A DNA stretch of 49,467 bases, taken from Parafrankia discariae (GTDB taxonomy: Bacteria > Actinomycetota > Actinomycetes > Frankiales > Frankiaceae). Positions within the stretch are counted from its first letter, which is position 1. Each line of letters starts with the position of its first letter. This document shows positions 1 through 49,467 of this stretch, one piece after another. The notes beneath the pieces were generated by a model. The model searched no databases. It was not told the DNA's origin and was given only the letters and a program-made list of their open reading frames with translations. The translations under genes were made by a program, and so were the position numbers. The stretch covers positions 1 to 49,467 of the forward strand of contig NZ_KB891229.1 in the NCBI RefSeq assembly GCF_000373365.1. Reading direction: 5' to 3'.

Positions 1-194
1 GCATGCCGAGTCCAGAGGTTTATCGATAAGGGAGCATCCGTTGGCGTGTCAGGCTGGACGATCCTCTCGACAGGCTAATCAAGCGGTATTGGGCTCAGGC
101 TGGTCCACCGTGCGGCACCGCATGGTGTGCGCTGGACCCAGCCAGTTGCGATCTACCTTGCAGGTAGGATTCTGAAGGGAGGTTGATCGCTGGG

Positions 195-1286
195 ATGACT
201 TCGACTGCTAGCCCCGAGCCCTCTCATAACGAGCGGGCCGCCGGTTTCTGGGCTAAAGTCCTCCCTCTTGGTGCGACCACAGTGGGTGTCCGCGCGGCAG
301 CGGCCAGCGGTCAAGCCCTGTATCGCTACCTGAGGGACTTCTACCCCCTCCATCCCGACCCGCCGCCACCAGCCGACTGGACCATGCATATTCGGGTAGG
401 ATGCCCACCGAAAAAATGGATGCTCGATGAATGTGGGGTGGGCTACCGTGCGGAGCCCGTTCGACGCCACGTCGAGATGTGCGGGCCTACGCAGGTCGCC
501 GTCCAGGTCGCGGCCCGAAAATGGATCCGCGCGGCTTTTCTCGCGGCCTGCGAAGCCCGCCAGTACATCATGCTCCATGCCTCAGCCGCACTTAGCCCCC
601 CCAGTGCGAACGGGCTGCACACACTGCTGATTTTTGCCGGAGAGCGGCAGTCTGGGAAGACCACCCTCGCATTGAGACTTCTACTCGAACACGGCTGGTC
701 GTTGCTGTCGAACGATCATTTGATCATGTATGAGACTGCCGGCCAGCTGACGGTAACCAGTCTGCCGATCCTTATCCCTGTCAAGGCTGGCACATGGGTC
801 GATCTCGCCCACCGCTTGCCGGTCCCCTACGACGAGGTCGGCCCTAGCCTCCGCGAGCTGTCTGCGGTAACCCCCGAGACGCGGCGCGATCTCGATACCG
901 CCGCCTGGTTCACCTACCGGCAGCTCGGCCAGGCCCATCCGCTCCTAACTGAAGTCGGCCCCCGTGTCCGCCTTGTCACCGTCCTACCGAGTTACGGGAC
1001 TGACGGCGTGGCTGTGTCAGGCCGCTGGGTTACTGGCGAGCCAATCGCCGCTGTGCGTCCCCACCTCCGCGGGGACTGGTATGTCGCCGAAGGCGAAGCC
1101 CACAGCTACCTTCTCGACGCTCCACCGCGTGACGCCAGCCAAATCGCTGACGACAGCGCACGCCTACTCACGATGCTCACTGCTGCTGGGCCGGTGCTGC
1201 GGTGGTCGCATTACGGTGACCCCACCCCTCTCCTGCGGTGGCTGGCGGCCGACGTAGCCCCGAACCGCGGAGTCTGTCACGCCTGA
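195..1286 (+). CDS. HPr-kinase-like P-loop protein
   Basis: A protein of about 363 residues with a Walker A motif, GERQSGKTT (residues 149-157), preceded by a hydrophobic strand (LLIF). This arrangement resembles the C-terminal kinase domain of HPr kinase/phosphorylase. Stand-alone HprK-like proteins of this size occur in actinobacterial peptide-modification clusters, sometimes with PqqD-like proteins; that is family knowledge, and no partner is visible here because the window starts just upstream. The N-terminal 140 residues have no domain I recognise. ATG at 195 is preferred over TTG at 183 because the ribosome binding site GGGAGG (178-182) abuts the TTG but lies 12 bases from the ATG. The substrate is unknown. 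Confidence 0.6.
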   Translation: MTSTASPEPSHNERAAGFWAKVLPLGATTVGVRAAAASGQALYRYLRDFYPLHPDPPPPADWTMHIRVGCPPKKWMLDECGVGYRAEPVRRHVEMCGPTQVAVQVAARKWIRAAFLAACEARQYIMLHASAALSPPSANGLHTLLIFAGERQSGKTTLALRLLLEHGWSLLSNDHLIMYETAGQLTVTSLPILIPVKAGTWVDLAHRLPVPYDEVGPSLRELSAVTPETRRDLDTAAWFTYRQLGQAHPLLTEVGPRVRLVTVLPSYGTDGVAVSGRWVTGEPIAAVRPHLRGDWYVAEGEAHSYLLDAPPRDASQIADDSARLLTMLTAAGPVLRWSHYGDPTPLLRWLAADVAPNRGVCHA

Positions 1287-1542
1287 CTGTGTCGCCATCA
1301 CGGCTGCCTCCGCTAAGTAACCTACCGCCACGTAAGGGCGGGAGCTCGGCGGCGGAGGTACACCAGGCAGCACACCACCGCATTTACCCGCATGTTGCGG
1401 ACCTGTTCGCACTATCTCCGTTTCCGCGACTTGAGGGCGTGCGCTAGACAAACCTCCCGACTCGACTCACAGGTGGCCTCGCAACGGGACCACAGAGGCG
1501 ACGCCACCGTGCAGGGCGGGGCGCCGGCGGAGGGATGTGGCG

Positions 1543-1794
1543 ATGAACGAGCCGGCTTCAGGCTCGGAGAACCAGGTCAGCGCCTCACCGCGTGCGGGAG
1601 GCCCTTGGGAGTCCGGGGGGCAGACTGCCGTGGCCAACGGAGTGTTCGTCGGCGTCGGAGGCGTGTACGCGGCGACTGGATCCGTGCCGGTCGCAGGGAT
1701 CGCCGGTGTGGCCGCCGTGCTGTCGACCTGGCTGGAAGGCCGGCGTGATCGTCGGCCCGCTGCGCGCGAGAGCGGCAATAATGCAGCCGGCTAA
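1543..1794 (+). CDS. small membrane protein, unknown function
   Basis: An 83-residue protein. ATG at 1543 is chosen because GGAGGG (1529-1534) lies 8 bases upstream; GTG at 1537 is too close. The N-terminus is polar, followed by a long Gly/Ala/Val-rich hydrophobic stretch (about residues 29-63) that could form one membrane span or a helical hairpin, then a basic tail rich in Arg. No family recognised. It lies about 100 bases upstream of the sigma factor gene in the same orientation and could be cotranscribed with it. The composition fits coding sequence, but the small size keeps confidence moderate. Confidence 0.45.
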   Translation: MNEPASGSENQVSASPRAGGPWESGGQTAVANGVFVGVGGVYAATGSVPVAGIAGVAAVLSTWLEGRRDRRPAARESGNNAAG

Positions 1795-1902
1795 AGAATC
1801 TTGGCTGGGAGCCTCACACTCTTGCCGGCCGCGGGATCAGGGAAGCAAGGAGGCCCATCGTGATGATCAACGGTTTCGCGCCCGAGGAACGAGGGATGGC
1901 CT

Positions 1903-2484
1903 GTGACCCAGGTCGACAACGCAGCCCCGGCACCAGGCTCGGCCGCCGCGCCGCCGAACCCATCAGAAGACGAGTTCACGGCATTCTTCCGCGCAAGCTA
2001 TCGCAGGCTGTTGCGGACGGCCCTGTACGCAGGTGCCGGTAAACAGGAGGCCGAGGACGCGATCTCTGCCGCGATGGAGGACATCCTGTGTCGCTGGAGC
2101 GAGGTCGAGCATCCCTATCCCTATGCCCGCCGAGCAATGCTGAACCACTTCTACAAGGCGCGGACGCGCGGACTCGATCGGGTCCGGCAACGCCAGGTCG
2201 CGCGAGGCGACACACTGCAGGACGGTGAGGACGCCGCGTTGACCGTGTGGGAGGACCGGCAGTGGGTCGATCAGCTGCTTGCCTCGCTGCCACCCGCGCA
2301 GCGCCAGGTGATGGAGGGAATTCTCGCCGATCTGACCACGGCTGAGATAGGCGTGCTGCTGGGCAAGACTCCCGCCGCGGTCCGACAGAACCTCGTGGCG
2401 GCCCGTCGGGGGCTCAAGGCGGTCCTGCTCCAGGAGCGTGCCCCGTTCAATCACAGTCCCGCCTCACCTAAGAAGGGGGTGTGA
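1903..2484 (+). CDS. ECF-type RNA polymerase sigma factor
   Basis: A 193-residue protein with the two-domain layout of group IV (ECF) sigma factors. A sigma region 2 lies at about residues 25-90 (FTAFFRASYRRLLRTALYAG through the YARRAMLNHFYKAR segment). A region 4 helix-turn-helix lies at about 127-175 (LLASLPPAQRQVMEGILADLT, then TTAEIGVLLGKTPAAVRQNL). Starts at GTG. The stop codon overlaps the ATG of the Crp/Fnr gene, so the two are translationally coupled. No anti-sigma factor with a recognisable zinc or membrane domain is adjacent, which is atypical for ECF loci; the acidic N-terminal extension of the coupled Crp-like protein is the only nearby candidate. Confidence 0.75.
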   Translation: MTQVDNAAPAPGSAAAPPNPSEDEFTAFFRASYRRLLRTALYAGAGKQEAEDAISAAMEDILCRWSEVEHPYPYARRAMLNHFYKARTRGLDRVRQRQVARGDTLQDGEDAALTVWEDRQWVDQLLASLPPAQRQVMEGILADLTTAEIGVLLGKTPAAVRQNLVAARRGLKAVLLQERAPFNHSPASPKKGV

Positions 2485-3533
2485 TGACCAGGGATGACCC
2501 ACTCCGCGAACCCGGCGCGCAGGAGCCGCCCGATGACCTGCTCGCCGGGCTCCTCGACCTCGCCGACGAGGTTGTCGGCCGCGTCGCCGACGAGGAGGTG
2601 GAGGCTCACCTTCGACGCGTCCAGGAATCCCGCCAGCGTCTAGCCCAAGGGGACACCGCAGGAGCAGGCGAGCCGGTAGCGGCTGGCCTGCGGGCCGAAA
2701 CCCCGAAGGCTGCCGCTATTGCTGGCGGCGAGTCCACGTCCGCACCGCCTCGTGATTGGCCGGCGGCCACTCTGCTCGGTCAACTGCCAGAGCAGACCCG
2801 GCGCGTGCTTCTCAGCCTTGGCACCTTTCACGAGTACGCCGACGGCGAGGTCCTCATGCAGGAGGGCGACTCCACCACCTTCGTGGTCCTGCTGTTGAGC
2901 GGGTGGGTCAAGGTCACAGCTGCCACCGAGAATGGAGGCTTCGCGCTGCTGGCCATCGGAAGCGCCGGCGACCTCGTCGGCGAGCAGGCCGGGCTGGACG
3001 GCGAGCCGCGCTCGGCGACGGTCACGGCGGCCGGCGCCGTGCTGGCCAAGGTCATGCCCCTGGAACACTTCCTCGCCTTGCTTCGCTCCCACCCCGACAT
3101 CGGGCCACCCCTGCTGCGGGCGGTGAGCGCCAAGCTGCGCAGCTCGACCCGGCGCCGGGTCGAGTTCGGCGGGTGCACGATCGCGATGCGGCTGGCCCGG
3201 GTGATCTGCGAGCTGGACCGGTCATACGGAGTCGATGCGACGGACGGGCCAGGCCGGCGTGTCCAGATCGCATTCACCCAGCCGGAGCTGGCTGCGCTGG
3301 TCGGCGCCGCCGAGCCAACGGTGCACAAGGATCTACGCAAGCTACGGGAGGAGGGTGTGGTGGACACTCGCTACCGGGCGATCGTGATCCGGGATGTTGA
3401 GGCTCTGTACCGAGCAGCTGGAGTCCGTCAGCACGACCTACAACCTGGAAATCAGCCAAAGGCAGCTGGTTCGGCGCTACTCAACATTAGTTCAGTAGAG
3501 AAAGAACCACTTCCCTCTCCTACGACCACTTAG
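2484..3533 (+). CDS. Crp/Fnr-family transcriptional regulator with N-terminal extension
   Basis: A 349-residue protein. A cyclic-nucleotide-binding-type beta-roll is visible at about residues 95-205 (LGTFHEYADGEVLMQEGDST, then LLLSGWVKV, GDLVGEQAGLDGEPRSATV). A winged helix-turn-helix follows at about 230-315 (FTQPELAALVGAAEPTVHKD then LRKLREEGVV). Typical Crp/Fnr proteins are about 230 residues; this one carries an extra acidic, Ala/Glu-rich N-terminus of about 90 residues and a short C-terminal tail. No cysteine cluster for an Fe-S sensor is seen. The ATG overlaps the sigma factor stop (TGATG), so the sigma factor and regulator are probably made in fixed proportion. The ligand is unknown. 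Confidence 0.75.
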   Translation: MTRDDPLREPGAQEPPDDLLAGLLDLADEVVGRVADEEVEAHLRRVQESRQRLAQGDTAGAGEPVAAGLRAETPKAAAIAGGESTSAPPRDWPAATLLGQLPEQTRRVLLSLGTFHEYADGEVLMQEGDSTTFVVLLLSGWVKVTAATENGGFALLAIGSAGDLVGEQAGLDGEPRSATVTAAGAVLAKVMPLEHFLALLRSHPDIGPPLLRAVSAKLRSSTRRRVEFGGCTIAMRLARVICELDRSYGVDATDGPGRRVQIAFTQPELAALVGAAEPTVHKDLRKLREEGVVDTRYRAIVIRDVEALYRAAGVRQHDLQPGNQPKAAGSALLNISSVEKEPLPSPTTT

Positions 3534-3573
3534 CATGTCGTGAAGATGGCTTGCTGTCGGCAAGCTTCTGACG

Positions 3574-3596
3574 GCTGTCAGCAACCTGCTGACAGC
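3574..3596. repeat. perfect 10-bp inverted repeat before the recombinase remnant
   Basis: GCTGTCAGCA and TGCTGACAGC are separated by ACC. A weaker copy of the same dyad (CTGTCGGC...TCTGACGG) lies just upstream at 3555-3573. The position, between the Crp stop and the recombinase remnant, fits either a terminator of the sigma/Crp operon (no T run seen) or a recombinase core-type site. Confidence 0.5.
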
Positions 3597-3600
3597 TAGA

Positions 3601-4503
3601 GATGGGTCACTGGATCGGTGGCAATCTGGGCCCGATTTCGCCCCTGCGTCTGATGTCCGAGAAGCCCACGCCGACGACCCGACCCGCGACGAACTCGTCC
3701 GCCGCGCCGTCGCCGGCCTACGCCGCACCCGGCGCACCCGACCCACCGGCAAACGCGCCCTGATCACCGCCCAGCTCGCCACCATCGCCACCCGGCTCGA
3801 CGCCCGCACCCGCACCCCTCCCCCCACCACCGACAGCGGACCCCGCGCCGCCGGCCGGGCCGCCCGCCGCTACAACAAGACCGTCCTCGCCGCCTACCGC
3901 GACCGAGCCCTGCTGCTCCTCGGCTACGCCGCCGCGCTGCGGCGCAGCGAACTCGTCGCCCTCACCATCGGCGACGTCACCGCGGTCGACAGCGACGGCT
4001 TGAAGGTCTTCATCGCCCAGTCGAAGACCGACCAGACCGGTGTCGGTGCGTTCGTCGGCGTCGCCCACGGCCACCCCGCCGGCACCTGCACCGCCAGCTG
4101 CCCCGTCCAGGCCGTGGCGGACTGGACGTACGCCCTCGCCGACACCCTCGGCCTGCCCGACCCGACCCGACTACCCGCCGACAGTCCGCTGTTCCGGCCG
4201 ATCGACCGCCACGGCCGACTCGGCAGCCCCACCACAGGACCCGACACCCCGCTCTCGGGCCGGTCAGTGGCCCGGATCGTGCAGGCCGCGGTCGCCCTCC
4301 TCGACGACCCCGACCGATTCCCACCGGCAGCCTTCGGCGCCCACAGCCTGCGCGCCGGGTTCGTCACCCAAGCCGGCCTGAACCGCATCCCGATCGAAAC
4401 CGTCATGCGCCAAACCCGCCACCGCTCCATGGCCACCGCCATGGGCTACTACCGACCCGCCTCGATCTTCCACAACAACCCCTCCGCGCAACTGGGGCTG
4501 TAG
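3601..4503 (+). pseudogene. tyrosine recombinase (XerC/D-like) remnant lacking its N-terminus
   Basis: The open frame from about 3544 to 4503 encodes the catalytic half of a phage-integrase-type tyrosine recombinase. The first catalytic Arg lies in AALRRSELVAL (3937-3963), HSLRAGF holds the His-x-x-Arg box, and TRHRSMATAMGYYRP holds the second His and the nucleophile Tyr. In frame, a stop occurs at 3541 and no ATG, GTG or TTG is found until a TTG at 4000, which lies after the first catalytic Arg. The N-terminal core-binding (SAM-like) domain is therefore missing. It looks like a 5'-truncated fossil of an integrase. A protein starting at 4000 would lack an essential Arg. Confidence 0.7.
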
Positions 4504-4666
4504 CGGGCAGAGTCGCCTCCGGCCCTTTGCCTGGGCCCGACCCGCAGCCCTCAACTCGGGCGACCACCTGGTGGGCATCGCAGATGGAGGCGAGCCTGGC
4601 GCCATGGGCGTCGCGCCGGGCTCGCGCCTAGCGCCAGGAGTTCGGCGGCGCCCGCATCGAACCAGC

Positions 4667-4765
4667 CCCACGGATGGCTGGGAGCATCGGAGGCAACTGA
4701 AAATTCGCGGCCCGGCCCATGTCGCTGCTGTCGACGTTCGACGACGACGAGCTCCGCGCAGGTAT
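4667..4765 (+). pseudogene. internally deleted duplicate of the 11.3-kb methyltransferase
   Basis: The stretch 4668-4700 (CCCCACGGATGGCTGGGAGC and on) matches the start region of the methyltransferase gene at about 11282-11316. Immediately after, 4719-4760 (ATGTCGCTGCTGTCGACGTT and on) matches its 3' part at about 12008-12050. Roughly 690 bp of the gene body is missing between the two matches. Similarity extends upstream of the start codon (GTTCGG... at about 4641 and 11255). This is a decayed second copy with an internal deletion. Nothing else is recognisable between 4504 and 4837. Confidence 0.6.
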
Positions 4766-4837
4766 CACTCCTTGATCGGGGTTACACCGCTGTTCTTACA
4801 CACCCGCGATCCGGGCGGGCGTGACGCCCGCCGGCAG

Positions 4838-5677
4838 CTACCCGGTGCGCTCGGCCGTGACCGCCAGGGTCACGTAGGGCATCGTGATGCTGCCGCCAAA
4901 CACGTCGAACGCGGCGCCGAGGCCGGCCAGCAGCTGGTTCAGCTGGGCTGTCGGGAGCTGGCTGTGGCCGCCGTGAGTGGGCACCTGATCAATCCAGTCG
5001 TCCCGGGAGTACGTCCGTTCCCAGCCGAACCGCCATTGTTCGGCGTCGCCGAAACCACCGGCGGCTTGCATCCCGTCGACTGCCCTGGCGGCCAACGCGG
5101 CATCCGCGTCGAGGGTCGGGGCCGCCCATGGGCTGAACGGCAGGTCGGGCGCGACGTGCCGGTAGACCGAGGCAAAGGCTTCGGCTATCTCGGGCGGGGG
5201 CGCGAAGGCGTTCCAAAACACGGCCAGTCGACCGCCCGGGCGCAGCGCGCGCGCCGCGTTCGCCGCTCCCTTCACCGGATCCACCCAGTGCCAGGACTGG
5301 CCGGAGACCACGGCGTCGAACACCCGGCCCGCCGGCTCCCAGTCCTCGAACGCCGCGACCTCCACTTCCAGCCCGCCCTGTCTCGCGAATTCGGCCATCC
5401 GCGCATCCACCTCGACTCCCAGCACCTGGCAGCCCGCCGCGCGCAACAGGCGGGCCACGATGCCCGTGCCACAGCCGACGTCGACCACCCGAGGCCCGGG
5501 ACTGGCCGCTACCACCCGCGCGACCAACGCTTCCGGATAGCTCGGCCGCGTCCGGTCATAACGTGCGGCGTCGACGCCGAACGATTCCGCCACCCGCCGC
5601 GCACGGTGCGGCTCGTTCGCGTGACCCACGCCGGTCTCTGCGTCTACCAGGTCAGGCTCTCGCTTCAGCTCTGTCAC
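4838..5677 (-). CDS. class I SAM-dependent methyltransferase
   Basis: A 279-residue protein with a Rossmann-type SAM-binding fold. Motif I is VVDVGCGTGIVARLL (about residues 63-77), the acidic residue ending strand 2 lies in GVEVDARM, and the motif III/post-I region reads LRPGGRLAVFWNAF. SQSWHWVDP at about 126-134 is typical of small-molecule methyltransferases of the UbiE/MenG-like group (Methyltransf_11). Starts at GTG 5677, which sits only three bases from an operator-like palindrome. There is no Shine-Dalgarno sequence, so the message is probably leaderless. The substrate cannot be predicted. Confidence 0.8.
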   Translation of the reverse strand: MTELKREPDLVDAETGVGHANEPHRARRVAESFGVDAARYDRTRPSYPEALVARVVAASPGPRVVDVGCGTGIVARLLRAAGCQVLGVEVDARMAEFARQGGLEVEVAAFEDWEPAGRVFDAVVSGQSWHWVDPVKGAANAARALRPGGRLAVFWNAFAPPPEIAEAFASVYRHVAPDLPFSPWAAPTLDADAALAARAVDGMQAAGGFGDAEQWRFGWERTYSRDDWIDQVPTHGGHSQLPTAQLNQLLAGLGAAFDVFGGSITMPYVTLAVTAERTG

Positions 5678-5726
5678 TCGTCAACCCTAGGTTGACGAGA
5701 GTTCGACGTCAACCTAGGGTTGACGC
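5678..5726 (-). promoter_or_regulatory. leaderless promoter overlapped by two 17-bp mirror operators
   Basis: Two 17-bp elements, GTCAACCCTAGGTTGAC (5680-5696) and GTCAACCTAGGGTTGAC (5708-5724), are exact reverse complements of each other and near-palindromic themselves, with an 11-bp spacer. Read on the minus strand they supply TTGACG as a -35 box and TAGGGT as a -10 box separated by 17 bp. The GTG of the methyltransferase falls six bases after the -10 box. One operator covers each hexamer. The cognate repressor or activator is not evident next door. Confidence 0.7.
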
Positions 5727-6027
5727 TGCCGGCCGGTCCAACCCTCGGGCGTCACGAGCAGCCCGCGCGGTCGCTGGGCGAGCTATAGGACATGCGACGC
5801 TCGACCGAGCATGATCCACGATAAGCGGTCGGGCGGTCCGCATACCCAGCTCGCAATCAACGGCCAGTCAGCGGCGGACCTTCAGGCACCTCCGGCGACC
5901 ACAGCAAGATACGACCGGCCCCGCCAGCCGTCATGTGACGATCACCCTTACCGCCAGTCACAATCATCAGTATCGATCTTGCGAATTCAGGTCAGTCGAA
6001 CACGCTCCGCTGCCAGCCTTGACCACC

Positions 6028-6158
6028 GATCTGTCCTCTCGCAGGTCAGCGCACCCCCGGAAAAGGACAGAACGGATGGGACACGCTGAGCGGCGACCGT
6101 CCCAGTCGATCTGTCCAACCGCAGGTCAGCGGCACTGCCGGAGGACAGATCGACTGGG
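6028..6158. repeat. two tandem 80-bp hairpin units upstream of the EAD1 module
   Basis: The elements GATCTGTCC and GCAGGTCAGCG, four bases apart, occur at 6028-6051 and again exactly 80 bp later at 6108-6131. The second copy forms a perfect 16-bp inverted repeat: CCCAGTCGATCTGTCC (6101-6116) with GGACAGATCGACTGGG (6143-6158). The first copy has a degenerate version (CTGTCC 6031, GGACAG 6065). The 190 bp after them, up to 6345, is conspicuously AT-rich for this window. No gene is seen between 5727 and 6345. Confidence 0.6.
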
Positions 6159-6345
6159 AACCGACACTCGTGAACCGGCGGGCGTTCTGTCGCCCTTGTT
6201 GAAAGGTGGACTATATCAACATTCACCCAATCAATGGTCAATTGTTTCATGTAACTACGAATCCGTCAAAAATCTCTATTGGTGGGCCTATAGATTGTGT
6301 AGAATCCGTCCCCGATATCTGGATCATCGGTAATATGGGGGATCA

Positions 6346-6855
6346 ATGGCCATTCAATCCGAATTCATAAAAATTACGGTCAGTGAAAGAATCCTGTGGA
6401 TCGGCCGTGAGGCCTATCCGTTGAACAACATTGCCCGGGTGCGAGCAGTCGACCTTGGGGCGAATCGGGGTAGTGTCATATCTAACTTTATTCGGTCGGT
6501 ATTTCTATGGGGGGCCATTGGCGCAGTCATCGCTTCGCTGGCTTCCGCGGCGGGGCACGAATCGGTCGCGACGCTAGTTGGGTTCGGGGTACTCGCGTTT
6601 CTTTTCTATCGTTTCGTGCAGCTGCTGGACCTACTGGCGCGGCGATTCTCGATCCTTGAGGTGCAGACCAACGGGGGTGTTCGGGCAAGGATCGTGTCCA
6701 AGAATAGTACGGAAACTGGAAATCTCCTGAGTTCTGTCACTGGGGCGATCAGCAATCCGGCGGCCGAGTTCCAGTACACTATCGAAAACTTCCATGTGGG
6801 CGACCGGGTAATGCAGATCGGTGATGGCAATATCGGCAAGGTGGGGCAGCTGTGA
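6346..6855 (+). CDS. DUF6232-like two-TM protein with C-terminal RHIM-like motif
   Basis: A 169-residue protein. A soluble N-terminus (ITVSERILWIGREAYPLNNI) resembles the start of actinobacterial DUF6232 proteins. Two hydrophobic segments follow at about residues 51-68 and 74-92. The C-terminal end, residues 149-166, reads FHVGDRVMQIGDGNIGKV. This segment recurs almost unchanged at the N-terminus of the next gene's product. Its core Q-I-G-x-x-N matches the Q-V/I-G-x-x-N heart of RHIM and related amyloid signalling motifs. ATG 6346 has GGGGGA four bases upstream. The 5' end and upstream DNA are AT-rich compared with neighbours, suggesting transfer. My inference is a membrane-linked effector or anchor that is nucleated by its partner. 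Confidence 0.65.
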   Translation: MAIQSEFIKITVSERILWIGREAYPLNNIARVRAVDLGANRGSVISNFIRSVFLWGAIGAVIASLASAAGHESVATLVGFGVLAFLFYRFVQLLDLLARRFSILEVQTNGGVRARIVSKNSTETGNLLSSVTGAISNPAAEFQYTIENFHVGDRVMQIGDGNIGKVGQL

Positions 6856-7274
6856 GTGGAAGCTTCCACTTCGGCGACAGTATCCATCAGGTCGGCGACG
6901 GCAACATCGGTAAGATCGTCAATCCTGACGGAGCGGGACGATCACCCCACGCTGGCGATGCCTCCCCGTCGCGGTCAACTCGTGGAGACAGGGCTGACAC
7001 AGAAGTCGAGACCGGTGAGGCTGGGTTGAGCCGGGCCGAGATCCAGATGCTCGCCACGGTGTTCGGCTCGGCCACGCCGGCCCGACAACTGCTCGTCGCG
7101 GCCGGAGTACCTGCTGAGCGAATTCCGCCGTCCGGTGACGATGCCGCGTCCTTCTGGACTACGGTCTCCGATCTGCTCCGCCACGGACTGCTCCATGGTG
7201 GAAGGCACCGCGTCCTCGCCTCCGCGGGCGATCTCTTTCCGGGGAATCCCGTCTTCGCGGCCGGCCGGCGCTGA
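6852..7274 (+). CDS. RHIM-like motif plus EAD1 adaptor protein
   Basis: A 140-residue protein. The start GTG overlaps the upstream stop (GTGA), giving translational coupling. Residues 5-22 (FHFGDSIHQVGDGNIGKI) repeat the C-terminal motif of the preceding protein, with 12 of 18 positions identical. A polar linker follows (23-57). Residues 58-136 look like effector-associated domain 1: GLSRAEIQMLATVFGS, then ARQLLVAAGVPAERIP, FWTTVSDLL, HGG, and the terminal LFPGNPVF. EAD1 is known from the conflict systems described by Aravind's group as a homotypic adaptor linking effectors to NTPase hubs. Here it is joined only to the shared motif, so this is probably a bridging adaptor. No enzyme domain is present. 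Confidence 0.7.
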   Translation: MSGSFHFGDSIHQVGDGNIGKIVNPDGAGRSPHAGDASPSRSTRGDRADTEVETGEAGLSRAEIQMLATVFGSATPARQLLVAAGVPAERIPPSGDDAASFWTTVSDLLRHGLLHGGRHRVLASAGDLFPGNPVFAAGRR

Positions 7275-7344
7275 CAATTCCCACGGTCGGCGAAGCGTGT
7301 TGTCCTGTGACGACGAACTTTCCGTTCTGTCATTGAATCTTGCT

Positions 7345-7877
7345 CGCCTGGGGGTGGCGCTCGCCTTCAAGAACGACGTGCTGCGCGGCAGCCGCGGACC
7401 GCGCCTGGCTGCCGGCGTGTCGCGGTCGGCACCGACCTGCGCGAGGACTGGGTGGGCGCGCTCACCGCGGTGGGGTTTCTCCCGGCAGTGCCGACTGTGT
7501 GGGTTGCGGAGGGCCTGCTCGGCTACCTTCCCGCCGCCGCCGAAGAACACCTGCTGCGGCGGATCCACCAGCTGTCCGCCGTCGGTAGCCGCCTCGCGCT
7601 GGATCGGTTCGCGGCCCTGGACCGGCTGGCCTCCGACACCGCGACGCTGGAGCGGCTCAGCCGCCGGTCCGGTGTCGAGGCACGGTCACTGTTCAACACC
7701 GAGCCCCGTCCGCACCCGGCCCAGTGGCTGTACCCGAACGGCTGGACCGTCCGCGAGGACGACGACACCGAGATCGCCGGCCGCTACGACCGCGACCTGA
7801 CGGACCCGTTCACCGGACAGACCACCCGGCCCTGGCTCGACACACGCTTCCTCACCGCCGAACTCAGCCGCCGGTGA
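7345..7877 (+). pseudogene. leucine-carboxyl-methyltransferase-type SAM methyltransferase remnant
   Basis: Fragments of a TIGR00027/LCM-like methyltransferase are visible but not in one frame. LAFKNDVLR is read at about 7360-7385, and after a frame change VGTDLREDWVGALTAVGFLP and WVAEGLLGYLP follow to the stop at 7877. The N-terminal half, including the SAM-binding glycine motif, is missing. It is a 5'-truncated and frameshifted remnant. The open part would encode about 141 residues from 7452 but has no ribosome binding site. Confidence 0.65.
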
Positions 7878-7973
7878 AGGTGTTCCGTGGCGTCGACGCT
7901 GCGAGAGCAGAGCCGCGTGCCTTCCAGGACGAGCGGTTGAGTAGATCGTGCTGGTGATGGCGCCCCGAGAAGA

Positions 7974-8462
7974 TCAAATACGGTTACTGAACGTGGTGCT
8001 GTTCCGGGTGGCGCGCAGTGCGTACTGCACTGGGACGGGCTGGCCGGTGATGATCAGCCGCCAGCGGCCGTCCTGCCCGCGCCTCATCTGGTCTGCGCGT
8101 CCTTCCGGGCCGTCGGAGTCGAGGTATTCGGTGAGTGCGTCGACGCGGAGTCCGGCGGCCGCCGCCGCGGTCACGATCTCGCCCAGGCCGTGGGGATACT
8201 GCACCGTCTTCGTCGTCGTCAGCTGGGTGGCGCTGCTCGCGTAGAAGCTGGCGGACTCCAGGCGGTGAGCGGCGCCGCCCTGGTAGGGGAAATCGAACCT
8301 GACGGGATCGACAATGTCGATCATCTGGGTGAGTGGGTGCCCATCCACCAGTACCAGGACGCCGCCGGGACGCAGCGCCGTGGCCGCCGCGGTCATCCAC
8401 GCCGTCACGTCTGCGATCCAGGGCAGCACGCCGTAGGAGGCGAAGACGACGTCGAACGCGCC
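7974..8462 (-). pseudogene. 5'-truncated class I methyltransferase
   Basis: The C-terminal half of a SAM-dependent methyltransferase: FDVVFASYGVLPWIADV, then ALRPGGVLVLVDGHP and the core FDFPYQGG segment, ending in FSNRI. The reading frame runs upstream to about 8462, where the sequence switches abruptly to the coding strand of an IS1182-type transposase on the opposite strand. The first half of the gene, with the SAM-binding motif I, is gone. The junction marks the insertion or deletion that destroyed it. Confidence 0.7.
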
Positions 8463-8463
8463 G

Positions 8464-9351
8464 GCCTACGACCGCGACGCGCGGCCAAGGGCGACGACCT
8501 GTTCTGGTGCGGCTACAAGATCCACCTCACCGAAACCTGCGACCCTCCCCCCGAACCCGAACCCGAACCCGAACCCGAACCCGAACCCGAACCCGAACCC
8601 GGGGCGTTGCCGTTACGGCTGATCACGGACGTTCTCACCACCCAGGCATCCGTCCCGGACGTGAAGGCCACCGGGCCGGTCCAGGCCACCCTCGCCGAGC
8701 GTGGCCTGACCCCCGCCGAGCACTACCTCGACGCCGGCTACTCCTCCACCGACCTGATCCACGACGCCGCCACCCGGGGCATCACCATGGTCACCCCCGC
8801 CCTGCTCGACCACTCACCCCAGGCCAGGGCCGGCACCGGCTACGACAAGGCCGCGTTCCGGATCGACTGGAAAGCCCGCCAGGCCCGCTGCCCGCAGGGC
8901 CACACCAGCACCGGCTGGTACCCCGTCCGCCAGCACGACCGTGACGCCATCGTCGTCCAGTTCGCCCGCACCGACTGCCACCCCTGCCCCACCCGCAAGG
9001 CATGCACCACCGCGGCACGCGGCGTCCGTTTCCTCAGCCTGCGCCCCCGAGAACTCCACGACACCCTCTGCCGCCGCCCGCACCGAACAGGCCACCGACA
9101 CCTGGAAGACCCGGTACGCCCTACGCGCCGGGATCGAAGGCACCATCAACCAGGCCCTCGACGTCACCGGCCTACGCCACGCCCGCTACCGCGGCCTGCC
9201 CAAGACCCGCCTCCAACACGCCTTCGCTGCCACCGCGGTCAACGTCATCCGCCTCGACGCCCACGGGAACCCCGATCAACCAGCCTTCACACCCCGCGCC
9301 AGCAGGCTCACCCGCCTCAGCCAGCAGCGCACAACCCGAACCGCGAATTAA
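8464..9351 (+). pseudogene. IS1182-family transposase remnant
   Basis: Reads as an IS1182-type DDE transposase from KGDDLFWCGYKIHLTETCD, through LITDVLTTQASVPD, HYLDAGYSSTDLIHDAATRG and a zinc-ribbon-like segment with CPQGHTS, CHPCPTRKAC. At about 9060-9085 the frame changes and the C-terminal DDE part continues as TWKTRYALRAGIEGTINQAL and RYRGLPKTRLQHAFAATAVN, ending at 9351. The N-terminal DNA-binding part is missing at the junction with the broken methyltransferase. It is both 5'-truncated and frameshifted, hence inactive. An internal run of (GAACCC) repeats encodes Glu-Pro dipeptides that the family normally lacks. Confidence 0.75.
8553..8600. repeat. hexanucleotide microsatellite (GAACCC)n, about eight copies
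   Basis: Eight uninterrupted copies of GAACCC lie inside the IS1182 transposase remnant and encode (Glu-Pro)n. The run sits between the conserved HLTETCD and LRLITDV segments and looks like a slippage expansion in a gene no longer under selection. Confidence 0.85.
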
Positions 9352-10600
9352 GCAGCAGAGTCCAGGGTCATTGCAAAGTCAGTGTTTGTGCTGGTCATGA
9401 GGGTGATTGCCTGGTCGGGGTGGCGGGCGTGGTGGCGTAGGGCTCGGGCGATGTTGGTGAAGCCGGCGAACCGGAGCAGGCTGATCACCAGGTTGCGGAG
9501 AGTGGCCATGACCTGGGGTCCACTGCCGGTACGAGCCTGGTGGAGATCTTCACCCAGGGTGACGTCGCGGACCCAGTGCAGCCGGTTCTCGATGGACAGT
9601 GGCCGCGGATCCAGGTGGCCAGCTCGGCCGGTAGAGCGTCGTGGGCGGGCAGGGTGCAGATCGCGTAGACGGTCTCACGTCGCCGGCGGCGCTTGCCCTT
9701 GTTCGTGGTGATCGGGCGGGAGGTGCGGGTGATCTGGATGGCCTGGGCGGCGTGGGGGAACCCGAGCCCGGCCGGGACGGTGACGGCTTTGAGGGTGCGT
9801 GTCTCGATCCGGCCGTGACCACGGCCGGTGGTGGTGTGCCCGACCGGGACGTCCTTCCACGGCAGCGTCCTCAACCGGGTGTGGACGGTGGGCTGGTTAC
9901 GTTTCACGGTGACCAACAGGTGCGCTCCCCGGGCGTGGAGGTAGTCGGCGTGCGCGGTCTGCGAGTGCATCGCGTCGACGGTGATCAGGACGCCGGTCAG
10001 GTCGGGGATCTGGTCGAGAACCGTCGAGAACAAAGGGATCTCGTTGGTCTTCTCGTCGACGTCGACCTGTGCCAGGACCACGCCGCGGGCATGGTCGAGG
10101 ACACCGGGCAGGTGCACGGGGTGGGCGCCGTGGCGGGTGGCGCGCATCGCCTTGCCGTCCACCGCGAGCACCCGGCGTCGGCGCCGTGGCGGCTGGTGCC
10201 CGGCGGTGTCGACGGCGTCCAGGCGGGCCCGGATCCAGGCTCCGATCGCGGCCTCCAACGCCGCCCGGTCCACCCGTACCAGCACCCGCCAGATCGTCAC
10301 CGGGCCCGGGATCCGCCCGGTCAACCCCAGACCGGCGCGGGCATCCGCGGGCAGGTCGACGGCCCATTCCCCGATCGCCGCGAACGACCGGGCGCCACTG
10401 AGCATCGCGCACACCGCGATGGTCAGGATCGCGGCGAAGGAGTGACGCACTCCGCGCCGTCGACGGGGATCCGGTACCTGCGCGAGAGCTTCCAGCAACG
10501 CCATCTGGTCACCTTCGGTAACCAGATGTGGCTTGCCGATCCTGTCCGGAATCTGCGCGGCAAGCTCGTCGACCACGACGGCGAGGGGAGATGATGGCAT
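9348..10600 (-). pseudogene. ISAs1-family transposase, frameshifted near the C-terminus
   Basis: Starts at ATG 10600 (MPSSPLAVVVDELAAQIPD) with the ISAs1-family N-terminal DUF4338/H-repeat-type segment (LLEALAQVPDPRRRRGVRHS, FAAIGEWAVDLP). The catalytic region follows (VLAVDGKAMR, TVDAMHSQTAHADYL, HLLVTVKRNQP). Family members continue WIRGHWSIENRLHWVRDVT; here the frame reads WIRGHCPSRTGCTG because one base is missing near 9600. The correct continuation is found in another frame (SIENRLHWVRDVTLGEDLHQ through FAMTLDSAA) down to a stop at 9348-9350. The last catalytic Glu is therefore lost. Its stop overlaps that of the converging IS1182 remnant. Terminal inverted repeats were not found with confidence. 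Confidence 0.75.
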
Positions 10601-11289
10601 CGGCGGGCACGGCCTTCCCTGGCGAACATGAAGCGTCGAGAACTCCATGATCGGCAGGGGGTCGTGCCTGCCGTGCATCCACTCCAGGCATGTCGCCGGT
10701 ATCCGTCCAGGTCAGGCCATGCATCGGCCGACACCAAGAATGATCAACTTGGCCTATCGACTACGAAATGGCCCTGGGGTGGGGGGTCGGCCGACGAACC
10801 GCCCGGCGTGCGCGGCATCGGCCGTGTGCTGCTGTTCTGCCGATACCACAACGGCCAGGAACGGCCGGGCCGCCACGAGCGGACACCGCCGGCGCCTCGC
10901 CTGCGGCACGAATGGTGACGATAGCGCCTGCGGCCCGGGCACTGGTCCACCGTCGTCACCGGCACGAACGTCTGGGCGGCCTTCTCCCAAGGGCCTCGAC
11001 AAAGCCGAGCTCGCTGGCCACCCGGTCGATCTCGCCGGCCTGCGGGCCGAATCGTCGGCTGCTGCGCGAGGACCTGCCGGACCACTGGGAGCGCATCGGC
11101 GCGCAGGCAGCACCGCCGGCAGAACCGGAAGCCAACGGCGCGGACATCGTGCTGACCCTGCCGTCCGCGCCGGCGCGCCGCGGGCGCCCGTCGTAGATCG
11201 GCAGTGGATCGCCGGTCAGTGGAGTCGTCGAGTCGAAGCTCAAGCCGTCACCATGGTTCGGAGGTGCTTGCGTCGAATCGGCCCCATGG
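10601..11289. other. gene-poor spacer after the transposase
   Basis: No convincing gene is visible on either strand; the open frames show no motifs and lack ribosome binding sites. The last ~40 bp (from about 11255) are duplicated at about 4641, next to the methyltransferase remnant. The composition remains GC-rich, consistent with decayed coding sequence. Confidence 0.5.
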
Positions 11290-12342
11290 ATGGCTGAGAG
11301 CATCGGAGACAACTGGGGGCCCGCAGACGGTGTTGGCGCGGGAGGTGACAGGGGGTCCGACGTGGAGAACCGCGAGACCTCGGCGCACTACGAACGGCTC
11401 GCCGGCAGCTACGACCAGGCCTGGACCTACAGCGAGACATTCCTGGACTGGATGGCCGGCGAGATCGTCGGATCGCTCGAGCTGACCCGCGGCGACCGGA
11501 TCGCCGACGTGGGATGTGGGACCGGACTGCACACTCGCCGCCTTCTCGGCCTGGTCCGGCCCACGGTGCCGATCCTGTGCGTCGACCCCTCCCCCGCGAT
11601 GCTGCGCCAGCTTCCCGCGGACTCCGGCCTACGCCCCGTATGCGCGTCTGCCGAGCAGTTCGCAGCGGTCGACGGGCACGAACCCGATGCCGCGTTGCCC
11701 GGTTCCCTCGACGCGATCGTGGTCAAGGAGGCGGTCCATCACATCGCGGCAGCCGACCGCCCGCAGGTGATCGCCGGCCTGGCCGGACTCCTGGGCCCGG
11801 CCGGACGGCTGCTCGTCGTGATGCTGCCCAGGAAGATCACCTACCCGCTGTTCGGTGCGGCCCTGCGACGCTTCGAACAGCTCCAGCCCGACCCGGAGAC
11901 CATCGCCGATCACATGTGGAGCGCCGGTCTGGCGGTCAGTGTCAGCTACCGCGAGCGCTCGGTCGAGATCCCGAAAGGCCGGTACCTGGGAATGGTCCGC
12001 GGCCGGCACATGTCGCTGCTGTCGACGTTCGACGACGACGCGCTCAGCGCAGGCGTGGCCGAGATCGACGCGGCGCACCCCGAGTCGTTGCTCTCGTTCC
12101 CGACCGGTTCGCGTTCGTCCTCGGCGCGCAGAGGTCGCCACCGAGTAGCCGGAGATCGACCGGCAACGGTGGGCTCCACAGGGGATGACAGTCGATGGCC
12201 TTCAGCCGGCCCCGTGCCCGGGCCGAGGGCCTGCTGGGCGAGGAGTCGCCCACCCGTCTTGGCGGCTCGTTTTGGGGTCCGCCAGGTCACGGAGGCCATG
12301 GTGCGCACCGGCCGGACGTTCGTCAGGGCCCGGGGTCCCTGA
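11290..12342 (+). CDS. class I SAM methyltransferase, probable C-terminal frameshift
   Basis: The methyltransferase body is clear. ETSAHYERLAGSYDQAW begins the domain, motif I reads IADVGCGTGLHTRRLL, the strand-2 acid is in LCVDPSPAM, and LDAIVVKEAVHHI and LLGPAGRLLVVMLPR follow. Near the end it reads HPESLLSFP, after which the family ending (DRFAFVLGAQR) is found in the +1 frame. The annotated frame instead runs about 80 low-complexity Arg/Ser/Pro residues to 12342. A one-base loss near 12098-12101 is likely. GTG at 11362 (AGGGGGT upstream) is an alternative start closer to the domain boundary than ATG 11290. Part of this gene is duplicated at 4.67-4.77 kb. Confidence 0.7.
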   Translation: MAESIGDNWGPADGVGAGGDRGSDVENRETSAHYERLAGSYDQAWTYSETFLDWMAGEIVGSLELTRGDRIADVGCGTGLHTRRLLGLVRPTVPILCVDPSPAMLRQLPADSGLRPVCASAEQFAAVDGHEPDAALPGSLDAIVVKEAVHHIAAADRPQVIAGLAGLLGPAGRLLVVMLPRKITYPLFGAALRRFEQLQPDPETIADHMWSAGLAVSVSYRERSVEIPKGRYLGMVRGRHMSLLSTFDDDALSAGVAEIDAAHPESLLSFPTGSRSSSARRGRHRVAGDRPATVGSTGDDSRWPSAGPVPGPRACWARSRPPVLAARFGVRQVTEAMVRTGRTFVRARGP

Positions 12343-12464
12343 CCGGCCCAGGGCGGCAGGCACAGGTCAGGGAGCGGGTATATCGGGGTGCGGGACGGGT
12401 AGGCGGTGGCGCAGACCACGGATGCCCCACCGTGGCAGAAAGAACCCCGAGGAGCGCGATCCCC

Positions 12465-12662
12465 GTGAGTAGCCTGCTGGCAAGCCTGCTGCGTGACTTC
12501 CCCGACGACGACCGCGAGCACATGCTCACCCTCATCCGCACCAACATCGCCGCGGATCTGAACGCGGTCGCCGCCGGCGCCACCCCCCGCCGGCAGGTCG
12601 ACGTCGGAACCCGCCAGCGCCGGTCCCGCCGCGCCACCAGCGTCCTCTCACGTCCTGAATGA
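12465..12662 (+). CDS. small acidic/basic protein, unknown
   Basis: A possible 65-residue protein starting at GTG 12465 with GGAG ten bases upstream. It begins VSSLLASLLRDFPDDDREHM and continues LTLIRTNIAADLNAVAAGAT into an Arg-rich tail. It could form two amphipathic helices. The 3' end overlaps the convergent gene ending at 12648 by 15 bases. No family recognised. The helical character and ribosome binding site favour a real gene, but evidence is thin. Confidence 0.35.
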   Translation: MSSLLASLLRDFPDDDREHMLTLIRTNIAADLNAVAAGATPRRQVDVGTRQRRSRRATSVLSRPE

Positions 12663-13322
12663 GGTGAAGCTCGCGGACCTCCTGTCATCCAAGGCGCCCC
12701 CGAGCGACATCGCAGACGCTTCCAGACCGAGGAGCGGTGGCCATCCACGTTCGCCTCGAAGCGCCGCCCGGTCCGCGTGGAAGGCGAACACCAACTCGGC
12801 TCGCTGCGCCGCTTCGGGCTCCCCCGCCGGCATCCCCGCGTCGAGCAGCGCGGCCAGCCGACCGAGTAGACGCTCGGCCTCCTCTGCCCTCCGGCGGCGC
12901 CGAGCCGCCGCCGTCCAGCGCCGCGCGGCGTCCTCCACTCGCGGCCGAACCGCCGCCGACGGACCGTGTAGACCGTCAGCGAGTAGGTCCGCGAACTCGT
13001 CCGCGAGGCGGTGGCTTCCCGGCTGTTCGGCGAGGTCCGCGAGGGCTCCCGCAGTCGCGAGAGCCCTCCCCCACATGGTCCACGGACCCTCCGCCGGTGC
13101 CGCACCCTTGAGCTGACTGACCCGCGACTTGGTGACCTGCAGCTGCCGCCCAACGGTGCCCAAGTCTTCCTCCGCCATCTGACGAACAGTCAACTGCTGC
13201 AGCAATGACAGGCGGGTCCGCAGCCCTCGGATGGCTTCCCACCTCGCCGTTGGTGGTACTGCAGCAAGCAGGCTGACGACCTCCTCAACTACCGTGTCCA
13301 TGCGATGGTCAAGCGATGGCAC
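12648..13322 (-). CDS. par-operon HTH protein
   Basis: A 224-residue protein starting at GTG 13322 behind GGAGGT. The N-terminal part carries a helix-turn-helix-like segment at about residues 40-75 (LLQQLTVRQMAEEDLGTVG, then RQLQVTKSRVSQLKG). The rest is Ala/Arg/Leu-rich and predicted helical (RRWTAAARRRRRAEEAERLL). It is the third gene of the parA operon, 48 bp after the repeat-protein gene, and the spacer holds an inverted repeat (CGTTTAGCG / CGCTAAACG). Likely a DNA-binding regulator or accessory partition protein. The role is inferred from position and the HTH. Confidence 0.5.
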   Translation of the reverse strand: MPSLDHRMDTVVEEVVSLLAAVPPTARWEAIRGLRTRLSLLQQLTVRQMAEEDLGTVGRQLQVTKSRVSQLKGAAPAEGPWTMWGRALATAGALADLAEQPGSHRLADEFADLLADGLHGPSAAVRPRVEDAARRWTAAARRRRRAEEAERLLGRLAALLDAGMPAGEPEAAQRAELVFAFHADRAALRGERGWPPLLGLEASAMSLGGALDDRRSASFTSFRT

Positions 13323-13337
13323 AGCGGTCTACCTCCT

Positions 13338-13377
13338 CGTTTAGCGGAGCTACACGGTTGTTTAGTAGCGCTAAACG
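13338..13377. promoter_or_regulatory. inverted repeat CGTTTAGCG...CGCTAAACG
   Basis: The 9-bp arms at 13338-13346 and 13369-13377 lie in the short gap between the repeat-protein gene and the HTH gene and reach into the former's stop codon. A further GTTTAGTAG copy lies between the arms. A candidate operator or processing hairpin of the par operon. Confidence 0.5.
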
Positions 13378-14459
13378 CTGGTTGAGCGCTGCTCCACAGT
13401 CCCCCGGGAGGCCCGTGACTTCCGAACTCCCGAACTCCGGTTCTCCGGAAGTCCGACCGACCGGCGGAGCTGCTCCTCGGTGTCGCCGCTCAACTCCCCT
13501 GACCGGGCAAGCAGCAGGTCAGCGGCGATCCGCAGCAGGGTGTTCGCGGTGATCCGCTCCGTCTTGTCCACGCGGGCCTTCTGTAGGCGGCGCGCCAGAT
13601 CCTCGAGCTCGCGTACCTGCACCTCGCCCAACCGAGTCTCAACCCGCTCGAACAACAGGTAGCGAGCCTGCGTACGGCGGTCCGCTCCCCTGGGGGTGCG
13701 AACTCTGGAACTCCCGAAGTCTGGCTCTTCCGAACTTGCGGAGTCCCGGACTGCCGGAGAACCGGACACCGTAAGTTCGGCAGTCTTGGAGTCCGGGACC
13801 ACCGCACTACGGGAACTCGGAACCTCCGGACCTGGGGACTCCGACAGTCCCGTAGTGCCGAACTCCGGATCTTCCGGAGTCCCCGAGTCCCGTGCTGCGG
13901 ATGTTCCGAGCTTCGGGACTACCGAACTGTCGGACTCCGGGGCTTCCGGAGTTACGGATGCCGGCAGTCCCGTAGTGCGGGACTGCCGGACTGCGGGACT
14001 GCCGTGGTTCCGGACTACCGGACTACCGGACTCTGGTACTTCCGGGGTACGGGACTGCGGGATCACCGAAGTACGGGAGTCCGGCACTGCCGGAGAACCG
14101 GACTCTGGAACTTCCTTGGTAGGTGAGTGCCGGAGTGAGGGAGTACCGGACTGCCGGGCTACCGGAGCACCGGAGTCCGGGACCTCGGAAGTCCGTGACT
14201 CCGTGATGACTGGAGTACCGGAGCCCCCAAGCACCGAAGTGGGGGAGTTCGGAACCTCCGCGGCACCGGAGTCACGGTCTCCCGAACTACGGGACTCCGT
14301 GACTTCCGGGCTGCCGGAGTCTGGGATCTCGGAACTGCCGGAGTTCGGAGGTTCGACCGGCTGCGGCGGGGGAGGGGTGCTCACACCCACGTGCGGCCTT
14401 TCCACCGTCACGTTCAACGGCGACGGGCCGCCAGGACGTTGACGCTGCACCGGGCTCAC
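13371..14459 (-). CDS. octapeptide-repeat partition protein (ParB-position)
   Basis: A 362-residue protein. The start is GTG 14459, overlapping the parA stop (GTGA). Residues 40-255 are 27 consecutive octads of consensus S-[GR]-[ST]-[PS]-x-[VL]-[PR]-[DE] (for example SGSPAVPD, SRTPEVPE, SGTPEDPE). Residues 256-362 are a charged helical C-terminal domain (RYLLFERVETRLGEVQVREL, then KTERITANTLLRIAADLLL) that resembles the DNA-binding or dimerising end of small centromere-binding proteins. Two degenerate octads follow it. Its place after parA suggests the ParB role, but no classical ParB helix-turn-helix or CTPase motif is visible. The octads are encoded by 24-bp repeats that also occur outside the gene. 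Confidence 0.65.
   Translation of the reverse strand: MSPVQRQRPGGPSPLNVTVERPHVGVSTPPPPQPVEPPNSGSSEIPDSGSPEVTESRSSGDRDSGAAEVPNSPTSVLGGSGTPVITESRTSEVPDSGAPVARQSGTPSLRHSPTKEVPESGSPAVPDSRTSVIPQSRTPEVPESGSPVVRNHGSPAVRQSRTTGLPASVTPEAPESDSSVVPKLGTSAARDSGTPEDPEFGTTGLSESPGPEVPSSRSAVVPDSKTAELTVSGSPAVRDSASSEEPDFGSSRVRTPRGADRRTQARYLLFERVETRLGEVQVRELEDLARRLQKARVDKTERITANTLLRIAADLLLARSGELSGDTEEQLRRSVGLPENRSSGVRKSRASRGTVEQRSTSV
13695..14342. repeat. 27 tandem 24-bp repeats, quasi-palindromic
   Basis: 648 bp made of 27 in-register degenerate 24-bp units, approximately TCCGGNACTYCGGANGTNCC plus four bases on the minus strand. Each unit contains an imperfect dyad around ACTTCCGGAAGT, so the opposite strand also reads as Ser-Gly-rich octads. 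More degenerate copies occur at about 13415-13450 and three copies in front of parA. The dyad structure is what a reiterated protein-binding site would look like. Confidence 0.8.
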
Positions 14460-15247
14460 GCTGCCCCCTCGACGATGATCTGCTTCGCCAGCTCCGTCCA
14501 CAGCGTCGCCATCTCCGGTCCCCGTGCCGACCCGCAGATCTGCAACGGCAGCGCCGAGGAGGCCGCGTCCTTCGCCGCCGTCCACTCCGGGATGTGCGGC
14601 GTCCACACGTCACCCTCCAGCCGGTCGGCGAGCCCTTCGAGCTGGAAGGCGTGCTCGCCGACTCGGCGGGCTCGGTTGACGAGATAGGCGAGGACCCGAA
14701 GGTCCGGCTGACCCAGGTCCTGGGCATAGCCCTTCACGAAGTCGCGGACCCGCAGCGCGCCTTCGACCGAGTCGTATTCCGGTTCGACGACGACCAGAAC
14801 CCTCTGCGAGGCGGCGAACGCCATCTGGGTCAGATGCCCCAGGGAGGGCTGGGCGTCGATCAAGGTGTAGTCGTACTCGTCGTCCACGCCCTGCAGGGCG
14901 CGCCGCAGCCGACCAACGGCACCGACCGTGCCCGCCTCGCTCACCCGGTTGTCCAGGTCGAACCGGGCCGGGAGGACCGACACCAGCTCGGTGTAAGGGG
15001 AGGGCCAGCCAGACGGCGCTATCGCCTGGGCGGCTACTCCTTCCTCGCCTGACCGGACAACCTCACTCGCGGTGAGCTGAGGCGCGTCGCGGTCGAAGGG
15101 GCGGGCGAGGCGCCGGGAGGCGTTCGCCTGCGGGTCCATGTCGACGACCAGCACTCGCTTGTCCAGTTCCGCCAGCGCCGCGGCGAGGTTCACCGTCGCT
15201 GTCGTCTTCCCCGCGCCGCCCTTGTGGTTGGCAATCGTGATCCGCAT
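14456..15247 (-). CDS. parA: ParA-family partition ATPase
   Basis: A 263-residue MinD/ParA-type ATPase. It opens MRITIANHKGGAGKTTATVN with the deviant Walker A motif KGGAGKTT (residues 9-16), followed by the A' motif VLVVDMDPQANAS (about 33-45) and the Walker B-type strand YTLIDAQPSLG. A ParA lacking a long N-terminal HTH (type Ib-like or chromosomal-like) is implied by the length. It is the first gene of a three-gene minus-strand operon, followed with overlap by the octad-repeat protein. Three copies of the 24-bp repeat lie directly upstream, probably as an operator and/or centromere. It indicates that this region is, or was, part of a plasmid or integrative element with active segregation. 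Confidence 0.88.
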   Translation of the reverse strand: MRITIANHKGGAGKTTATVNLAAALAELDKRVLVVDMDPQANASRRLARPFDRDAPQLTASEVVRSGEEGVAAQAIAPSGWPSPYTELVSVLPARFDLDNRVSEAGTVGAVGRLRRALQGVDDEYDYTLIDAQPSLGHLTQMAFAASQRVLVVVEPEYDSVEGALRVRDFVKGYAQDLGQPDLRVLAYLVNRARRVGEHAFQLEGLADRLEGDVWTPHIPEWTAAKDAASSALPLQICGSARGPEMATLWTELAKQIIVEGAA

Positions 15248-15255
15248 GCCGCCTC

Positions 15256-15327
15256 CTATGAAGTTCCGAAGTTCGGAAGTTCCTGCCTTCGGGAGTCCGG
15301 AACTACGGGACCTCTGGAGTTACGGAC
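15256..15327. promoter_or_regulatory. three 24-bp par repeats upstream of parA
   Basis: The same 24-bp units that encode the octads occur three times immediately before the parA start (read on the minus strand they would encode SRGPVVPD, SRRQELPN, FGTS). They lie outside any gene, so their conservation here points to DNA-level function: autoregulatory operator or centromere. Confidence 0.7.
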
Positions 15328-15479
15328 TCGGAGGGAACGGTAGCGAGTCGGCGGACAGCAGCGAAAACCGGCCTCGACCTGCGGCGCTCTCGTTCCTGCT
15401 CGACTACAAGACACGGTGACCCGCGCGATGCGAGCCCCGCTCGTCGATTCCTCCACGCCAGTGGGCTGGCGCGCGGGGG

Positions 15480-16100
15480 TCAGGGGCGATGCGCCCAGAA
15501 CAGGGCGTGGCCGCTCGTGCCCTCGGGGACGAAGGTCTCGGTCTCGACGGTGAGTCCGGCCTGCGCGATCCATGATCGGTAGGTGGTGGCGTCGGTGTGG
15601 CTCCACCACATGGGGGTGCCGCTTCCGAGCCAGTCCTCGTCGGTGCCGGTCCATGTTTGCTGCCCTGTCGTCGCGAGCAGCCATCCTCCGGGTCGCAGCC
15701 AGGTGGCGATCCGGGTGAGCAGCCCCGGCTGTTCGGTGAGCGGCATGTGGATCAGTGCGTAGAGACAGACGATGGCGTCGAAGGACGCGGGCGGGAAGTC
15801 CACCACGGTGGCGTCGGCGTGGATGAAGGTCGCGTGGGAAACGAGTGCACGGGCTCTGTGAAGCTGCACCTCGCTGAGGTCCACGCCGGTGACGGCGTGT
15901 CCCGCCTTGTCCAGGGCGTGAGCGACGGGGACTCCGCAACCACAGCCGAGGTCCAGGATGGTGGCAGCGGAACGGACGCGCTGCTGGAGCCGTGTGATCC
16001 ACGGTCCGTACTGGCCTTCCTGCGCGTCGTCGCCGCGGTAGTGGCGGGAGACGGGGTCGTAGCCGCGACGGACGACGTCTTTGGGATCGTTGATCGTCAC
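15480..16100 (-). CDS. class I SAM-dependent methyltransferase
   Basis: A 206-residue protein starting at GTG 16100. It opens VRRGYDPVSRHYRGDDAQEG, with motif I ATILDLGCGCGVPVAHALDK at about 47-66, the strand-2 acid in VTGVDLSEVQL, and SFDAIVCLYALIHMP and LLTRIATWLRPGGWLLATTG following. This is the compact Methyltransf_25/11 type acting on small molecules. It lies upstream of the par operon in the same orientation but separated by 230 bp including the par repeats, so it is probably an independent unit. The substrate is unknown. Confidence 0.8.
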   Translation of the reverse strand: MTINDPKDVVRRGYDPVSRHYRGDDAQEGQYGPWITRLQQRVRSAATILDLGCGCGVPVAHALDKAGHAVTGVDLSEVQLHRARALVSHATFIHADATVVDFPPASFDAIVCLYALIHMPLTEQPGLLTRIATWLRPGGWLLATTGQQTWTGTDEDWLGSGTPMWWSHTDATTYRSWIAQAGLTVETETFVPEGTSGHALFWAHRP

Positions 16101-16286
16101 GGAGCGCAGGTTAGCGGCCGATGCGGTGGCCGGCCTCTTGCTTTTGTCGACGAGGCGTTGTCGGGCGCCGCCTGGGCCCTCGGCCTGACGCGCGGCCGAA
16201 GACCGCAGGACAGCGGGCCGGCGATCCGGGGGCGAGGAAGAACCGCGCAGGATTGAATACCTGGCCTCACTGGTCGGTGACGGCCG

Positions 16287-16808
16287 TTAGCTATCGGTGC
16301 AGGTGGGCCAGTGCTCGGCCGCCCACTGCGCCCAGTCCGGCCAGCCGGGCGGTGGGCCGGGGATCTGCCCGCCGTCGAGCTCGGCGGCGTCCGGTACCTG
16401 GAACTGTTCGCGCCAGCGGTCCACGTCGGCGGCGCTCATCGGGAACGTCTGGTGCGGTGCCGTGACCTGGCGGTGGGCGATCCGGGCGAGCTGGGTGTCG
16501 GTGTCCACGGGAAGGTAGACCACCTGGCTGGCGGCCCCGGCCGACCGTGCCAGCCAGCGCAGCGCCGAGCGTTCGTCGCGGCCCCACAGCCCGTAGTCGA
16601 GCACGACGCTGGTCCCCAGCCGCAGCGCCTGCAGGGCGATCGAGACAAGCCGCCCCTCGAGCACGAAACGCTTACCGTCGGCCATCGGTTCGCCGAACAG
16701 CGGGATCATCCAGTGATCCGGAATCAGCCGCAGCGCCCGGTGCGCCGCGGCGAACTGCCTGGCTCGGGTGGTCTTCCCGGAGCCGGGAAGACCACCCATC
16801 AGGATCAT
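16287..16808 (-). CDS. P-loop AAA/zeta-toxin-like kinase
   Basis: A protein of 173 residues from ATG 16808. The Walker A motif GLPGSGKTT lies at residues 6-14, then RLIPDHWMIPLFGE (the DxxW region typical of AAA_33/zeta-toxin and chloramphenicol-phosphotransferase-like kinases) and SVVLDYGLWGRDERS as the Walker B-like strand, with Arg-rich lid residues near 110-120. Such proteins phosphorylate small molecules. No antitoxin partner is next to it. No Shine-Dalgarno sequence is seen; a TTG at 16820 is an alternative start. The DNA encoding the P-loop contains a perfect 15-bp inverted repeat. Nothing recognisable lies between 16821 and 17062. Confidence 0.65.
   Translation of the reverse strand: MILMGGLPGSGKTTRARQFAAAHRALRLIPDHWMIPLFGEPMADGKRFVLEGRLVSIALQALRLGTSVVLDYGLWGRDERSALRWLARSAGAASQVVYLPVDTDTQLARIAHRQVTAPHQTFPMSAADVDRWREQFQVPDAAELDGGQIPGPPPGWPDWAQWAAEHWPTCTDS
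16766..16797. repeat. perfect 15-bp inverted repeat inside the kinase P-loop codons
   Basis: GGGTGGTCTTCCCGG (16766-16780) and CCGGGAAGACCACCC (16783-16797) flank a 2-bp spacer. It covers the codons for the Gly-rich loop near the 5' end of the gene and would form a very stable mRNA hairpin shortly after the start codon. Confidence 0.8.
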
Positions 16809-17062
16809 TGGCTGCGGCAAACCGATCGGCGTCCAAGCAAGGCGGCAGACGGGCGGCCACTGTTCGACTCGAGCTGACCGCCGACCAGCTGCACAACGCG
16901 ATCATCTGGCCGCGTGGCCATGGCGCGCCGACGAGCACCATCACCAGTCTTGGTGGATCAGGCAGTGCGGAACGAACTCGTCCGCCGGATCCTCGACACG
17001 GCACGGCTGGGAGGAGATGACGCCGATCTTCGGGCTTCACCTCTCCGGTCCTGTCGGCACCA

Positions 17063-17275
17063 TCAAGATCTTGCCGGCAGGTCGAACTCGCCCTCCGTGA
17101 CGCCCCAGAGGAACACTTCCCATTCCCGTGGCGTGAACGTGAGGACAGGCCCTTCGGGGTCCTTCGAGTCGCGGACCGAGACCGTCGTGCCGAGGCGGAC
17201 CTCGACGCAGTTGCCTCCGGAGGAGTTCGAGTAGCTGCTCTTGATCCAGGTGGGGTCTGGTTCAGGTGATGTCAT
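17063..17275 (-). CDS. DUF397 domain protein
   Basis: A 70-residue protein that is almost entirely a DUF397 domain: TWIKSSYSNSSGGNCVEVRL, then TVSVRDSKDPEGPVLTFTP and the ending REWEVFLWGV. DUF397 proteins are small actinobacterial proteins usually encoded beside an XRE/DUF5753 regulator, and Scr1/Scr2-type pairs behave like toxin-antitoxin or regulatory partners (family knowledge). Its start overlaps the end of the upstream XRE gene by 14 bp, so the pair is translationally linked. Confidence 0.88.
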   Translation of the reverse strand: MTSPEPDPTWIKSSYSNSSGGNCVEVRLGTTVSVRDSKDPEGPVLTFTPREWEVFLWGVTEGEFDLPARS

Positions 17276-18137
17276 CGGCTACCTTCTTGATCATTTCTAG
17301 GGACTGCTGCGGTGGGAGGGCGATGGCTCGGATGTGGTCCAGGCGGGCGATGTAGCGGCGTACGTCGGCGGCCCGCTCGACGTAGATCGCGCTGTCGAGG
17401 GCCTCGATGTAGACGACGTCCTCATCGCCGGCTCCGGCGTCGAATCGCAGGACGGAGAACCCGGTGCCGAGGGCGGGGTGCGCGCCGGCGTCGAAGGGCA
17501 GGACCTGCAGGGTGAGCGCGGGCATCTGGGCCTGGTCGAGCAGGTGGAGAAGCTGCGCGTGCAGCACCTCTACGCCGCCGACGGGCCGACGTAGGACAGC
17601 TTCGTCGAGGATGGCCCACACGGCGGGAGGCCGGTCACGGGTGAGCAGCCGCTGCCGCTGGGTGCGTAGCTCCACCTGGCGGGCGATGTCGCTCTCCGAG
17701 CGTCGGGGGACCCCGGCGGCGAGGACCGCCGCGGCGTAGCCAGGAGTCTGCAGCAGGCCCGGAACGAGCTGGGTCTCGTAGGTGGTGATCGCGCTGGCTT
17801 CGGTTTCCAGGCCGATGTAGCCGTCGAACCAGCCGGGGAGCAGGTCTCCGTAGGACTGCCACCATCCGCGCTCGTTGGACTGCCGTGCCAGGGCGGTGAG
17901 CGCTGTGACCGTGTCGGAGTCGGTGACCTGGTAGAGCTCCAACAGGTCTGCGACGTCGCGGGCGGTGGTGGGGCTTCGCCCGAGCTCAATTCTTGAGATC
18001 TTCGATGCGGCGCAGTCGAGGTGGATTCTCGCCTGATCGGCGGTGACACCGGCGGTTTCTCGCAGTCGGCGAAGTTCGGCGCCGAGCCGTCGACGACGCA
18101 CGGTGGGACTGGTGTCGTCTCGCTCTGTCCGGTCCAC
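17262..18137 (-). CDS. XRE-family regulator with DUF5753 domain
   Basis: About 291 residues from GTG 18137. The N-terminal helix-turn-helix (residues 12-65) reads LGAELRRLRETAGVTADQAR and AASKISRIELGRSPTTARDV. The C-terminal DUF5753 domain (about 95-280) contains QLVPGLLQTPGYAAAVL, RLLTRDRPPAVWAILDEAVL and LTLQVLPFDAGAHPALG, ending in the typical YIEALDSAIYVERAADVRRY. Partner of the overlapping DUF397 gene. ATG at 18182 is an alternative start but adds a Gly/Arg-rich segment absent from the family. Confidence 0.88.
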   Translation of the reverse strand: MDRTERDDTSPTVRRRRLGAELRRLRETAGVTADQARIHLDCAASKISRIELGRSPTTARDVADLLELYQVTDSDTVTALTALARQSNERGWWQSYGDLLPGWFDGYIGLETEASAITTYETQLVPGLLQTPGYAAAVLAAGVPRRSESDIARQVELRTQRQRLLTRDRPPAVWAILDEAVLRRPVGGVEVLHAQLLHLLDQAQMPALTLQVLPFDAGAHPALGTGFSVLRFDAGAGDEDVVYIEALDSAIYVERAADVRRYIARLDHIRAIALPPQQSLEMIKKVADDIT

Positions 18138-18352
18138 GAGGGGCAGTCTGCCACCGCCGCGGCCGCGGTTCGACGGGCCATGCATGTGCAGCAAGCAGCC
18201 GAGACAGGTCGTGCTGCCAGGCAGTCTCACGAAAAAATCTTCATGGAATTCTATTATGGTATTGCATGATCTTGTTTTGGTGTGGATCCTGGGGATATCG
18301 GCGCGGATCCGACTGCAGGATCCGGCCCGCGATCCCGAAGTGGAGACTGCTG

Positions 18353-18601
18353 ATGGACTGGCGGCACCGAAGCCTCTGCCGTGATGAGGACCCCGAGCTC
18401 TTCTTCCCGATCGGCACGACCGGCCCGGCCGAGCGCCAGGTCGAGGAGGCCAAGGCGATCTGCAGGCGGTGCGCGGTCACGAGCGACTGCCTGAACTGGG
18501 CGCTGGACACCGGGCAGGACTCCGGTGTGTGGGGCGGGTTGAGCGAGGACGAACGCCGGACCCTGAAGCGTCAAGTGCGTCTGCGGGTACGCACCGCATG
18601 A
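18353..18601 (+). CDS. WhiB-family iron-sulfur transcription factor
   Basis: An 82-residue protein starting MDWRHRSLCRDEDPELFFPI at ATG 18353 with GGAG eight bases upstream. The four WhiB cysteines are present: C9, then CRRC (two) and DC following the TTGPAERQVEEAKAI helix. The G-V-W-G-G turn (SGVWGGLSEDER) and a basic C-terminus (RRTLKRQVRLRVR) are also present. WhiB proteins bind a 4Fe-4S cluster and partner with the principal sigma factor. Divergent from the XRE/DUF397 pair. The upstream region (18230-18300) is AT-rich and probably contains both promoters. Confidence 0.9.
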   Translation: MDWRHRSLCRDEDPELFFPIGTTGPAERQVEEAKAICRRCAVTSDCLNWALDTGQDSGVWGGLSEDERRTLKRQVRLRVRTA

Positions 18602-18714
18602 TCAGGTATTCCGGGAGCGGGTCCGGCGCGGCGGTCTTCGCCAGCTGTTGCTGGTCTACCCGGTCACTGCCGCGCAGACCGCCTGCTCCCGTCAAGCCGC
18701 CGCAGAACGCGGGC

Positions 18715-18843
18715 ATGAACGCGATCGCCCGTAAGCTCGGGATGACCTTCCGGGAGGTCGCCGACGTGGGCCCGTGGAAGGCGAACAACGTCTACGCCAT
18801 CACCCGCGACGAATGGGCTGCCCACCTGCGAGAGGCCGAGTAG
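18715..18843 (+). CDS. possible 42-aa protein, unknown
   Basis: Reads MNAIARKLGMTFREVADVGP and on to WAAHLREAE, with a helix-turn-helix-like rhythm (IARKLGMTFREVADV). The frame extends upstream without a good start. It may be a small DNA-binding protein or the 3' end of a degraded gene. No ribosome binding site was identified. Confidence 0.25.
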   Translation: MNAIARKLGMTFREVADVGPWKANNVYAITRDEWAAHLREAE

Positions 18844-19212
18844 GCCGCGTGGTGGAGACAGCTTCGTCTCCACGCCCGCGGCGATCAGAACGCCGACCCA
18901 CCAGGCGCCGGCATCGTCAGGACCGGGGTCCTCTCTCTGGTCAAGGGACGTGGCCACTTTGAGGCCGTCGGGCGACGACTGCTCTGCCACCGTGCCCGCG
19001 CAGGAAGGCACGTGCGGCTGGTGCCTCGGCGGAGCTGCGGAGCAGGAGCCGATCACGACATGGCCCTCTCGAGGCGCCACCTCCGCAGTCCTGTAGGGAG
19101 CGCGCGGTAGCGTCGCGGAGGTTTTGACCATGCGCGTGGCCGTATGTCCAAGGGCGTCGGCAGCTCGCGTGTCCGCCTGACATGCTGCCAAGCGTGCCTG
19201 TGGGAGGTATTG

Positions 19213-19818
19213 GTGCCGCTGCTCGATGACGAGCCCCGATCTGTGGTTGCGGATCTTGTGGGACGGGTTTCGCCGCACGATAATCAGGAGACAGGTGACC
19301 AGCGGGAGATCCTTGGCTGGGTGGCATCAGGAGCGCCTCTGTTCCGGGTTCAGTCTCCCGCCACCCCTCCTCGCCATCTCGCGGTGTACTTCGCGTTGCT
19401 GGATGACAATCATCGGCAAATAGTTCTGGTTGACCATGTCAAGGCCGGGTGCTGGCTTCTGCCGGGTGGTCACGTCGACGATGGCGAGAACCCGGCGACG
19501 ACCGTCATTCGAGAGGCGGAGGAGGAGCTGGGGATCGCGGCGCGGTTCCACGAGGAACTGGGCGGCGGGAATCCTTTCTTCCTGACTGTCACGCAGACCC
19601 GTGGAGCGGACAGTCACACGGATGTCACCCTGTGGTTTGTTCTTGCTGCGGATCGTGGACAGGCTATTGTGCCAGATCCCCGCGAGTTTCGAGGTATAAG
19701 CTGGTTTGGATTGGATGAACCTATCGACTGGGCCGCGAGCACCTTCGATCCGCAGATGCACCGGTTCGTCGACAAGTTGAGAACGGCCCTAGTCGCCACC
19801 GGTGTCTCTTCGCGCTAA
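19213..19818 (+). CDS. Nudix hydrolase
   Basis: About 201 residues from GTG 19213, with GGGAGG just upstream (TTG 19210 also possible). The Nudix box is complete at about residues 85-108: GGHVDDGE, then REAEEELG with the metal-binding glutamates. An N-terminal helical stretch (RSVVADLVGRVSPHDNQETG) precedes the fold. The product hydrolyses a nucleoside diphosphate linked to an unknown moiety. It converges on the eight-gene minus-strand operon (stop codons almost abut at 19815-19818) and may belong to the same pathway, although it is on the other strand. Confidence 0.85.
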   Translation: MPLLDDEPRSVVADLVGRVSPHDNQETGDQREILGWVASGAPLFRVQSPATPPRHLAVYFALLDDNHRQIVLVDHVKAGCWLLPGGHVDDGENPATTVIREAEEELGIAARFHEELGGGNPFFLTVTQTRGADSHTDVTLWFVLAADRGQAIVPDPREFRGISWFGLDEPIDWAASTFDPQMHRFVDKLRTALVATGVSSR

Positions 19819-20627
19819 ACGTCATTCTCGGTGAGCTCGGTCACGAGATTGATGGCAGCATGGTCAGACAGTCCTTGATGGCGAGTTGAATGGTCGTAGA
19901 CGCATTTTCGTAATGTGATCGTTGGGCTGATCAAGGCGTGATCGAGGCGTTGGCTGCCGTAGACGCTACTGAACCAGCTGTGTTCGTTGCCGTGAGGATG
20001 GCAGGCGCGGTAGGCGTCGTGTAGTCCGAGGTCGATCAGGCCTCGGTAGAAGGCGTAGTCGTGTTCCTCGAACGCCGGGAGCGGTGGCCGGTGGTCGGGT
20101 TCGATGACGTTGAGGTCCCCGACGACGCACAGGCCGGGGCGGCGGATGCTGGTCAGGTACACGAGGAGCTGCTGCTGGAAGGTACGACGGTGGTGGCTGC
20201 TGTCGGTGGTCATGCCGTTGGTGGGTCCGTAGACGCCGATCAGTCGGAGGGTGCTGGCGGTCGATGTCAGGTCAACGGCGACCACCCGCGGGTCGAGGGG
20301 GCCGGGCTCGACGTTCGCGACCTCGAATCCTCGGGCTGCGATGAGGGTGTGAAAGCGGCTCTCGTGCCACCCCGGGGTGCAGCTGGTTCGGTATCCGTGC
20401 GCTTCCAGGATGCTGCGGATGAGCCGACCAGAGTTGGCTTGCATCTCGGTGAGCACGAGGACATTGCGGTCGCTGCTGAGAAGCCAGTCGACCAGTCGCT
20501 GTGCGCGGGCCAGGCTGGGACTGTTGACGTTGAGAGAGCACAACCGCAGGTCCTCGGCGGGGGCATGGTTCTCGACGGTGTCTCCGAGATCGGCGAACAG
20601 CATTCCCTGGTCGGCGTTGGTGTCCAT
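19815..20627 (-). CDS. EEP-fold endonuclease/exonuclease/phosphatase (copy 2)
   Basis: A 270-residue member of the endonuclease/exonuclease/phosphatase superfamily. Metal and catalytic motifs are in order: LCSLNVNS (Asn), VLVLTEMQ (Glu), LIGVYGPTN, LCVVGDLNV (Asp-Asn), SQRLDHAL and GLSDHAAI (Asp-His). It lacks a signal peptide. Last gene of the operon: its ATG follows the cupin stop directly (TGAATG) with GGAGGTG inside the upstream gene. A second EEP protein is encoded in the same operon (27.07-27.94 kb). Members cleave phosphodiesters or phosphomonoesters of nucleic acids, nucleotides or lipids; the substrate here is unknown. Confidence 0.82.
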   Translation of the reverse strand: MDTNADQGMLFADLGDTVENHAPAEDLRLCSLNVNSPSLARAQRLVDWLLSSDRNVLVLTEMQANSGRLIRSILEAHGYRTSCTPGWHESRFHTLIAARGFEVANVEPGPLDPRVVAVDLTSTASTLRLIGVYGPTNGMTTDSSHHRRTFQQQLLVYLTSIRRPGLCVVGDLNVIEPDHRPPLPAFEEHDYAFYRGLIDLGLHDAYRACHPHGNEHSWFSSVYGSQRLDHALISPTITLRKCVYDHSTRHQGLSDHAAINLVTELTENDV

Positions 20628-21308
20628 TCACACCTCCGACGGCGCAGGGTGCGCGGTGGCGATCAGGGATCGGATCCGGGCGATCGCCTCTTCGACCTGT
20701 CCGCGGCTCATCTGTTTGCTGGCCCGTGTCTGGGGTGATTCGTGGGCGGCGCCGTAGGCCCAGAACGACGGGCCGGAACGGTCGAGGATGAGGAACCGGT
20801 CCTTGGCCGCGGGGCCTCGTAGGAGAAGGGAGATGCTGTCGGCCTCGGCGTGTACGGAATGGACGCTGGTGTGGTGGAGAGCATAGCTGCTGCCGGCGCG
20901 TTCGACCCGCTCGTGTATCGGTTGCAGGGTATCAGGGTCGGTGTCCTCGCCGAACTGGTCATCACGGCCGAAGATGCGATGCGTGTAGCTGCCGCGCAGG
21001 ATGTGGCTCGCGAACGACCAGCGATGATTGTGCGGGCGATCAAAATAGCCGGGCCGATACAGGTGAAGCCGGAGGCGAGACTGTGATTCGCGATCGTCGT
21101 GGAGAACGAGTTTGTCCATGAAGTCGTAGTGCTCGCACATCGGCTGCAGGTGCGGGTCGGCGGCGAGGGTGTCCAGCAGGGCGGGAAGCAGACCGGACTG
21201 GTCGGTGAGCGCGTCGAAGAGGGGTCGCGCATGGTGAAGAAGAGATCCGGTGTCGTCCCAGTCGATGCGTCCGAGGCCCAGGAGGGCCGGGTGCGAGGCA
21301 CTGGCCAT
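20628..21308 (-). CDS. cupin-like metal-binding protein
   Basis: About 226 residues from ATG 21308; an ATG at 21320 overlaps the formyltransferase stop (ATGA) and may be the coupled start. The central region, LYRPGYFDRPHNHRWSFASH then ILRGSYTHRIFG, has the His-x-His and Gly pattern of a cupin metal site, with later histidines in YALHHTSVHSVHAE. This layout resembles cysteine-dioxygenase-like cupins. It could be a dioxygenase, isomerase or binding protein. It sits between formyltransferase and EEP genes with no gaps, so it is part of the pathway. Confidence 0.6.
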   Translation of the reverse strand: MASASHPALLGLGRIDWDDTGSLLHHARPLFDALTDQSGLLPALLDTLAADPHLQPMCEHYDFMDKLVLHDDRESQSRLRLHLYRPGYFDRPHNHRWSFASHILRGSYTHRIFGRDDQFGEDTDPDTLQPIHERVERAGSSYALHHTSVHSVHAEADSISLLLRGPAAKDRFLILDRSGPSFWAYGAAHESPQTRASKQMSRGQVEEAIARIRSLIATAHPAPSEV

Positions 21309-21316
21309 GACGGAGA

Positions 21317-22720
21317 TCATCCTTTTTCGGTCGGGTGGAGGCTGTTGGCCCAGGCGTCGAGGACACGCTTGAGGTGCGGATGGAGCCGGTAGAACTGTCG
21401 TCCTGGGTGTTGCGGGGTGCATGCGGGGAGCTGCCCGGTGGCGGCGACGAACTGGGATGCGGCCAGCAACAGCCGCAGCTGGGCGTCCTTGACGCGGGCG
21501 TGCAGCGTGCGGGTGGGGGCGAGCGGCAGGGGGATGGTGGCGAGGACCTCGCCTTGGTCGACCGCGGGCCGGGCCAGGTGAAGCGTGCAGACGACGGGGT
21601 CGTTGTTGATGACCGTCCAGCCGACGGCGTCCATACCCCGGTAGTGCGGCAGCGCACCGTTGTGGGCGTTGATCACACCGAGGCGGGCCAGGTCGAGGAT
21701 GAACGTCGGCAGGATCGGCATGCCGAGGAGGACCACCAGGTCGGGGTGGTGCCGCCGTAGCGCTGCCGCGACCGCGTCCCAGCTCGGTGTGACGAGGTGG
21801 GCCGCGGCGTCGGAGGGCGGGTCGCTGGGCTTGGCGGCGGGTGTGGGACCGGTCATCGTGGGCGTCTCGGTGGACGGGTACCAGGCGGTGGCGTATCCGG
21901 AGTGGGTGAGGTCGGCGGACTGGCTGGTGTCCTCGCCATACCAGCAGGCGACCGTGATCGGCAGCCCTACGGCCGTGGCTGCGGCGAGGAAGCGACGTGC
22001 TGTGCTGGATCCCGCCGCGGCCAGCACAGCGATGGTGGGTGGGGCAGCGCAGCGGCCCGGTGCGGGTGCCCCGACCAGGTCAGGCTCCGCCAGCGCCGGC
22101 GATGGGGCAGCCACGATCAGCCTGCTGGCCAGATGGACCGTGAGGTCGTCGGTCATGACGCTGGCAAGCTGGGCTGTGGCCGCCAGGGGCTGGGTGAGTG
22201 CACTCCAGCTGTCCGGGTCCGGGTGCCCCGGTGCGCGGTGTCGTGGTCGGGTCTGGGTCCAGACAGCGCCCAGCAGCTTGCACGATGCGTTGAAGAACCG
22301 AAGGTCGCCTGTCGCCGTGGACAGGCCGATCCAGTGGCGGGCCAGGGCCAGCCACGCCTCGGCGACGGACGGGGTGAGAGCGCCGACGGCAGTGGCGACC
22401 GGGGGTCGCCACAGGGGCGCCACCTCGAAGGCGTGCAGGACGGCGACGTCATCACCGACGTCGTACTCGTCTACTCGAGCCGGCTCCGCGGCTGCGGCGG
22501 CGGCCAGGACCGTGGCGCAGGCCTCGGCGTCGGCCTGGCGAAGACGCCACAACCGGGCCCACCGCGCGGCGGCGGCCAGGCCGAGGGACACGCGAGGCCG
22601 GCCGGGCACGTCCGGCTCTCCGACAGCGGAAATGATCTCCGAGAGGGTGAAGTCTGCGTCGAGGTCGTGCAGGACGGGGTAGCGGATGGGGGCCTTGCCG
22701 CCGGGGGTTGTGGTGGCCAT
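21317..22720 (-). CDS. formyltransferase-domain enzyme with large N-terminal domain
   Basis: A 467-residue protein. The C-terminal half carries the methionyl-tRNA/sugar formyltransferase catalytic domain: PDLVVLLGMPILP, then LGVINAHNGALPHYRGMD (the Asn and His of the N-x-H motif) and AVDQGEVLATIPL (the Asp). The substrate-recognition Ser/Leu of the usual HxSLLP is changed to HNGALP. The first ~230 residues are helical, rich in Ala and Trp, and unrecognised; family members normally lack such a domain. Paired with a DegT aminotransferase gene four bases upstream, it would fit N-formylation of an amino sugar or amine, using N10-formyl-tetrahydrofolate. This is inference. Confidence 0.72.
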   Translation of the reverse strand: MATTTPGGKAPIRYPVLHDLDADFTLSEIISAVGEPDVPGRPRVSLGLAAAARWARLWRLRQADAEACATVLAAAAAAEPARVDEYDVGDDVAVLHAFEVAPLWRPPVATAVGALTPSVAEAWLALARHWIGLSTATGDLRFFNASCKLLGAVWTQTRPRHRAPGHPDPDSWSALTQPLAATAQLASVMTDDLTVHLASRLIVAAPSPALAEPDLVGAPAPGRCAAPPTIAVLAAAGSSTARRFLAAATAVGLPITVACWYGEDTSQSADLTHSGYATAWYPSTETPTMTGPTPAAKPSDPPSDAAAHLVTPSWDAVAAALRRHHPDLVVLLGMPILPTFILDLARLGVINAHNGALPHYRGMDAVGWTVINNDPVVCTLHLARPAVDQGEVLATIPLPLAPTRTLHARVKDAQLRLLLAASQFVAATGQLPACTPQHPGRQFYRLHPHLKRVLDAWANSLHPTEKG

Positions 22721-22724
22721 GGTG

Positions 22725-23981
22725 TTACGCGGCGACGGCCGTGCTGACTGCGGTCAGTGCGGCGAGGTAGCCCTCGACCATGGGATCGTCGCCGTCGTAG
22801 CCCCACAGGGGGATCTTGATGAAAGTGTCTTGGAAGCGCTGGACGCCAGCGAAGCGACTCAGCCGCGGCGGCCTCCCCGACGGGGCCGGCGATGGTGTGA
22901 CCCGGTACGGGGCGTGCGGGTCGCGGCGGGTGAACAGTGGTTCCTGGCTGATGTCACGGGTGGAGCCGGGGACGTCGACCTCGGTCGCCCCCTCGGCGTG
23001 GCACCACGAGACGAACTCGCCGAGGGACACTGTCGAGTTGTCCGGGTGATACCTCAGCCCGGTGACGTACAGCCCGTGCTGGCCCTGCTCCGGGGGCACC
23101 ACCACGGGGCTGATCACGGGATTGCCCGCCAGCCCGGTGACGAACCGGTCGAGCACGCCACGACGGCGGCGCTCGATGTCGGCGGCGCGGGCGAGCTGGT
23201 GCACACCGATGGCGGCCGCCACGGGGTGGAGGCGGTGTTTGAGACCCATCCCGGTGAACGCGAACGGGGCGTAGTCGGCCGCCGGGTCGATTTCGGTCTG
23301 GCAGCGCTTGTTGTAGTGGCCGAACAGCAGCGCCAGATCCCGGTACCGCTGCTGCGACATCGTGAGGATGCCGCCCTCACCGGTCGTGATCGCCTTCTGG
23401 TTCGTCGAGTAGACGGCGAGGTCGGCCAGGCTGCCGACGTGCTGGTCCGCGCGGGAGGCGAAGTGGGCGTGGGAGCAGTCTTCCAGGAGGAGTAGCCCGT
23501 GTTCGCGGCAGAACTCGGCGATCGCCGGCATGTCACAGGGGTTGCCCCACAGGTGCGTGACGATAACCGCGCGTATGTTCGGTTTCAGCTGGTCCGCGAG
23601 CGTTTCGGCGGTCACGTTGCCGTACTCGTCGGCGTCGACGAAGACCACCTCGACACCCTCGAAGGCGAACGGTGACGCGGTGGCGAGGAATGTGTAGGCC
23701 GGCGCGAGGACAGCGTCCCCAGGTCCCAGTCCTGCGATGCGGCTCATCGCATGGATCGCGGAGGTGCCGGAGGAGAAGGAGATCGCGTGGGGCGCGTCGA
23801 CGAATGCGGCAAATTCCCTTTCGAATTCGCCGACGATGCCGGTGGAGTCGCGGTCAGACAGGGACCTTTCGGTTTGTGCGACGATCGCTTCCTTGAGACT
23901 GTCATCGATGATCGGCCACTGGTAGTGCGGGCCGGGGATGTCGAATGTTCGGGGTCCGCTGTGGACGATGCGGGCTGCCAT
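22725..23981 (-). CDS. DegT/DnrJ/EryC1/StrS-type PLP aminotransferase
   Basis: A 418-residue protein with family hallmarks: FSSGTSAIHAMSRIAGLGPG (cofactor phosphate loop), VLAPAYTFLATASP, VFVDADEYGN, VTHLWGNPCDMPAI, LLEDCSHAHFA (Asp pairing with the pyridine nitrogen) and YSTNQKAITTGEGGIL, where the Lys forms the Schiff base. These enzymes aminate keto sugars or cyclitols. ATG 23981 with GGAGG ten bases upstream. It sits 18 bp after the kinase-like gene and four bp before the formyltransferase gene, so they are cotranscribed. Confidence 0.88.
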   Translation of the reverse strand: MAARIVHSGPRTFDIPGPHYQWPIIDDSLKEAIVAQTERSLSDRDSTGIVGEFEREFAAFVDAPHAISFSSGTSAIHAMSRIAGLGPGDAVLAPAYTFLATASPFAFEGVEVVFVDADEYGNVTAETLADQLKPNIRAVIVTHLWGNPCDMPAIAEFCREHGLLLLEDCSHAHFASRADQHVGSLADLAVYSTNQKAITTGEGGILTMSQQRYRDLALLFGHYNKRCQTEIDPAADYAPFAFTGMGLKHRLHPVAAAIGVHQLARAADIERRRRGVLDRFVTGLAGNPVISPVVVPPEQGQHGLYVTGLRYHPDNSTVSLGEFVSWCHAEGATEVDVPGSTRDISQEPLFTRRDPHAPYRVTPSPAPSGRPPRLSRFAGVQRFQDTFIKIPLWGYDGDDPMVEGYLAALTAVSTAVAA

Positions 23982-23999
23982 CGGACGGGAACCTCCAGG

Positions 24000-24725
24000 C
24001 TAGGCAGGGTCGGTGGGCCGCCGGGTCGCCTCCGCGCGAAGGCCGGCGACGAGGGGCCGAAGAAGAGACAGGCAGTCCTCGACGGGCGCGCCGGCCTCGA
24101 GGGGGACCGTGGACCAGCTGTTCTTCCTGGCCAAGCTCAGGAGGCGGCCGAGGCCGCGTTGCTGGTAGTCGACGAACGTGGCCCGTCCCAGGGCGGGGTA
24201 GCCGGCGTGCATGCCGAGCTCGGCGAGTCGGAACTCGGCGTGGCGGCGGTCGTAGAGGGCTCCGACGTCAGCGGTGAGCAGCACCACGGCGTCCGGCATC
24301 CGCACTCGGCCGAACATTGCCGCGAGTTCGGGTTCGGTGTATCCCTGTAGCAGCAGTTTGGAGAAGAATTTGTATACCCATCCGTCGACGATGACGTCGT
24401 ACCCGGCAGTCAGCAGCGGGTCGAGAACGGTCGTGGCGTGTGCGGTGAACCATGCCGCCTGCAGGGATACCCAGAATCCGTCGGGAAGGTCAGGGGCGTC
24501 CCCGCTGTGCCAGAGCATGGTGGCCAGTTGTTTCATCAGGGTGGCGGAGTAGTCCGAGGTGGCGGAGATCTGACGGCGGCTGACGAAGACAAGCCGCCGG
24601 CGGGTGCTCTCCGGATTTTTCAGGCCGGCCACCGCGGTGGTGTAGTCCTCGGTTCCCAGCCTGGCCGCGAGGGTCGACTTGCCGACGCCGTCGGGACCTT
24701 CGAGTGCGATGAAGCTGCCGATCAT
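24000..24725 (-). CDS. thymidylate-kinase-like P-loop kinase
   Basis: A 241-residue protein from ATG 24725 (AAGGAG five bases upstream). The Walker A is FIALEGPDGVGKSTLAARLG (residues 5-24), as in dTMP kinases, but the usual DRY motif is replaced by IVDGWVYKFFSKLLLQGY. MPDAVVLLTADVGALYDRRH supplies the strand and Arg of the lid-type region. Compared with dTMP kinase (about 210 residues) it is longer and divergent, so the substrate is probably a nucleotide, nucleoside or phosphorylated pathway intermediate rather than dTMP. Part of the eight-gene operon. Confidence 0.78.
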   Translation of the reverse strand: MIGSFIALEGPDGVGKSTLAARLGTEDYTTAVAGLKNPESTRRRLVFVSRRQISATSDYSATLMKQLATMLWHSGDAPDLPDGFWVSLQAAWFTAHATTVLDPLLTAGYDVIVDGWVYKFFSKLLLQGYTEPELAAMFGRVRMPDAVVLLTADVGALYDRRHAEFRLAELGMHAGYPALGRATFVDYQQRGLGRLLSLARKNSWSTVPLEAGAPVEDCLSLLRPLVAGLRAEATRRPTDPA

Positions 24726-24781
24726 CGTGCTCCTTCCGTCGCCAGATCGGCTGCGGTCTGCGCGGTGTGGAGCCGATGGGG

Positions 24782-26941
24782 TCAGGTGCCGCACGGGTCC
24801 GCCGCGTTGATCAGCTGCCAGTCCTGTGCCTGTTCCCACCGGCGGTGTTCGCGGTGCAGCAGCGCGGAGGCGTCGGCCGGCAGCTGGGTCAGCAGGGTGT
24901 TGATCGTGTTCGCCATCGCGTCGGTGAGACGGGCGTGCTGGTGGTCCAGCGCCGTCCGCAGCGCGCGATCGAGGTGTTCGACGTCGCGGCTCGGCAGCGA
25001 CCGTGACGGCATCCGGGCGAGGAGGTCGAGCATGTCGGTGAGCAGCGCGAACGCGGCACCCTTCACGATCACTCGGGTGGTGCGGACCAGGTGGCGCTCT
25101 GTCTCGTCGAGGATTTTCTCCAGGCTCTTCAGCGTGTAGTCGAGGGCGAAATGGCGGTCGACCCACAGTTGGGCGTGATGCGAGCAGCGACCGATACGCC
25201 AGTCGGCGAACTCCGCGTCGACGCGGCCCATGGAGGGGCGGACGGCGCGGGCCAGGCCGGCGGCCTGCACTCTGCGGGTGTAGGCGGCGCCGAGGAGGCA
25301 CTCCATCGACACGAGCAGGTAGGAGATGGCGGTGTGGAGGGGCTGACCGGTGCTGTGTCGGGCGACGAACCGGTCGTCGTGGACGCCGTCAACGATGTCC
25401 TCGACGCTCAGGTGTGGCAGCGGGCGCAGAAGAAGGTCGGTGCGGGCCTGGAACGCGTGGGTGGCGCGTAGCTCGCCGAGGTCCATCAGCGGGTCGAAGG
25501 TGATGTAGATGAAGCGGGTGGGGACGCCGAGCGCCGAGAGCGTGCGGATGGCCAGCGCGTTCTGGGTGGCGGTGGTCTCCTTGTTAAACCGGACCAGAAC
25601 CGACGCGACCCCCGATTCGACACCGAACAACATGCGGCGCAGGCCATGAGCGACGAGCTGGCGCCACATGCGGGCCCGTTCGACGTGCCATGTCCGATCG
25701 TGCTCGGGGTCGACGACCTGGTTGACGCGGCAGGAGGATTCCCACTGGAAGCCGGCCGCGTGCAAGGTCGTTGCCAGGTCCAACACCCGTGGGACCGCGT
25801 CGGGCCCGGCGCCGATAACTTCCTCGTCGACGAGGTACAGCGTGCGGGAGACACCAGGGTGCCGGTCGAAGACCCGGCCCATCTCCTTGAGGATCCAGCC
25901 GAGGGCATCCGCGCTCGACCCGGCCCAGGAGCCCTTGTGGCCGCGGGGGCAGAAGGAGCAGGAGTTCGTGCAGCCCCGGGATGCCTCCAGCTGCGCGACA
26001 CCCTTGTGCTCGAACGTGGCGTCGAGCAGGTCGAGCTCGGGCAGGAAGTCTGACTGGGCGCGGTTGGTCACGGCGGCGGTCCGCCGGTGATCGCGCCCGA
26101 TGGCCAGCCCACCGCCGCGGGCCGCCCCGACGTATCCGAGTCCACGTACCTGGGACAGATCGAGGTCTTCGTGGACGTAGCTCATGATGTCGGCGAGGGT
26201 CGGCTCTCCCGCGCCTCGGGCGACGAGCAGCTGCGGATGGCGGTCCAGCAGAAGCTGTTCGTTGCGGGCGGTCAGGCTGCCGCCCGCCAGAACAAGCGGC
26301 GGTGCGGGCAGGCTCAGGAGTTCCTCGAGCAGGCTGGTCATCAGGTCGTGCTGACCGAAGGTGGCTGAGATACCGACGATGTCCGGCTGCCAGGTGTCCA
26401 CCGCGGTGAGGATGTTCTCGATCGTCACGCCCAGCTGCATGTCCATGAGGCGCACCTGACCGAGCAGGGTGGAGCGGGCGGCCCGCGCCAGGTCGGAGAT
26501 CGCCAGGGGAAAGCGGGGCAACGGGAACCACTCGGGGTGATACAAGGCGGTGAGCAGGACGCGGGGACGCAGCAGGCGGTCGACGGCCTCGCGGGTGACA
26601 TGCGCCGTGGAGAGCCACTCGCTGGTGTTCCCCACCGTGATCCGTCCTGCGGTCCATGCGGGCCAGCTCCTGCTCGCGTGCGGATGGCCGGACAGATCCG
26701 CTGCTGTCCACCAGCCACGTCCCGACGCGCGCTCGGCGAGGAGCAGGCGACGGTCCAGGGGACCCGTGAGGCTGAAAGGGCCGGGGAGCAGAGCTGTCAA
26801 CGCGGCGCTCAACGCGACCGGGTCGGTCAGGGGAATGCGGCGAAGGTCGTCGGCTGCCCGCGGGTCAACCTGGTCGCCGAGAACGTGGGACATCGCGTCG
26901 AGCAGCCTGCTGTGCGTGGTTAACGGGGCGAGAGTCGGCAT
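24782..26941 (-). CDS. cobalamin-binding radical SAM enzyme
   Basis: A 719-residue protein from ATG 26941. An N-terminal region of about 100 residues is unrecognised. A B12-binding-like Rossmann domain follows (about 125-275: VLLTALYHPEW, WQPDIVGISATFGQHDL, LVLAGGSLTARN, VARGAGEPT), though the DxHxxG histidine motif is not evident. The radical SAM core starts LEASRGCTNSCSFCPRG with cysteines 324, 328 and 331 (C-x3-C-x2-C), then YLVDEEVIG, LFGVESG and TRFIYITFDPLMD. A helical C-terminal domain of about 200 residues completes it. Such enzymes methylate unactivated carbons or rearrange rings. It is the likely signature step of the pathway. Confidence 0.85.
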   Translation of the reverse strand: MPTLAPLTTHSRLLDAMSHVLGDQVDPRAADDLRRIPLTDPVALSAALTALLPGPFSLTGPLDRRLLLAERASGRGWWTAADLSGHPHASRSWPAWTAGRITVGNTSEWLSTAHVTREAVDRLLRPRVLLTALYHPEWFPLPRFPLAISDLARAARSTLLGQVRLMDMQLGVTIENILTAVDTWQPDIVGISATFGQHDLMTSLLEELLSLPAPPLVLAGGSLTARNEQLLLDRHPQLLVARGAGEPTLADIMSYVHEDLDLSQVRGLGYVGAARGGGLAIGRDHRRTAAVTNRAQSDFLPELDLLDATFEHKGVAQLEASRGCTNSCSFCPRGHKGSWAGSSADALGWILKEMGRVFDRHPGVSRTLYLVDEEVIGAGPDAVPRVLDLATTLHAAGFQWESSCRVNQVVDPEHDRTWHVERARMWRQLVAHGLRRMLFGVESGVASVLVRFNKETTATQNALAIRTLSALGVPTRFIYITFDPLMDLGELRATHAFQARTDLLLRPLPHLSVEDIVDGVHDDRFVARHSTGQPLHTAISYLLVSMECLLGAAYTRRVQAAGLARAVRPSMGRVDAEFADWRIGRCSHHAQLWVDRHFALDYTLKSLEKILDETERHLVRTTRVIVKGAAFALLTDMLDLLARMPSRSLPSRDVEHLDRALRTALDHQHARLTDAMANTINTLLTQLPADASALLHREHRRWEQAQDWQLINAADPCGT

Positions 26942-26961
26942 GGACGTTGACACCTCCCAGG

Positions 26962-26975
26962 GCGCCAAAAGGCGC
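26962..26975 (-). promoter_or_regulatory. small hairpin in the leader before the radical SAM gene
   Basis: GCGCC and GGCGC flank AAAA in the 130-bp gap between the upstream EEP gene and the radical SAM start, just before GGGAGGTG. No cobalamin riboswitch features were recognised. It could modulate translation; weak evidence. Confidence 0.25.
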
Positions 26976-27071
26976 AATGCAACGCAAGGTGATCAAAATG
27001 CGTCGGAGGGTATTCGTGGGTGGGCGTGCGGGAATGCGCGTGCGACGCGGGCGGAACGGCCTGGCTGCGGC

Positions 27072-27941
27072 TTAGCGCAGAGGCTGAGGCGTCATGGAAG
27101 CCGGCGGCATCGGCGGCGGGGTGAGGCGGACCACGAGCGCGGCGTGATCGGAAAGGCGGGACACGCGGGGCTGGTGCAGGTAGTAGCAGTCGCCGAGCGT
27201 GTCGCGGTGCGGGCTGGTGCAGAAGATGTGGTCGAAGCGGTAGCCAGCTCCCGAGCGCCCGAACCACGAGTGGTCGACCGCCTGGGGGCGGCGGTGGCGG
27301 AAAGCGTCGGTGAAACCGCTGGCGGCGAAGGCCCGGTAGAAGTCGTACTCCCAGCGGCCGAACACGCCGTGATGGGGAACATGGCCTGGTTCGACCACGT
27401 TGAGGTCGCCGGCTACGACCACCGGCACGTGGGGGCCGAACGTGGACGGGAGGATCGGGAGGAGGTCGGCGACGGCGGCCTGGAAGGCGCGTTTGGCGAC
27501 GTTGCGCCGCTCTCGGGGGCCGCGCGAGGGCACGTAGAGTCCGACGACTGCCAGGCACCGCGGGCCGGGCAGCGTGACGGTGGCGACCGCGAGCCGGTGG
27601 GGCAGATGGTCGGTACGGAGCTCGAGGGCAGGCGCGAGGTCGCCGACGCGGGCGGCGATCAGGACGCGGTAGTCGCTGCCCGCGGCGTCGGTGAGGTGCG
27701 TGGCATAGCCGTACCCAGCGAGGGCCTTGGCCAGTTCGTCGCCAGCGGGCCCGCTGGCGACCTCGGTCACGGTGACGACGTCGGCGTCCGGACAGCTGGC
27801 CAGCCATGCGGCCTGCCGTGCGCCTCTGACCCGGCTGGCGCGCTGGACGTTCCAGGTCAGCACGCCGATGGAGCTCCCCCGCCCGTCAGGGGGCTGTCCG
27901 TCCGGGACCTGCCCGCTTCGCGTCGGGTGCGTCGCCGTCAC
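27072..27941 (-). CDS. EEP-fold endonuclease/exonuclease/phosphatase (copy 1)
   Basis: A 289-residue EEP protein. Motifs: VLTWNVQRAS (Asn), VVTVTEVAS (Glu), CLAVVGLYVPSRGPRERRN, VPVVVAGDLNVVEPGHVPHH (Asp and Asn), RFDHIF and RLSDHAAL. It shares with the other EEP copy the segments DLNVVEP/DLNVIEP, YDFYRAF/YAFYRGL and DHSWF/EHSWF, so the two are paralogues. Its ATG overlaps the stop of the aldo/keto reductase gene (ATGA). Two paralogous EEP enzymes in one operon suggest successive phosphoester cleavages or a heteromer. Confidence 0.82.
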   Translation of the reverse strand: MTATHPTRSGQVPDGQPPDGRGSSIGVLTWNVQRASRVRGARQAAWLASCPDADVVTVTEVASGPAGDELAKALAGYGYATHLTDAAGSDYRVLIAARVGDLAPALELRTDHLPHRLAVATVTLPGPRCLAVVGLYVPSRGPRERRNVAKRAFQAAVADLLPILPSTFGPHVPVVVAGDLNVVEPGHVPHHGVFGRWEYDFYRAFAASGFTDAFRHRRPQAVDHSWFGRSGAGYRFDHIFCTSPHRDTLGDCYYLHQPRVSRLSDHAALVVRLTPPPMPPASMTPQPLR

Positions 27942-29104
27942 CGGGGTGTCCCCGGGCCGGCGGCGAGTTCGTCGAGGAAGACCTGTCCGCCAGCGTCCAA
28001 GCGGGCCTGCACCTGCGCCATGATCGAGCGGGCCGCGTCGAGCGTCGATGGTTCGGGTCGGTCACCGAGGCAGGTGAGGTTCATGCCGACCTGCTCCGGG
28101 CGGGTGAAGCCGGCCAGGACAGCAGCATGTGGGGAACGCGAAAGGCAGGCCCACAGGGCGATGCGGATCAGGTCCGCAGGCTCGGGTCCGACGAGGTCCC
28201 GCACGCCGGCGAGGCCCTCGGCGATCACTGCAGTTGCCTCAGGGGCGAACCATCGTTTGCGTCCGCGGTGATCTCCGGGTCCGAACGTCCGTGGACGGTC
28301 AGGCGTGTAGCTGCCGGTCAGCAGGCCCTGGGCAAGCGGCTTGTTGACCAGAACCCCGCAGTCGTGGGCGTCAGCCAACGCAAAGATGCCCGCGGACCGG
28401 TGACCGGGGGTCAGCAGGTTGTCCCGCACGGCGAGTACCTCGGGCTGGACCACCTCGAACAGGGCACGGAACCGTGCGATCTTGTCGCCGCGCAGTTCCG
28501 ATGGGGTCTGCAGCCGATCGAGGGCGAAACGGTGCGGCCCCCGCATTCCCACGGCACGGATCAGGCCTTCGGTTTGGAAGCCGCGGATCGCCTCGACCGC
28601 GCCGTGCAGGTAGCAGTCTTCGGGGCCGAAGTCGGCGTGGTGCAGGAAGTAAATGTCCAGGTGATCGGTGCTGAGGTTGTCCAGGCTCTGCTCCAGCTGG
28701 CGGCGCATGTGCCGGGGCTCGTACCCATGCCGTGCGGTACCGGCGAAGTAGCCGACCTTCGACGTGAGTACCAGTGTGTCCCGGTGGACCTGGCCCACCA
28801 CCCGACCCAGAAGCCGTTCCGACCGCCCGTGGCCATACACATCCGCCGTGTCGAACAGATCGGCGCCGAGCTCGACGGCACGCTCCAGACCCGCCACGGC
28901 CGTTGTCTCGTCCACCTCCGACCAGCCCATCGGCATGCCGAGATTGTGATCCGGCCCGCCGATCGGCCAGCACCCCACACCCACCGCGGACACCTCGATG
29001 CCACACCGGCCCAGCCGACGCCGAGGAACTCTTCCACTCACTGTTGATGGATTTTGGTTCACCAGCCGACTGCCTCGGGTGCTCATCGGATCGTTGACAG
29101 TCAT
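27938..29104 (-). CDS. aldo/keto reductase
   Basis: A 388-residue protein from ATG 29104 with GGGGAG nine bases upstream. A (beta/alpha)8 aldo/keto reductase with the catalytic tetrad visible: Asp and Tyr in LFDTADVYGHG, Lys in LVLTSKVGY, His in IYFLHHADFG. It uses NADPH to reduce carbonyls or sugars. The C-terminal part after VNKPLAQGLLTG is typical of the family. First large gene of the operon, overlapping the next gene by four bases; divergent from the NsdA-like regulator at 29.7 kb. Confidence 0.85.
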   Translation of the reverse strand: MTVNDPMSTRGSRLVNQNPSTVSGRVPRRRLGRCGIEVSAVGVGCWPIGGPDHNLGMPMGWSEVDETTAVAGLERAVELGADLFDTADVYGHGRSERLLGRVVGQVHRDTLVLTSKVGYFAGTARHGYEPRHMRRQLEQSLDNLSTDHLDIYFLHHADFGPEDCYLHGAVEAIRGFQTEGLIRAVGMRGPHRFALDRLQTPSELRGDKIARFRALFEVVQPEVLAVRDNLLTPGHRSAGIFALADAHDCGVLVNKPLAQGLLTGSYTPDRPRTFGPGDHRGRKRWFAPEATAVIAEGLAGVRDLVGPEPADLIRIALWACLSRSPHAAVLAGFTRPEQVGMNLTCLGDRPEPSTLDAARSIMAQVQARLDAGGQVFLDELAAGPGTPR

Positions 29105-29109
29105 GAAGG

Positions 29110-29229
29110 TCATCTCCCCGTCAGCGTTCTCGAACTTATCGGGTGGAGGGATGGGCCCACAGTCTCGGGACCTCGCAGGGCTGTTCCCAGGGACGCCCCG
29201 AGGGCCAGCTCCAGGGCCTGCATGAACAC
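29110..29229 (-). CDS. possible 39-aa peptide at the head of the eight-gene operon
   Basis: GTG 29229 has GGGAG six bases upstream. The peptide begins VFMQALELALGASLGTALRG and ends in SRTLTGR, with its stop overlapping the ribosome binding site of the aldo/keto reductase gene. It could be a leader peptide, a precursor peptide or chance. There is no Cys, and six Ser/Thr in the last half. Confidence 0.25.
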   Translation of the reverse strand: MFMQALELALGASLGTALRGPETVGPSLHPISSRTLTGR

Positions 29230-29617
29230 GGAGGCTCCCGACCGAAACCCCCAGCGCCGCTCCGAGGGCCGCAGAGCGTGCTGCGTACCTACGGGAAAAG
29301 CTCTCGGCGGGCGGCGGTCAGGTGCACCACCGGCACGGTGATACACACGCCGCTGCCCACCTCGGCCTCGAGAACAGCGCACGTTCGTACCTGCTGATCG
29401 GACCCCACGCTGCGGGCCGCGTACCGCCCGGTGGCTTCCCTGCGCCTGTTGCGTCGATCGGCTCCCCGCGCCGCTGAGGGGAGACCGACCAGTTAGCACA
29501 CGTGATCACGCGGTTAGCGCAGTGTGAGAACGGGAGGGTGCGGCCCCGCAAATCGATGTTCTGAACCGACATGTCACTGCATGCACCAGTCATGACACAC
29601 TTCGCAGCGACTCGTCG

Positions 29618-29714
29618 CCAGGGTGGGAATGATCCCCACCCTGGTGAGTGCGGACTGTCCCCGCCCACCCTGTGCTGGGGGCAGAGACCTGGGTGGGGTT
29701 CCGTCCCACCCAGG
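29618..29714. promoter_or_regulatory. two GGTGGG-type hairpins upstream of the NsdA-like regulator
   Basis: Two perfect 10-bp inverted repeats: CCAGGGTGGG (29618-29627) with CCCACCCTGG (29635-29644), and CCTGGGTGGG (29688-29697) with CCCACCCAGG (29705-29714), each with a 7-bp loop and spaced 70 bp apart. The second ends 28 bases before the GTG of the regulator. Likely autoregulatory operators. The remainder of 29230-29742 holds no recognisable gene and presumably the divergent promoters. Confidence 0.6.
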
Positions 29715-29742
29715 TGCATGGGGCAGGACGGAGGAGGATTTC

Positions 29743-31134
29743 GTGCAGACCGACGACCGGCAGCCCGCGCGAAGTCGCTACCTGAGGCGAGTGCAGGAGC
29801 TCTACGACGAGCGTCAGGCCACCATCGCGGGCCTGGCCAGCGCGATGGGAACGCCATGGCGGAACGTTGACCGGTCGACGGTTCGTGCCGCGGTGCGGGG
29901 GGAAAGGGCGGGGCAGCCCGTTCCCCTACCCACACAAGAAACCGTCGAGGGCCTAGACAAGGAGCTCGACGCCCACGGTGAGTTGATCGATCTCTGGCGG
30001 CTCGCGTCGGTGGAACAGCACGCCCTCGAGATCGGTCTGCGCGTTCCCGTCATATCCGAGGCTCCGACTGGACCTACGGCCGATCGTGGGGCGACAGTGG
30101 TTGCTAGCAGCGGGGAGGTGATGGACACGAACCGGCGCAGTGCACTCCGCGGCGGCGTGATGCTCGGTTCAGCCGCGGCAGCCGCCTCCGTGTACGAGCG
30201 CATCGCCGGCGCCGACCCACGACCCGCCGCACTGGAAAAGTTCGAGGCAGAGATCCACGAGGTTGCGCAGATCTACCGCACCACCCCCCACCACGTTCTG
30301 ATTGCCCGGCTCGAGCCCAAGTGGAGACAGATCGAGGCCCTCCTTGACACGAGGGTGACCTTGGCGGTCCGCGCTCGACTCACCAACCTCGCTGGATGGG
30401 CGGCGTTCTACCTGGGCACGCTCGGCTTCGACATCGGCGCGGACGACGCGGCCCGCGAGTTTCTTGCCTTGGCCAGCAGACACGCCACCGAGAGCGGCGA
30501 TGCGCTGCTCTCCGGGTCTGCGGCTGCGATACGCAGCAGCGTCGCCTACTTCACCGGTGCCTACACTGCTGCCGCTGACATCGCCCACCGGGCGCAGGAC
30601 GGCGCACACCCGTTTGCTCTGCCCATCCTCGCCGGCTGTGAGGCCCGCGCCGCCGCGCTCGCCGGCCGACCCCACGACGCACGCCGCGCCCTCCATGTCA
30701 TGCAGGACAACGTGTGGTCCGGCGGCCTGATGCCCGGCCCGAACCCCGGAGACGAGGCGTTCGCCTGCGGCTTCGCCGCCGTGACCCTCGCCAACCTCGG
30801 AGACGGCGAAGCCGCCGAGCGGCATGCCCGCCAAGGCCTGGAGCTGGAGCTCGCCAACGGACCTGACCATGTCGTTCAGGTCAGCGGCAAGTACAACTCC
30901 CTCGCCCGCGCCTACCTGCGCAGACAGAGCCCTGATCCGGAGCAGGCAGCGGAAGCGGTACGGACGGCACTGCTCACCCTGCAGGGGCGCCCCAACCGGA
31001 CCGTGATCCAACAGGCCGGGACGATGTGGAAGGAGATGGACAGCCGGTGGTCCGAGCTCTCCGACGTCCGCGATCTCGGAGAGCTCGTGACGACATCCCG
31101 CCGTGCGCTCCCACAGGCATCGCCCACCACCTGA
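29743..31134 (+). CDS. NsdA-like/XRE-type regulator with TPR-like C-terminus
   Basis: A 463-residue protein from GTG 29743 behind GGAGGAGG. The N-terminus looks like a degenerate helix-turn-helix (RVQELYDERQATIAGLASAM, GTPWRNVDRSTVRAAVRGE). A hydrophobic Tat-like stretch follows (MDTNRRSALRGGVMLGSAAA, about 127-150), which in this family is not thought to be an export signal. The rest consists of helical TPR-like repeats (WAAFYLGTLGFDIGADDAAR, FACGFAAVTLANLGDGEAAE). It has the same architecture as the regulator at 42.6 kb. Divergent from the eight-gene operon and therefore its probable regulator. Confidence 0.7.
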   Translation: MQTDDRQPARSRYLRRVQELYDERQATIAGLASAMGTPWRNVDRSTVRAAVRGERAGQPVPLPTQETVEGLDKELDAHGELIDLWRLASVEQHALEIGLRVPVISEAPTGPTADRGATVVASSGEVMDTNRRSALRGGVMLGSAAAAASVYERIAGADPRPAALEKFEAEIHEVAQIYRTTPHHVLIARLEPKWRQIEALLDTRVTLAVRARLTNLAGWAAFYLGTLGFDIGADDAAREFLALASRHATESGDALLSGSAAAIRSSVAYFTGAYTAAADIAHRAQDGAHPFALPILAGCEARAAALAGRPHDARRALHVMQDNVWSGGLMPGPNPGDEAFACGFAAVTLANLGDGEAAERHARQGLELELANGPDHVVQVSGKYNSLARAYLRRQSPDPEQAAEAVRTALLTLQGRPNRTVIQQAGTMWKEMDSRWSELSDVRDLGELVTTSRRALPQASPTT

Positions 31135-31141
31135 ATACGTA

Positions 31142-31155
31142 CGAACATACGTTTA
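31142..31155 (+). promoter_or_regulatory. candidate LexA/SOS-type box
   Basis: CGAACATACGTTTA matches the actinobacterial SOS pattern CGAAC-RNRY-GTTYG at 13 of 14 positions. It lies eight bases after the regulator stop and 207 bp before the small gene at 31362. A single imperfect site; weak evidence. Confidence 0.3.
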
Positions 31156-31361
31156 ATCCGGAGCGCTGTTCCGTTCCGCGGGTCTGCCCGCTTCCTGCAT
31201 ATCCGTGAGCCGGCAGTGCTTTCGGCCGCCCGCCGCGTGCGTACCCCAGGTTTCCTGCGAGACCGTCAGGCGACAACCGAGAGTGTGCCCGGCACTCGTC
31301 TCTGCATTTTACCGACCGGCGCTGTGTCCCAGGCGGGTCGGGTTCGTCGACAAGGAGCAGC

Positions 31362-31592
31362 GTGAGTTACCTGTGGGTCGACCTCAACGACATCACACTC
31401 GACGAGGATGGTGCCCCCACGACCACGACCATCGCCAGGGCGGACTTCGGGTGGACCGGGCCGCCGCCGTCCGTCGGAACACGTCTCACCACCGGCGATG
31501 ATGAGGGCACCTGCTGGCCGGGTGAGGTTGTCGGCGTTGACGGGGACCTGGTGACGGTACGCCTCACCCTCGAAGGAACTCCTCGGCGGTAA
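31362..31592 (+). CDS. small conserved-type protein, unknown
   Basis: A 76-residue acidic protein starting at GTG 31362 with AAGGAG five bases upstream. It reads VSYLWVDLNDITLDEDGAPT and ends LVTVRLTLEGTPRR; the pattern is a short beta-rich fold (TGDDEGTCWPGEVVGVDGDL resembles a small SH3-like barrel). No family recognised. It is isolated: 227 bp after the regulator and 616 bp before the next gene. Confidence 0.5.
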   Translation: MSYLWVDLNDITLDEDGAPTTTTIARADFGWTGPPPSVGTRLTTGDDEGTCWPGEVVGVDGDLVTVRLTLEGTPRR

Positions 31593-32208
31593 GCCCAGCG
31601 GAACCGACCTTCATCGGCTTCGAGCCCGACGCCCGCTGGTCCGTCCGTTTAAAGATAGTCAACGTTGTTTACATACGCGGACTGTCGGTGACGATCTTGA
31701 CTGTGTCCACTTCGAACACCGGCCGCATGGCGGCTGCCTTGCGCTGCGGTCGGCATGCGCGGAGTCCTGCATGGCGCGGCGACGCCGCGCTCGCTCGTCA
31801 CCGCCGTCACTACGTCCGTTCGCTTCTCGCCCATTGGCCGTTCCCCGAAACCGGCACCCTGAACCAGGGAGCTGCTCACAGGTCGACCGGGAGCCTTCGA
31901 TCTCCGTCGCACGAGCGGGACAGCCGGCCTGGGCGTAGGGCGGCATGCGATCGAGGGCACGGCGCCGGTCGTGTATCTGTCTGATCGGTGTTCTTCGCGT
32001 ACATGGGTGACGTGGATGCTGCCCCTGCCGGGCGGGTGACGAGGAAAGTGCCACGGCAGCCGACCCCAAGGGGCTGAAGGGCTGGCCGGCCCGCGGCCCC
32101 CGCGGCGTCTGACCGTCGCCCGCTCGGCAGGGATCAGCAGATTCCACGGCCATCTGCGCTGCCGCGGCGGGCGTCTTCATCCGCCACGACTTAAGCAGGT
32201 GATCGGTC
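31593..32208. other. 616-bp stretch without a recognised gene
   Basis: Open frames occur on both strands but carry no motifs and lack credible starts. A short AT-rich patch lies at 31645-31680. No strong repeats or hairpins were found. Confidence 0.5.
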
Positions 32209-32655
32209 ATGCGTCGCAAGTTCTGCCTTGTCTGTTCCCGGCCGCTGGTTCTGTTCCAACTACTGAGTGCGGAGATCTGGATACACGCGCCCGGCCAGGT
32301 CGAGGACGGTGACCACATGCCCGTGCCCGTCGACAACATCGACGTGTCGGCGCGGCAACGATGCGACTTCTGCAACGCCGATCCCGCGGTGGGGCTGCTG
32401 CCGGTCGCCGGGGAGATCCGGATACCCCCGTTCCTGGTCTCCGCGAACCAACCGTGGGCGGTGTGCGCGACCTGCCGGGATCTGATCTCCGCCGACCGGT
32501 GGGACGACCTCATCCATCACGCGGCGGAGACGGTCGCCGCCGGGATCGCATCCGGGGCGACGAAACGAAGTCTGCTCGACGAGCTCGGTCGGATGATCCG
32601 CCAGGTCCGCGCCCAGGTCACTGGCCCGGTCCGACCCCTCGACGAACTCACCTAA
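32209..32655 (+). CDS. zinc-ribbon-type hypothetical protein
   Basis: A 148-residue protein with three Cys pairs: FCLVC near the N-terminus (residues 6-9), RCDFCNAD (about 52-55) and VCATCRDL (about 86-89). It probably binds one or two zinc ions. The C-terminal third is helical (WDDLIHHAAETVAAGIASGA). No enzyme motif seen. The same style of Cys-rich small protein occurs in actinobacterial integrative elements, and its neighbours here are of that type. Confidence 0.55.
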   Translation: MRRKFCLVCSRPLVLFQLLSAEIWIHAPGQVEDGDHMPVPVDNIDVSARQRCDFCNADPAVGLLPVAGEIRIPPFLVSANQPWAVCATCRDLISADRWDDLIHHAAETVAAGIASGATKRSLLDELGRMIRQVRAQVTGPVRPLDELT

Positions 32656-32862
32656 ATCACCTACCGGCGGGAAGGAGGCGGAAGCGTCGTAGGTGTTGCC
32701 TACAATAGAGCTGGCCGTCACGCCGGCCTGCTCCGAGTCTCGCAGCCTCGCGCCCACGCCGCGCCGTGCGAGGCGACGAGGACAAGGGTCCGCGACTCGC
32801 GTGCTCCACCGCTCGTCATCGACCCCGAGCGGGATGAGCGTGGGACGTCCCGCCGCGGAGAC

Positions 32863-33552
32863 ATGATGACCAGCGACAAGGCCCGCAAAGCCGCGATCCG
32901 CGCCCGCGCGGCCGTCACCGGGGAGCCGTACTCGGTCGCTGCCCGGGCACTGGCTGACCAGCGCGCCACCGCGGGCGTGTCCGCTCCCGACCCGCGTCTG
33001 CTGGCCCCGTACCCCGACGAGTCCGACGTGACGGTCGACGAGTTGGGCTGTCGGGTACTGCCTGGCGACGCGGCGCCGGAGCTTCGTGCCCGTGCGGAGG
33101 CGGCGTGGCGGCCGGTCACCGCGGCGCGGCCGTGCCGCTGCTCGGGTCCGTGCCAGCACGGCGCGGCCTGTGCCCCGCGGGCAGAGGCGGCCGGTGGCTG
33201 CCCTGGCCTGTTGATCCACGTCGACCGGTACCCGGGCTCGCTGTTCTGCGAGACCATCTGGGAGGACACCTACCAGTGCGACACCTGCGGCGAGCAGTTC
33301 GACAGCACGGTGGAGCTGCCTGGTCTGCCATGGGGCGAACGCCCTGAGGACGGCGGCGCCCTGCGGATCTACGAGGGAACCCGACACCCCACCATGACCG
33401 CGTTTGCGTTCGTGGACGCCGGTGGCTGCCTGGGATGCGGTGCCGGACCCGACGAGTCCTGCTTTTGCAGCACTGACGACGGCTGCCCGGAGTGCGGCGC
33501 CGGCGGCTCCGACGACCCGTACGGGGAGTGCGTGTGCGAACCAGCGGCGTAG
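32863..33552 (+). CDS. Cys-rich mobile-element hypothetical protein
   Basis: A 229-residue protein. The N-terminal segment (TSDKARKAAIRARAAVTGEP then YSVAARALA) is a recurrent start in proteins of actinobacterial plasmids and integrative elements. The rest holds many Cys pairs: CRCSGPCQHGAAC, YQCDTCGEQF, GCLGCGAGPDESCFC and CPECGAGG, suggesting several zinc sites. ATG 32863 with GGAG nine bases before. The last 19 bases overlap the next reading frame, so it was probably coupled to the primase-type gene downstream. Confidence 0.55.
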   Translation: MMTSDKARKAAIRARAAVTGEPYSVAARALADQRATAGVSAPDPRLLAPYPDESDVTVDELGCRVLPGDAAPELRARAEAAWRPVTAARPCRCSGPCQHGAACAPRAEAAGGCPGLLIHVDRYPGSLFCETIWEDTYQCDTCGEQFDSTVELPGLPWGERPEDGGALRIYEGTRHPTMTAFAFVDAGGCLGCGAGPDESCFCSTDDGCPECGAGGSDDPYGECVCEPAA

Positions 33553-33884
33553 ACGCGGCCCTGACTGCGGCCGCCCGGGGCCTGGCTCTCTTCCCGCTGC
33601 CGCCGGGCGGCCGCCGGCCAGCTCCCGGGTGGCAGCGTCACTGCACCAAAGACCCGGGCCGCGTCGCCCAGCTCGCGGCGGCCGGCACCCTGGGGGTCGG
33701 ATGCCGCGCCTCCGACATCGTCGTTCTCGACCTCGACCGCCACCCCGGCGAGGCCGACGGGATCGCCGGATTCGCCGCGACCTGCGCGGCATACGGTGCC
33801 CCCTGGCCGAACACATTCACCGTCCGCACCCCCCGCGGCGGGCTGCACCTGTACTTCGCCGCCGGCACGCCGGCCAGCGGGTAG
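33534..33884 (+). pseudogene. truncated bifunctional DNA primase/polymerase N-terminal domain
   Basis: About 116 residues from GTG 33534. The sequence matches the start of a Prim-Pol domain: AARGLALFPLPPGGRRPAPG, then TLGVGCRASDIVVLDLDRHP (the metal-binding Asp pair) and TVRTPRGGLHLYFAAG. The domain normally continues with the third catalytic region and a helicase or winged-helix part, but a stop follows at AGTPASG. It is a 3'-truncated remnant of an element replication gene, or possibly a frameshifted gene whose downstream part has been lost. Confidence 0.6.
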
Positions 33885-33998
33885 CAACCCGGGCAGGACG
33901 GGACATGCGCGGCGACAGAACGCAACATCCTGACAACTCCGCTACTGGCTCCTCGACAAAAAGGTCACCAAGCTGCATCGTTCCCGTTACGCAACACA

Positions 33999-34040
33999 GG
34001 GGCTCGGCGCCGAATCCCCCGATCGGCGCCGGGCCCCTTT
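33999..34040. terminator. hairpin terminator between convergent units
   Basis: GGGGCTCGGCGCCGA (33999-34013) pairs with TCGGCGCCGGGCCCC (34023-34037) with one G-T type mismatch, followed by TTT on the plus strand. It lies between the primase fragment and the convergent excisionase-like gene. Confidence 0.7.
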
Positions 34041-34352
34041 CTATGCCGCCCGTAGCTGCGCCCGCGTTGTTGGCGCATCCTCCAGTACCGGAGGCTCCAC
34101 CACCGGCCGGCGGGTGCGCCATCCCGGCCGGTTGACGTCCATCCACCGCTCAACATCTGCGAGCCGCCAGAGGCGTAGCCGCGGGCGGTCGGGCTCGTCC
34201 GGCGGGTGGGAGATCGCAGCTCTCGGGAACCGGTAGTCGTTGATGACCTTCGCGGCGCTGGAGCGGTTGACGGGTTCGCCTCCGCGCCCCCACCCGAGCA
34301 TGATCCGGATGTCCACAGAGTCGACGAGCTCACCCCACCCCGTGGCATCCAT
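34041..34352 (-). CDS. excisionase-like DNA-binding protein, paralogue A
   Basis: About 103 residues from ATG 34352. It contains DIRIMLGWGRGGEPVNRSSA, AAKVINDYRFPRAAISHPPD and RLWRLADVERWMDVNRPGWR. These have the shape of a MerR/AlpA-like winged helix in which a helix-turn-helix is followed by FP-x-P and a W-x-x-x-D-V-x-x-W wing. It is about 65 percent identical over its core with the neighbouring gene at 34.5-34.8 kb. The start is set by alignment: both paralogues have the same upstream element at the same distance from the ATG. Probably a recombination-directionality or regulatory factor of the element. Confidence 0.6.
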   Translation of the reverse strand: MDATGWGELVDSVDIRIMLGWGRGGEPVNRSSAAKVINDYRFPRAAISHPPDEPDRPRLRLWRLADVERWMDVNRPGWRTRRPVVEPPVLEDAPTTRAQLRAA

Positions 34353-34430
34353 TTCGGCGACGTTAGGGGCGTACGCCGTATGCCTCACTTGGAGTATTCC
34401 ATGTACGCCCTGCCGGCTAGGGTGATCAGG

Positions 34431-34472
34431 CTGCCGCCTGCACCTTTCGCGCCGATTCGGTGCAGGCGGCAG
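34431..34472. terminator. perfect 13-bp hairpin between the paralogues
   Basis: CTGCCGCCTGCAC (34431-34443) and GTGCAGGCGGCAG (34460-34472) form a strong stem with a 16-base loop downstream of paralogue B. It isolates the two paralogues transcriptionally. Confidence 0.7.
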
Positions 34473-34520
34473 CCCCGCACCCACCCACGAGGGTGATACG
34501 GGGCCACTGGTCGGCTGACG

Positions 34521-34844
34521 TCAGTCCACGACCGCTGCGCGGATGTGCGCTCGCGTCGTCGGGGCGTCTTCTGGCACCGCCGGGTCGACGGCCGGACGGC
34601 GCGCCCGCCAGCCCGGCCGGTTTCGGTCCATCCAACGGTCGACGTCCAAGAGGAGCCACAGCCGCTCCCGCGGCCGGTCCGGCTCCTCCGGCGGATGAGA
34701 GATCACCGGTGCCGGGAAGCGGCGATCATTGACCACCTGGGCCGCAGCGGACCGGCCAACCGGCTCCCCGCCTCGCCCCCAGCCCAGCATCACCCGGACC
34801 TCCGCCGTGTCAACGAGCGGAGGCAGCTCGGGGAACGTGGGCAT
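34521..34844 (-). CDS. excisionase-like DNA-binding protein, paralogue B
   Basis: A 107-residue protein from ATG 34844. It reads MPTFPELPPLVDTAEVRVML, GWGRGGEPVGRSAAAQVVND, RRFPAPVISHPPEEPDRPRE and RLWLLLDVDRWMDRNRPGWR, closely parallel to paralogue A, with the same C-terminal DAPTTRA segment. No Shine-Dalgarno sequence is visible before the ATG; instead both copies have GGCATACG-N-CGTACG-N-CCCTA 14 bases upstream, so they may be expressed from leaderless or short-leader messages. A recent tandem duplication including the promoter is implied. Confidence 0.6.
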   Translation of the reverse strand: MPTFPELPPLVDTAEVRVMLGWGRGGEPVGRSAAAQVVNDRRFPAPVISHPPEEPDRPRERLWLLLDVDRWMDRNRPGWRARRPAVDPAVPEDAPTTRAHIRAAVVD

Positions 34845-34856
34845 GCAGCGGACGCT

Positions 34857-34882
34857 AGGGCCGTACGGCGTATGCCGCAGAC
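34857..34882 (-). promoter_or_regulatory. shared upstream element of the excisionase-like paralogues
   Basis: GGCATACGCCGTACGGCCCTA precedes paralogue B; paralogue A has the same element with three substitutions at about 34365-34386. The inner part is palindromic (TACG...CGTA). A probable shared promoter/operator. Confidence 0.5.
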
Positions 34883-34949
34883 GCGCTGTACGACGTACGG
34901 CAGATCGGTTAGCGTGAGTGGTCTGTCACCGGGCCGCAAATGGTGCGGC

Positions 34950-34983
34950 CCCGCGACGGTGTTCGCGCACCGTGCGGGGCCGA
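34950..34983 (+). promoter_or_regulatory. leader hairpin before the 35.0-kb gene
   Basis: GGCCCCGCGACGGTG and CACCGTGCGGGGCC pair with one bulged base around a TTCGCG loop, about 40 bases upstream of the start codon. Could act as terminator, attenuator or stabilising leader. Confidence 0.45.
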
Positions 34984-35023
34984 CTGTCGCCCGGACACCT
35001 CGCCTACGGGAGGACTCCGCGCT

Positions 35024-35419
35024 ATGTCTCAAGTATCACCTGAAATCGCTGAAGCAACGTCGCCAACCATCTTGATCGGCGACGAGGGCGTGGAGGTCCA
35101 GTGCGACCGCGGCACACTGCCCGCCGAGCTCGCCGACGCCCTCGACCGCTGCGGCGCCGGAACCACCCTCGTCGGCATTGCCCGCGGCGGGAACGCCATC
35201 TCGGTTTCGATCACCGTGGCCCCTGAAAACGCGGCGGCCGACGGTGGTTTCTGCACCAGGGGCCTCAGCGACGTGATCCGGGTACGGGCCGGCACCCCGA
35301 CCGCACTCCTCACGGCGGCACTGCGCCGGGTACCGGCGGGCAGGGTGATCTCCGACGTGACGCCGGGGCCGGGCCTGCTCGGGATCTGCGTCGCCTTGGA
35401 GCACACCCTCCGCGCATGA
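35024..35419 (+). CDS. hypothetical protein, unknown
   Basis: A 131-residue protein from ATG 35024 with GGAGG nine bases upstream. It alternates acidic and hydrophobic segments (VQCDRGTLPAELADALDRCG, GTTLVGIARGGNAISVSITV) and ends RVPAGRVISDVTPGPGLLGI. No motif recognised; no signal peptide. It is flanked by a leader hairpin and a strong terminator, so it is a single-gene unit. Confidence 0.55.
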   Translation: MSQVSPEIAEATSPTILIGDEGVEVQCDRGTLPAELADALDRCGAGTTLVGIARGGNAISVSITVAPENAAADGGFCTRGLSDVIRVRAGTPTALLTAALRRVPAGRVISDVTPGPGLLGICVALEHTLRA

Positions 35420-35422
35420 CCA

Positions 35423-35466
35423 CAGCGGCCCCGCGCCGGGCCGCCGCGCGCGGTACGGGGCCGCTG
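35423..35466. terminator. bidirectional terminator
   Basis: CAGCGGCCCCG (35423-35433) and CGGGGCCGCTG (35456-35466) form a perfect 11-bp stem between the stop of the plus-strand gene and that of the last lanthipeptide gene. Confidence 0.7.
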
Positions 35467-35478
35467 TCGGATGCTCCG

Positions 35479-36258
35479 TCAAAAAGCAGCGCGAGTCGGC
35501 CAATCATCGAAAACGGCTTGCTGCGCTGCCTGCGCGAGGGTGGCCTGCGTGGTCGCGGGGAGCCCGAGCCTGTTCCAGTGAAAGATCACGTGCAGCGCGA
35601 TGATCGTGCGTATCCCGCGGGCGAGGTCGCCGCGTTCCCGCAGGGTTCGCAGCGCTCTGCCCGCGTCCTCGAACGCACTCAGCCACTCGCGGCCGAGGAG
35701 GTCCGCACGGGCGTTCCCGAGGAGAAGGCGACGGACGCCGCTGGTGAACGAGGCCCACACCTCGGGGTCGGCCGGCGTCTCGGTCAGGCCGGAGCGATGC
35801 GCTGCGACCCGTGCCCACACATCGCCTTGCTCGTTGATGTCCAGTCCCGCAGCGCGCATGAGGGCGGTGCACAGCACGAGGGAGTGTTCCCGCCGGTCGA
35901 CGGGGTCGCCGTGGAGGTAGGCGAGCAGGTGGCGGCTGTCGTGGTGGAACAGCGCATGCGCGGTGTCCATGCTGCTGGGACCGCCGAAGGCATGCACCTC
36001 GGGTTCGTAGATGTCAGCTGTCCAGCCGACCCCGTCGGTGAGCATGGGGTGCAAAGGGTCACGGCCGGTCGAATCCTGCGCGAGCAGGTAGCGAACGCGC
36101 CAGGAGCCTTTACGGATGAAGAACCAGCCCGTGATGAGGCCGTCGGCTTCGGCGGCGGGCAGGACGCGGGCGAGGTGGTCGACGGCCTGGCGTTCACGCT
36201 GATGACGGTCGGGGCCGGGCCAGGCGATGTTCACCTGCGTCCAGGGGGTCTCGTCCAT
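35479..36258 (-). CDS. thiopeptide-type bacteriocin biosynthesis protein (SpaB-C-like)
   Basis: A 259-residue protein of the type that catalyses glutamate elimination or assists dehydration in class I lanthipeptide and thiopeptide pathways (TIGR03891, lantibiotic dehydratase C-terminal domain). Features: TPWTQVNIAWPGPDRHQRER at the start, GWFFIRKGSWRVRYLL in the middle and YEPEVHAFGGPSSMDTAHAL, the family's most conserved segment, then RTIIALHVIFHWNRLGL near the end. The LanB encoded upstream also ends with such a domain, so this locus has two. Last gene of the lanthipeptide operon, 16 bp after lanC. Confidence 0.85.
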   Translation of the reverse strand: MDETPWTQVNIAWPGPDRHQRERQAVDHLARVLPAAEADGLITGWFFIRKGSWRVRYLLAQDSTGRDPLHPMLTDGVGWTADIYEPEVHAFGGPSSMDTAHALFHHDSRHLLAYLHGDPVDRREHSLVLCTALMRAAGLDINEQGDVWARVAAHRSGLTETPADPEVWASFTSGVRRLLLGNARADLLGREWLSAFEDAGRALRTLRERGDLARGIRTIIALHVIFHWNRLGLPATTQATLAQAAQQAVFDDWPTRAAF

Positions 36259-36274
36259 CGGTTGGGCCTTTCGG

Positions 36275-37345
36275 TCAGCAGAGTAGGAGGCAGGCGTCCC
36301 ACGAGGTCGTGGTCCCGGCGGCGGCCAGCTCGGCGCCGGCCGCGCCGGTGAGGAAGCCGGAGGGTTCGTTGGCTGCGGCGGTGGTCTGCTGGTGCAGGCG
36401 GGCCAGTGGTCCGAGCGGGATCGGGGTGAGTGCGTCGGCGGTGATCCGGCGTGCGGCGGTGAGGAGTCCGGCGGTTCCGTGGCACAGGCCGCGGTCGAGG
36501 AGACGGCCGACCTGCGCGGGGTCGCTGACGCATCCGGTGAACGCGGCTTCGGCGTTGCGCTGGCGGGCGGCGTCGTCGAGGGCGTGGGCGGCGAGTTGCT
36601 GGGCGCGGGCGATGCCAGGGGTGCCGTAGCACCACGACGGCCGGAGTGGGCCGGGTTGGCGCGGTTCGCCCTGGTCCACGTCGTCGAGCGTGACGAACTC
36701 CGGCCACCACGAACCTGCGCTGGTCTGCCGCTCCCAGGTGTCCAGCCACCGGCAGATCCGGCTGATCGCCCCCGCGTGTCCGTCGACCGTGACCCCGTCG
36801 ATCAGTGTGAGGGCCAGGAGAGCGAGTGGTCCGGTGATGCCGTGGGCGACCCCGTGGTTTCCGTGCCCGCCCGGGACGGGCTGGTCGCGGTGCGGGCCGT
36901 GTGAGCACCACCAGCCGGGGAGGCCGTCGATCGGGTTGGTGAGACGCACCAGGTAGGTCAGCACATCGCGGAGCAGGTCGAGGTCGCCGGTGCGGCGCAG
37001 CGCGACACCGAGTCCGGTCAGGCCGCGGATCAGGTCGTACTCGGCGTACGGCGGGCGCTGGTGCTGGTCGATGCGCCGGTGGGCCGCCTCGAGACGGCGG
37101 CGGGTCAGCGTGGCGGTCCCTGCTGCGGCGGTCGCGGTCGCTCGCGCGAGGCCGGGCCGGTCGGTGCCGGCGAGAACGAAGGCGAGGGCGGGAGCGCCGT
37201 AGTAGAGGCTGGCCGGCTCGGCGACGCTGACTCCGCCGGCGACGGCCTGTTCCAGCGCCGCGTACGCTGCCGGCCAGTCACCGGTCTCCAGATGGAGGAG
37301 AGCGATCCCGGCCGCTCCGTCGCCGAGGGACTGGCCTGCCGTCAC
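36275..37345 (-). CDS. lanC: LanC-like lanthionine cyclase
   Basis: About 356 residues from GTG 37345, which overlaps the LanB stop (GTGA). It has an alpha/alpha-barrel repeat pattern, with GAAGIALLHLETGDW at the start, GNHGVAHGITGPLALL, and the zinc ligands in PSWCYGTPGIARA (first Cys) and DRGLCHGTAGLL (Cys-His), then FLTGAAGAELAAA. The enzyme adds Cys thiols to dehydrated Ser/Thr to form (methyl)lanthionine rings. It is shorter than typical LanC (about 410 residues) but all zinc ligands are present. Confidence 0.88.
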   Translation of the reverse strand: MTAGQSLGDGAAGIALLHLETGDWPAAYAALEQAVAGGVSVAEPASLYYGAPALAFVLAGTDRPGLARATATAAAGTATLTRRRLEAAHRRIDQHQRPPYAEYDLIRGLTGLGVALRRTGDLDLLRDVLTYLVRLTNPIDGLPGWWCSHGPHRDQPVPGGHGNHGVAHGITGPLALLALTLIDGVTVDGHAGAISRICRWLDTWERQTSAGSWWPEFVTLDDVDQGEPRQPGPLRPSWCYGTPGIARAQQLAAHALDDAARQRNAEAAFTGCVSDPAQVGRLLDRGLCHGTAGLLTAARRITADALTPIPLGPLARLHQQTTAAANEPSGFLTGAAGAELAAAGTTTSWDACLLLC

Positions 37346-40083
37346 GGCTGTCTCCCGACGAGGGTGGTCTGGGCGAGGGCGCGGGCTAGGCGCAGGCAGT
37401 GCCGCTCGGAGGCGAGATCGGGACCGATCATGCGGGCGTGGTGCAGGTGCAGCAGGTCGGCCAGCACCTGGTCGAGGTCGAGACCGTCTCGGGCGGCGAG
37501 AGCCCGGTAGGCGGCCAGCGCCGCGGCCAGAACCTCGTCTCCGTAGGGCAGGCGGGCCCCGGCGAGCTGGGCGGGTTCCAGCCGGGGCCCGCCGCCGTGG
37601 GGTGCGTGCTCGACGAGCCAACGCGCCCCGTCGCCGGTGAACCCCTGGGCGATGGCGCGCATCCCTGCTGCGGTGCCAGCCTGGCGGTCGCCGGACGTCC
37701 AGGCGAGGGCGGCGCGGGAGTCGGCGGCGAACACCGCCTCGGCCGCGGCGAGGGTCGGTCCATGGCCGTAGCGGGTCTCCGGCCGGTAGGTGGCCAGGGT
37801 GTAATCGGCCAGCAGTCTGTCATCGTGCAGTTGCTCCGCCCACCGGGCGAGATCGTGGGCGACGTCGGCGAACTGGGCGGTGCGCAGCGGGATACGCAGC
37901 CGCAGGTGGGGTTCGGGGTGCGGGTAGCGCAGGAACCACCAACCTGCGGGGAGTCCGGGGAGTAGGGGCAGGCGGGCGAGGATGTGATCGGCGTGTCCGT
38001 AGAGGCGGGCGTCTAACCAGCGTGACCTGCCGGGCCGGTGCTGGAGGGTGCTGGCGGGACGGACCGGCCGGGTGGTCGGGTGGTGGCCCAGTGACCTGCG
38101 GGTCAGGGTGAGCAGGAGTTCGGCGGGCCTGCCATCGATCCACCCTGAGGGCCCGCCGGCCTCGGTGAGGACAGCGCGCCCGTGCCGGTCGAGATCACTG
38201 CGCAGGACCACGAGGTGGGCGTTCTCGTCCAGGTCGAGGCGCAGCCGCACATCATCGTCGCCGATCAACACCTGCCGTGGCAGCCCGTGGCGTTCGCGGT
38301 GCTGGTACCAGGCCGCCCGCCACTGCCGCCACGTCGCGGTGCGGGCCGGTAACGCCTCGGCGGGGACGGTCCAGCGGGCCGGGTGCAGAATCGATCGGCC
38401 CCGGCGGACCCGTGGCAGGAACGGCAACGTGCGGGCGTGCCCCCAGTCGAACCGGGCGCACATTGCCGTCCAGGCCGTCCAGATCTCCGTGAGGAACCGG
38501 ACGAGTGGCTGCTGGGCGGTCGGGAGGCGCACGCAGTTGACCAGTAGCGGCTCGACCGGCCGCCCGGTGGTGCGCGAGACCAGCCACAGCCGCTGGCCGT
38601 CGCCGGCCACTGCCAGATCGTCTAGCGTCCACGGCGGGTCGGGGTGGAAGTCCCCGACGGGCAGCACGGGCAGGAGCTCGGGTGCGCGGGCGACGGTGGC
38701 AAGTCGGGCGTCCAGCGGAGGCCCGGACACCTGCACGGTGGCCGCGCCAGGTAAGGCGGTCGGCAGGTCGGCGTAGGCGCCGCGGAACCGGTCCAGCTCG
38801 GCGGGGGTGAGCAGGTGCAGGAACCGGGCAGCCGCGACTCCGGCATGGCGGGCCCCACTCACCACCGTCAACGTGAACGCACCGCGGTCGAGGTGCTGTG
38901 GTGTCTCGGCGGCGAGGGTGAACCGCAGCTCGGTGTGCGGGATCGGCGGCCGGTCATCGCCGCCGCGCAGCGATCCGATCAGATCGTCATCGAGCACCAC
39001 CTCGGCGCAGCCGTCCATGGCGGACTGCTGGGCGAGCGACGTCAGGATCTTGTCTCGGGGGGTGAACACGGCCGGGTCACGGCGCGGTGAGCCCCGGTAG
39101 CCGGCGGGGAACCCGAGAACATCCAGGACGTCGCGCAGAGGCACGGCGGCGCCCGGCCCCCACCGTTCGAGAAATGCCCGGTGGTAGGCGGCCCATCCCG
39201 GTAGGTGTGACGCGACGGAGACGAGCGCGGCGGCGGCTTCCTGCGCTTCACGGACGACGGCGGGAGGCAATGTCACCGAGCAGTCGACCCGCAGATCGAC
39301 CGCGATCCGATCGTCCGGGTCGGGCAGGGCGATGTGGCGGGCCAGGTGCGCGGCCGGGTCAGTCACGGTCATCGCCGGGCGGATCGCCGACACCAGCACC
39401 CCCGCGTCCACCAGCGCTGCCAGCAGCCTCTCGGCCGCCTTCCCGTTGGCCGGGTCGCCGGCCACCTTCGCGGCCAGCTCCGGGAACGGGATCGGGACGC
39501 CGGCCGCCTCGACCGCCATCCGCACCGGCCCGGTCAGGGCGACCTCGACATCCCAGACCCGCTCCCCCTCGACCCGGCCGCAGGGCAGCACCCAGACCTT
39601 GCCCCGGCGGTATCCCAGGGAGTTCGTCATCACCGTGACCGTGCGCAGCGTCGCCAGGTCCTGCTCGGCCATGCCCGTGTACTCGGCGATGTAGCGGTCA
39701 TCCGGGCGAGCGACCGTGTGGTGCCGCTCCCCCCATCGGACCGTCGCGCGGGGGCCCATCGCGACTGGTGCCACTCCGGCGAACCTGCCGAACGGGGTCG
39801 CCCGAGTCGTCCACCGCAGCAGATACCGAACCGTGGTCTCCACCAGGCGTCGGAGCCTGCGTGTGTGAGGCGGCCCCTCGGCCAGGGCGCGGGTGATCTG
39901 GGCGGCCAGGTCCGGCGCGGCCGACCCGACGGCAGCAGCGAAGTCGGGCAGCGCCCACACCTCCCGCAGCCACTCCAGCCAGTGGTCGGGCTTCTCCGTG
40001 GACAGGTCGGGCCACGCAGGCAGCCGCAGGTCTCGAGGGTAGGAGGCAGCCCTGATCAGCGCCGCGTCTGCCGTTTGGAACAT
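37342..40083 (-). CDS. lanB: full-length class I lantibiotic dehydratase (LanB)
   Basis: A 913-residue protein from ATG 40083 with both domains of LanB. The N-terminal glutamylation domain contains RYLLRWTTRATPFGRFAGVA (about residues 88-107), the hallmark TPFG motif, and the middle has RFLHLLTPAELDRFRGAYAD. The C-terminal elimination (SpaB_C) domain starts near 640 with WWFLRYPHPEPHLRLRIPLR and continues YTLATYRPETRYGHGPTLAA, AAEAVFAADS. It uses glutamyl-tRNA to dehydrate Ser/Thr in the precursor peptide encoded directly upstream. Confidence 0.92.
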   Translation of the reverse strand: MFQTADAALIRAASYPRDLRLPAWPDLSTEKPDHWLEWLREVWALPDFAAAVGSAAPDLAAQITRALAEGPPHTRRLRRLVETTVRYLLRWTTRATPFGRFAGVAPVAMGPRATVRWGERHHTVARPDDRYIAEYTGMAEQDLATLRTVTVMTNSLGYRRGKVWVLPCGRVEGERVWDVEVALTGPVRMAVEAAGVPIPFPELAAKVAGDPANGKAAERLLAALVDAGVLVSAIRPAMTVTDPAAHLARHIALPDPDDRIAVDLRVDCSVTLPPAVVREAQEAAAALVSVASHLPGWAAYHRAFLERWGPGAAVPLRDVLDVLGFPAGYRGSPRRDPAVFTPRDKILTSLAQQSAMDGCAEVVLDDDLIGSLRGGDDRPPIPHTELRFTLAAETPQHLDRGAFTLTVVSGARHAGVAAARFLHLLTPAELDRFRGAYADLPTALPGAATVQVSGPPLDARLATVARAPELLPVLPVGDFHPDPPWTLDDLAVAGDGQRLWLVSRTTGRPVEPLLVNCVRLPTAQQPLVRFLTEIWTAWTAMCARFDWGHARTLPFLPRVRRGRSILHPARWTVPAEALPARTATWRQWRAAWYQHRERHGLPRQVLIGDDDVRLRLDLDENAHLVVLRSDLDRHGRAVLTEAGGPSGWIDGRPAELLLTLTRRSLGHHPTTRPVRPASTLQHRPGRSRWLDARLYGHADHILARLPLLPGLPAGWWFLRYPHPEPHLRLRIPLRTAQFADVAHDLARWAEQLHDDRLLADYTLATYRPETRYGHGPTLAAAEAVFAADSRAALAWTSGDRQAGTAAGMRAIAQGFTGDGARWLVEHAPHGGGPRLEPAQLAGARLPYGDEVLAAALAAYRALAARDGLDLDQVLADLLHLHHARMIGPDLASERHCLRLARALAQTTLVGRQP

Positions 40084-40161
40084 CTCTCGCTCCGCGTTCC
40101 GGGATGGGCGAAGGAGGGCGGGTCCGGCCCCATGGGGCCGGACCCGACGAGTGCGTGGGGT

Positions 40162-40296
40162 TTAGTTGCCGCTGCCCCCCGAGCAGGCGTCCGAGTCCGT
40201 GTTGCCGGAGCCGCACTCGTCGCTGGTGGTGGTGGCGTGGCCGCTCGCCGCGGGCCCGGCGTCGACCAGGTTCAGGTTCAGGTCGAACTCGTCCAT
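40162..40296 (-). CDS. FxLD-family lanthipeptide precursor
   Basis: A 44-residue peptide beginning MDEFDLNLNLVDAGPAASGH, carrying the FxLD-type leader motif FDLNLNLVD (residues 4-12). The core is rich in Ser, Thr and Asp with only two cysteines, C28 and C38 (TTTSDEC at 22-28 and TDSDAC at 33-38). Up to two (methyl)lanthionine rings can form. Asp residues next to Ser, Thr or Gly are plausible sites for the isoaspartyl methyltransferase homologue. AAAGGAA lies eight bases upstream. The ATG overlaps the methyltransferase stop (TGATG), so enzyme and substrate are coupled; LanB follows after 79 bp. Confidence 0.88.
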   Translation of the reverse strand: MDEFDLNLNLVDAGPAASGHATTTSDECGSGNTDSDACSGGSGN

Positions 40297-41552
40297 CAGG
40301 GAGTTCCTTTCTCGGTGGAGGTGAAGGTCAGGACGAGGCGGCTGTGCCGCTTGTCCAGAACCGCCCCGTCCGGCAGGTCGCCGTCCGGGGTGTGCGCGGG
40401 AAGGACGTGCAGCACCGGAGCCGGGCTGCCCGCATCCACCCACGCACGCATGTGCTCGACCATCCGCCCGGCCGCCACCGCGGCCTCGGTTCCGTGAGCG
40501 CATGCGCCGAGATCGAATCGCCGATCGGTCCAGTGCAGGTCCGAGCGGTAGACAAATGCGCCGTCGCGGAGGACGGCTGGGGTACCGAAACGCCAGGAGG
40601 GCACGACTGTGCCGGCCTTGATGGCCGCCTCCTGCGCTGTCAGCACCACAAACTCGCCTGCCTCGCGGCGCAGACGGGTCGCCAGCCACAGGTCCAGGTT
40701 GATCAGAGTGGTACGGGGCGGCAGACTTACCCCGGCCCAGGCCTGTTCCCGGGGTGTTTCGAGGAGACGAGCGACCCTGGCGGGGTCGACCTGCTGGCCT
40801 TCGTCCAGCCGCAGATGGACACCCTCGGCGATGTCGATGTACCGCACCTCGTGGGCCCCATCGCCCTGCATGAAAACGAATCCGCACTGGCGGTGGCTCT
40901 CACTGACCAGGCGGTCCCCGCGGCGCCGCAGGGCATAGGACTTAGTGATCCCGAACGTGCGTAGCGGCACCACCAACACACCACCGTCGACGAGTTGATC
41001 ACGCCACGCGGGCGGGATGTCCCACGCTCCGACCGTGACGATGATCAAATCGTAGGTACGGGCCGGCATGATCGGATGCTCAGCGTCCGCGCACACCACC
41101 GTGATGTCGGTGTAGCCCGCCGTCGCCAGGCAGGCGACCGCCCGCTCGGTGACCTCGGGATCGATGTCGACGGTCGTGACCGACCCCGTCGGGCCGACGA
41201 GTTCCCGCACCAGTGAGGCGTTGTAGCCGCCGCTGCCGATCTCCAGCACGTGCCGGCCCTCCAGAGAGCCGAGCGCATCTGTGGCCTGGCCGATCATCTC
41301 CGCGATCAGGTACGGCGCCGACACCGAGCTGATGGCCTCGTCGCCGCGCATCTTCTTCAAGACCGCCGTGTTCGCGTCGTACGCCCTCTCCAGTGGAAGG
41401 CCCGGCGTGAACAGCTCGCGCGGGACGGTCCGCAGCGCCGCCTCCACCTCGGGCCGCAGAGTGAGACCCTTCCCCGCATGATCGGCGGCTATCAGGTCGA
41501 CCATCGTGTTACGGAGGCGCTCGTTCTCACTACTCATGGTGCCGAGGCTCAT
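40296..41552 (-). CDS. FxLD-system protein-L-isoaspartate-type O-methyltransferase
   Basis: A 418-residue protein from ATG 41552 (ATG 41537 is also possible). The N-terminal two thirds are PCMT-like: RTVPRELFTPGLPLERAYDA, VSAPYLIAEMIGQATDAL, then HVLEIGSGGYNASLVRELVG (SAM motif I), VTTVDIDPEVTERAV and DLIIVTVGAWDIPPAW. The last ~170 residues are an extra domain seen in FxLD-system methyltransferases. Relatives such as OlvSA act on Asp in modified peptides, giving methyl ester, succinimide or isoaspartate (family knowledge). Start of the operon's core block. Confidence 0.85.
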   Translation of the reverse strand: MSLGTMSSENERLRNTMVDLIAADHAGKGLTLRPEVEAALRTVPRELFTPGLPLERAYDANTAVLKKMRGDEAISSVSAPYLIAEMIGQATDALGSLEGRHVLEIGSGGYNASLVRELVGPTGSVTTVDIDPEVTERAVACLATAGYTDITVVCADAEHPIMPARTYDLIIVTVGAWDIPPAWRDQLVDGGVLVVPLRTFGITKSYALRRRGDRLVSESHRQCGFVFMQGDGAHEVRYIDIAEGVHLRLDEGQQVDPARVARLLETPREQAWAGVSLPPRTTLINLDLWLATRLRREAGEFVVLTAQEAAIKAGTVVPSWRFGTPAVLRDGAFVYRSDLHWTDRRFDLGACAHGTEAAVAAGRMVEHMRAWVDAGSPAPVLHVLPAHTPDGDLPDGAVLDKRHSRLVLTFTSTEKGTP

Positions 41553-41847
41553 CCTTGAGGTTCCTCTCCCGATGCGTGCGAGCCGCCGCGGTCCGGGCGA
41601 CTCCTGGCATTCCAGCAGGCCGGTAATCAGCTACCGGTTCTGCCTCGTACTCGCCGGCCCTCACCGCGGCCACGAAGCTCGCCCACGCCCCCGGGGTCAC
41701 CCCGACTGGCACCCGGCCGAGCGACGACCGGATGAGGACCAGGGCCGGGCCTCGGGCGACTTCGACCGCGTCCACCGCCGTGGGATGGGGGTTGGAGGGC
41801 TGCTGCCACAACGGGTCGGCGTCCGGAGCAGAGCACGGGACATCCAC
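41530..41847 (-). CDS. DUF397-like small protein of the lanthipeptide operon
   Basis: A 105-residue protein. The central part (ALVLIRSSLGRVPVGVTPGA then WASFVAAVRAGEYE) resembles the second half of a DUF397 domain, with the first half diverged. DUF397 proteins occur near FxLD clusters. Its last 23 bases overlap the start of the methyltransferase gene, so the two are coupled. The tail (TAAARTHRERNLKDEPRHHE) is charged and may be disordered. Confidence 0.55.
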   Translation of the reverse strand: MDVPCSAPDADPLWQQPSNPHPTAVDAVEVARGPALVLIRSSLGRVPVGVTPGAWASFVAAVRAGEYEAEPVADYRPAGMPGVARTAAARTHRERNLKDEPRHHE

Positions 41848-41917
41848 GGCGATCCTTCCTGGTAGGGCCGCCTGCCCCGACGGATCGGGTCAGCACCGGA
41901 GCAGGCGACGAGCGGGG

Positions 41918-41977
41918 CCACCCCGCCCGCGGCACGGTCGCGCGGGCGGCACGGTCGCGCGGGCGCGGGCGGGGTGG
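41918..41977. terminator. 13-bp hairpin enclosing 17-bp tandem repeats
   Basis: CCACCCCGCCCGC (41918-41930) and GCGGGCGGGGTGG (41965-41977) are perfect complements. The loop is two exact tandem copies of GGCACGGTCGCGCGGGC (41931-41947 and 41948-41964). It lies between the 151-aa gene and the DUF397-like gene, so it may attenuate transcription into the lanthipeptide genes. Confidence 0.7.
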
Positions 41978-42011
41978 TGGACGGGCCGCGTGGGGAAGAG
42001 CGCCCCCCGTT

Positions 42012-42467
42012 TCAGGTCCCGGGCGGGCGATCTGGGATCGCGGGCCGGGACGGCACCGACGTCCAGCGGAGGATGTCCGGGTCGAACTGGGCGTAGGCGT
42101 CGGCGGCATCCAGCGAGGAGAACCCGGTGACGGTTTCCCGCGGGTCGCCGTCCGTGTCGAGCACAACCACAGTCCACGTCTGCTCGGCCGCACCTGCCCG
42201 GCTGCTGACCGGACGGACAACATGCCCGCGGCCTTTGCTGGACAGCCGGCGGATTCCCGCCGGCCACGTTGTGTGTGGGATGCGGATCGGGAGGGGTGGG
42301 GAGGGAGCGCCGTCAACGGCCGAAATGACCGGCTCCCTCCCCGCCCTGGCCACCTCGTCCAGCCCGACACCGGACCGTCGCTGTGCGCGTGGCGACGGGT
42401 CGCGGTGGGACGGGTGGCCCTCGGCGGGCATCCGGCCGGCGGACCCGGGGGCGTCCGGTGGTGTCAC
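42012..42467 (-). CDS. hypothetical protein at the head of the lanthipeptide operon
   Basis: About 151 residues from GTG 42467 with GAGGAG seven bases upstream. The first half is Pro/Arg/Ser-rich and probably disordered (VTPPDAPGSAGRMPAEGHPS). The C-terminal part TWTVVVLDTDGDPRETVTGF and SSLDAADAYAQFDPDILRWT looks like a compact beta-alpha domain. No family recognised. Divergent from the NsdA-like regulator and same orientation as the lanthipeptide genes, separated from them by a strong hairpin. Confidence 0.45.
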   Translation of the reverse strand: MTPPDAPGSAGRMPAEGHPSHRDPSPRAQRRSGVGLDEVARAGREPVISAVDGAPSPPLPIRIPHTTWPAGIRRLSSKGRGHVVRPVSSRAGAAEQTWTVVVLDTDGDPRETVTGFSSLDAADAYAQFDPDILRWTSVPSRPAIPDRPPGT

Positions 42468-42555
42468 GTTCCGCTCCTCTTCGGGTCCGGGAGGTGGCCG
42501 GCGTGTGTCCCGCCGCGCATGACCTATGACACACTGCGCAACAGGCAGCAGACAG

Positions 42556-42586
42556 CCTGCAATGCAGGCACTCACATGCAATGCAG
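42556..42586. promoter_or_regulatory. TGCAATGCAG direct repeats/palindrome in the divergent promoter
   Basis: CCTGCAATGCAGG (42556-42568) is a perfect 6-1-6 palindrome; its core TGCAATGCAG recurs at 42577-42586, 19 bp (about two helical turns) away. Both lie between the start of the lanthipeptide-side gene (42467) and the regulator start (42625). A candidate operator for the adjacent regulator. Confidence 0.6.
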
Positions 42587-42624
42587 ATACACACAGCCAG
42601 ACGGCCGGTTGGAGGGGAGCCACC

Positions 42625-43974
42625 GTGCACACTGGATCCGGATCGGAACCGCGCCCCGCCCTCGACCAACTCATCGCCGTCATCGACGATCTACGGAAGC
42701 GCCGGAAGGCGACCTTCACAGGGCTGGAGCACCAGACAGGCATCCCCCGCCAAGCGTTCTCGGCCGCCGCGAAAGGGCACCAACCCGGCGGGCGGATGTG
42801 GGCTATCCCATCCGAAGCGACGATCGTCGCGCTTGACCGGGGACTCCGGGCAGGTGGTGTCGTGTTCGCAGCATGGGTCCAGGCGCGCCGTGAGGACGAA
42901 GAGATCCGCCTCACCCGGATGGCAGCAAGGGAGTTTCCCGGCTTGGGTGGACTGCCCCCGCTGCTGGGGCAGACAGTGGAACGAACAGGGGAGGTGAGTC
43001 CAACGGACAGGCGTCTGTTCAACGCAGGGGGGCTGAGCGCCGCAGCCGTTCTCGCGTTTGCCGGCAAGGTGGACGAGCAGCTCCAGACCTACCGCCCCAA
43101 GATCACGGATGTTGCGGACGCCGAGGCCGCGCTTCTCGCGCTCGAACGCGGCCGGACAACCGCGAACCCGGCAGACCTGTTCCCTCCCGCCTTTGACGCA
43201 TGGACGGCAGTCGAGTCCATTCTCGAACGCCGCGTGCACCCGTCGTACGTCCCCAAGCTGACCTTGCTCGCTGGAACGTTGGCCGCAGGGCTATCCACCC
43301 TTGCTTCGTTCGCGGGCGACGAAAAGTTCGCCCGGGTCTTCGCAGGTATCGCGGAGGTCCACGCAACCGCCGCCGGAGAACCAGTGCTGCGAGCCCGGGT
43401 GGCCGGGATCCGGTCCTGGCAGGCCCTAGACGCCGGATTGGCCCTGACCGCCGCCGATATTGCCGCGGACGGCCGGCGCCACGCCGACCCGGCAGACCAA
43501 GCGCGCCTCGCCGGCTACGAGGCGGAGGCCGCCGCCGCCGCCGGGCAGTATGCGCGAGCAGACACGGCGCTCGCCGCGATGCTGGACGGCATGCGCGCGG
43601 CCACCGTCGGCCACCCGGCGATCGAGTGGGGAGAGGCCAACGAGCACCTGTTCACCGCACTGGCCGCGGCCAGCACTCCGGGGCGAGCCGCCATCGCGAT
43701 CGAGGCCGGCAGACGGTCTGTCGCCGCGTTTGAAGGGCCGTGCCAAGGGGCGGCGCTCGCTCATCTGGCAGTCGCGTCCGGCAGCCTGAAGCAGGACCGA
43801 GCCGATCCGGCCGCCGCTGCCGCTTCGACCCTCGCCGCGCTGGACGTCGTAGCGGCAGCTCCGAACGCCGAGGTTCACGATCGTGCGCGCCGCCTGGCTG
43901 CCGAACTGGCGCCCTGGACGCGGGAGGGGCTTGTGGTGGAACTGGGCCACCGGGTCGCTGCCATCGCCATCTGA
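42625..43974 (+). CDS. NsdA-like/XRE-type regulator
   Basis: A 449-residue protein from GTG 42625 behind GGAGGGG (8-base spacing). An N-terminal DNA-binding-like segment reads LDQLIAVIDDLRKRRKATFT, GLEHQTGIPRQAFSAAAKGH. A hydrophobic stretch (RRLFNAGGLSAAAVLAFAGK, about 133-152) and a TPR-like helical C-terminal domain follow (AGLALTAADIAADGRRHADP, ADQARLAGYEAEAAAAAGQY). It shares architecture with the regulator at 29.7 kb. It is divergent from the lanthipeptide operon and followed within 51 bp by the dnaN-like gene, so it may control both. Confidence 0.68.
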   Translation: MHTGSGSEPRPALDQLIAVIDDLRKRRKATFTGLEHQTGIPRQAFSAAAKGHQPGGRMWAIPSEATIVALDRGLRAGGVVFAAWVQARREDEEIRLTRMAAREFPGLGGLPPLLGQTVERTGEVSPTDRRLFNAGGLSAAAVLAFAGKVDEQLQTYRPKITDVADAEAALLALERGRTTANPADLFPPAFDAWTAVESILERRVHPSYVPKLTLLAGTLAAGLSTLASFAGDEKFARVFAGIAEVHATAAGEPVLRARVAGIRSWQALDAGLALTAADIAADGRRHADPADQARLAGYEAEAAAAAGQYARADTALAAMLDGMRAATVGHPAIEWGEANEHLFTALAAASTPGRAAIAIEAGRRSVAAFEGPCQGAALAHLAVASGSLKQDRADPAAAAASTLAALDVVAAAPNAEVHDRARRLAAELAPWTREGLVVELGHRVAAIAI

Positions 43975-44025
43975 GGTACTGGGTCGCACCCGAACATCAG
44001 TTCGCACGAGGCGCACAATAGAAGG

Positions 44026-45195
44026 GTGCGTCTCACCGTCGACCGTGACTCTCTCGCTGATCTCGTCCCGTGGGCCGCCAGGACCCTCCCTGGCCGGGCA
44101 ACCACCCAGCTCCAGGTCCTCGCGGGCCTGCTCCTCGAAGCCGGCGACAGCGCGCTGAGGGTCTCCGCCTACGACTACGAGGTGGCCGCCCACGCCGCGG
44201 CCGACGCCCGCGTCGTCGAGCCTGGCCGGGCGCTGGTCAACGGCAAGATGCTCGCCGAGGTCGTCAAGGCCCTGCCGAAGGCCCGCGTGGAGCTGGCCGT
44301 GGATGGCACCCGCCTGGCCATCACCAGCGGATCCGCCGCGTTCCGGCTGCCGATGCTGCCGGCCGAGGACTACCCGGCGCTCCCCGCGATGCCGCCCACG
44401 CTCGGCACGGTCGACGCCGGCCTGTTCGCCGCCGCGGTAGGTCAGGTCGCCATCGCCGCGGGCCGGGATGACACCCTGCCGGTGCTCACCGGCATCCGCC
44501 TGGAGCTCGGCCCCGAGACGCTGACCCTCGCGGCCACGGACCGGTACCGGCTCGCCGTGCGCACCATTCCCTGGGAGCCCGTCCCCGGCGCGGACCTGGC
44601 GCAGACCCTGCTGATCCCCGCCCGCACCCTCTCGGACATCGCCCGCGCGGCCGGCAACGGTCGGATCACCATCGCCGCAGTCGGCGCCATCAAGGCGGAG
44701 GGGCGGGCCAGCGGCGAGCCGGCGCTGGCCGGCTTCGACGTCGCCGGCCGGATCACCACCACCCGGCTACTGGAAGGCACCTTCCCGCCGTACCGCAAGC
44801 TGCTGCCCGACAGCACCCCCCTGACCGCCGAGGTCGATATCCGACCTCTGGCCGACGCCGTTAAGCGTGTCTCCCTGGTCGCCTCCCGCACCGCCCCGGT
44901 CGGGCTCACCTTCACCCCTGGCCACCTCGTTCTCGATGCTGGCACCGGTGGGGAGGCGCAGGCGTCCGAAACGCTGGCCGTCGCCTACGACGGCCCCGAG
45001 CTCACCGTGCAGTTCAACCCGGCGTACCTGACCGACGCCTTGGGCGCGATCGACGGTGACCTTGCACGGTTCGGATTCGCCACGGTCGAGCCCGAGATCG
45101 CCGCCCAGAAACCAGCCATCCTCACGGGCAAGACCGGCGACGGGGAGATCCCCGACTACCGGTACCTGCTGATGCCGATCCGCCTCAACAGCTGA
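44026..45195 (+). CDS. dnaN: DNA polymerase III beta subunit (sliding clamp) paralogue
   Basis: A 389-residue sliding clamp. It opens with VRLTVDRDSLADLVPWAART, contains VNGKMLAEVVKALPKARVEL, LPAEDYPALP and LTLAATDRYRLAVRTIPWEP, and ends with the family's C-terminal signature YRYLLMPIRL. Length and all three clamp repeats are complete, so it is likely functional. It is not flanked by dnaA, recF or gyrB, as the housekeeping copy would be, and sits next to a lanthipeptide locus and regulator. Two explanations are a replication gene of the element, or a resistant target copy (compare GriR of the griselimycin cluster, a clamp homologue conferring self-resistance). Confidence 0.92.
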   Translation: MRLTVDRDSLADLVPWAARTLPGRATTQLQVLAGLLLEAGDSALRVSAYDYEVAAHAAADARVVEPGRALVNGKMLAEVVKALPKARVELAVDGTRLAITSGSAAFRLPMLPAEDYPALPAMPPTLGTVDAGLFAAAVGQVAIAAGRDDTLPVLTGIRLELGPETLTLAATDRYRLAVRTIPWEPVPGADLAQTLLIPARTLSDIARAAGNGRITIAAVGAIKAEGRASGEPALAGFDVAGRITTTRLLEGTFPPYRKLLPDSTPLTAEVDIRPLADAVKRVSLVASRTAPVGLTFTPGHLVLDAGTGGEAQASETLAVAYDGPELTVQFNPAYLTDALGAIDGDLARFGFATVEPEIAAQKPAILTGKTGDGEIPDYRYLLMPIRLNS

Positions 45196-45921
45196 GCCGA
45201 GCACCGCATCCCGGTTGGGGGCGTGCCCGTCCAACCCGGCCGGCGCTACTTCACCAGGGATGCCGGCTCCGTGTCGCAGACCGTTGGACACGACGAAGCC
45301 CCGCTCACCACTCGTCATGGATGAGCGGGGCTTGCGCCGCCCGGGCCGCCGCAGGCTACCCAGCCCGACGCCGCCAGCACCGACACCACGGCCCGTGTCG
45401 CCTGCCATGACGAAGCCCCGCCCGCGTTCCCCTTGCAGGCAGGGCCCCGCCGTGTGCGCCCGGGAGGGCGCCAGCAGGCTACCGGGCCGAACCCCACGCC
45501 GGACACCACCAGCTGGCCAGCCACCGCACGTGTCGCGACCAGCCCAGACGCGACGAAACCCCACCCGCCGGGGGGACCCACAGGTGGGGCATCGCCGTAT
45601 CTGCCGTGGCAACGGCGGACTACCGGGCGCGCCCGGACGGCCCCAGCAGCCGCCACGGCGCGCCGCCAGGCCCCGGACCCGGCGAAAGCCCGCCCCTCTC
45701 GCACGAGGGAGAGAAGCGGGGCACGCGAAAAGCGGCCCGCCTCCCCCGGCAGGTTGGGGGAGGCGGGCCGTCTGTGTGTGGTTGCCCGAGGAGGGCGACC
45801 GGGACGCTACCGCGCTGGCGTGAGTGCCGCGCGTGGGCTGGCCTCGTTGCGTGTCGCCAAACCGAGGTCCGCATGTGGATACCGGCGCCGCGTCACCACG
45901 TCGCGTCGTACGGTGCCGAAT
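45196..45921. repeat. noncoding array of GC-rich hairpins (CGAARCCCC units)
   Basis: Four units beginning GACGAAGCCCCG or close variants start near 45292, 45409, 45552 and 45682. The first forms AAGCCCCGCTCA (45296-45307) with TGAGCGGGGCTT (45322-45333); the third pairs CCCCAC with GTGGGG (45559, 45584); units 1 and 2 share GCAGGCTACC further on. The array ends in a very strong hairpin. Long open frames through it lack coding character. Confidence 0.65.
45733..45770. terminator. perfect 15-bp stem terminator
   Basis: CGGCCCGCCTCCCCC (45733-45747) and GGGGGAGGCGGGCCG (45756-45770) enclose an 8-base loop. Last element of the hairpin array; no T run, as usual for actinobacteria. Confidence 0.75.
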
Positions 45922-46644
45922 ATGACGGTTGAGGCGGGTAACGTCCGTAGTTGTGATGAAACGGCCCTGTGGGGGCTGGGGCTCGGCATTCTCCCGAAAC
46001 TGCGGAACACACCGGCTCGGCGGGAACCGGTCACCCGTTCCTACACCGAGATCCTGCTGCGCCACCTCGGCGCCGACATCGGCCGGCTTAGCGCGGCGGC
46101 TGATGTCTGCCGGAGGCGGCACCGGACCCGGCTCGCCGAGGGAGCCACCGGCGACCAGGTGGACGCCTACGCCGCCGGCGCCGCACTCGCCGACCGCGCG
46201 ATCCGTCTCCTGCGGGCCGCAGGCGCCGACCAGGACCAGGCCCGCGCCGTCTGGCTCCTCGACGCCCTGACCGCGGCGAAGTCCCACGGCTACCTGTCTC
46301 GTTGGACCTGGCCACCGCGCCGCTGGGACGCAGCCCTCGCTCACCAGTGGGTGACCCTGCTGTGGACGCAGGTCGAGAGAGACCTTCCCCCGATCCCCGT
46401 CACCCCCACCTCCAGCAACCCCGCGCCCGACGAGCGGGAAACACGGCTGCGCATCGTCCCCGCTCCCGCCAGCCCTCACCGGTGGCAGGCACAGCTCGAT
46501 CTGATCCACGACAGCGGCGCTGCCTACGACGAGAGCGACCGGTGCTGGTACCTGACCCTCACCGAGGACCGCATCGCGCCCGGCCTACTCGACACTCTGT
46601 TCCGCGCCGCTGCGGATTTCCGCACCCACATCACGACGGAATGA
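45922..46644 (+). CDS. hypothetical protein, unknown
   Basis: About 240 residues from ATG 45922. Reads MTVEAGNVRSCDETALWGLG, then a helical domain (YTEILLRHLGADIGRLSAAA, VDAYAAGAALADRAIRLLRA). The C-terminal part ETRLRIVPAPASPHRWQAQL and DRCWYLTLTEDRIAPGLLDT looks like an alpha/beta domain. No motif recognised. It follows the hairpin array and converges on the 458-aa gene; 46645-46827 between them is empty. Confidence 0.5.
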   Translation: MTVEAGNVRSCDETALWGLGLGILPKLRNTPARREPVTRSYTEILLRHLGADIGRLSAAADVCRRRHRTRLAEGATGDQVDAYAAGAALADRAIRLLRAAGADQDQARAVWLLDALTAAKSHGYLSRWTWPPRRWDAALAHQWVTLLWTQVERDLPPIPVTPTSSNPAPDERETRLRIVPAPASPHRWQAQLDLIHDSGAAYDESDRCWYLTLTEDRIAPGLLDTLFRAAADFRTHITTE

Positions 46645-46827
46645 TCGCGTACACGGCCTTCCCCGAACCCGGGACACATCCTCCTTCCCGTCGATTTCGG
46701 ACGGTCGCATCCACTACAGCCCGGTCGCTTCCTCACACCGGGCCGTCCTCCTCGAAGGCTGGGGCCTGCTGGTCGCGGGTGACGACCGGCACCGGGCCGG
46801 CGGCCGAGGCCAGCAGGCCGCGCTCCC

Positions 46828-48204
46828 TCAGCTGTGCGCGGGCGTCAGGGCCCGGCTGAAGAACTCGGTGTAGTCGTCGTCATCGAGTTTTCCGTCCAGC
46901 GCGAGGGCCGTGCGCAGGGAATCCTCGCTGACGTCGCGGGGCACCTGCAGGCGTCGTTCGGCCTCGCCGACGATGTCGGCGATGGCGGAGGCGGCCAGGA
47001 CGGGATGATGGCGGATGAGCCAGTCCAGTATCCGGGCGATCGCCGGGGCGATCCCGTAGAAGATCGCCTCACGGGCTGGGTCCATCTGCCGGTCGAGTTC
47101 CTGCCCGGTGGCGAACTCGTCGAGCACCGCGTGCCGGATGGTGATCGCGAGATCGGCCAGGGGGATGAGCTGGCTGCTGCTCAGCCCGGCCGCGACAGTC
47201 CAGCTCAGGTTCTCTGCGAGGTCCTGGACCGCGGCCTGGTTACGCCAGCGCAGGGCCCATCGTCGGCGCCGGTCGGGGTTGTCCCACAGCAGGGACATGA
47301 AGGTCTGCGCGTACCGTTTCCACACGTCGATCACCCCCGGGGGGTGCTGCTCCCCGTAGTGGGTCGAGCTCATCGCCTCCGTCAGGCCTTCGGAGGAACG
47401 GCGGCGGCGTTCGGCCCAGCCCTCGGCGACGGGGCGGGCCCACACGTGGCGCCCGCCGACCGTGGCCTGGGGCAGGGGAACCTCTCCTTCGCCGCGGGCG
47501 ACGTAGGCGCGCACCGTGGACGCCGCCACTCCGGCGGCCAGGGCGAGTTCGCGTTGGCTGAGGAGCTGGTCACCGGCGAGTTCCGGGGCGGACAGGCGCA
47601 CCACGCAGCGATCGAGCGGACGGTCATCCGCGCTGCGGCGGGCCGCCCAGACGGCGAGGTCGTCGAGCCATCCCTTGGCCGGGCCGGCGTCGAGCGTGAC
47701 CTCGTCCACCGACAGCACCCGGCCCCGGGCGGCGTTCCCGCCGCCGGCGAGCAGATCCGCCGCGCTGATCGCCGTCGCGCCCGGCACCGGTCGGCGTAGG
47801 TAGGTTTCCGCGGCCGGGTCCCACACCTGCAAGGGCCGGTACCAGGTCTCACCGTCCCACCAGTAACCCCCGGCCCGGAACAGCAACGACGGTCCCAGCA
47901 GCGCGCTGTGCACCGACGGCATTTCCTCGTTGTGGTACAGCACCACCGACCTGCCGTGATCGGGATGCCAGCGCACACCCCATGCCAGGTCGTGGCGCGT
48001 CGGGTCGGTCGTGAACGCCACCCACCCGCCCTCCGGTACCTGGTCTTGTCGGCCCCACATCTCGCTGCCTCGACGCCGGCCGACCGCCTCCACCCTCTGT
48101 GGGTCGTCTACGGGGATGTGCGCGTCGTCGACGAACGGCAGGTCCGGGATCGGATGATCGGTCCGCAGGCCGTTCCCCAGCGCGCGAGCACGGTACATCT
48201 CCAT
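46828..48204 (-). CDS. large hypothetical DNA-binding protein
   Basis: About 458 residues from ATG 48204, chosen because GGAGG lies eight bases upstream. The first third (residues 40-140) has a beta-rich Trp-containing domain (GGWVAFTTDPTRHDLAWGVR, GYWWDGETWYRPLQVWDPAA). A helix-turn-helix with wing follows (about 225-280: LLSQRELALAAGVAASTVRA, YVARGEGEVPLPQATVGGRH). The last third is helical with alternating charge (QLIPLADLAITIRHAVLDEF). Such proteins occur on actinobacterial plasmids and integrative elements; the function is unknown. Divergent from the gene at 48409. Confidence 0.55.
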   Translation of the reverse strand: MEMYRARALGNGLRTDHPIPDLPFVDDAHIPVDDPQRVEAVGRRRGSEMWGRQDQVPEGGWVAFTTDPTRHDLAWGVRWHPDHGRSVVLYHNEEMPSVHSALLGPSLLFRAGGYWWDGETWYRPLQVWDPAAETYLRRPVPGATAISAADLLAGGGNAARGRVLSVDEVTLDAGPAKGWLDDLAVWAARRSADDRPLDRCVVRLSAPELAGDQLLSQRELALAAGVAASTVRAYVARGEGEVPLPQATVGGRHVWARPVAEGWAERRRRSSEGLTEAMSSTHYGEQHPPGVIDVWKRYAQTFMSLLWDNPDRRRRWALRWRNQAAVQDLAENLSWTVAAGLSSSQLIPLADLAITIRHAVLDEFATGQELDRQMDPAREAIFYGIAPAIARILDWLIRHHPVLAASAIADIVGEAERRLQVPRDVSEDSLRTALALDGKLDDDDYTEFFSRALTPAHS

Positions 48205-48227
48205 CGCTACCACCTCCGAATCAACTG

Positions 48228-48247
48228 TGCTGTGAGTTGCTACAGCA
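48228..48247. promoter_or_regulatory. TGCTGT-N8-ACAGCA inverted repeat in the divergent promoter
   Basis: TGCTGT (48228-48233) and ACAGCA (48242-48247) lie 24 bases upstream of the 458-aa gene, in the region divergent to the 48.4-kb gene. A candidate operator. Confidence 0.5.
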
Positions 48248-48408
48248 TAGACGATGGAGATCGGGAAACAGTTCCGTGGGATGGTGCAGGACCCGAACTT
48301 TGCGCTGCCGGCATCGCGGGGGCGGAGACAGCGCGGATGCCGGCGGCCCCGCTGAGATCCGCGGACGCCACGTGGAACGGAAACGACGCCGAGCGTCGTG
48401 AGGTAGGC

Positions 48409-49377
48409 ATGACCGACACCACCGACCAGGACTTGGGGCCGATGACCCGCGACCGCCAGCCCACCGCCGCGGAGATCGAGGCGTTCCACCGCGAGGAGTT
48501 CTTCGCGGATCCCGAGGAGATCACCGCCGAGCTGTACCCGCGGGCGATAAACCTGCCTGCGGCTCCCTTCTACCGGCGGGTGATCCGTCCGCGTGTGCCT
48601 GCTCCCCCGGAGTACGTCACGCTGCCCCTGACCGCGGTAGGGGCCGAGGAGCGGGCTCACTGGGTGGTGGCGGTCTCCCGGTGGAACGTGCTGTGGGAAG
48701 CAGCCCAGTTCCGGCGCCGGTTCTTCGCCGAGGAGGATCTCCCGCCTGCCATGTGGGAGATCGCCGACCGCGGCGATGTGAACATCGTGTTCGTGCCGAG
48801 AACCGCCAGCCGCTACTACGAGTACGCGCCGCTGTTTCACCTGCTGCCGTACCAGGCCGTCCAGCGCCACGGGCTGCCGGCGCTGCGCTGCGGGCAGTGG
48901 CCGTACTTCACGGAACTCGTCTCACCTGACCGGTTCCTCCCCGTGAACTTCGAAGAGCGGGTTTCCCGGGCCTGGGCGTCGACGGTGTGGCGACACCTCA
49001 ACTCCGGCTCCGCCCTGCGGGCCTTCTCGGGGTCCGACCCGATCCGGCTGTTGGCCCACAACCTGGACTTCTGGCTGCCGGGGGTAACCGCCGCCATCCA
49101 GGAGATCCTCGGCAGCCAGCCGCTCGTGGATCCCACCCTCGCCGAGATGTCGCTGGTCCCCTTGGAGGATGGGAGCGTCCTGGAGGACATGGTGGCGGGC
49201 AGTCCCCGCAGGGGCTGCGAGCTGTGGTGTGGGGAAGCTGACGCTGCCGAGGTTGTTGAGATGACCGTCGAGTACGCCGACGCCGAGGGCCGGCTACGCG
49301 GGATCCTCGACGCGGTGCGCTCCCACCGTGTCGAGGACGACTTCTCCGACCACTGGTCGTATGCGCGGGAAGACTGA
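48409..49377 (+). CDS. hypothetical protein, unknown
   Basis: About 322 residues from ATG 48409. It is acidic at the start (TAAEIEAFHREEFFADPEEI) with mixed alpha/beta features after that (HWVVAVSRWNVLWEAAQFRR, DVNIVFVPRTASRYYEYAPL, SALRAFSGSDPIRLLAHNLD). It has no enzyme motif I recognise, no Cys pairs and no membrane segment. Its position opposite the HTH-bearing 458-aa gene suggests a functional link within the element. No gene is visible after 49378 up to the window end. Confidence 0.5.
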   Translation: MTDTTDQDLGPMTRDRQPTAAEIEAFHREEFFADPEEITAELYPRAINLPAAPFYRRVIRPRVPAPPEYVTLPLTAVGAEERAHWVVAVSRWNVLWEAAQFRRRFFAEEDLPPAMWEIADRGDVNIVFVPRTASRYYEYAPLFHLLPYQAVQRHGLPALRCGQWPYFTELVSPDRFLPVNFEERVSRAWASTVWRHLNSGSALRAFSGSDPIRLLAHNLDFWLPGVTAAIQEILGSQPLVDPTLAEMSLVPLEDGSVLEDMVAGSPRRGCELWCGEADAAEVVEMTVEYADAEGRLRGILDAVRSHRVEDDFSDHWSYARED

Positions 49378-49467
49378 GCCTTTTCAGAGTTGCTTTGCCT
49401 GAATCGTGGGAACGTTCCATCTCGCGCGCATGAAGGAGCCGCCGACGGGCGACCCGGAGGCCGGAAG

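Follow-up and report, generated by a model that had tools for sequence, protein, structure and literature searches.

The window, i.e. the whole stretch of 49,467 nucleotides from Parafrankia discariae, contains an operon of eight genes on the minus strand at positions 19815-29113, Table 1. A sequence-only reading of this DNA had described eight minus-strand genes with overlaps or short gaps, the largest of 130 bp, between a Nudix gene that converges on them and a regulator that diverges. Order and spacing are confirmed, both flanking genes are present, and none of the eight genes has an internal stop.

Table 1. Position, strand and basis of assignment for the operon genes and the two flanking genes.
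Gene product	Position	Strand	Basis and remarks
Aldo/keto reductase (AKR)	27938..29113	-	Pfam Aldo_ket_red 7e-32; start uncertain, relatives suggest about 29050
EEP1, endonuclease/exonuclease/phosphatase family, ExoIII/APE1-like	27072..27941	-	Pfam Exo_endo_phos 7e-8
OxsB-type cobalamin-dependent radical SAM enzyme (rSAM)	24782..26941	-	OxsB profile match 2e-98; 719 aa from ATG 26941; TTG 26977 possible
Thymidylate-kinase-like (TMK-like) P-loop nucleotide kinase	24000..24725	-	P-loop GPDGVGKS; PDB thymidylate kinases, best 2.5e-8
DegT/DnrJ/EryC1/StrS PLP aminotransferase (DegT)	22725..23981	-	Pfam 2e-59; motif NQKAITTGEGG
Formyltransferase-like protein (FMT)	21317..22720	-	Formyl_trans_N 3e-11; about 210 N-terminal residues, mainly helical, without assignment
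Cupin-like protein	20628..21320	-	230 aa from ATG 21320; HxH...H motif and predicted fold
EEP2, second ExoIII-like EEP protein	19815..20627	-	Pfam Exo_endo_phos 5e-8
Nudix hydrolase, convergent	19144..19818	+	Pfam NUDIX 4e-20; full Nudix box; true start further in, uncertain
NsdA-family TPR-like regulator, divergent	29623..31134	+	NCBIfam NF053720 above cut-off

The AKR and EEP1 genes overlap by 4 bp, and 130 bp, counted from the ATG at 26941, separate EEP1 from the rSAM gene. The gap between the rSAM and TMK-like genes is 56 bp from the ATG at 24725, upstream of which lies GGAAGGAG. Gaps of 18 bp (TMK-DegT) and 4 bp (DegT-FMT) follow, then a 4 bp overlap of FMT and cupin, using the ATG at 21320. 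The cupin gene abuts EEP2, which overlaps the Nudix gene tail to tail by 4 bp. Compared with the Paractinoplanes copy all eight genes diverge in a coding manner, with differences of 0.37-0.52 at codon position 3 and 0.13-0.29 at codon position 2, and their GC3 is 0.80-0.89.

The radical SAM enzyme and its partner proteins

In a profile search of PDB, positions 58-709 of 714 in the rSAM profile align to 50-741 of 744 in OxsB with an E-value of 2e-98. The second-best structure is TokK at 2e-4, and beyond these two the profile matches no B12 radical SAM structure in PDB at E up to 1. The identity to OxsB is 30.3% over 638 aa, and OxsB and 13 family members share 102 invariant alignment columns. 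The three-cysteine 4Fe-4S motif CxxxCxxC is present as CTNSCSFC, OxsB being one residue longer between the first two cysteines. The Pfam matches to B12-binding (3e-6) and Radical_SAM are both under the curated cut-offs. The enzyme had earlier been called a B12-type radical SAM protein, with which the B12-binding match agrees, while its kinship with OxsB over nearly the whole length had been overlooked. To our knowledge, no enzyme with a solved structure other than OxsB shrinks the sugar ring of a nucleotide. The alignment also takes in part of the OxsB N-terminal domain, which TokK and TsrM are described as lacking in a review (PMC13331322). Judged from these alignments the window rSAM is related to OxsB over almost its entire length, and 30% identity does not fix its reaction.

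All 13 family members carry Thr at the position of OxsB Asn186, which counts against an oxetane product; that Asn186 holds a water network below the cobalt is described for OxsB only and need not define the family. Two of the 11 branches of the rSAM tree are starred, and the branches leading to OxsB and to Agrobacterium are long. The tree and its alignment (A2) leave out L008, L017 and L022, where the rSAM is in pieces, and L009, which nearly duplicates the L004 kind. One rSAM scan used patterns from a single protein and finds close relatives only.

The AKR has the motifs for Asp, Tyr, Lys and His, which we take to be the tetrad with its usual residue roles, and gave no PDB match at the harsh limit of E up to 1e-30. 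The putative catalytic residues of EEP1, presumably at the places of the ExoIII catalytic set, are invariant in 10 sequences including that of the window, and those presumed for EEP2 in seven. Among 58 PDB matches listed for EEP1 at E up to 1e-3 there are only ExoIII, APE1 and LINE-1 nucleases, and among 20 listed for EEP2 at E up to 1e-6 only nucleases (LINE-1 endonuclease, ExoIII). By these profile matches both EEPs resemble DNA nucleases rather than nucleotide phosphatases, which counts against a phosphatase role.

The TMK-like protein is under the cut-off of the thymidylate kinase model, yet its profile matches PDB thymidylate kinases. The nearest solved relative of the DegT protein is a perosamine synthetase (1e-46, PDB profile search), and we take its NQKAITTGEGG to be the PLP-lysine motif. 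Since its nearest solved relatives bear names of nucleotide-sugar or similar enzymes, the amino group could belong to a separate sugar. FMT is nearest to PurN in the PDB profile search (5e-13). Its N351, H353 and D388, presumably the formyltransferase catalytic residues, are invariant in seven sequences, and it carries HNG where we would expect HPS as the usual motif. The FMT model has a mean pLDDT of 66.7, and its fold matches are formyltransferases, including sugar N-formyltransferases, mostly with a large rmsd.

In the cupin, H97, H99 and H154 are invariant in seven sequences. A Pfam search of it up to E 1 gave no match, and its best PDB match by sequence, mercaptosuccinate dioxygenase, reaches only 0.1. 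The best of five models has a mean pLDDT of 73.2 and the other four 42-56. Foldseek places thiol dioxygenases first, at a TM-score of about 0.4 and a large rmsd, and VIA gives a generic cupin at Z 14.4, with assorted cupins at similar Z. Because of the low TM-scores, the assorted cupins and the four poor models we claim no reaction; as modelled, the fold is that of a generic cupin.

Conservation of the gene set over 17 loci

The rSAM family was found at 16 other loci, i.e. 17 including the window. Its distribution is patchy, with 4 of 393 genomes of the class and five plasmid records; the order-wide and family-wide searches drew on an identical set of 35 genomes. L001, L010-L014 and L023-L028 were dropped as repeats, as were L030/L032 (same as L034/L035), L029 (L033) and L031 (L036). 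An origin on a phage was rejected, as 50,697 phage records gave no match to the rSAM with an E-value of 1e-5 or lower.

The block TMK-DegT-FMT-cupin-EEP2 is complete, and in a single order, at seven of the 17 loci, and was not even partly found in the stretches fetched for the other ten. The gene set had been described as an operon, and this co-conservation supports the description. In two plasmid copies, L019 and L020, the kinase and DegT are fused into one protein. An AKR lies less than 6 kb from the rSAM gene at 14/17 loci. One of this kind is missing at L006, L008 and L021, which counts against the oxetane reading; a 32% match 8 kb from the rSAM gene of L006 was left out of the count. EEP1, at about 49% identity or more, is near the rSAM gene at 12/17 loci; its place at L005 holds a diverged EEP only, and L006, L017, L020 and L021 are without any. 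EEP1 goes mostly with rSAM and AKR, and EEP2 with TMK-DegT-FMT-cupin.

A Nudix gene is convergent past the EEP2 end at five of the seven full loci. A PfkB kinase gene, overlooked before, follows EEP2 in four of the seven; the window is without it, and a search of the genome that the window comes from gave no PfkB match up to E 1e-5, which is weak as a sole sign of absence. The NsdA-family regulator scores 88.7 against the NCBIfam cut-off of 75 bits, and tblastn up to E 1e-5 gave no relative of it in the DNA fetched around the other loci. Neither the regulator nor PfkB is common to all full clusters, which counts against the oxetane reading. The NT gene and the five-gene block avoid each other, with one locus having both and one neither (Fisher p 0.0037, relatedness ignored). 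The NT protein has no PDB sequence match at E up to 10, and its NTP_transf_2 Pfam match sits under the cut-off.

Relatives of the cupin occur in 4 of 393 genomes, at five places of which one is the window's, and in 10 plasmid records. We inspected seven cupin loci without an OxsB-type gene (L033-L037, L039, L040), leaving out the plasmid matches H9, H11 and H13-H15. In four of them the cupin follows two genes, one for a kinase-like P-loop protein and one for a radical SAM protein of a different class, and a Nudix gene points towards the group; three of these four also have PfkB. The weak cupin matches at L036, L039 and L040 are without the kinase/radical SAM/cupin/Nudix layout. There is, however, a Nudix gene close by at L039, and two genes annotated as radical SAM lie about 6 kb away. 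L038, with a 27% TMK match adjoining two radical SAM genes, was left out of the count.

Candidate pathway and alternative readings

The kinship of the rSAM with OxsB along almost all of its sequence makes the oxetanocin and albucidin pathways the closest characterised ones. According to the review (PMC13331322), oxetanocin A and albucidin are the only two natural oxetane nucleosides described. For oxetanocin A, OxsB is described as the B12-dependent enzyme by which deoxyribose is contracted; it acts on deoxyadenosine nucleotides (PMC13331322), and a phosphatase and an aldehyde reductase are also required (PMC13331322, PMC7074753). With the OxsB/OxsA system of Bacillus megaterium the window shares an OxsB-like rSAM near full length and a need for phosphate removal and aldehyde reduction. 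It differs by a dedicated AKR, two EEPs, kinase, DegT, formyltransferase, cupin and Nudix, and by the Thr for Asn186. No HD domain, as in an OxsA-type phosphohydrolase, was found in the operon proteins or in the products of the two flanking genes.

Albucidin (AlsB/AlsA, i.e. AlbB/AlbA, of Streptomyces albus subsp. chlorinus), compared by description, is alike in having an OxsB-homologous rSAM in an actinobacterium. The operon proteins hold one rSAM and no second, AlsA-type one; like the missing HD domain, this counts against the oxetane reading. In the albucidin paper (PMC7074753), the albA-C operon has a putative ribonucleoside-triphosphate reductase, and a thymidylate kinase gene is located five genes from albA, outside that operon.

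We give about an even chance to the operon making a modified nucleoside in the manner of an expanded oxetanocin pathway; the reactions, substrate base, step order and product are what we infer. A (deoxy)nucleoside would be phosphorylated by PfkB, where present, and then by the TMK-like kinase. The rSAM would rearrange and contract the sugar ring of the nucleotide to an aldehyde, which the dedicated AKR would reduce, a step for which oxetanocin A uses a non-specific dehydrogenase. DegT may aminate a carbonyl, and the formyltransferase-like protein may cap the amine. The cupin would carry out a further metal-dependent step, and the EEP proteins and the Nudix hydrolase would strip phosphates so that the nucleoside can exit the cell. 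The TMK-like kinase, the Nudix gene and PfkB fit nucleotide handling. As the AKR also occurs in clusters without DegT, it is doubtful that the two share one aldehyde. Puromycin-type aminonucleotide pathways are alike in nucleotide oxidation, PLP amination, Nudix and phosphatase, and we know of no B12 rSAM in them.

If the OxsB-like enzyme does another reaction (C-methylation, epimerisation or another rearrangement), the product would be a modified nucleoside that lacks the oxetane. The kinase, Nudix and PfkB context suits any nucleotide substrate, and the low identity to OxsB and the Thr in all 13 family members point the same way, as does the methylation reported for OxsB and AlsB, which the review deems an artefact (PMC13331322). 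We consider this rather unlikely, as the near full-length OxsB likeness is far above that to any methylase (TokK, 2e-4). The small molecule had earlier been described as nucleotide- or sugar-derived; nucleotide-derived is the simplest reading, and oxetanocin and albucidin are nearer than the N-formylated amino sugars brought up then. An aminated, N-formylated nucleotide-sugar or aminocyclitol pathway, with the rSAM editing the sugar carbon skeleton, would explain the DegT and formyltransferase fold pair, the perosamine synthetases and similar enzymes nearest to DegT and the sugar N-formyltransferases among the FMT fold matches. However, FMT has its extra N-terminal region and HNG, the kinases are of the TMK and PfkB type, OxsB, the closest solved relative of the rSAM, has deoxyadenosine nucleotides as substrates, and the operon proteins scanned gave no match to a sugar nucleotidyltransferase, a 4,6-dehydratase or a glycosyltransferase. 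The plain N-formyl amino-sugar pathway was set aside for the absence of such sugar-nucleotide enzymes, and we keep it as an improbable alternative.

The EEP proteins could instead serve self-protection, trimming a chain-terminating analogue off the 3' ends of the producer's DNA. Their intact catalytic positions and the nuclease-only profiles among the matches listed would suit this, and it is compatible with the expanded oxetanocin pathway, so that the two probabilities overlap. The EEP genes, however, overlap or abut AKR and cupin, and each EEP keeps to a block of its own. This suits two enzymatic steps better than a single immunity function and leaves self-protection somewhat unlikely. An rSAM beside a nucleotide kinase also resembles the viperin theme, in which chain-terminating nucleotide analogues made inside the cell act against phages, and the patchy distribution with its plasmid records agrees with such a system. 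PADLOC matches are weak, to DegT and the kinase P-loop only (best 5e-5) with none for the rSAM, the 11 NCBIfam models that the rSAM matches at E up to 0.01 do not include viperin, and phosphate-removing and tailoring genes are ill-suited to a triphosphate effector. Viperin and the other listed defence systems were set aside on the PADLOC and NCBIfam results, and we regard a viperin-like role as very improbable.

Tentatively, the expanded oxetanocin pathway may represent a third natural oxetane nucleoside family, the first with an aminated and N-formylated position and with its own aldehyde reductase and phosphate-removing enzymes. Behind it there may be a larger, modular actinobacterial family of nucleotide editing, combining a kinase and one of several radical SAM classes with cupin, PfkB and Nudix.

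Significance of the candidate family

Among the matches listed, the titles and abstract beginnings of the open-licence literature do not describe this gene set. It is conserved in actinobacteria, is a candidate for a third oxetane-nucleoside family and probably makes an unusual modified nucleoside. Oxetanocin A is described as antiviral, antitumour and antibacterial, and albucidin as a herbicide. The review treats the ring contraction by B12 and two SAM molecules as not fully settled (PMC13331322). The 17 loci supply many new OxsB-type enzymes for the study of sugar ring contraction, and they offer the AKR gene as a candidate for a dedicated aldehyde reductase and the EEP genes as candidates for a replacement of OxsA. 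They also predict aminated relatives of the oxetane nucleosides, which might inhibit polymerases.

Operon layout and kinship of the radical SAM enzyme with OxsB

The sequence-only reading had described an operon of eight minus-strand genes, and this layout is borne out: AKR, EEP1, B12-type radical SAM (rSAM), TMK-like kinase, DegT, formyltransferase-like, cupin-like and EEP2, without an internal stop in any of the eight. Three starts were refined. The rSAM start lies 130 bp past EEP1, that of the TMK-like gene has a purine-rich stretch upstream, and the cupin gene overlaps the formyltransferase gene by 4 bp. Several rSAM alignments and the tree were translated from 26944, and their residue numbers exceed by one those counted from the ATG. 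Compared with the Paractinoplanes copy, all eight genes diverge chiefly at codon position 3. A Nudix gene, whose Nudix box is complete, stands tail to tail with EEP2, and a divergent NsdA-family regulator is found upstream of the operon. A second regulator with a divergent WhiB-like gene adjoins the Nudix end.

Coordinates of the features discussed
Feature	Stretch	Position	Strand
Eight-gene operon, AKR to EEP2	window	29113 to 19815	-
rSAM start, ATG	window	26941	-
TMK-like start, ATG	window	24725	-
Cupin start, ATG	window	21320	-
HTH/DUF5753 regulator and WhiB-like gene	window	17262-18601	
ParA-like ATPase gene	window	14456-15247	-
Transposase genes	window	8265-10678	
RiPP cluster	window	35479-41552	-
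Extra sliding clamp gene (dnaN)	window	44026-45195	+
Cassette kinase-like/radical SAM/cupin facing Nudix	L033	7482-10427	
Cassette kinase-like/radical SAM/cupin facing Nudix	L034	7881-11724	
Cassette kinase-like/radical SAM/cupin facing Nudix	L035	7858-12961	
Cassette kinase-like/radical SAM/cupin facing Nudix	L037	10240-14025	
OxsB-type rSAM, second radical SAM gene, Nudix gene	L021	11659-15529	

The rSAM matches the Pfam families B12-binding and Radical_SAM, both under their cut-offs, and has distant matches only in NCBIfam, the best being BchE (2e-12, far under the cut-off). When a profile of seven family members is compared with all solved structures, the best match is OxsB, the B12 rSAM enzyme of the oxetanocin A pathway, with E = 2e-98 and profile positions 58 to 709 of 714 aligned to OxsB 50 to 741 of 744. 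The second-best structure, TokK, obtains 2e-4 over profile positions 185-334. The window's enzyme is 30.3% identical to OxsB 50-741 (638 aligned residues), 12 other family members are 27-32% identical, and 102 columns are identical across all 14 sequences, i.e. 13 family members and OxsB. The alignment takes in part of the N-terminal domain that TokK and TsrM lack, according to excerpts of a 2025 review (PMC13331322). The same excerpts give 2'-deoxyadenosine nucleotides as substrates of OxsB and of AlsB, its albucidin counterpart. One published feature of OxsB is changed: at the position of its Asn186, which organises the water beneath cobalt, the alignment has Thr in all 13 family members.

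Co-conserved genes, distribution and possible mobility

Co-conservation was assessed on the window (49 kb) and 16 other distinct loci (stretches of 12-26 kb) using tblastn with E up to 1e-5. An AKR of this kind is found within 6 kb of the rSAM in 14 of the 17 loci, and EEP1 at ~49% identity or more in 12, with a more diverged EEP in one further locus, L005. The block of five genes from the TMK-like kinase to EEP2 is complete, in one order and strand, in seven (window, L002, L003, L005, L007, L019, L020), and no member of it was found in the fetched stretches of the other ten at this threshold. After EEP2 a PfkB gene is present in four of these seven, and a convergent Nudix gene in five; the L007 contig ends before that point, and the fetched stretch of L019 contains no Nudix gene. 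The plasmid copies L019 and L020 have kinase and DegT fused in a single annotated protein, which ties a nucleotide kinase to the aminotransferase.

Ten loci (L004, L006, L008, L009, L015-L019, L022) carry next to the rSAM a gene of ~200 codons with a GSxG...DxD pattern and a weak Pfam match, which we take to be nucleotidyltransferase-like (NT). In nine of them its orientation is convergent to the rSAM, and it could be a resistance gene. NT and the five-gene block are nearly exclusive: nine of the ten NT loci lack the block, L019 has both and L021 neither (Fisher p 0.0037, a figure that ignores relatedness among the loci). Because of this avoidance, rSAM, AKR and EEP1 seem to form a core joined to differing tailoring blocks. 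In a second cluster type, seen in L004, the core is accompanied by a NAD-domain protein (SAH hydrolase-like, below the cut-off), methyltransferases and a GNAT acetyltransferase. In L018 this weak NAD-domain match recurs beside the core, together with a GNAT and a gene annotated as methyltransferase, and L009 has genes of similar sizes.

A pattern scan for close relatives across 84,980 species, one genome each, confirmed eight loci with rSAM relatives, all in actinomycetes. An even sample of 393 genomes from the class was searched twice, the second time with a wider profile, two candidates being scored per genome; four have the rSAM, the window's genome included, all in the window's own family. 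The order to which the window's genome belongs is small, with 35 genomes of seven genera in the set searched. It is also present in five of 72,556 plasmid records and in none of 50,697 phage records. The rSAM tree places the window's copy with those from Actinoplanes, Paractinoplanes and Actinomadura (support 86/88, under the program's star limit). L015 and L016, from the window's own family and both of the second cluster type, fall apart from it; a third copy in this family, L017, is in pieces, was left out of the tree and carries NT. Grouping outside its own family, the plasmid copies and, at other places in the window, genes for a ParA-like ATPase and for transposases together point to horizontal transfer of the locus. 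The latter genes also suggest that the contig is plasmid-derived or otherwise mobile.

The window also contains a separate RiPP cluster with a lantibiotic dehydratase (913 aa), a LanC-like cyclase, a second thiopeptide-type protein and an FxLD-system methyltransferase (401.9 bits, cut-off 320). An annotated fxlM gene is found ~9 kb from the EEP gene in L018. The window's dnaN is one of three copies in its genome exceeding the family cut-off; extra sliding clamps can serve antibiotic self-resistance, as for griselimycin.

Proposed pathway and substrate class

EEP1 and EEP2 have conserved residues at the positions that we take to be the ExoIII catalytic set, and their profiles match DNA nucleases. 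They may be phosphate-removing enzymes standing in for OxsA, the HD phosphohydrolase of oxetanocin; that they are self-protection enzymes cleaning DNA ends, a reading that overlaps with the pathway proposed below, we consider less likely than not. In the formyltransferase-like protein the N, H and D residues are conserved; its best PDB profile match is PurN (5e-13), and its extra N-terminal region of ~210 residues has no assigned domain. The nearest solved relatives of DegT are perosamine synthetases (1e-46). By motif and predicted fold the cupin is of the metal-cupin type, with a reaction that is not assignable.

We observe homology and co-conservation, and we infer every reaction of the pathway. 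In the route that we consider most likely, a nucleoside would be phosphorylated by the TMK-like kinase, and by PfkB where present, and the OxsB-type enzyme would carry out a radical ring contraction of the nucleotide. The AKR would reduce the resulting aldehyde, a carbonyl on the same molecule would be aminated and formylated, and the phosphate would be removed. We consider an OxsB-like ring contraction as likely as not, and it is less likely than not that the same contracted molecule is also aminated and formylated. The weakest point is the presence of both AKR and DegT; with the AKR being part of the core, the target of DegT may be a different carbonyl.

At its key step the operon would work like the oxetanocin pathway. 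It belongs to neither known cluster, as it lacks both OxsA, which defines the oxetanocin cluster, and AlsA, the second rSAM that defines the albucidin one. According to the review (PMC13331322), making oxetanocin A also takes OxsA, and the aldehyde requires a non-specific alcohol dehydrogenase; only two natural oxetane nucleosides are known, this compound and albucidin. The albucidin paper (PMC7074753) states that the oxetanocin cluster contains no gene for this reductase. No description of the present gene set was found among the listed titles and abstract starts of the open-licence literature searched. In L021, an Agrobacterium pusense plasmid, a 40% identical OxsB-type rSAM is followed by a gene annotated as a second radical SAM, without a Pfam match, and a Nudix gene, an arrangement that is possibly albucidin-like.

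Seven loci with relatives of the cupin and no OxsB-type gene were also looked at. Four share a layout of a kinase-like gene, a radical SAM gene of another class, a cupin and an opposite-strand Nudix gene, with PfkB between cassette and Nudix gene in three; the layout is absent from the other three, which have weaker cupin matches. NCBIfam classes the kinase-like gene of L034, L035 and L037 as adenylate-kinase-like; its counterpart in L033 encodes a P-loop protein that matches ADK only marginally. We know of no description of this cassette. Cupin, nucleotide kinase, PfkB and Nudix thus appear together repeatedly, beside radical SAM enzymes of different kinds. For the window's operon the simplest substrate class to assume is therefore a nucleotide or nucleoside, and the operon's product is probably a nucleotide-derived small molecule.
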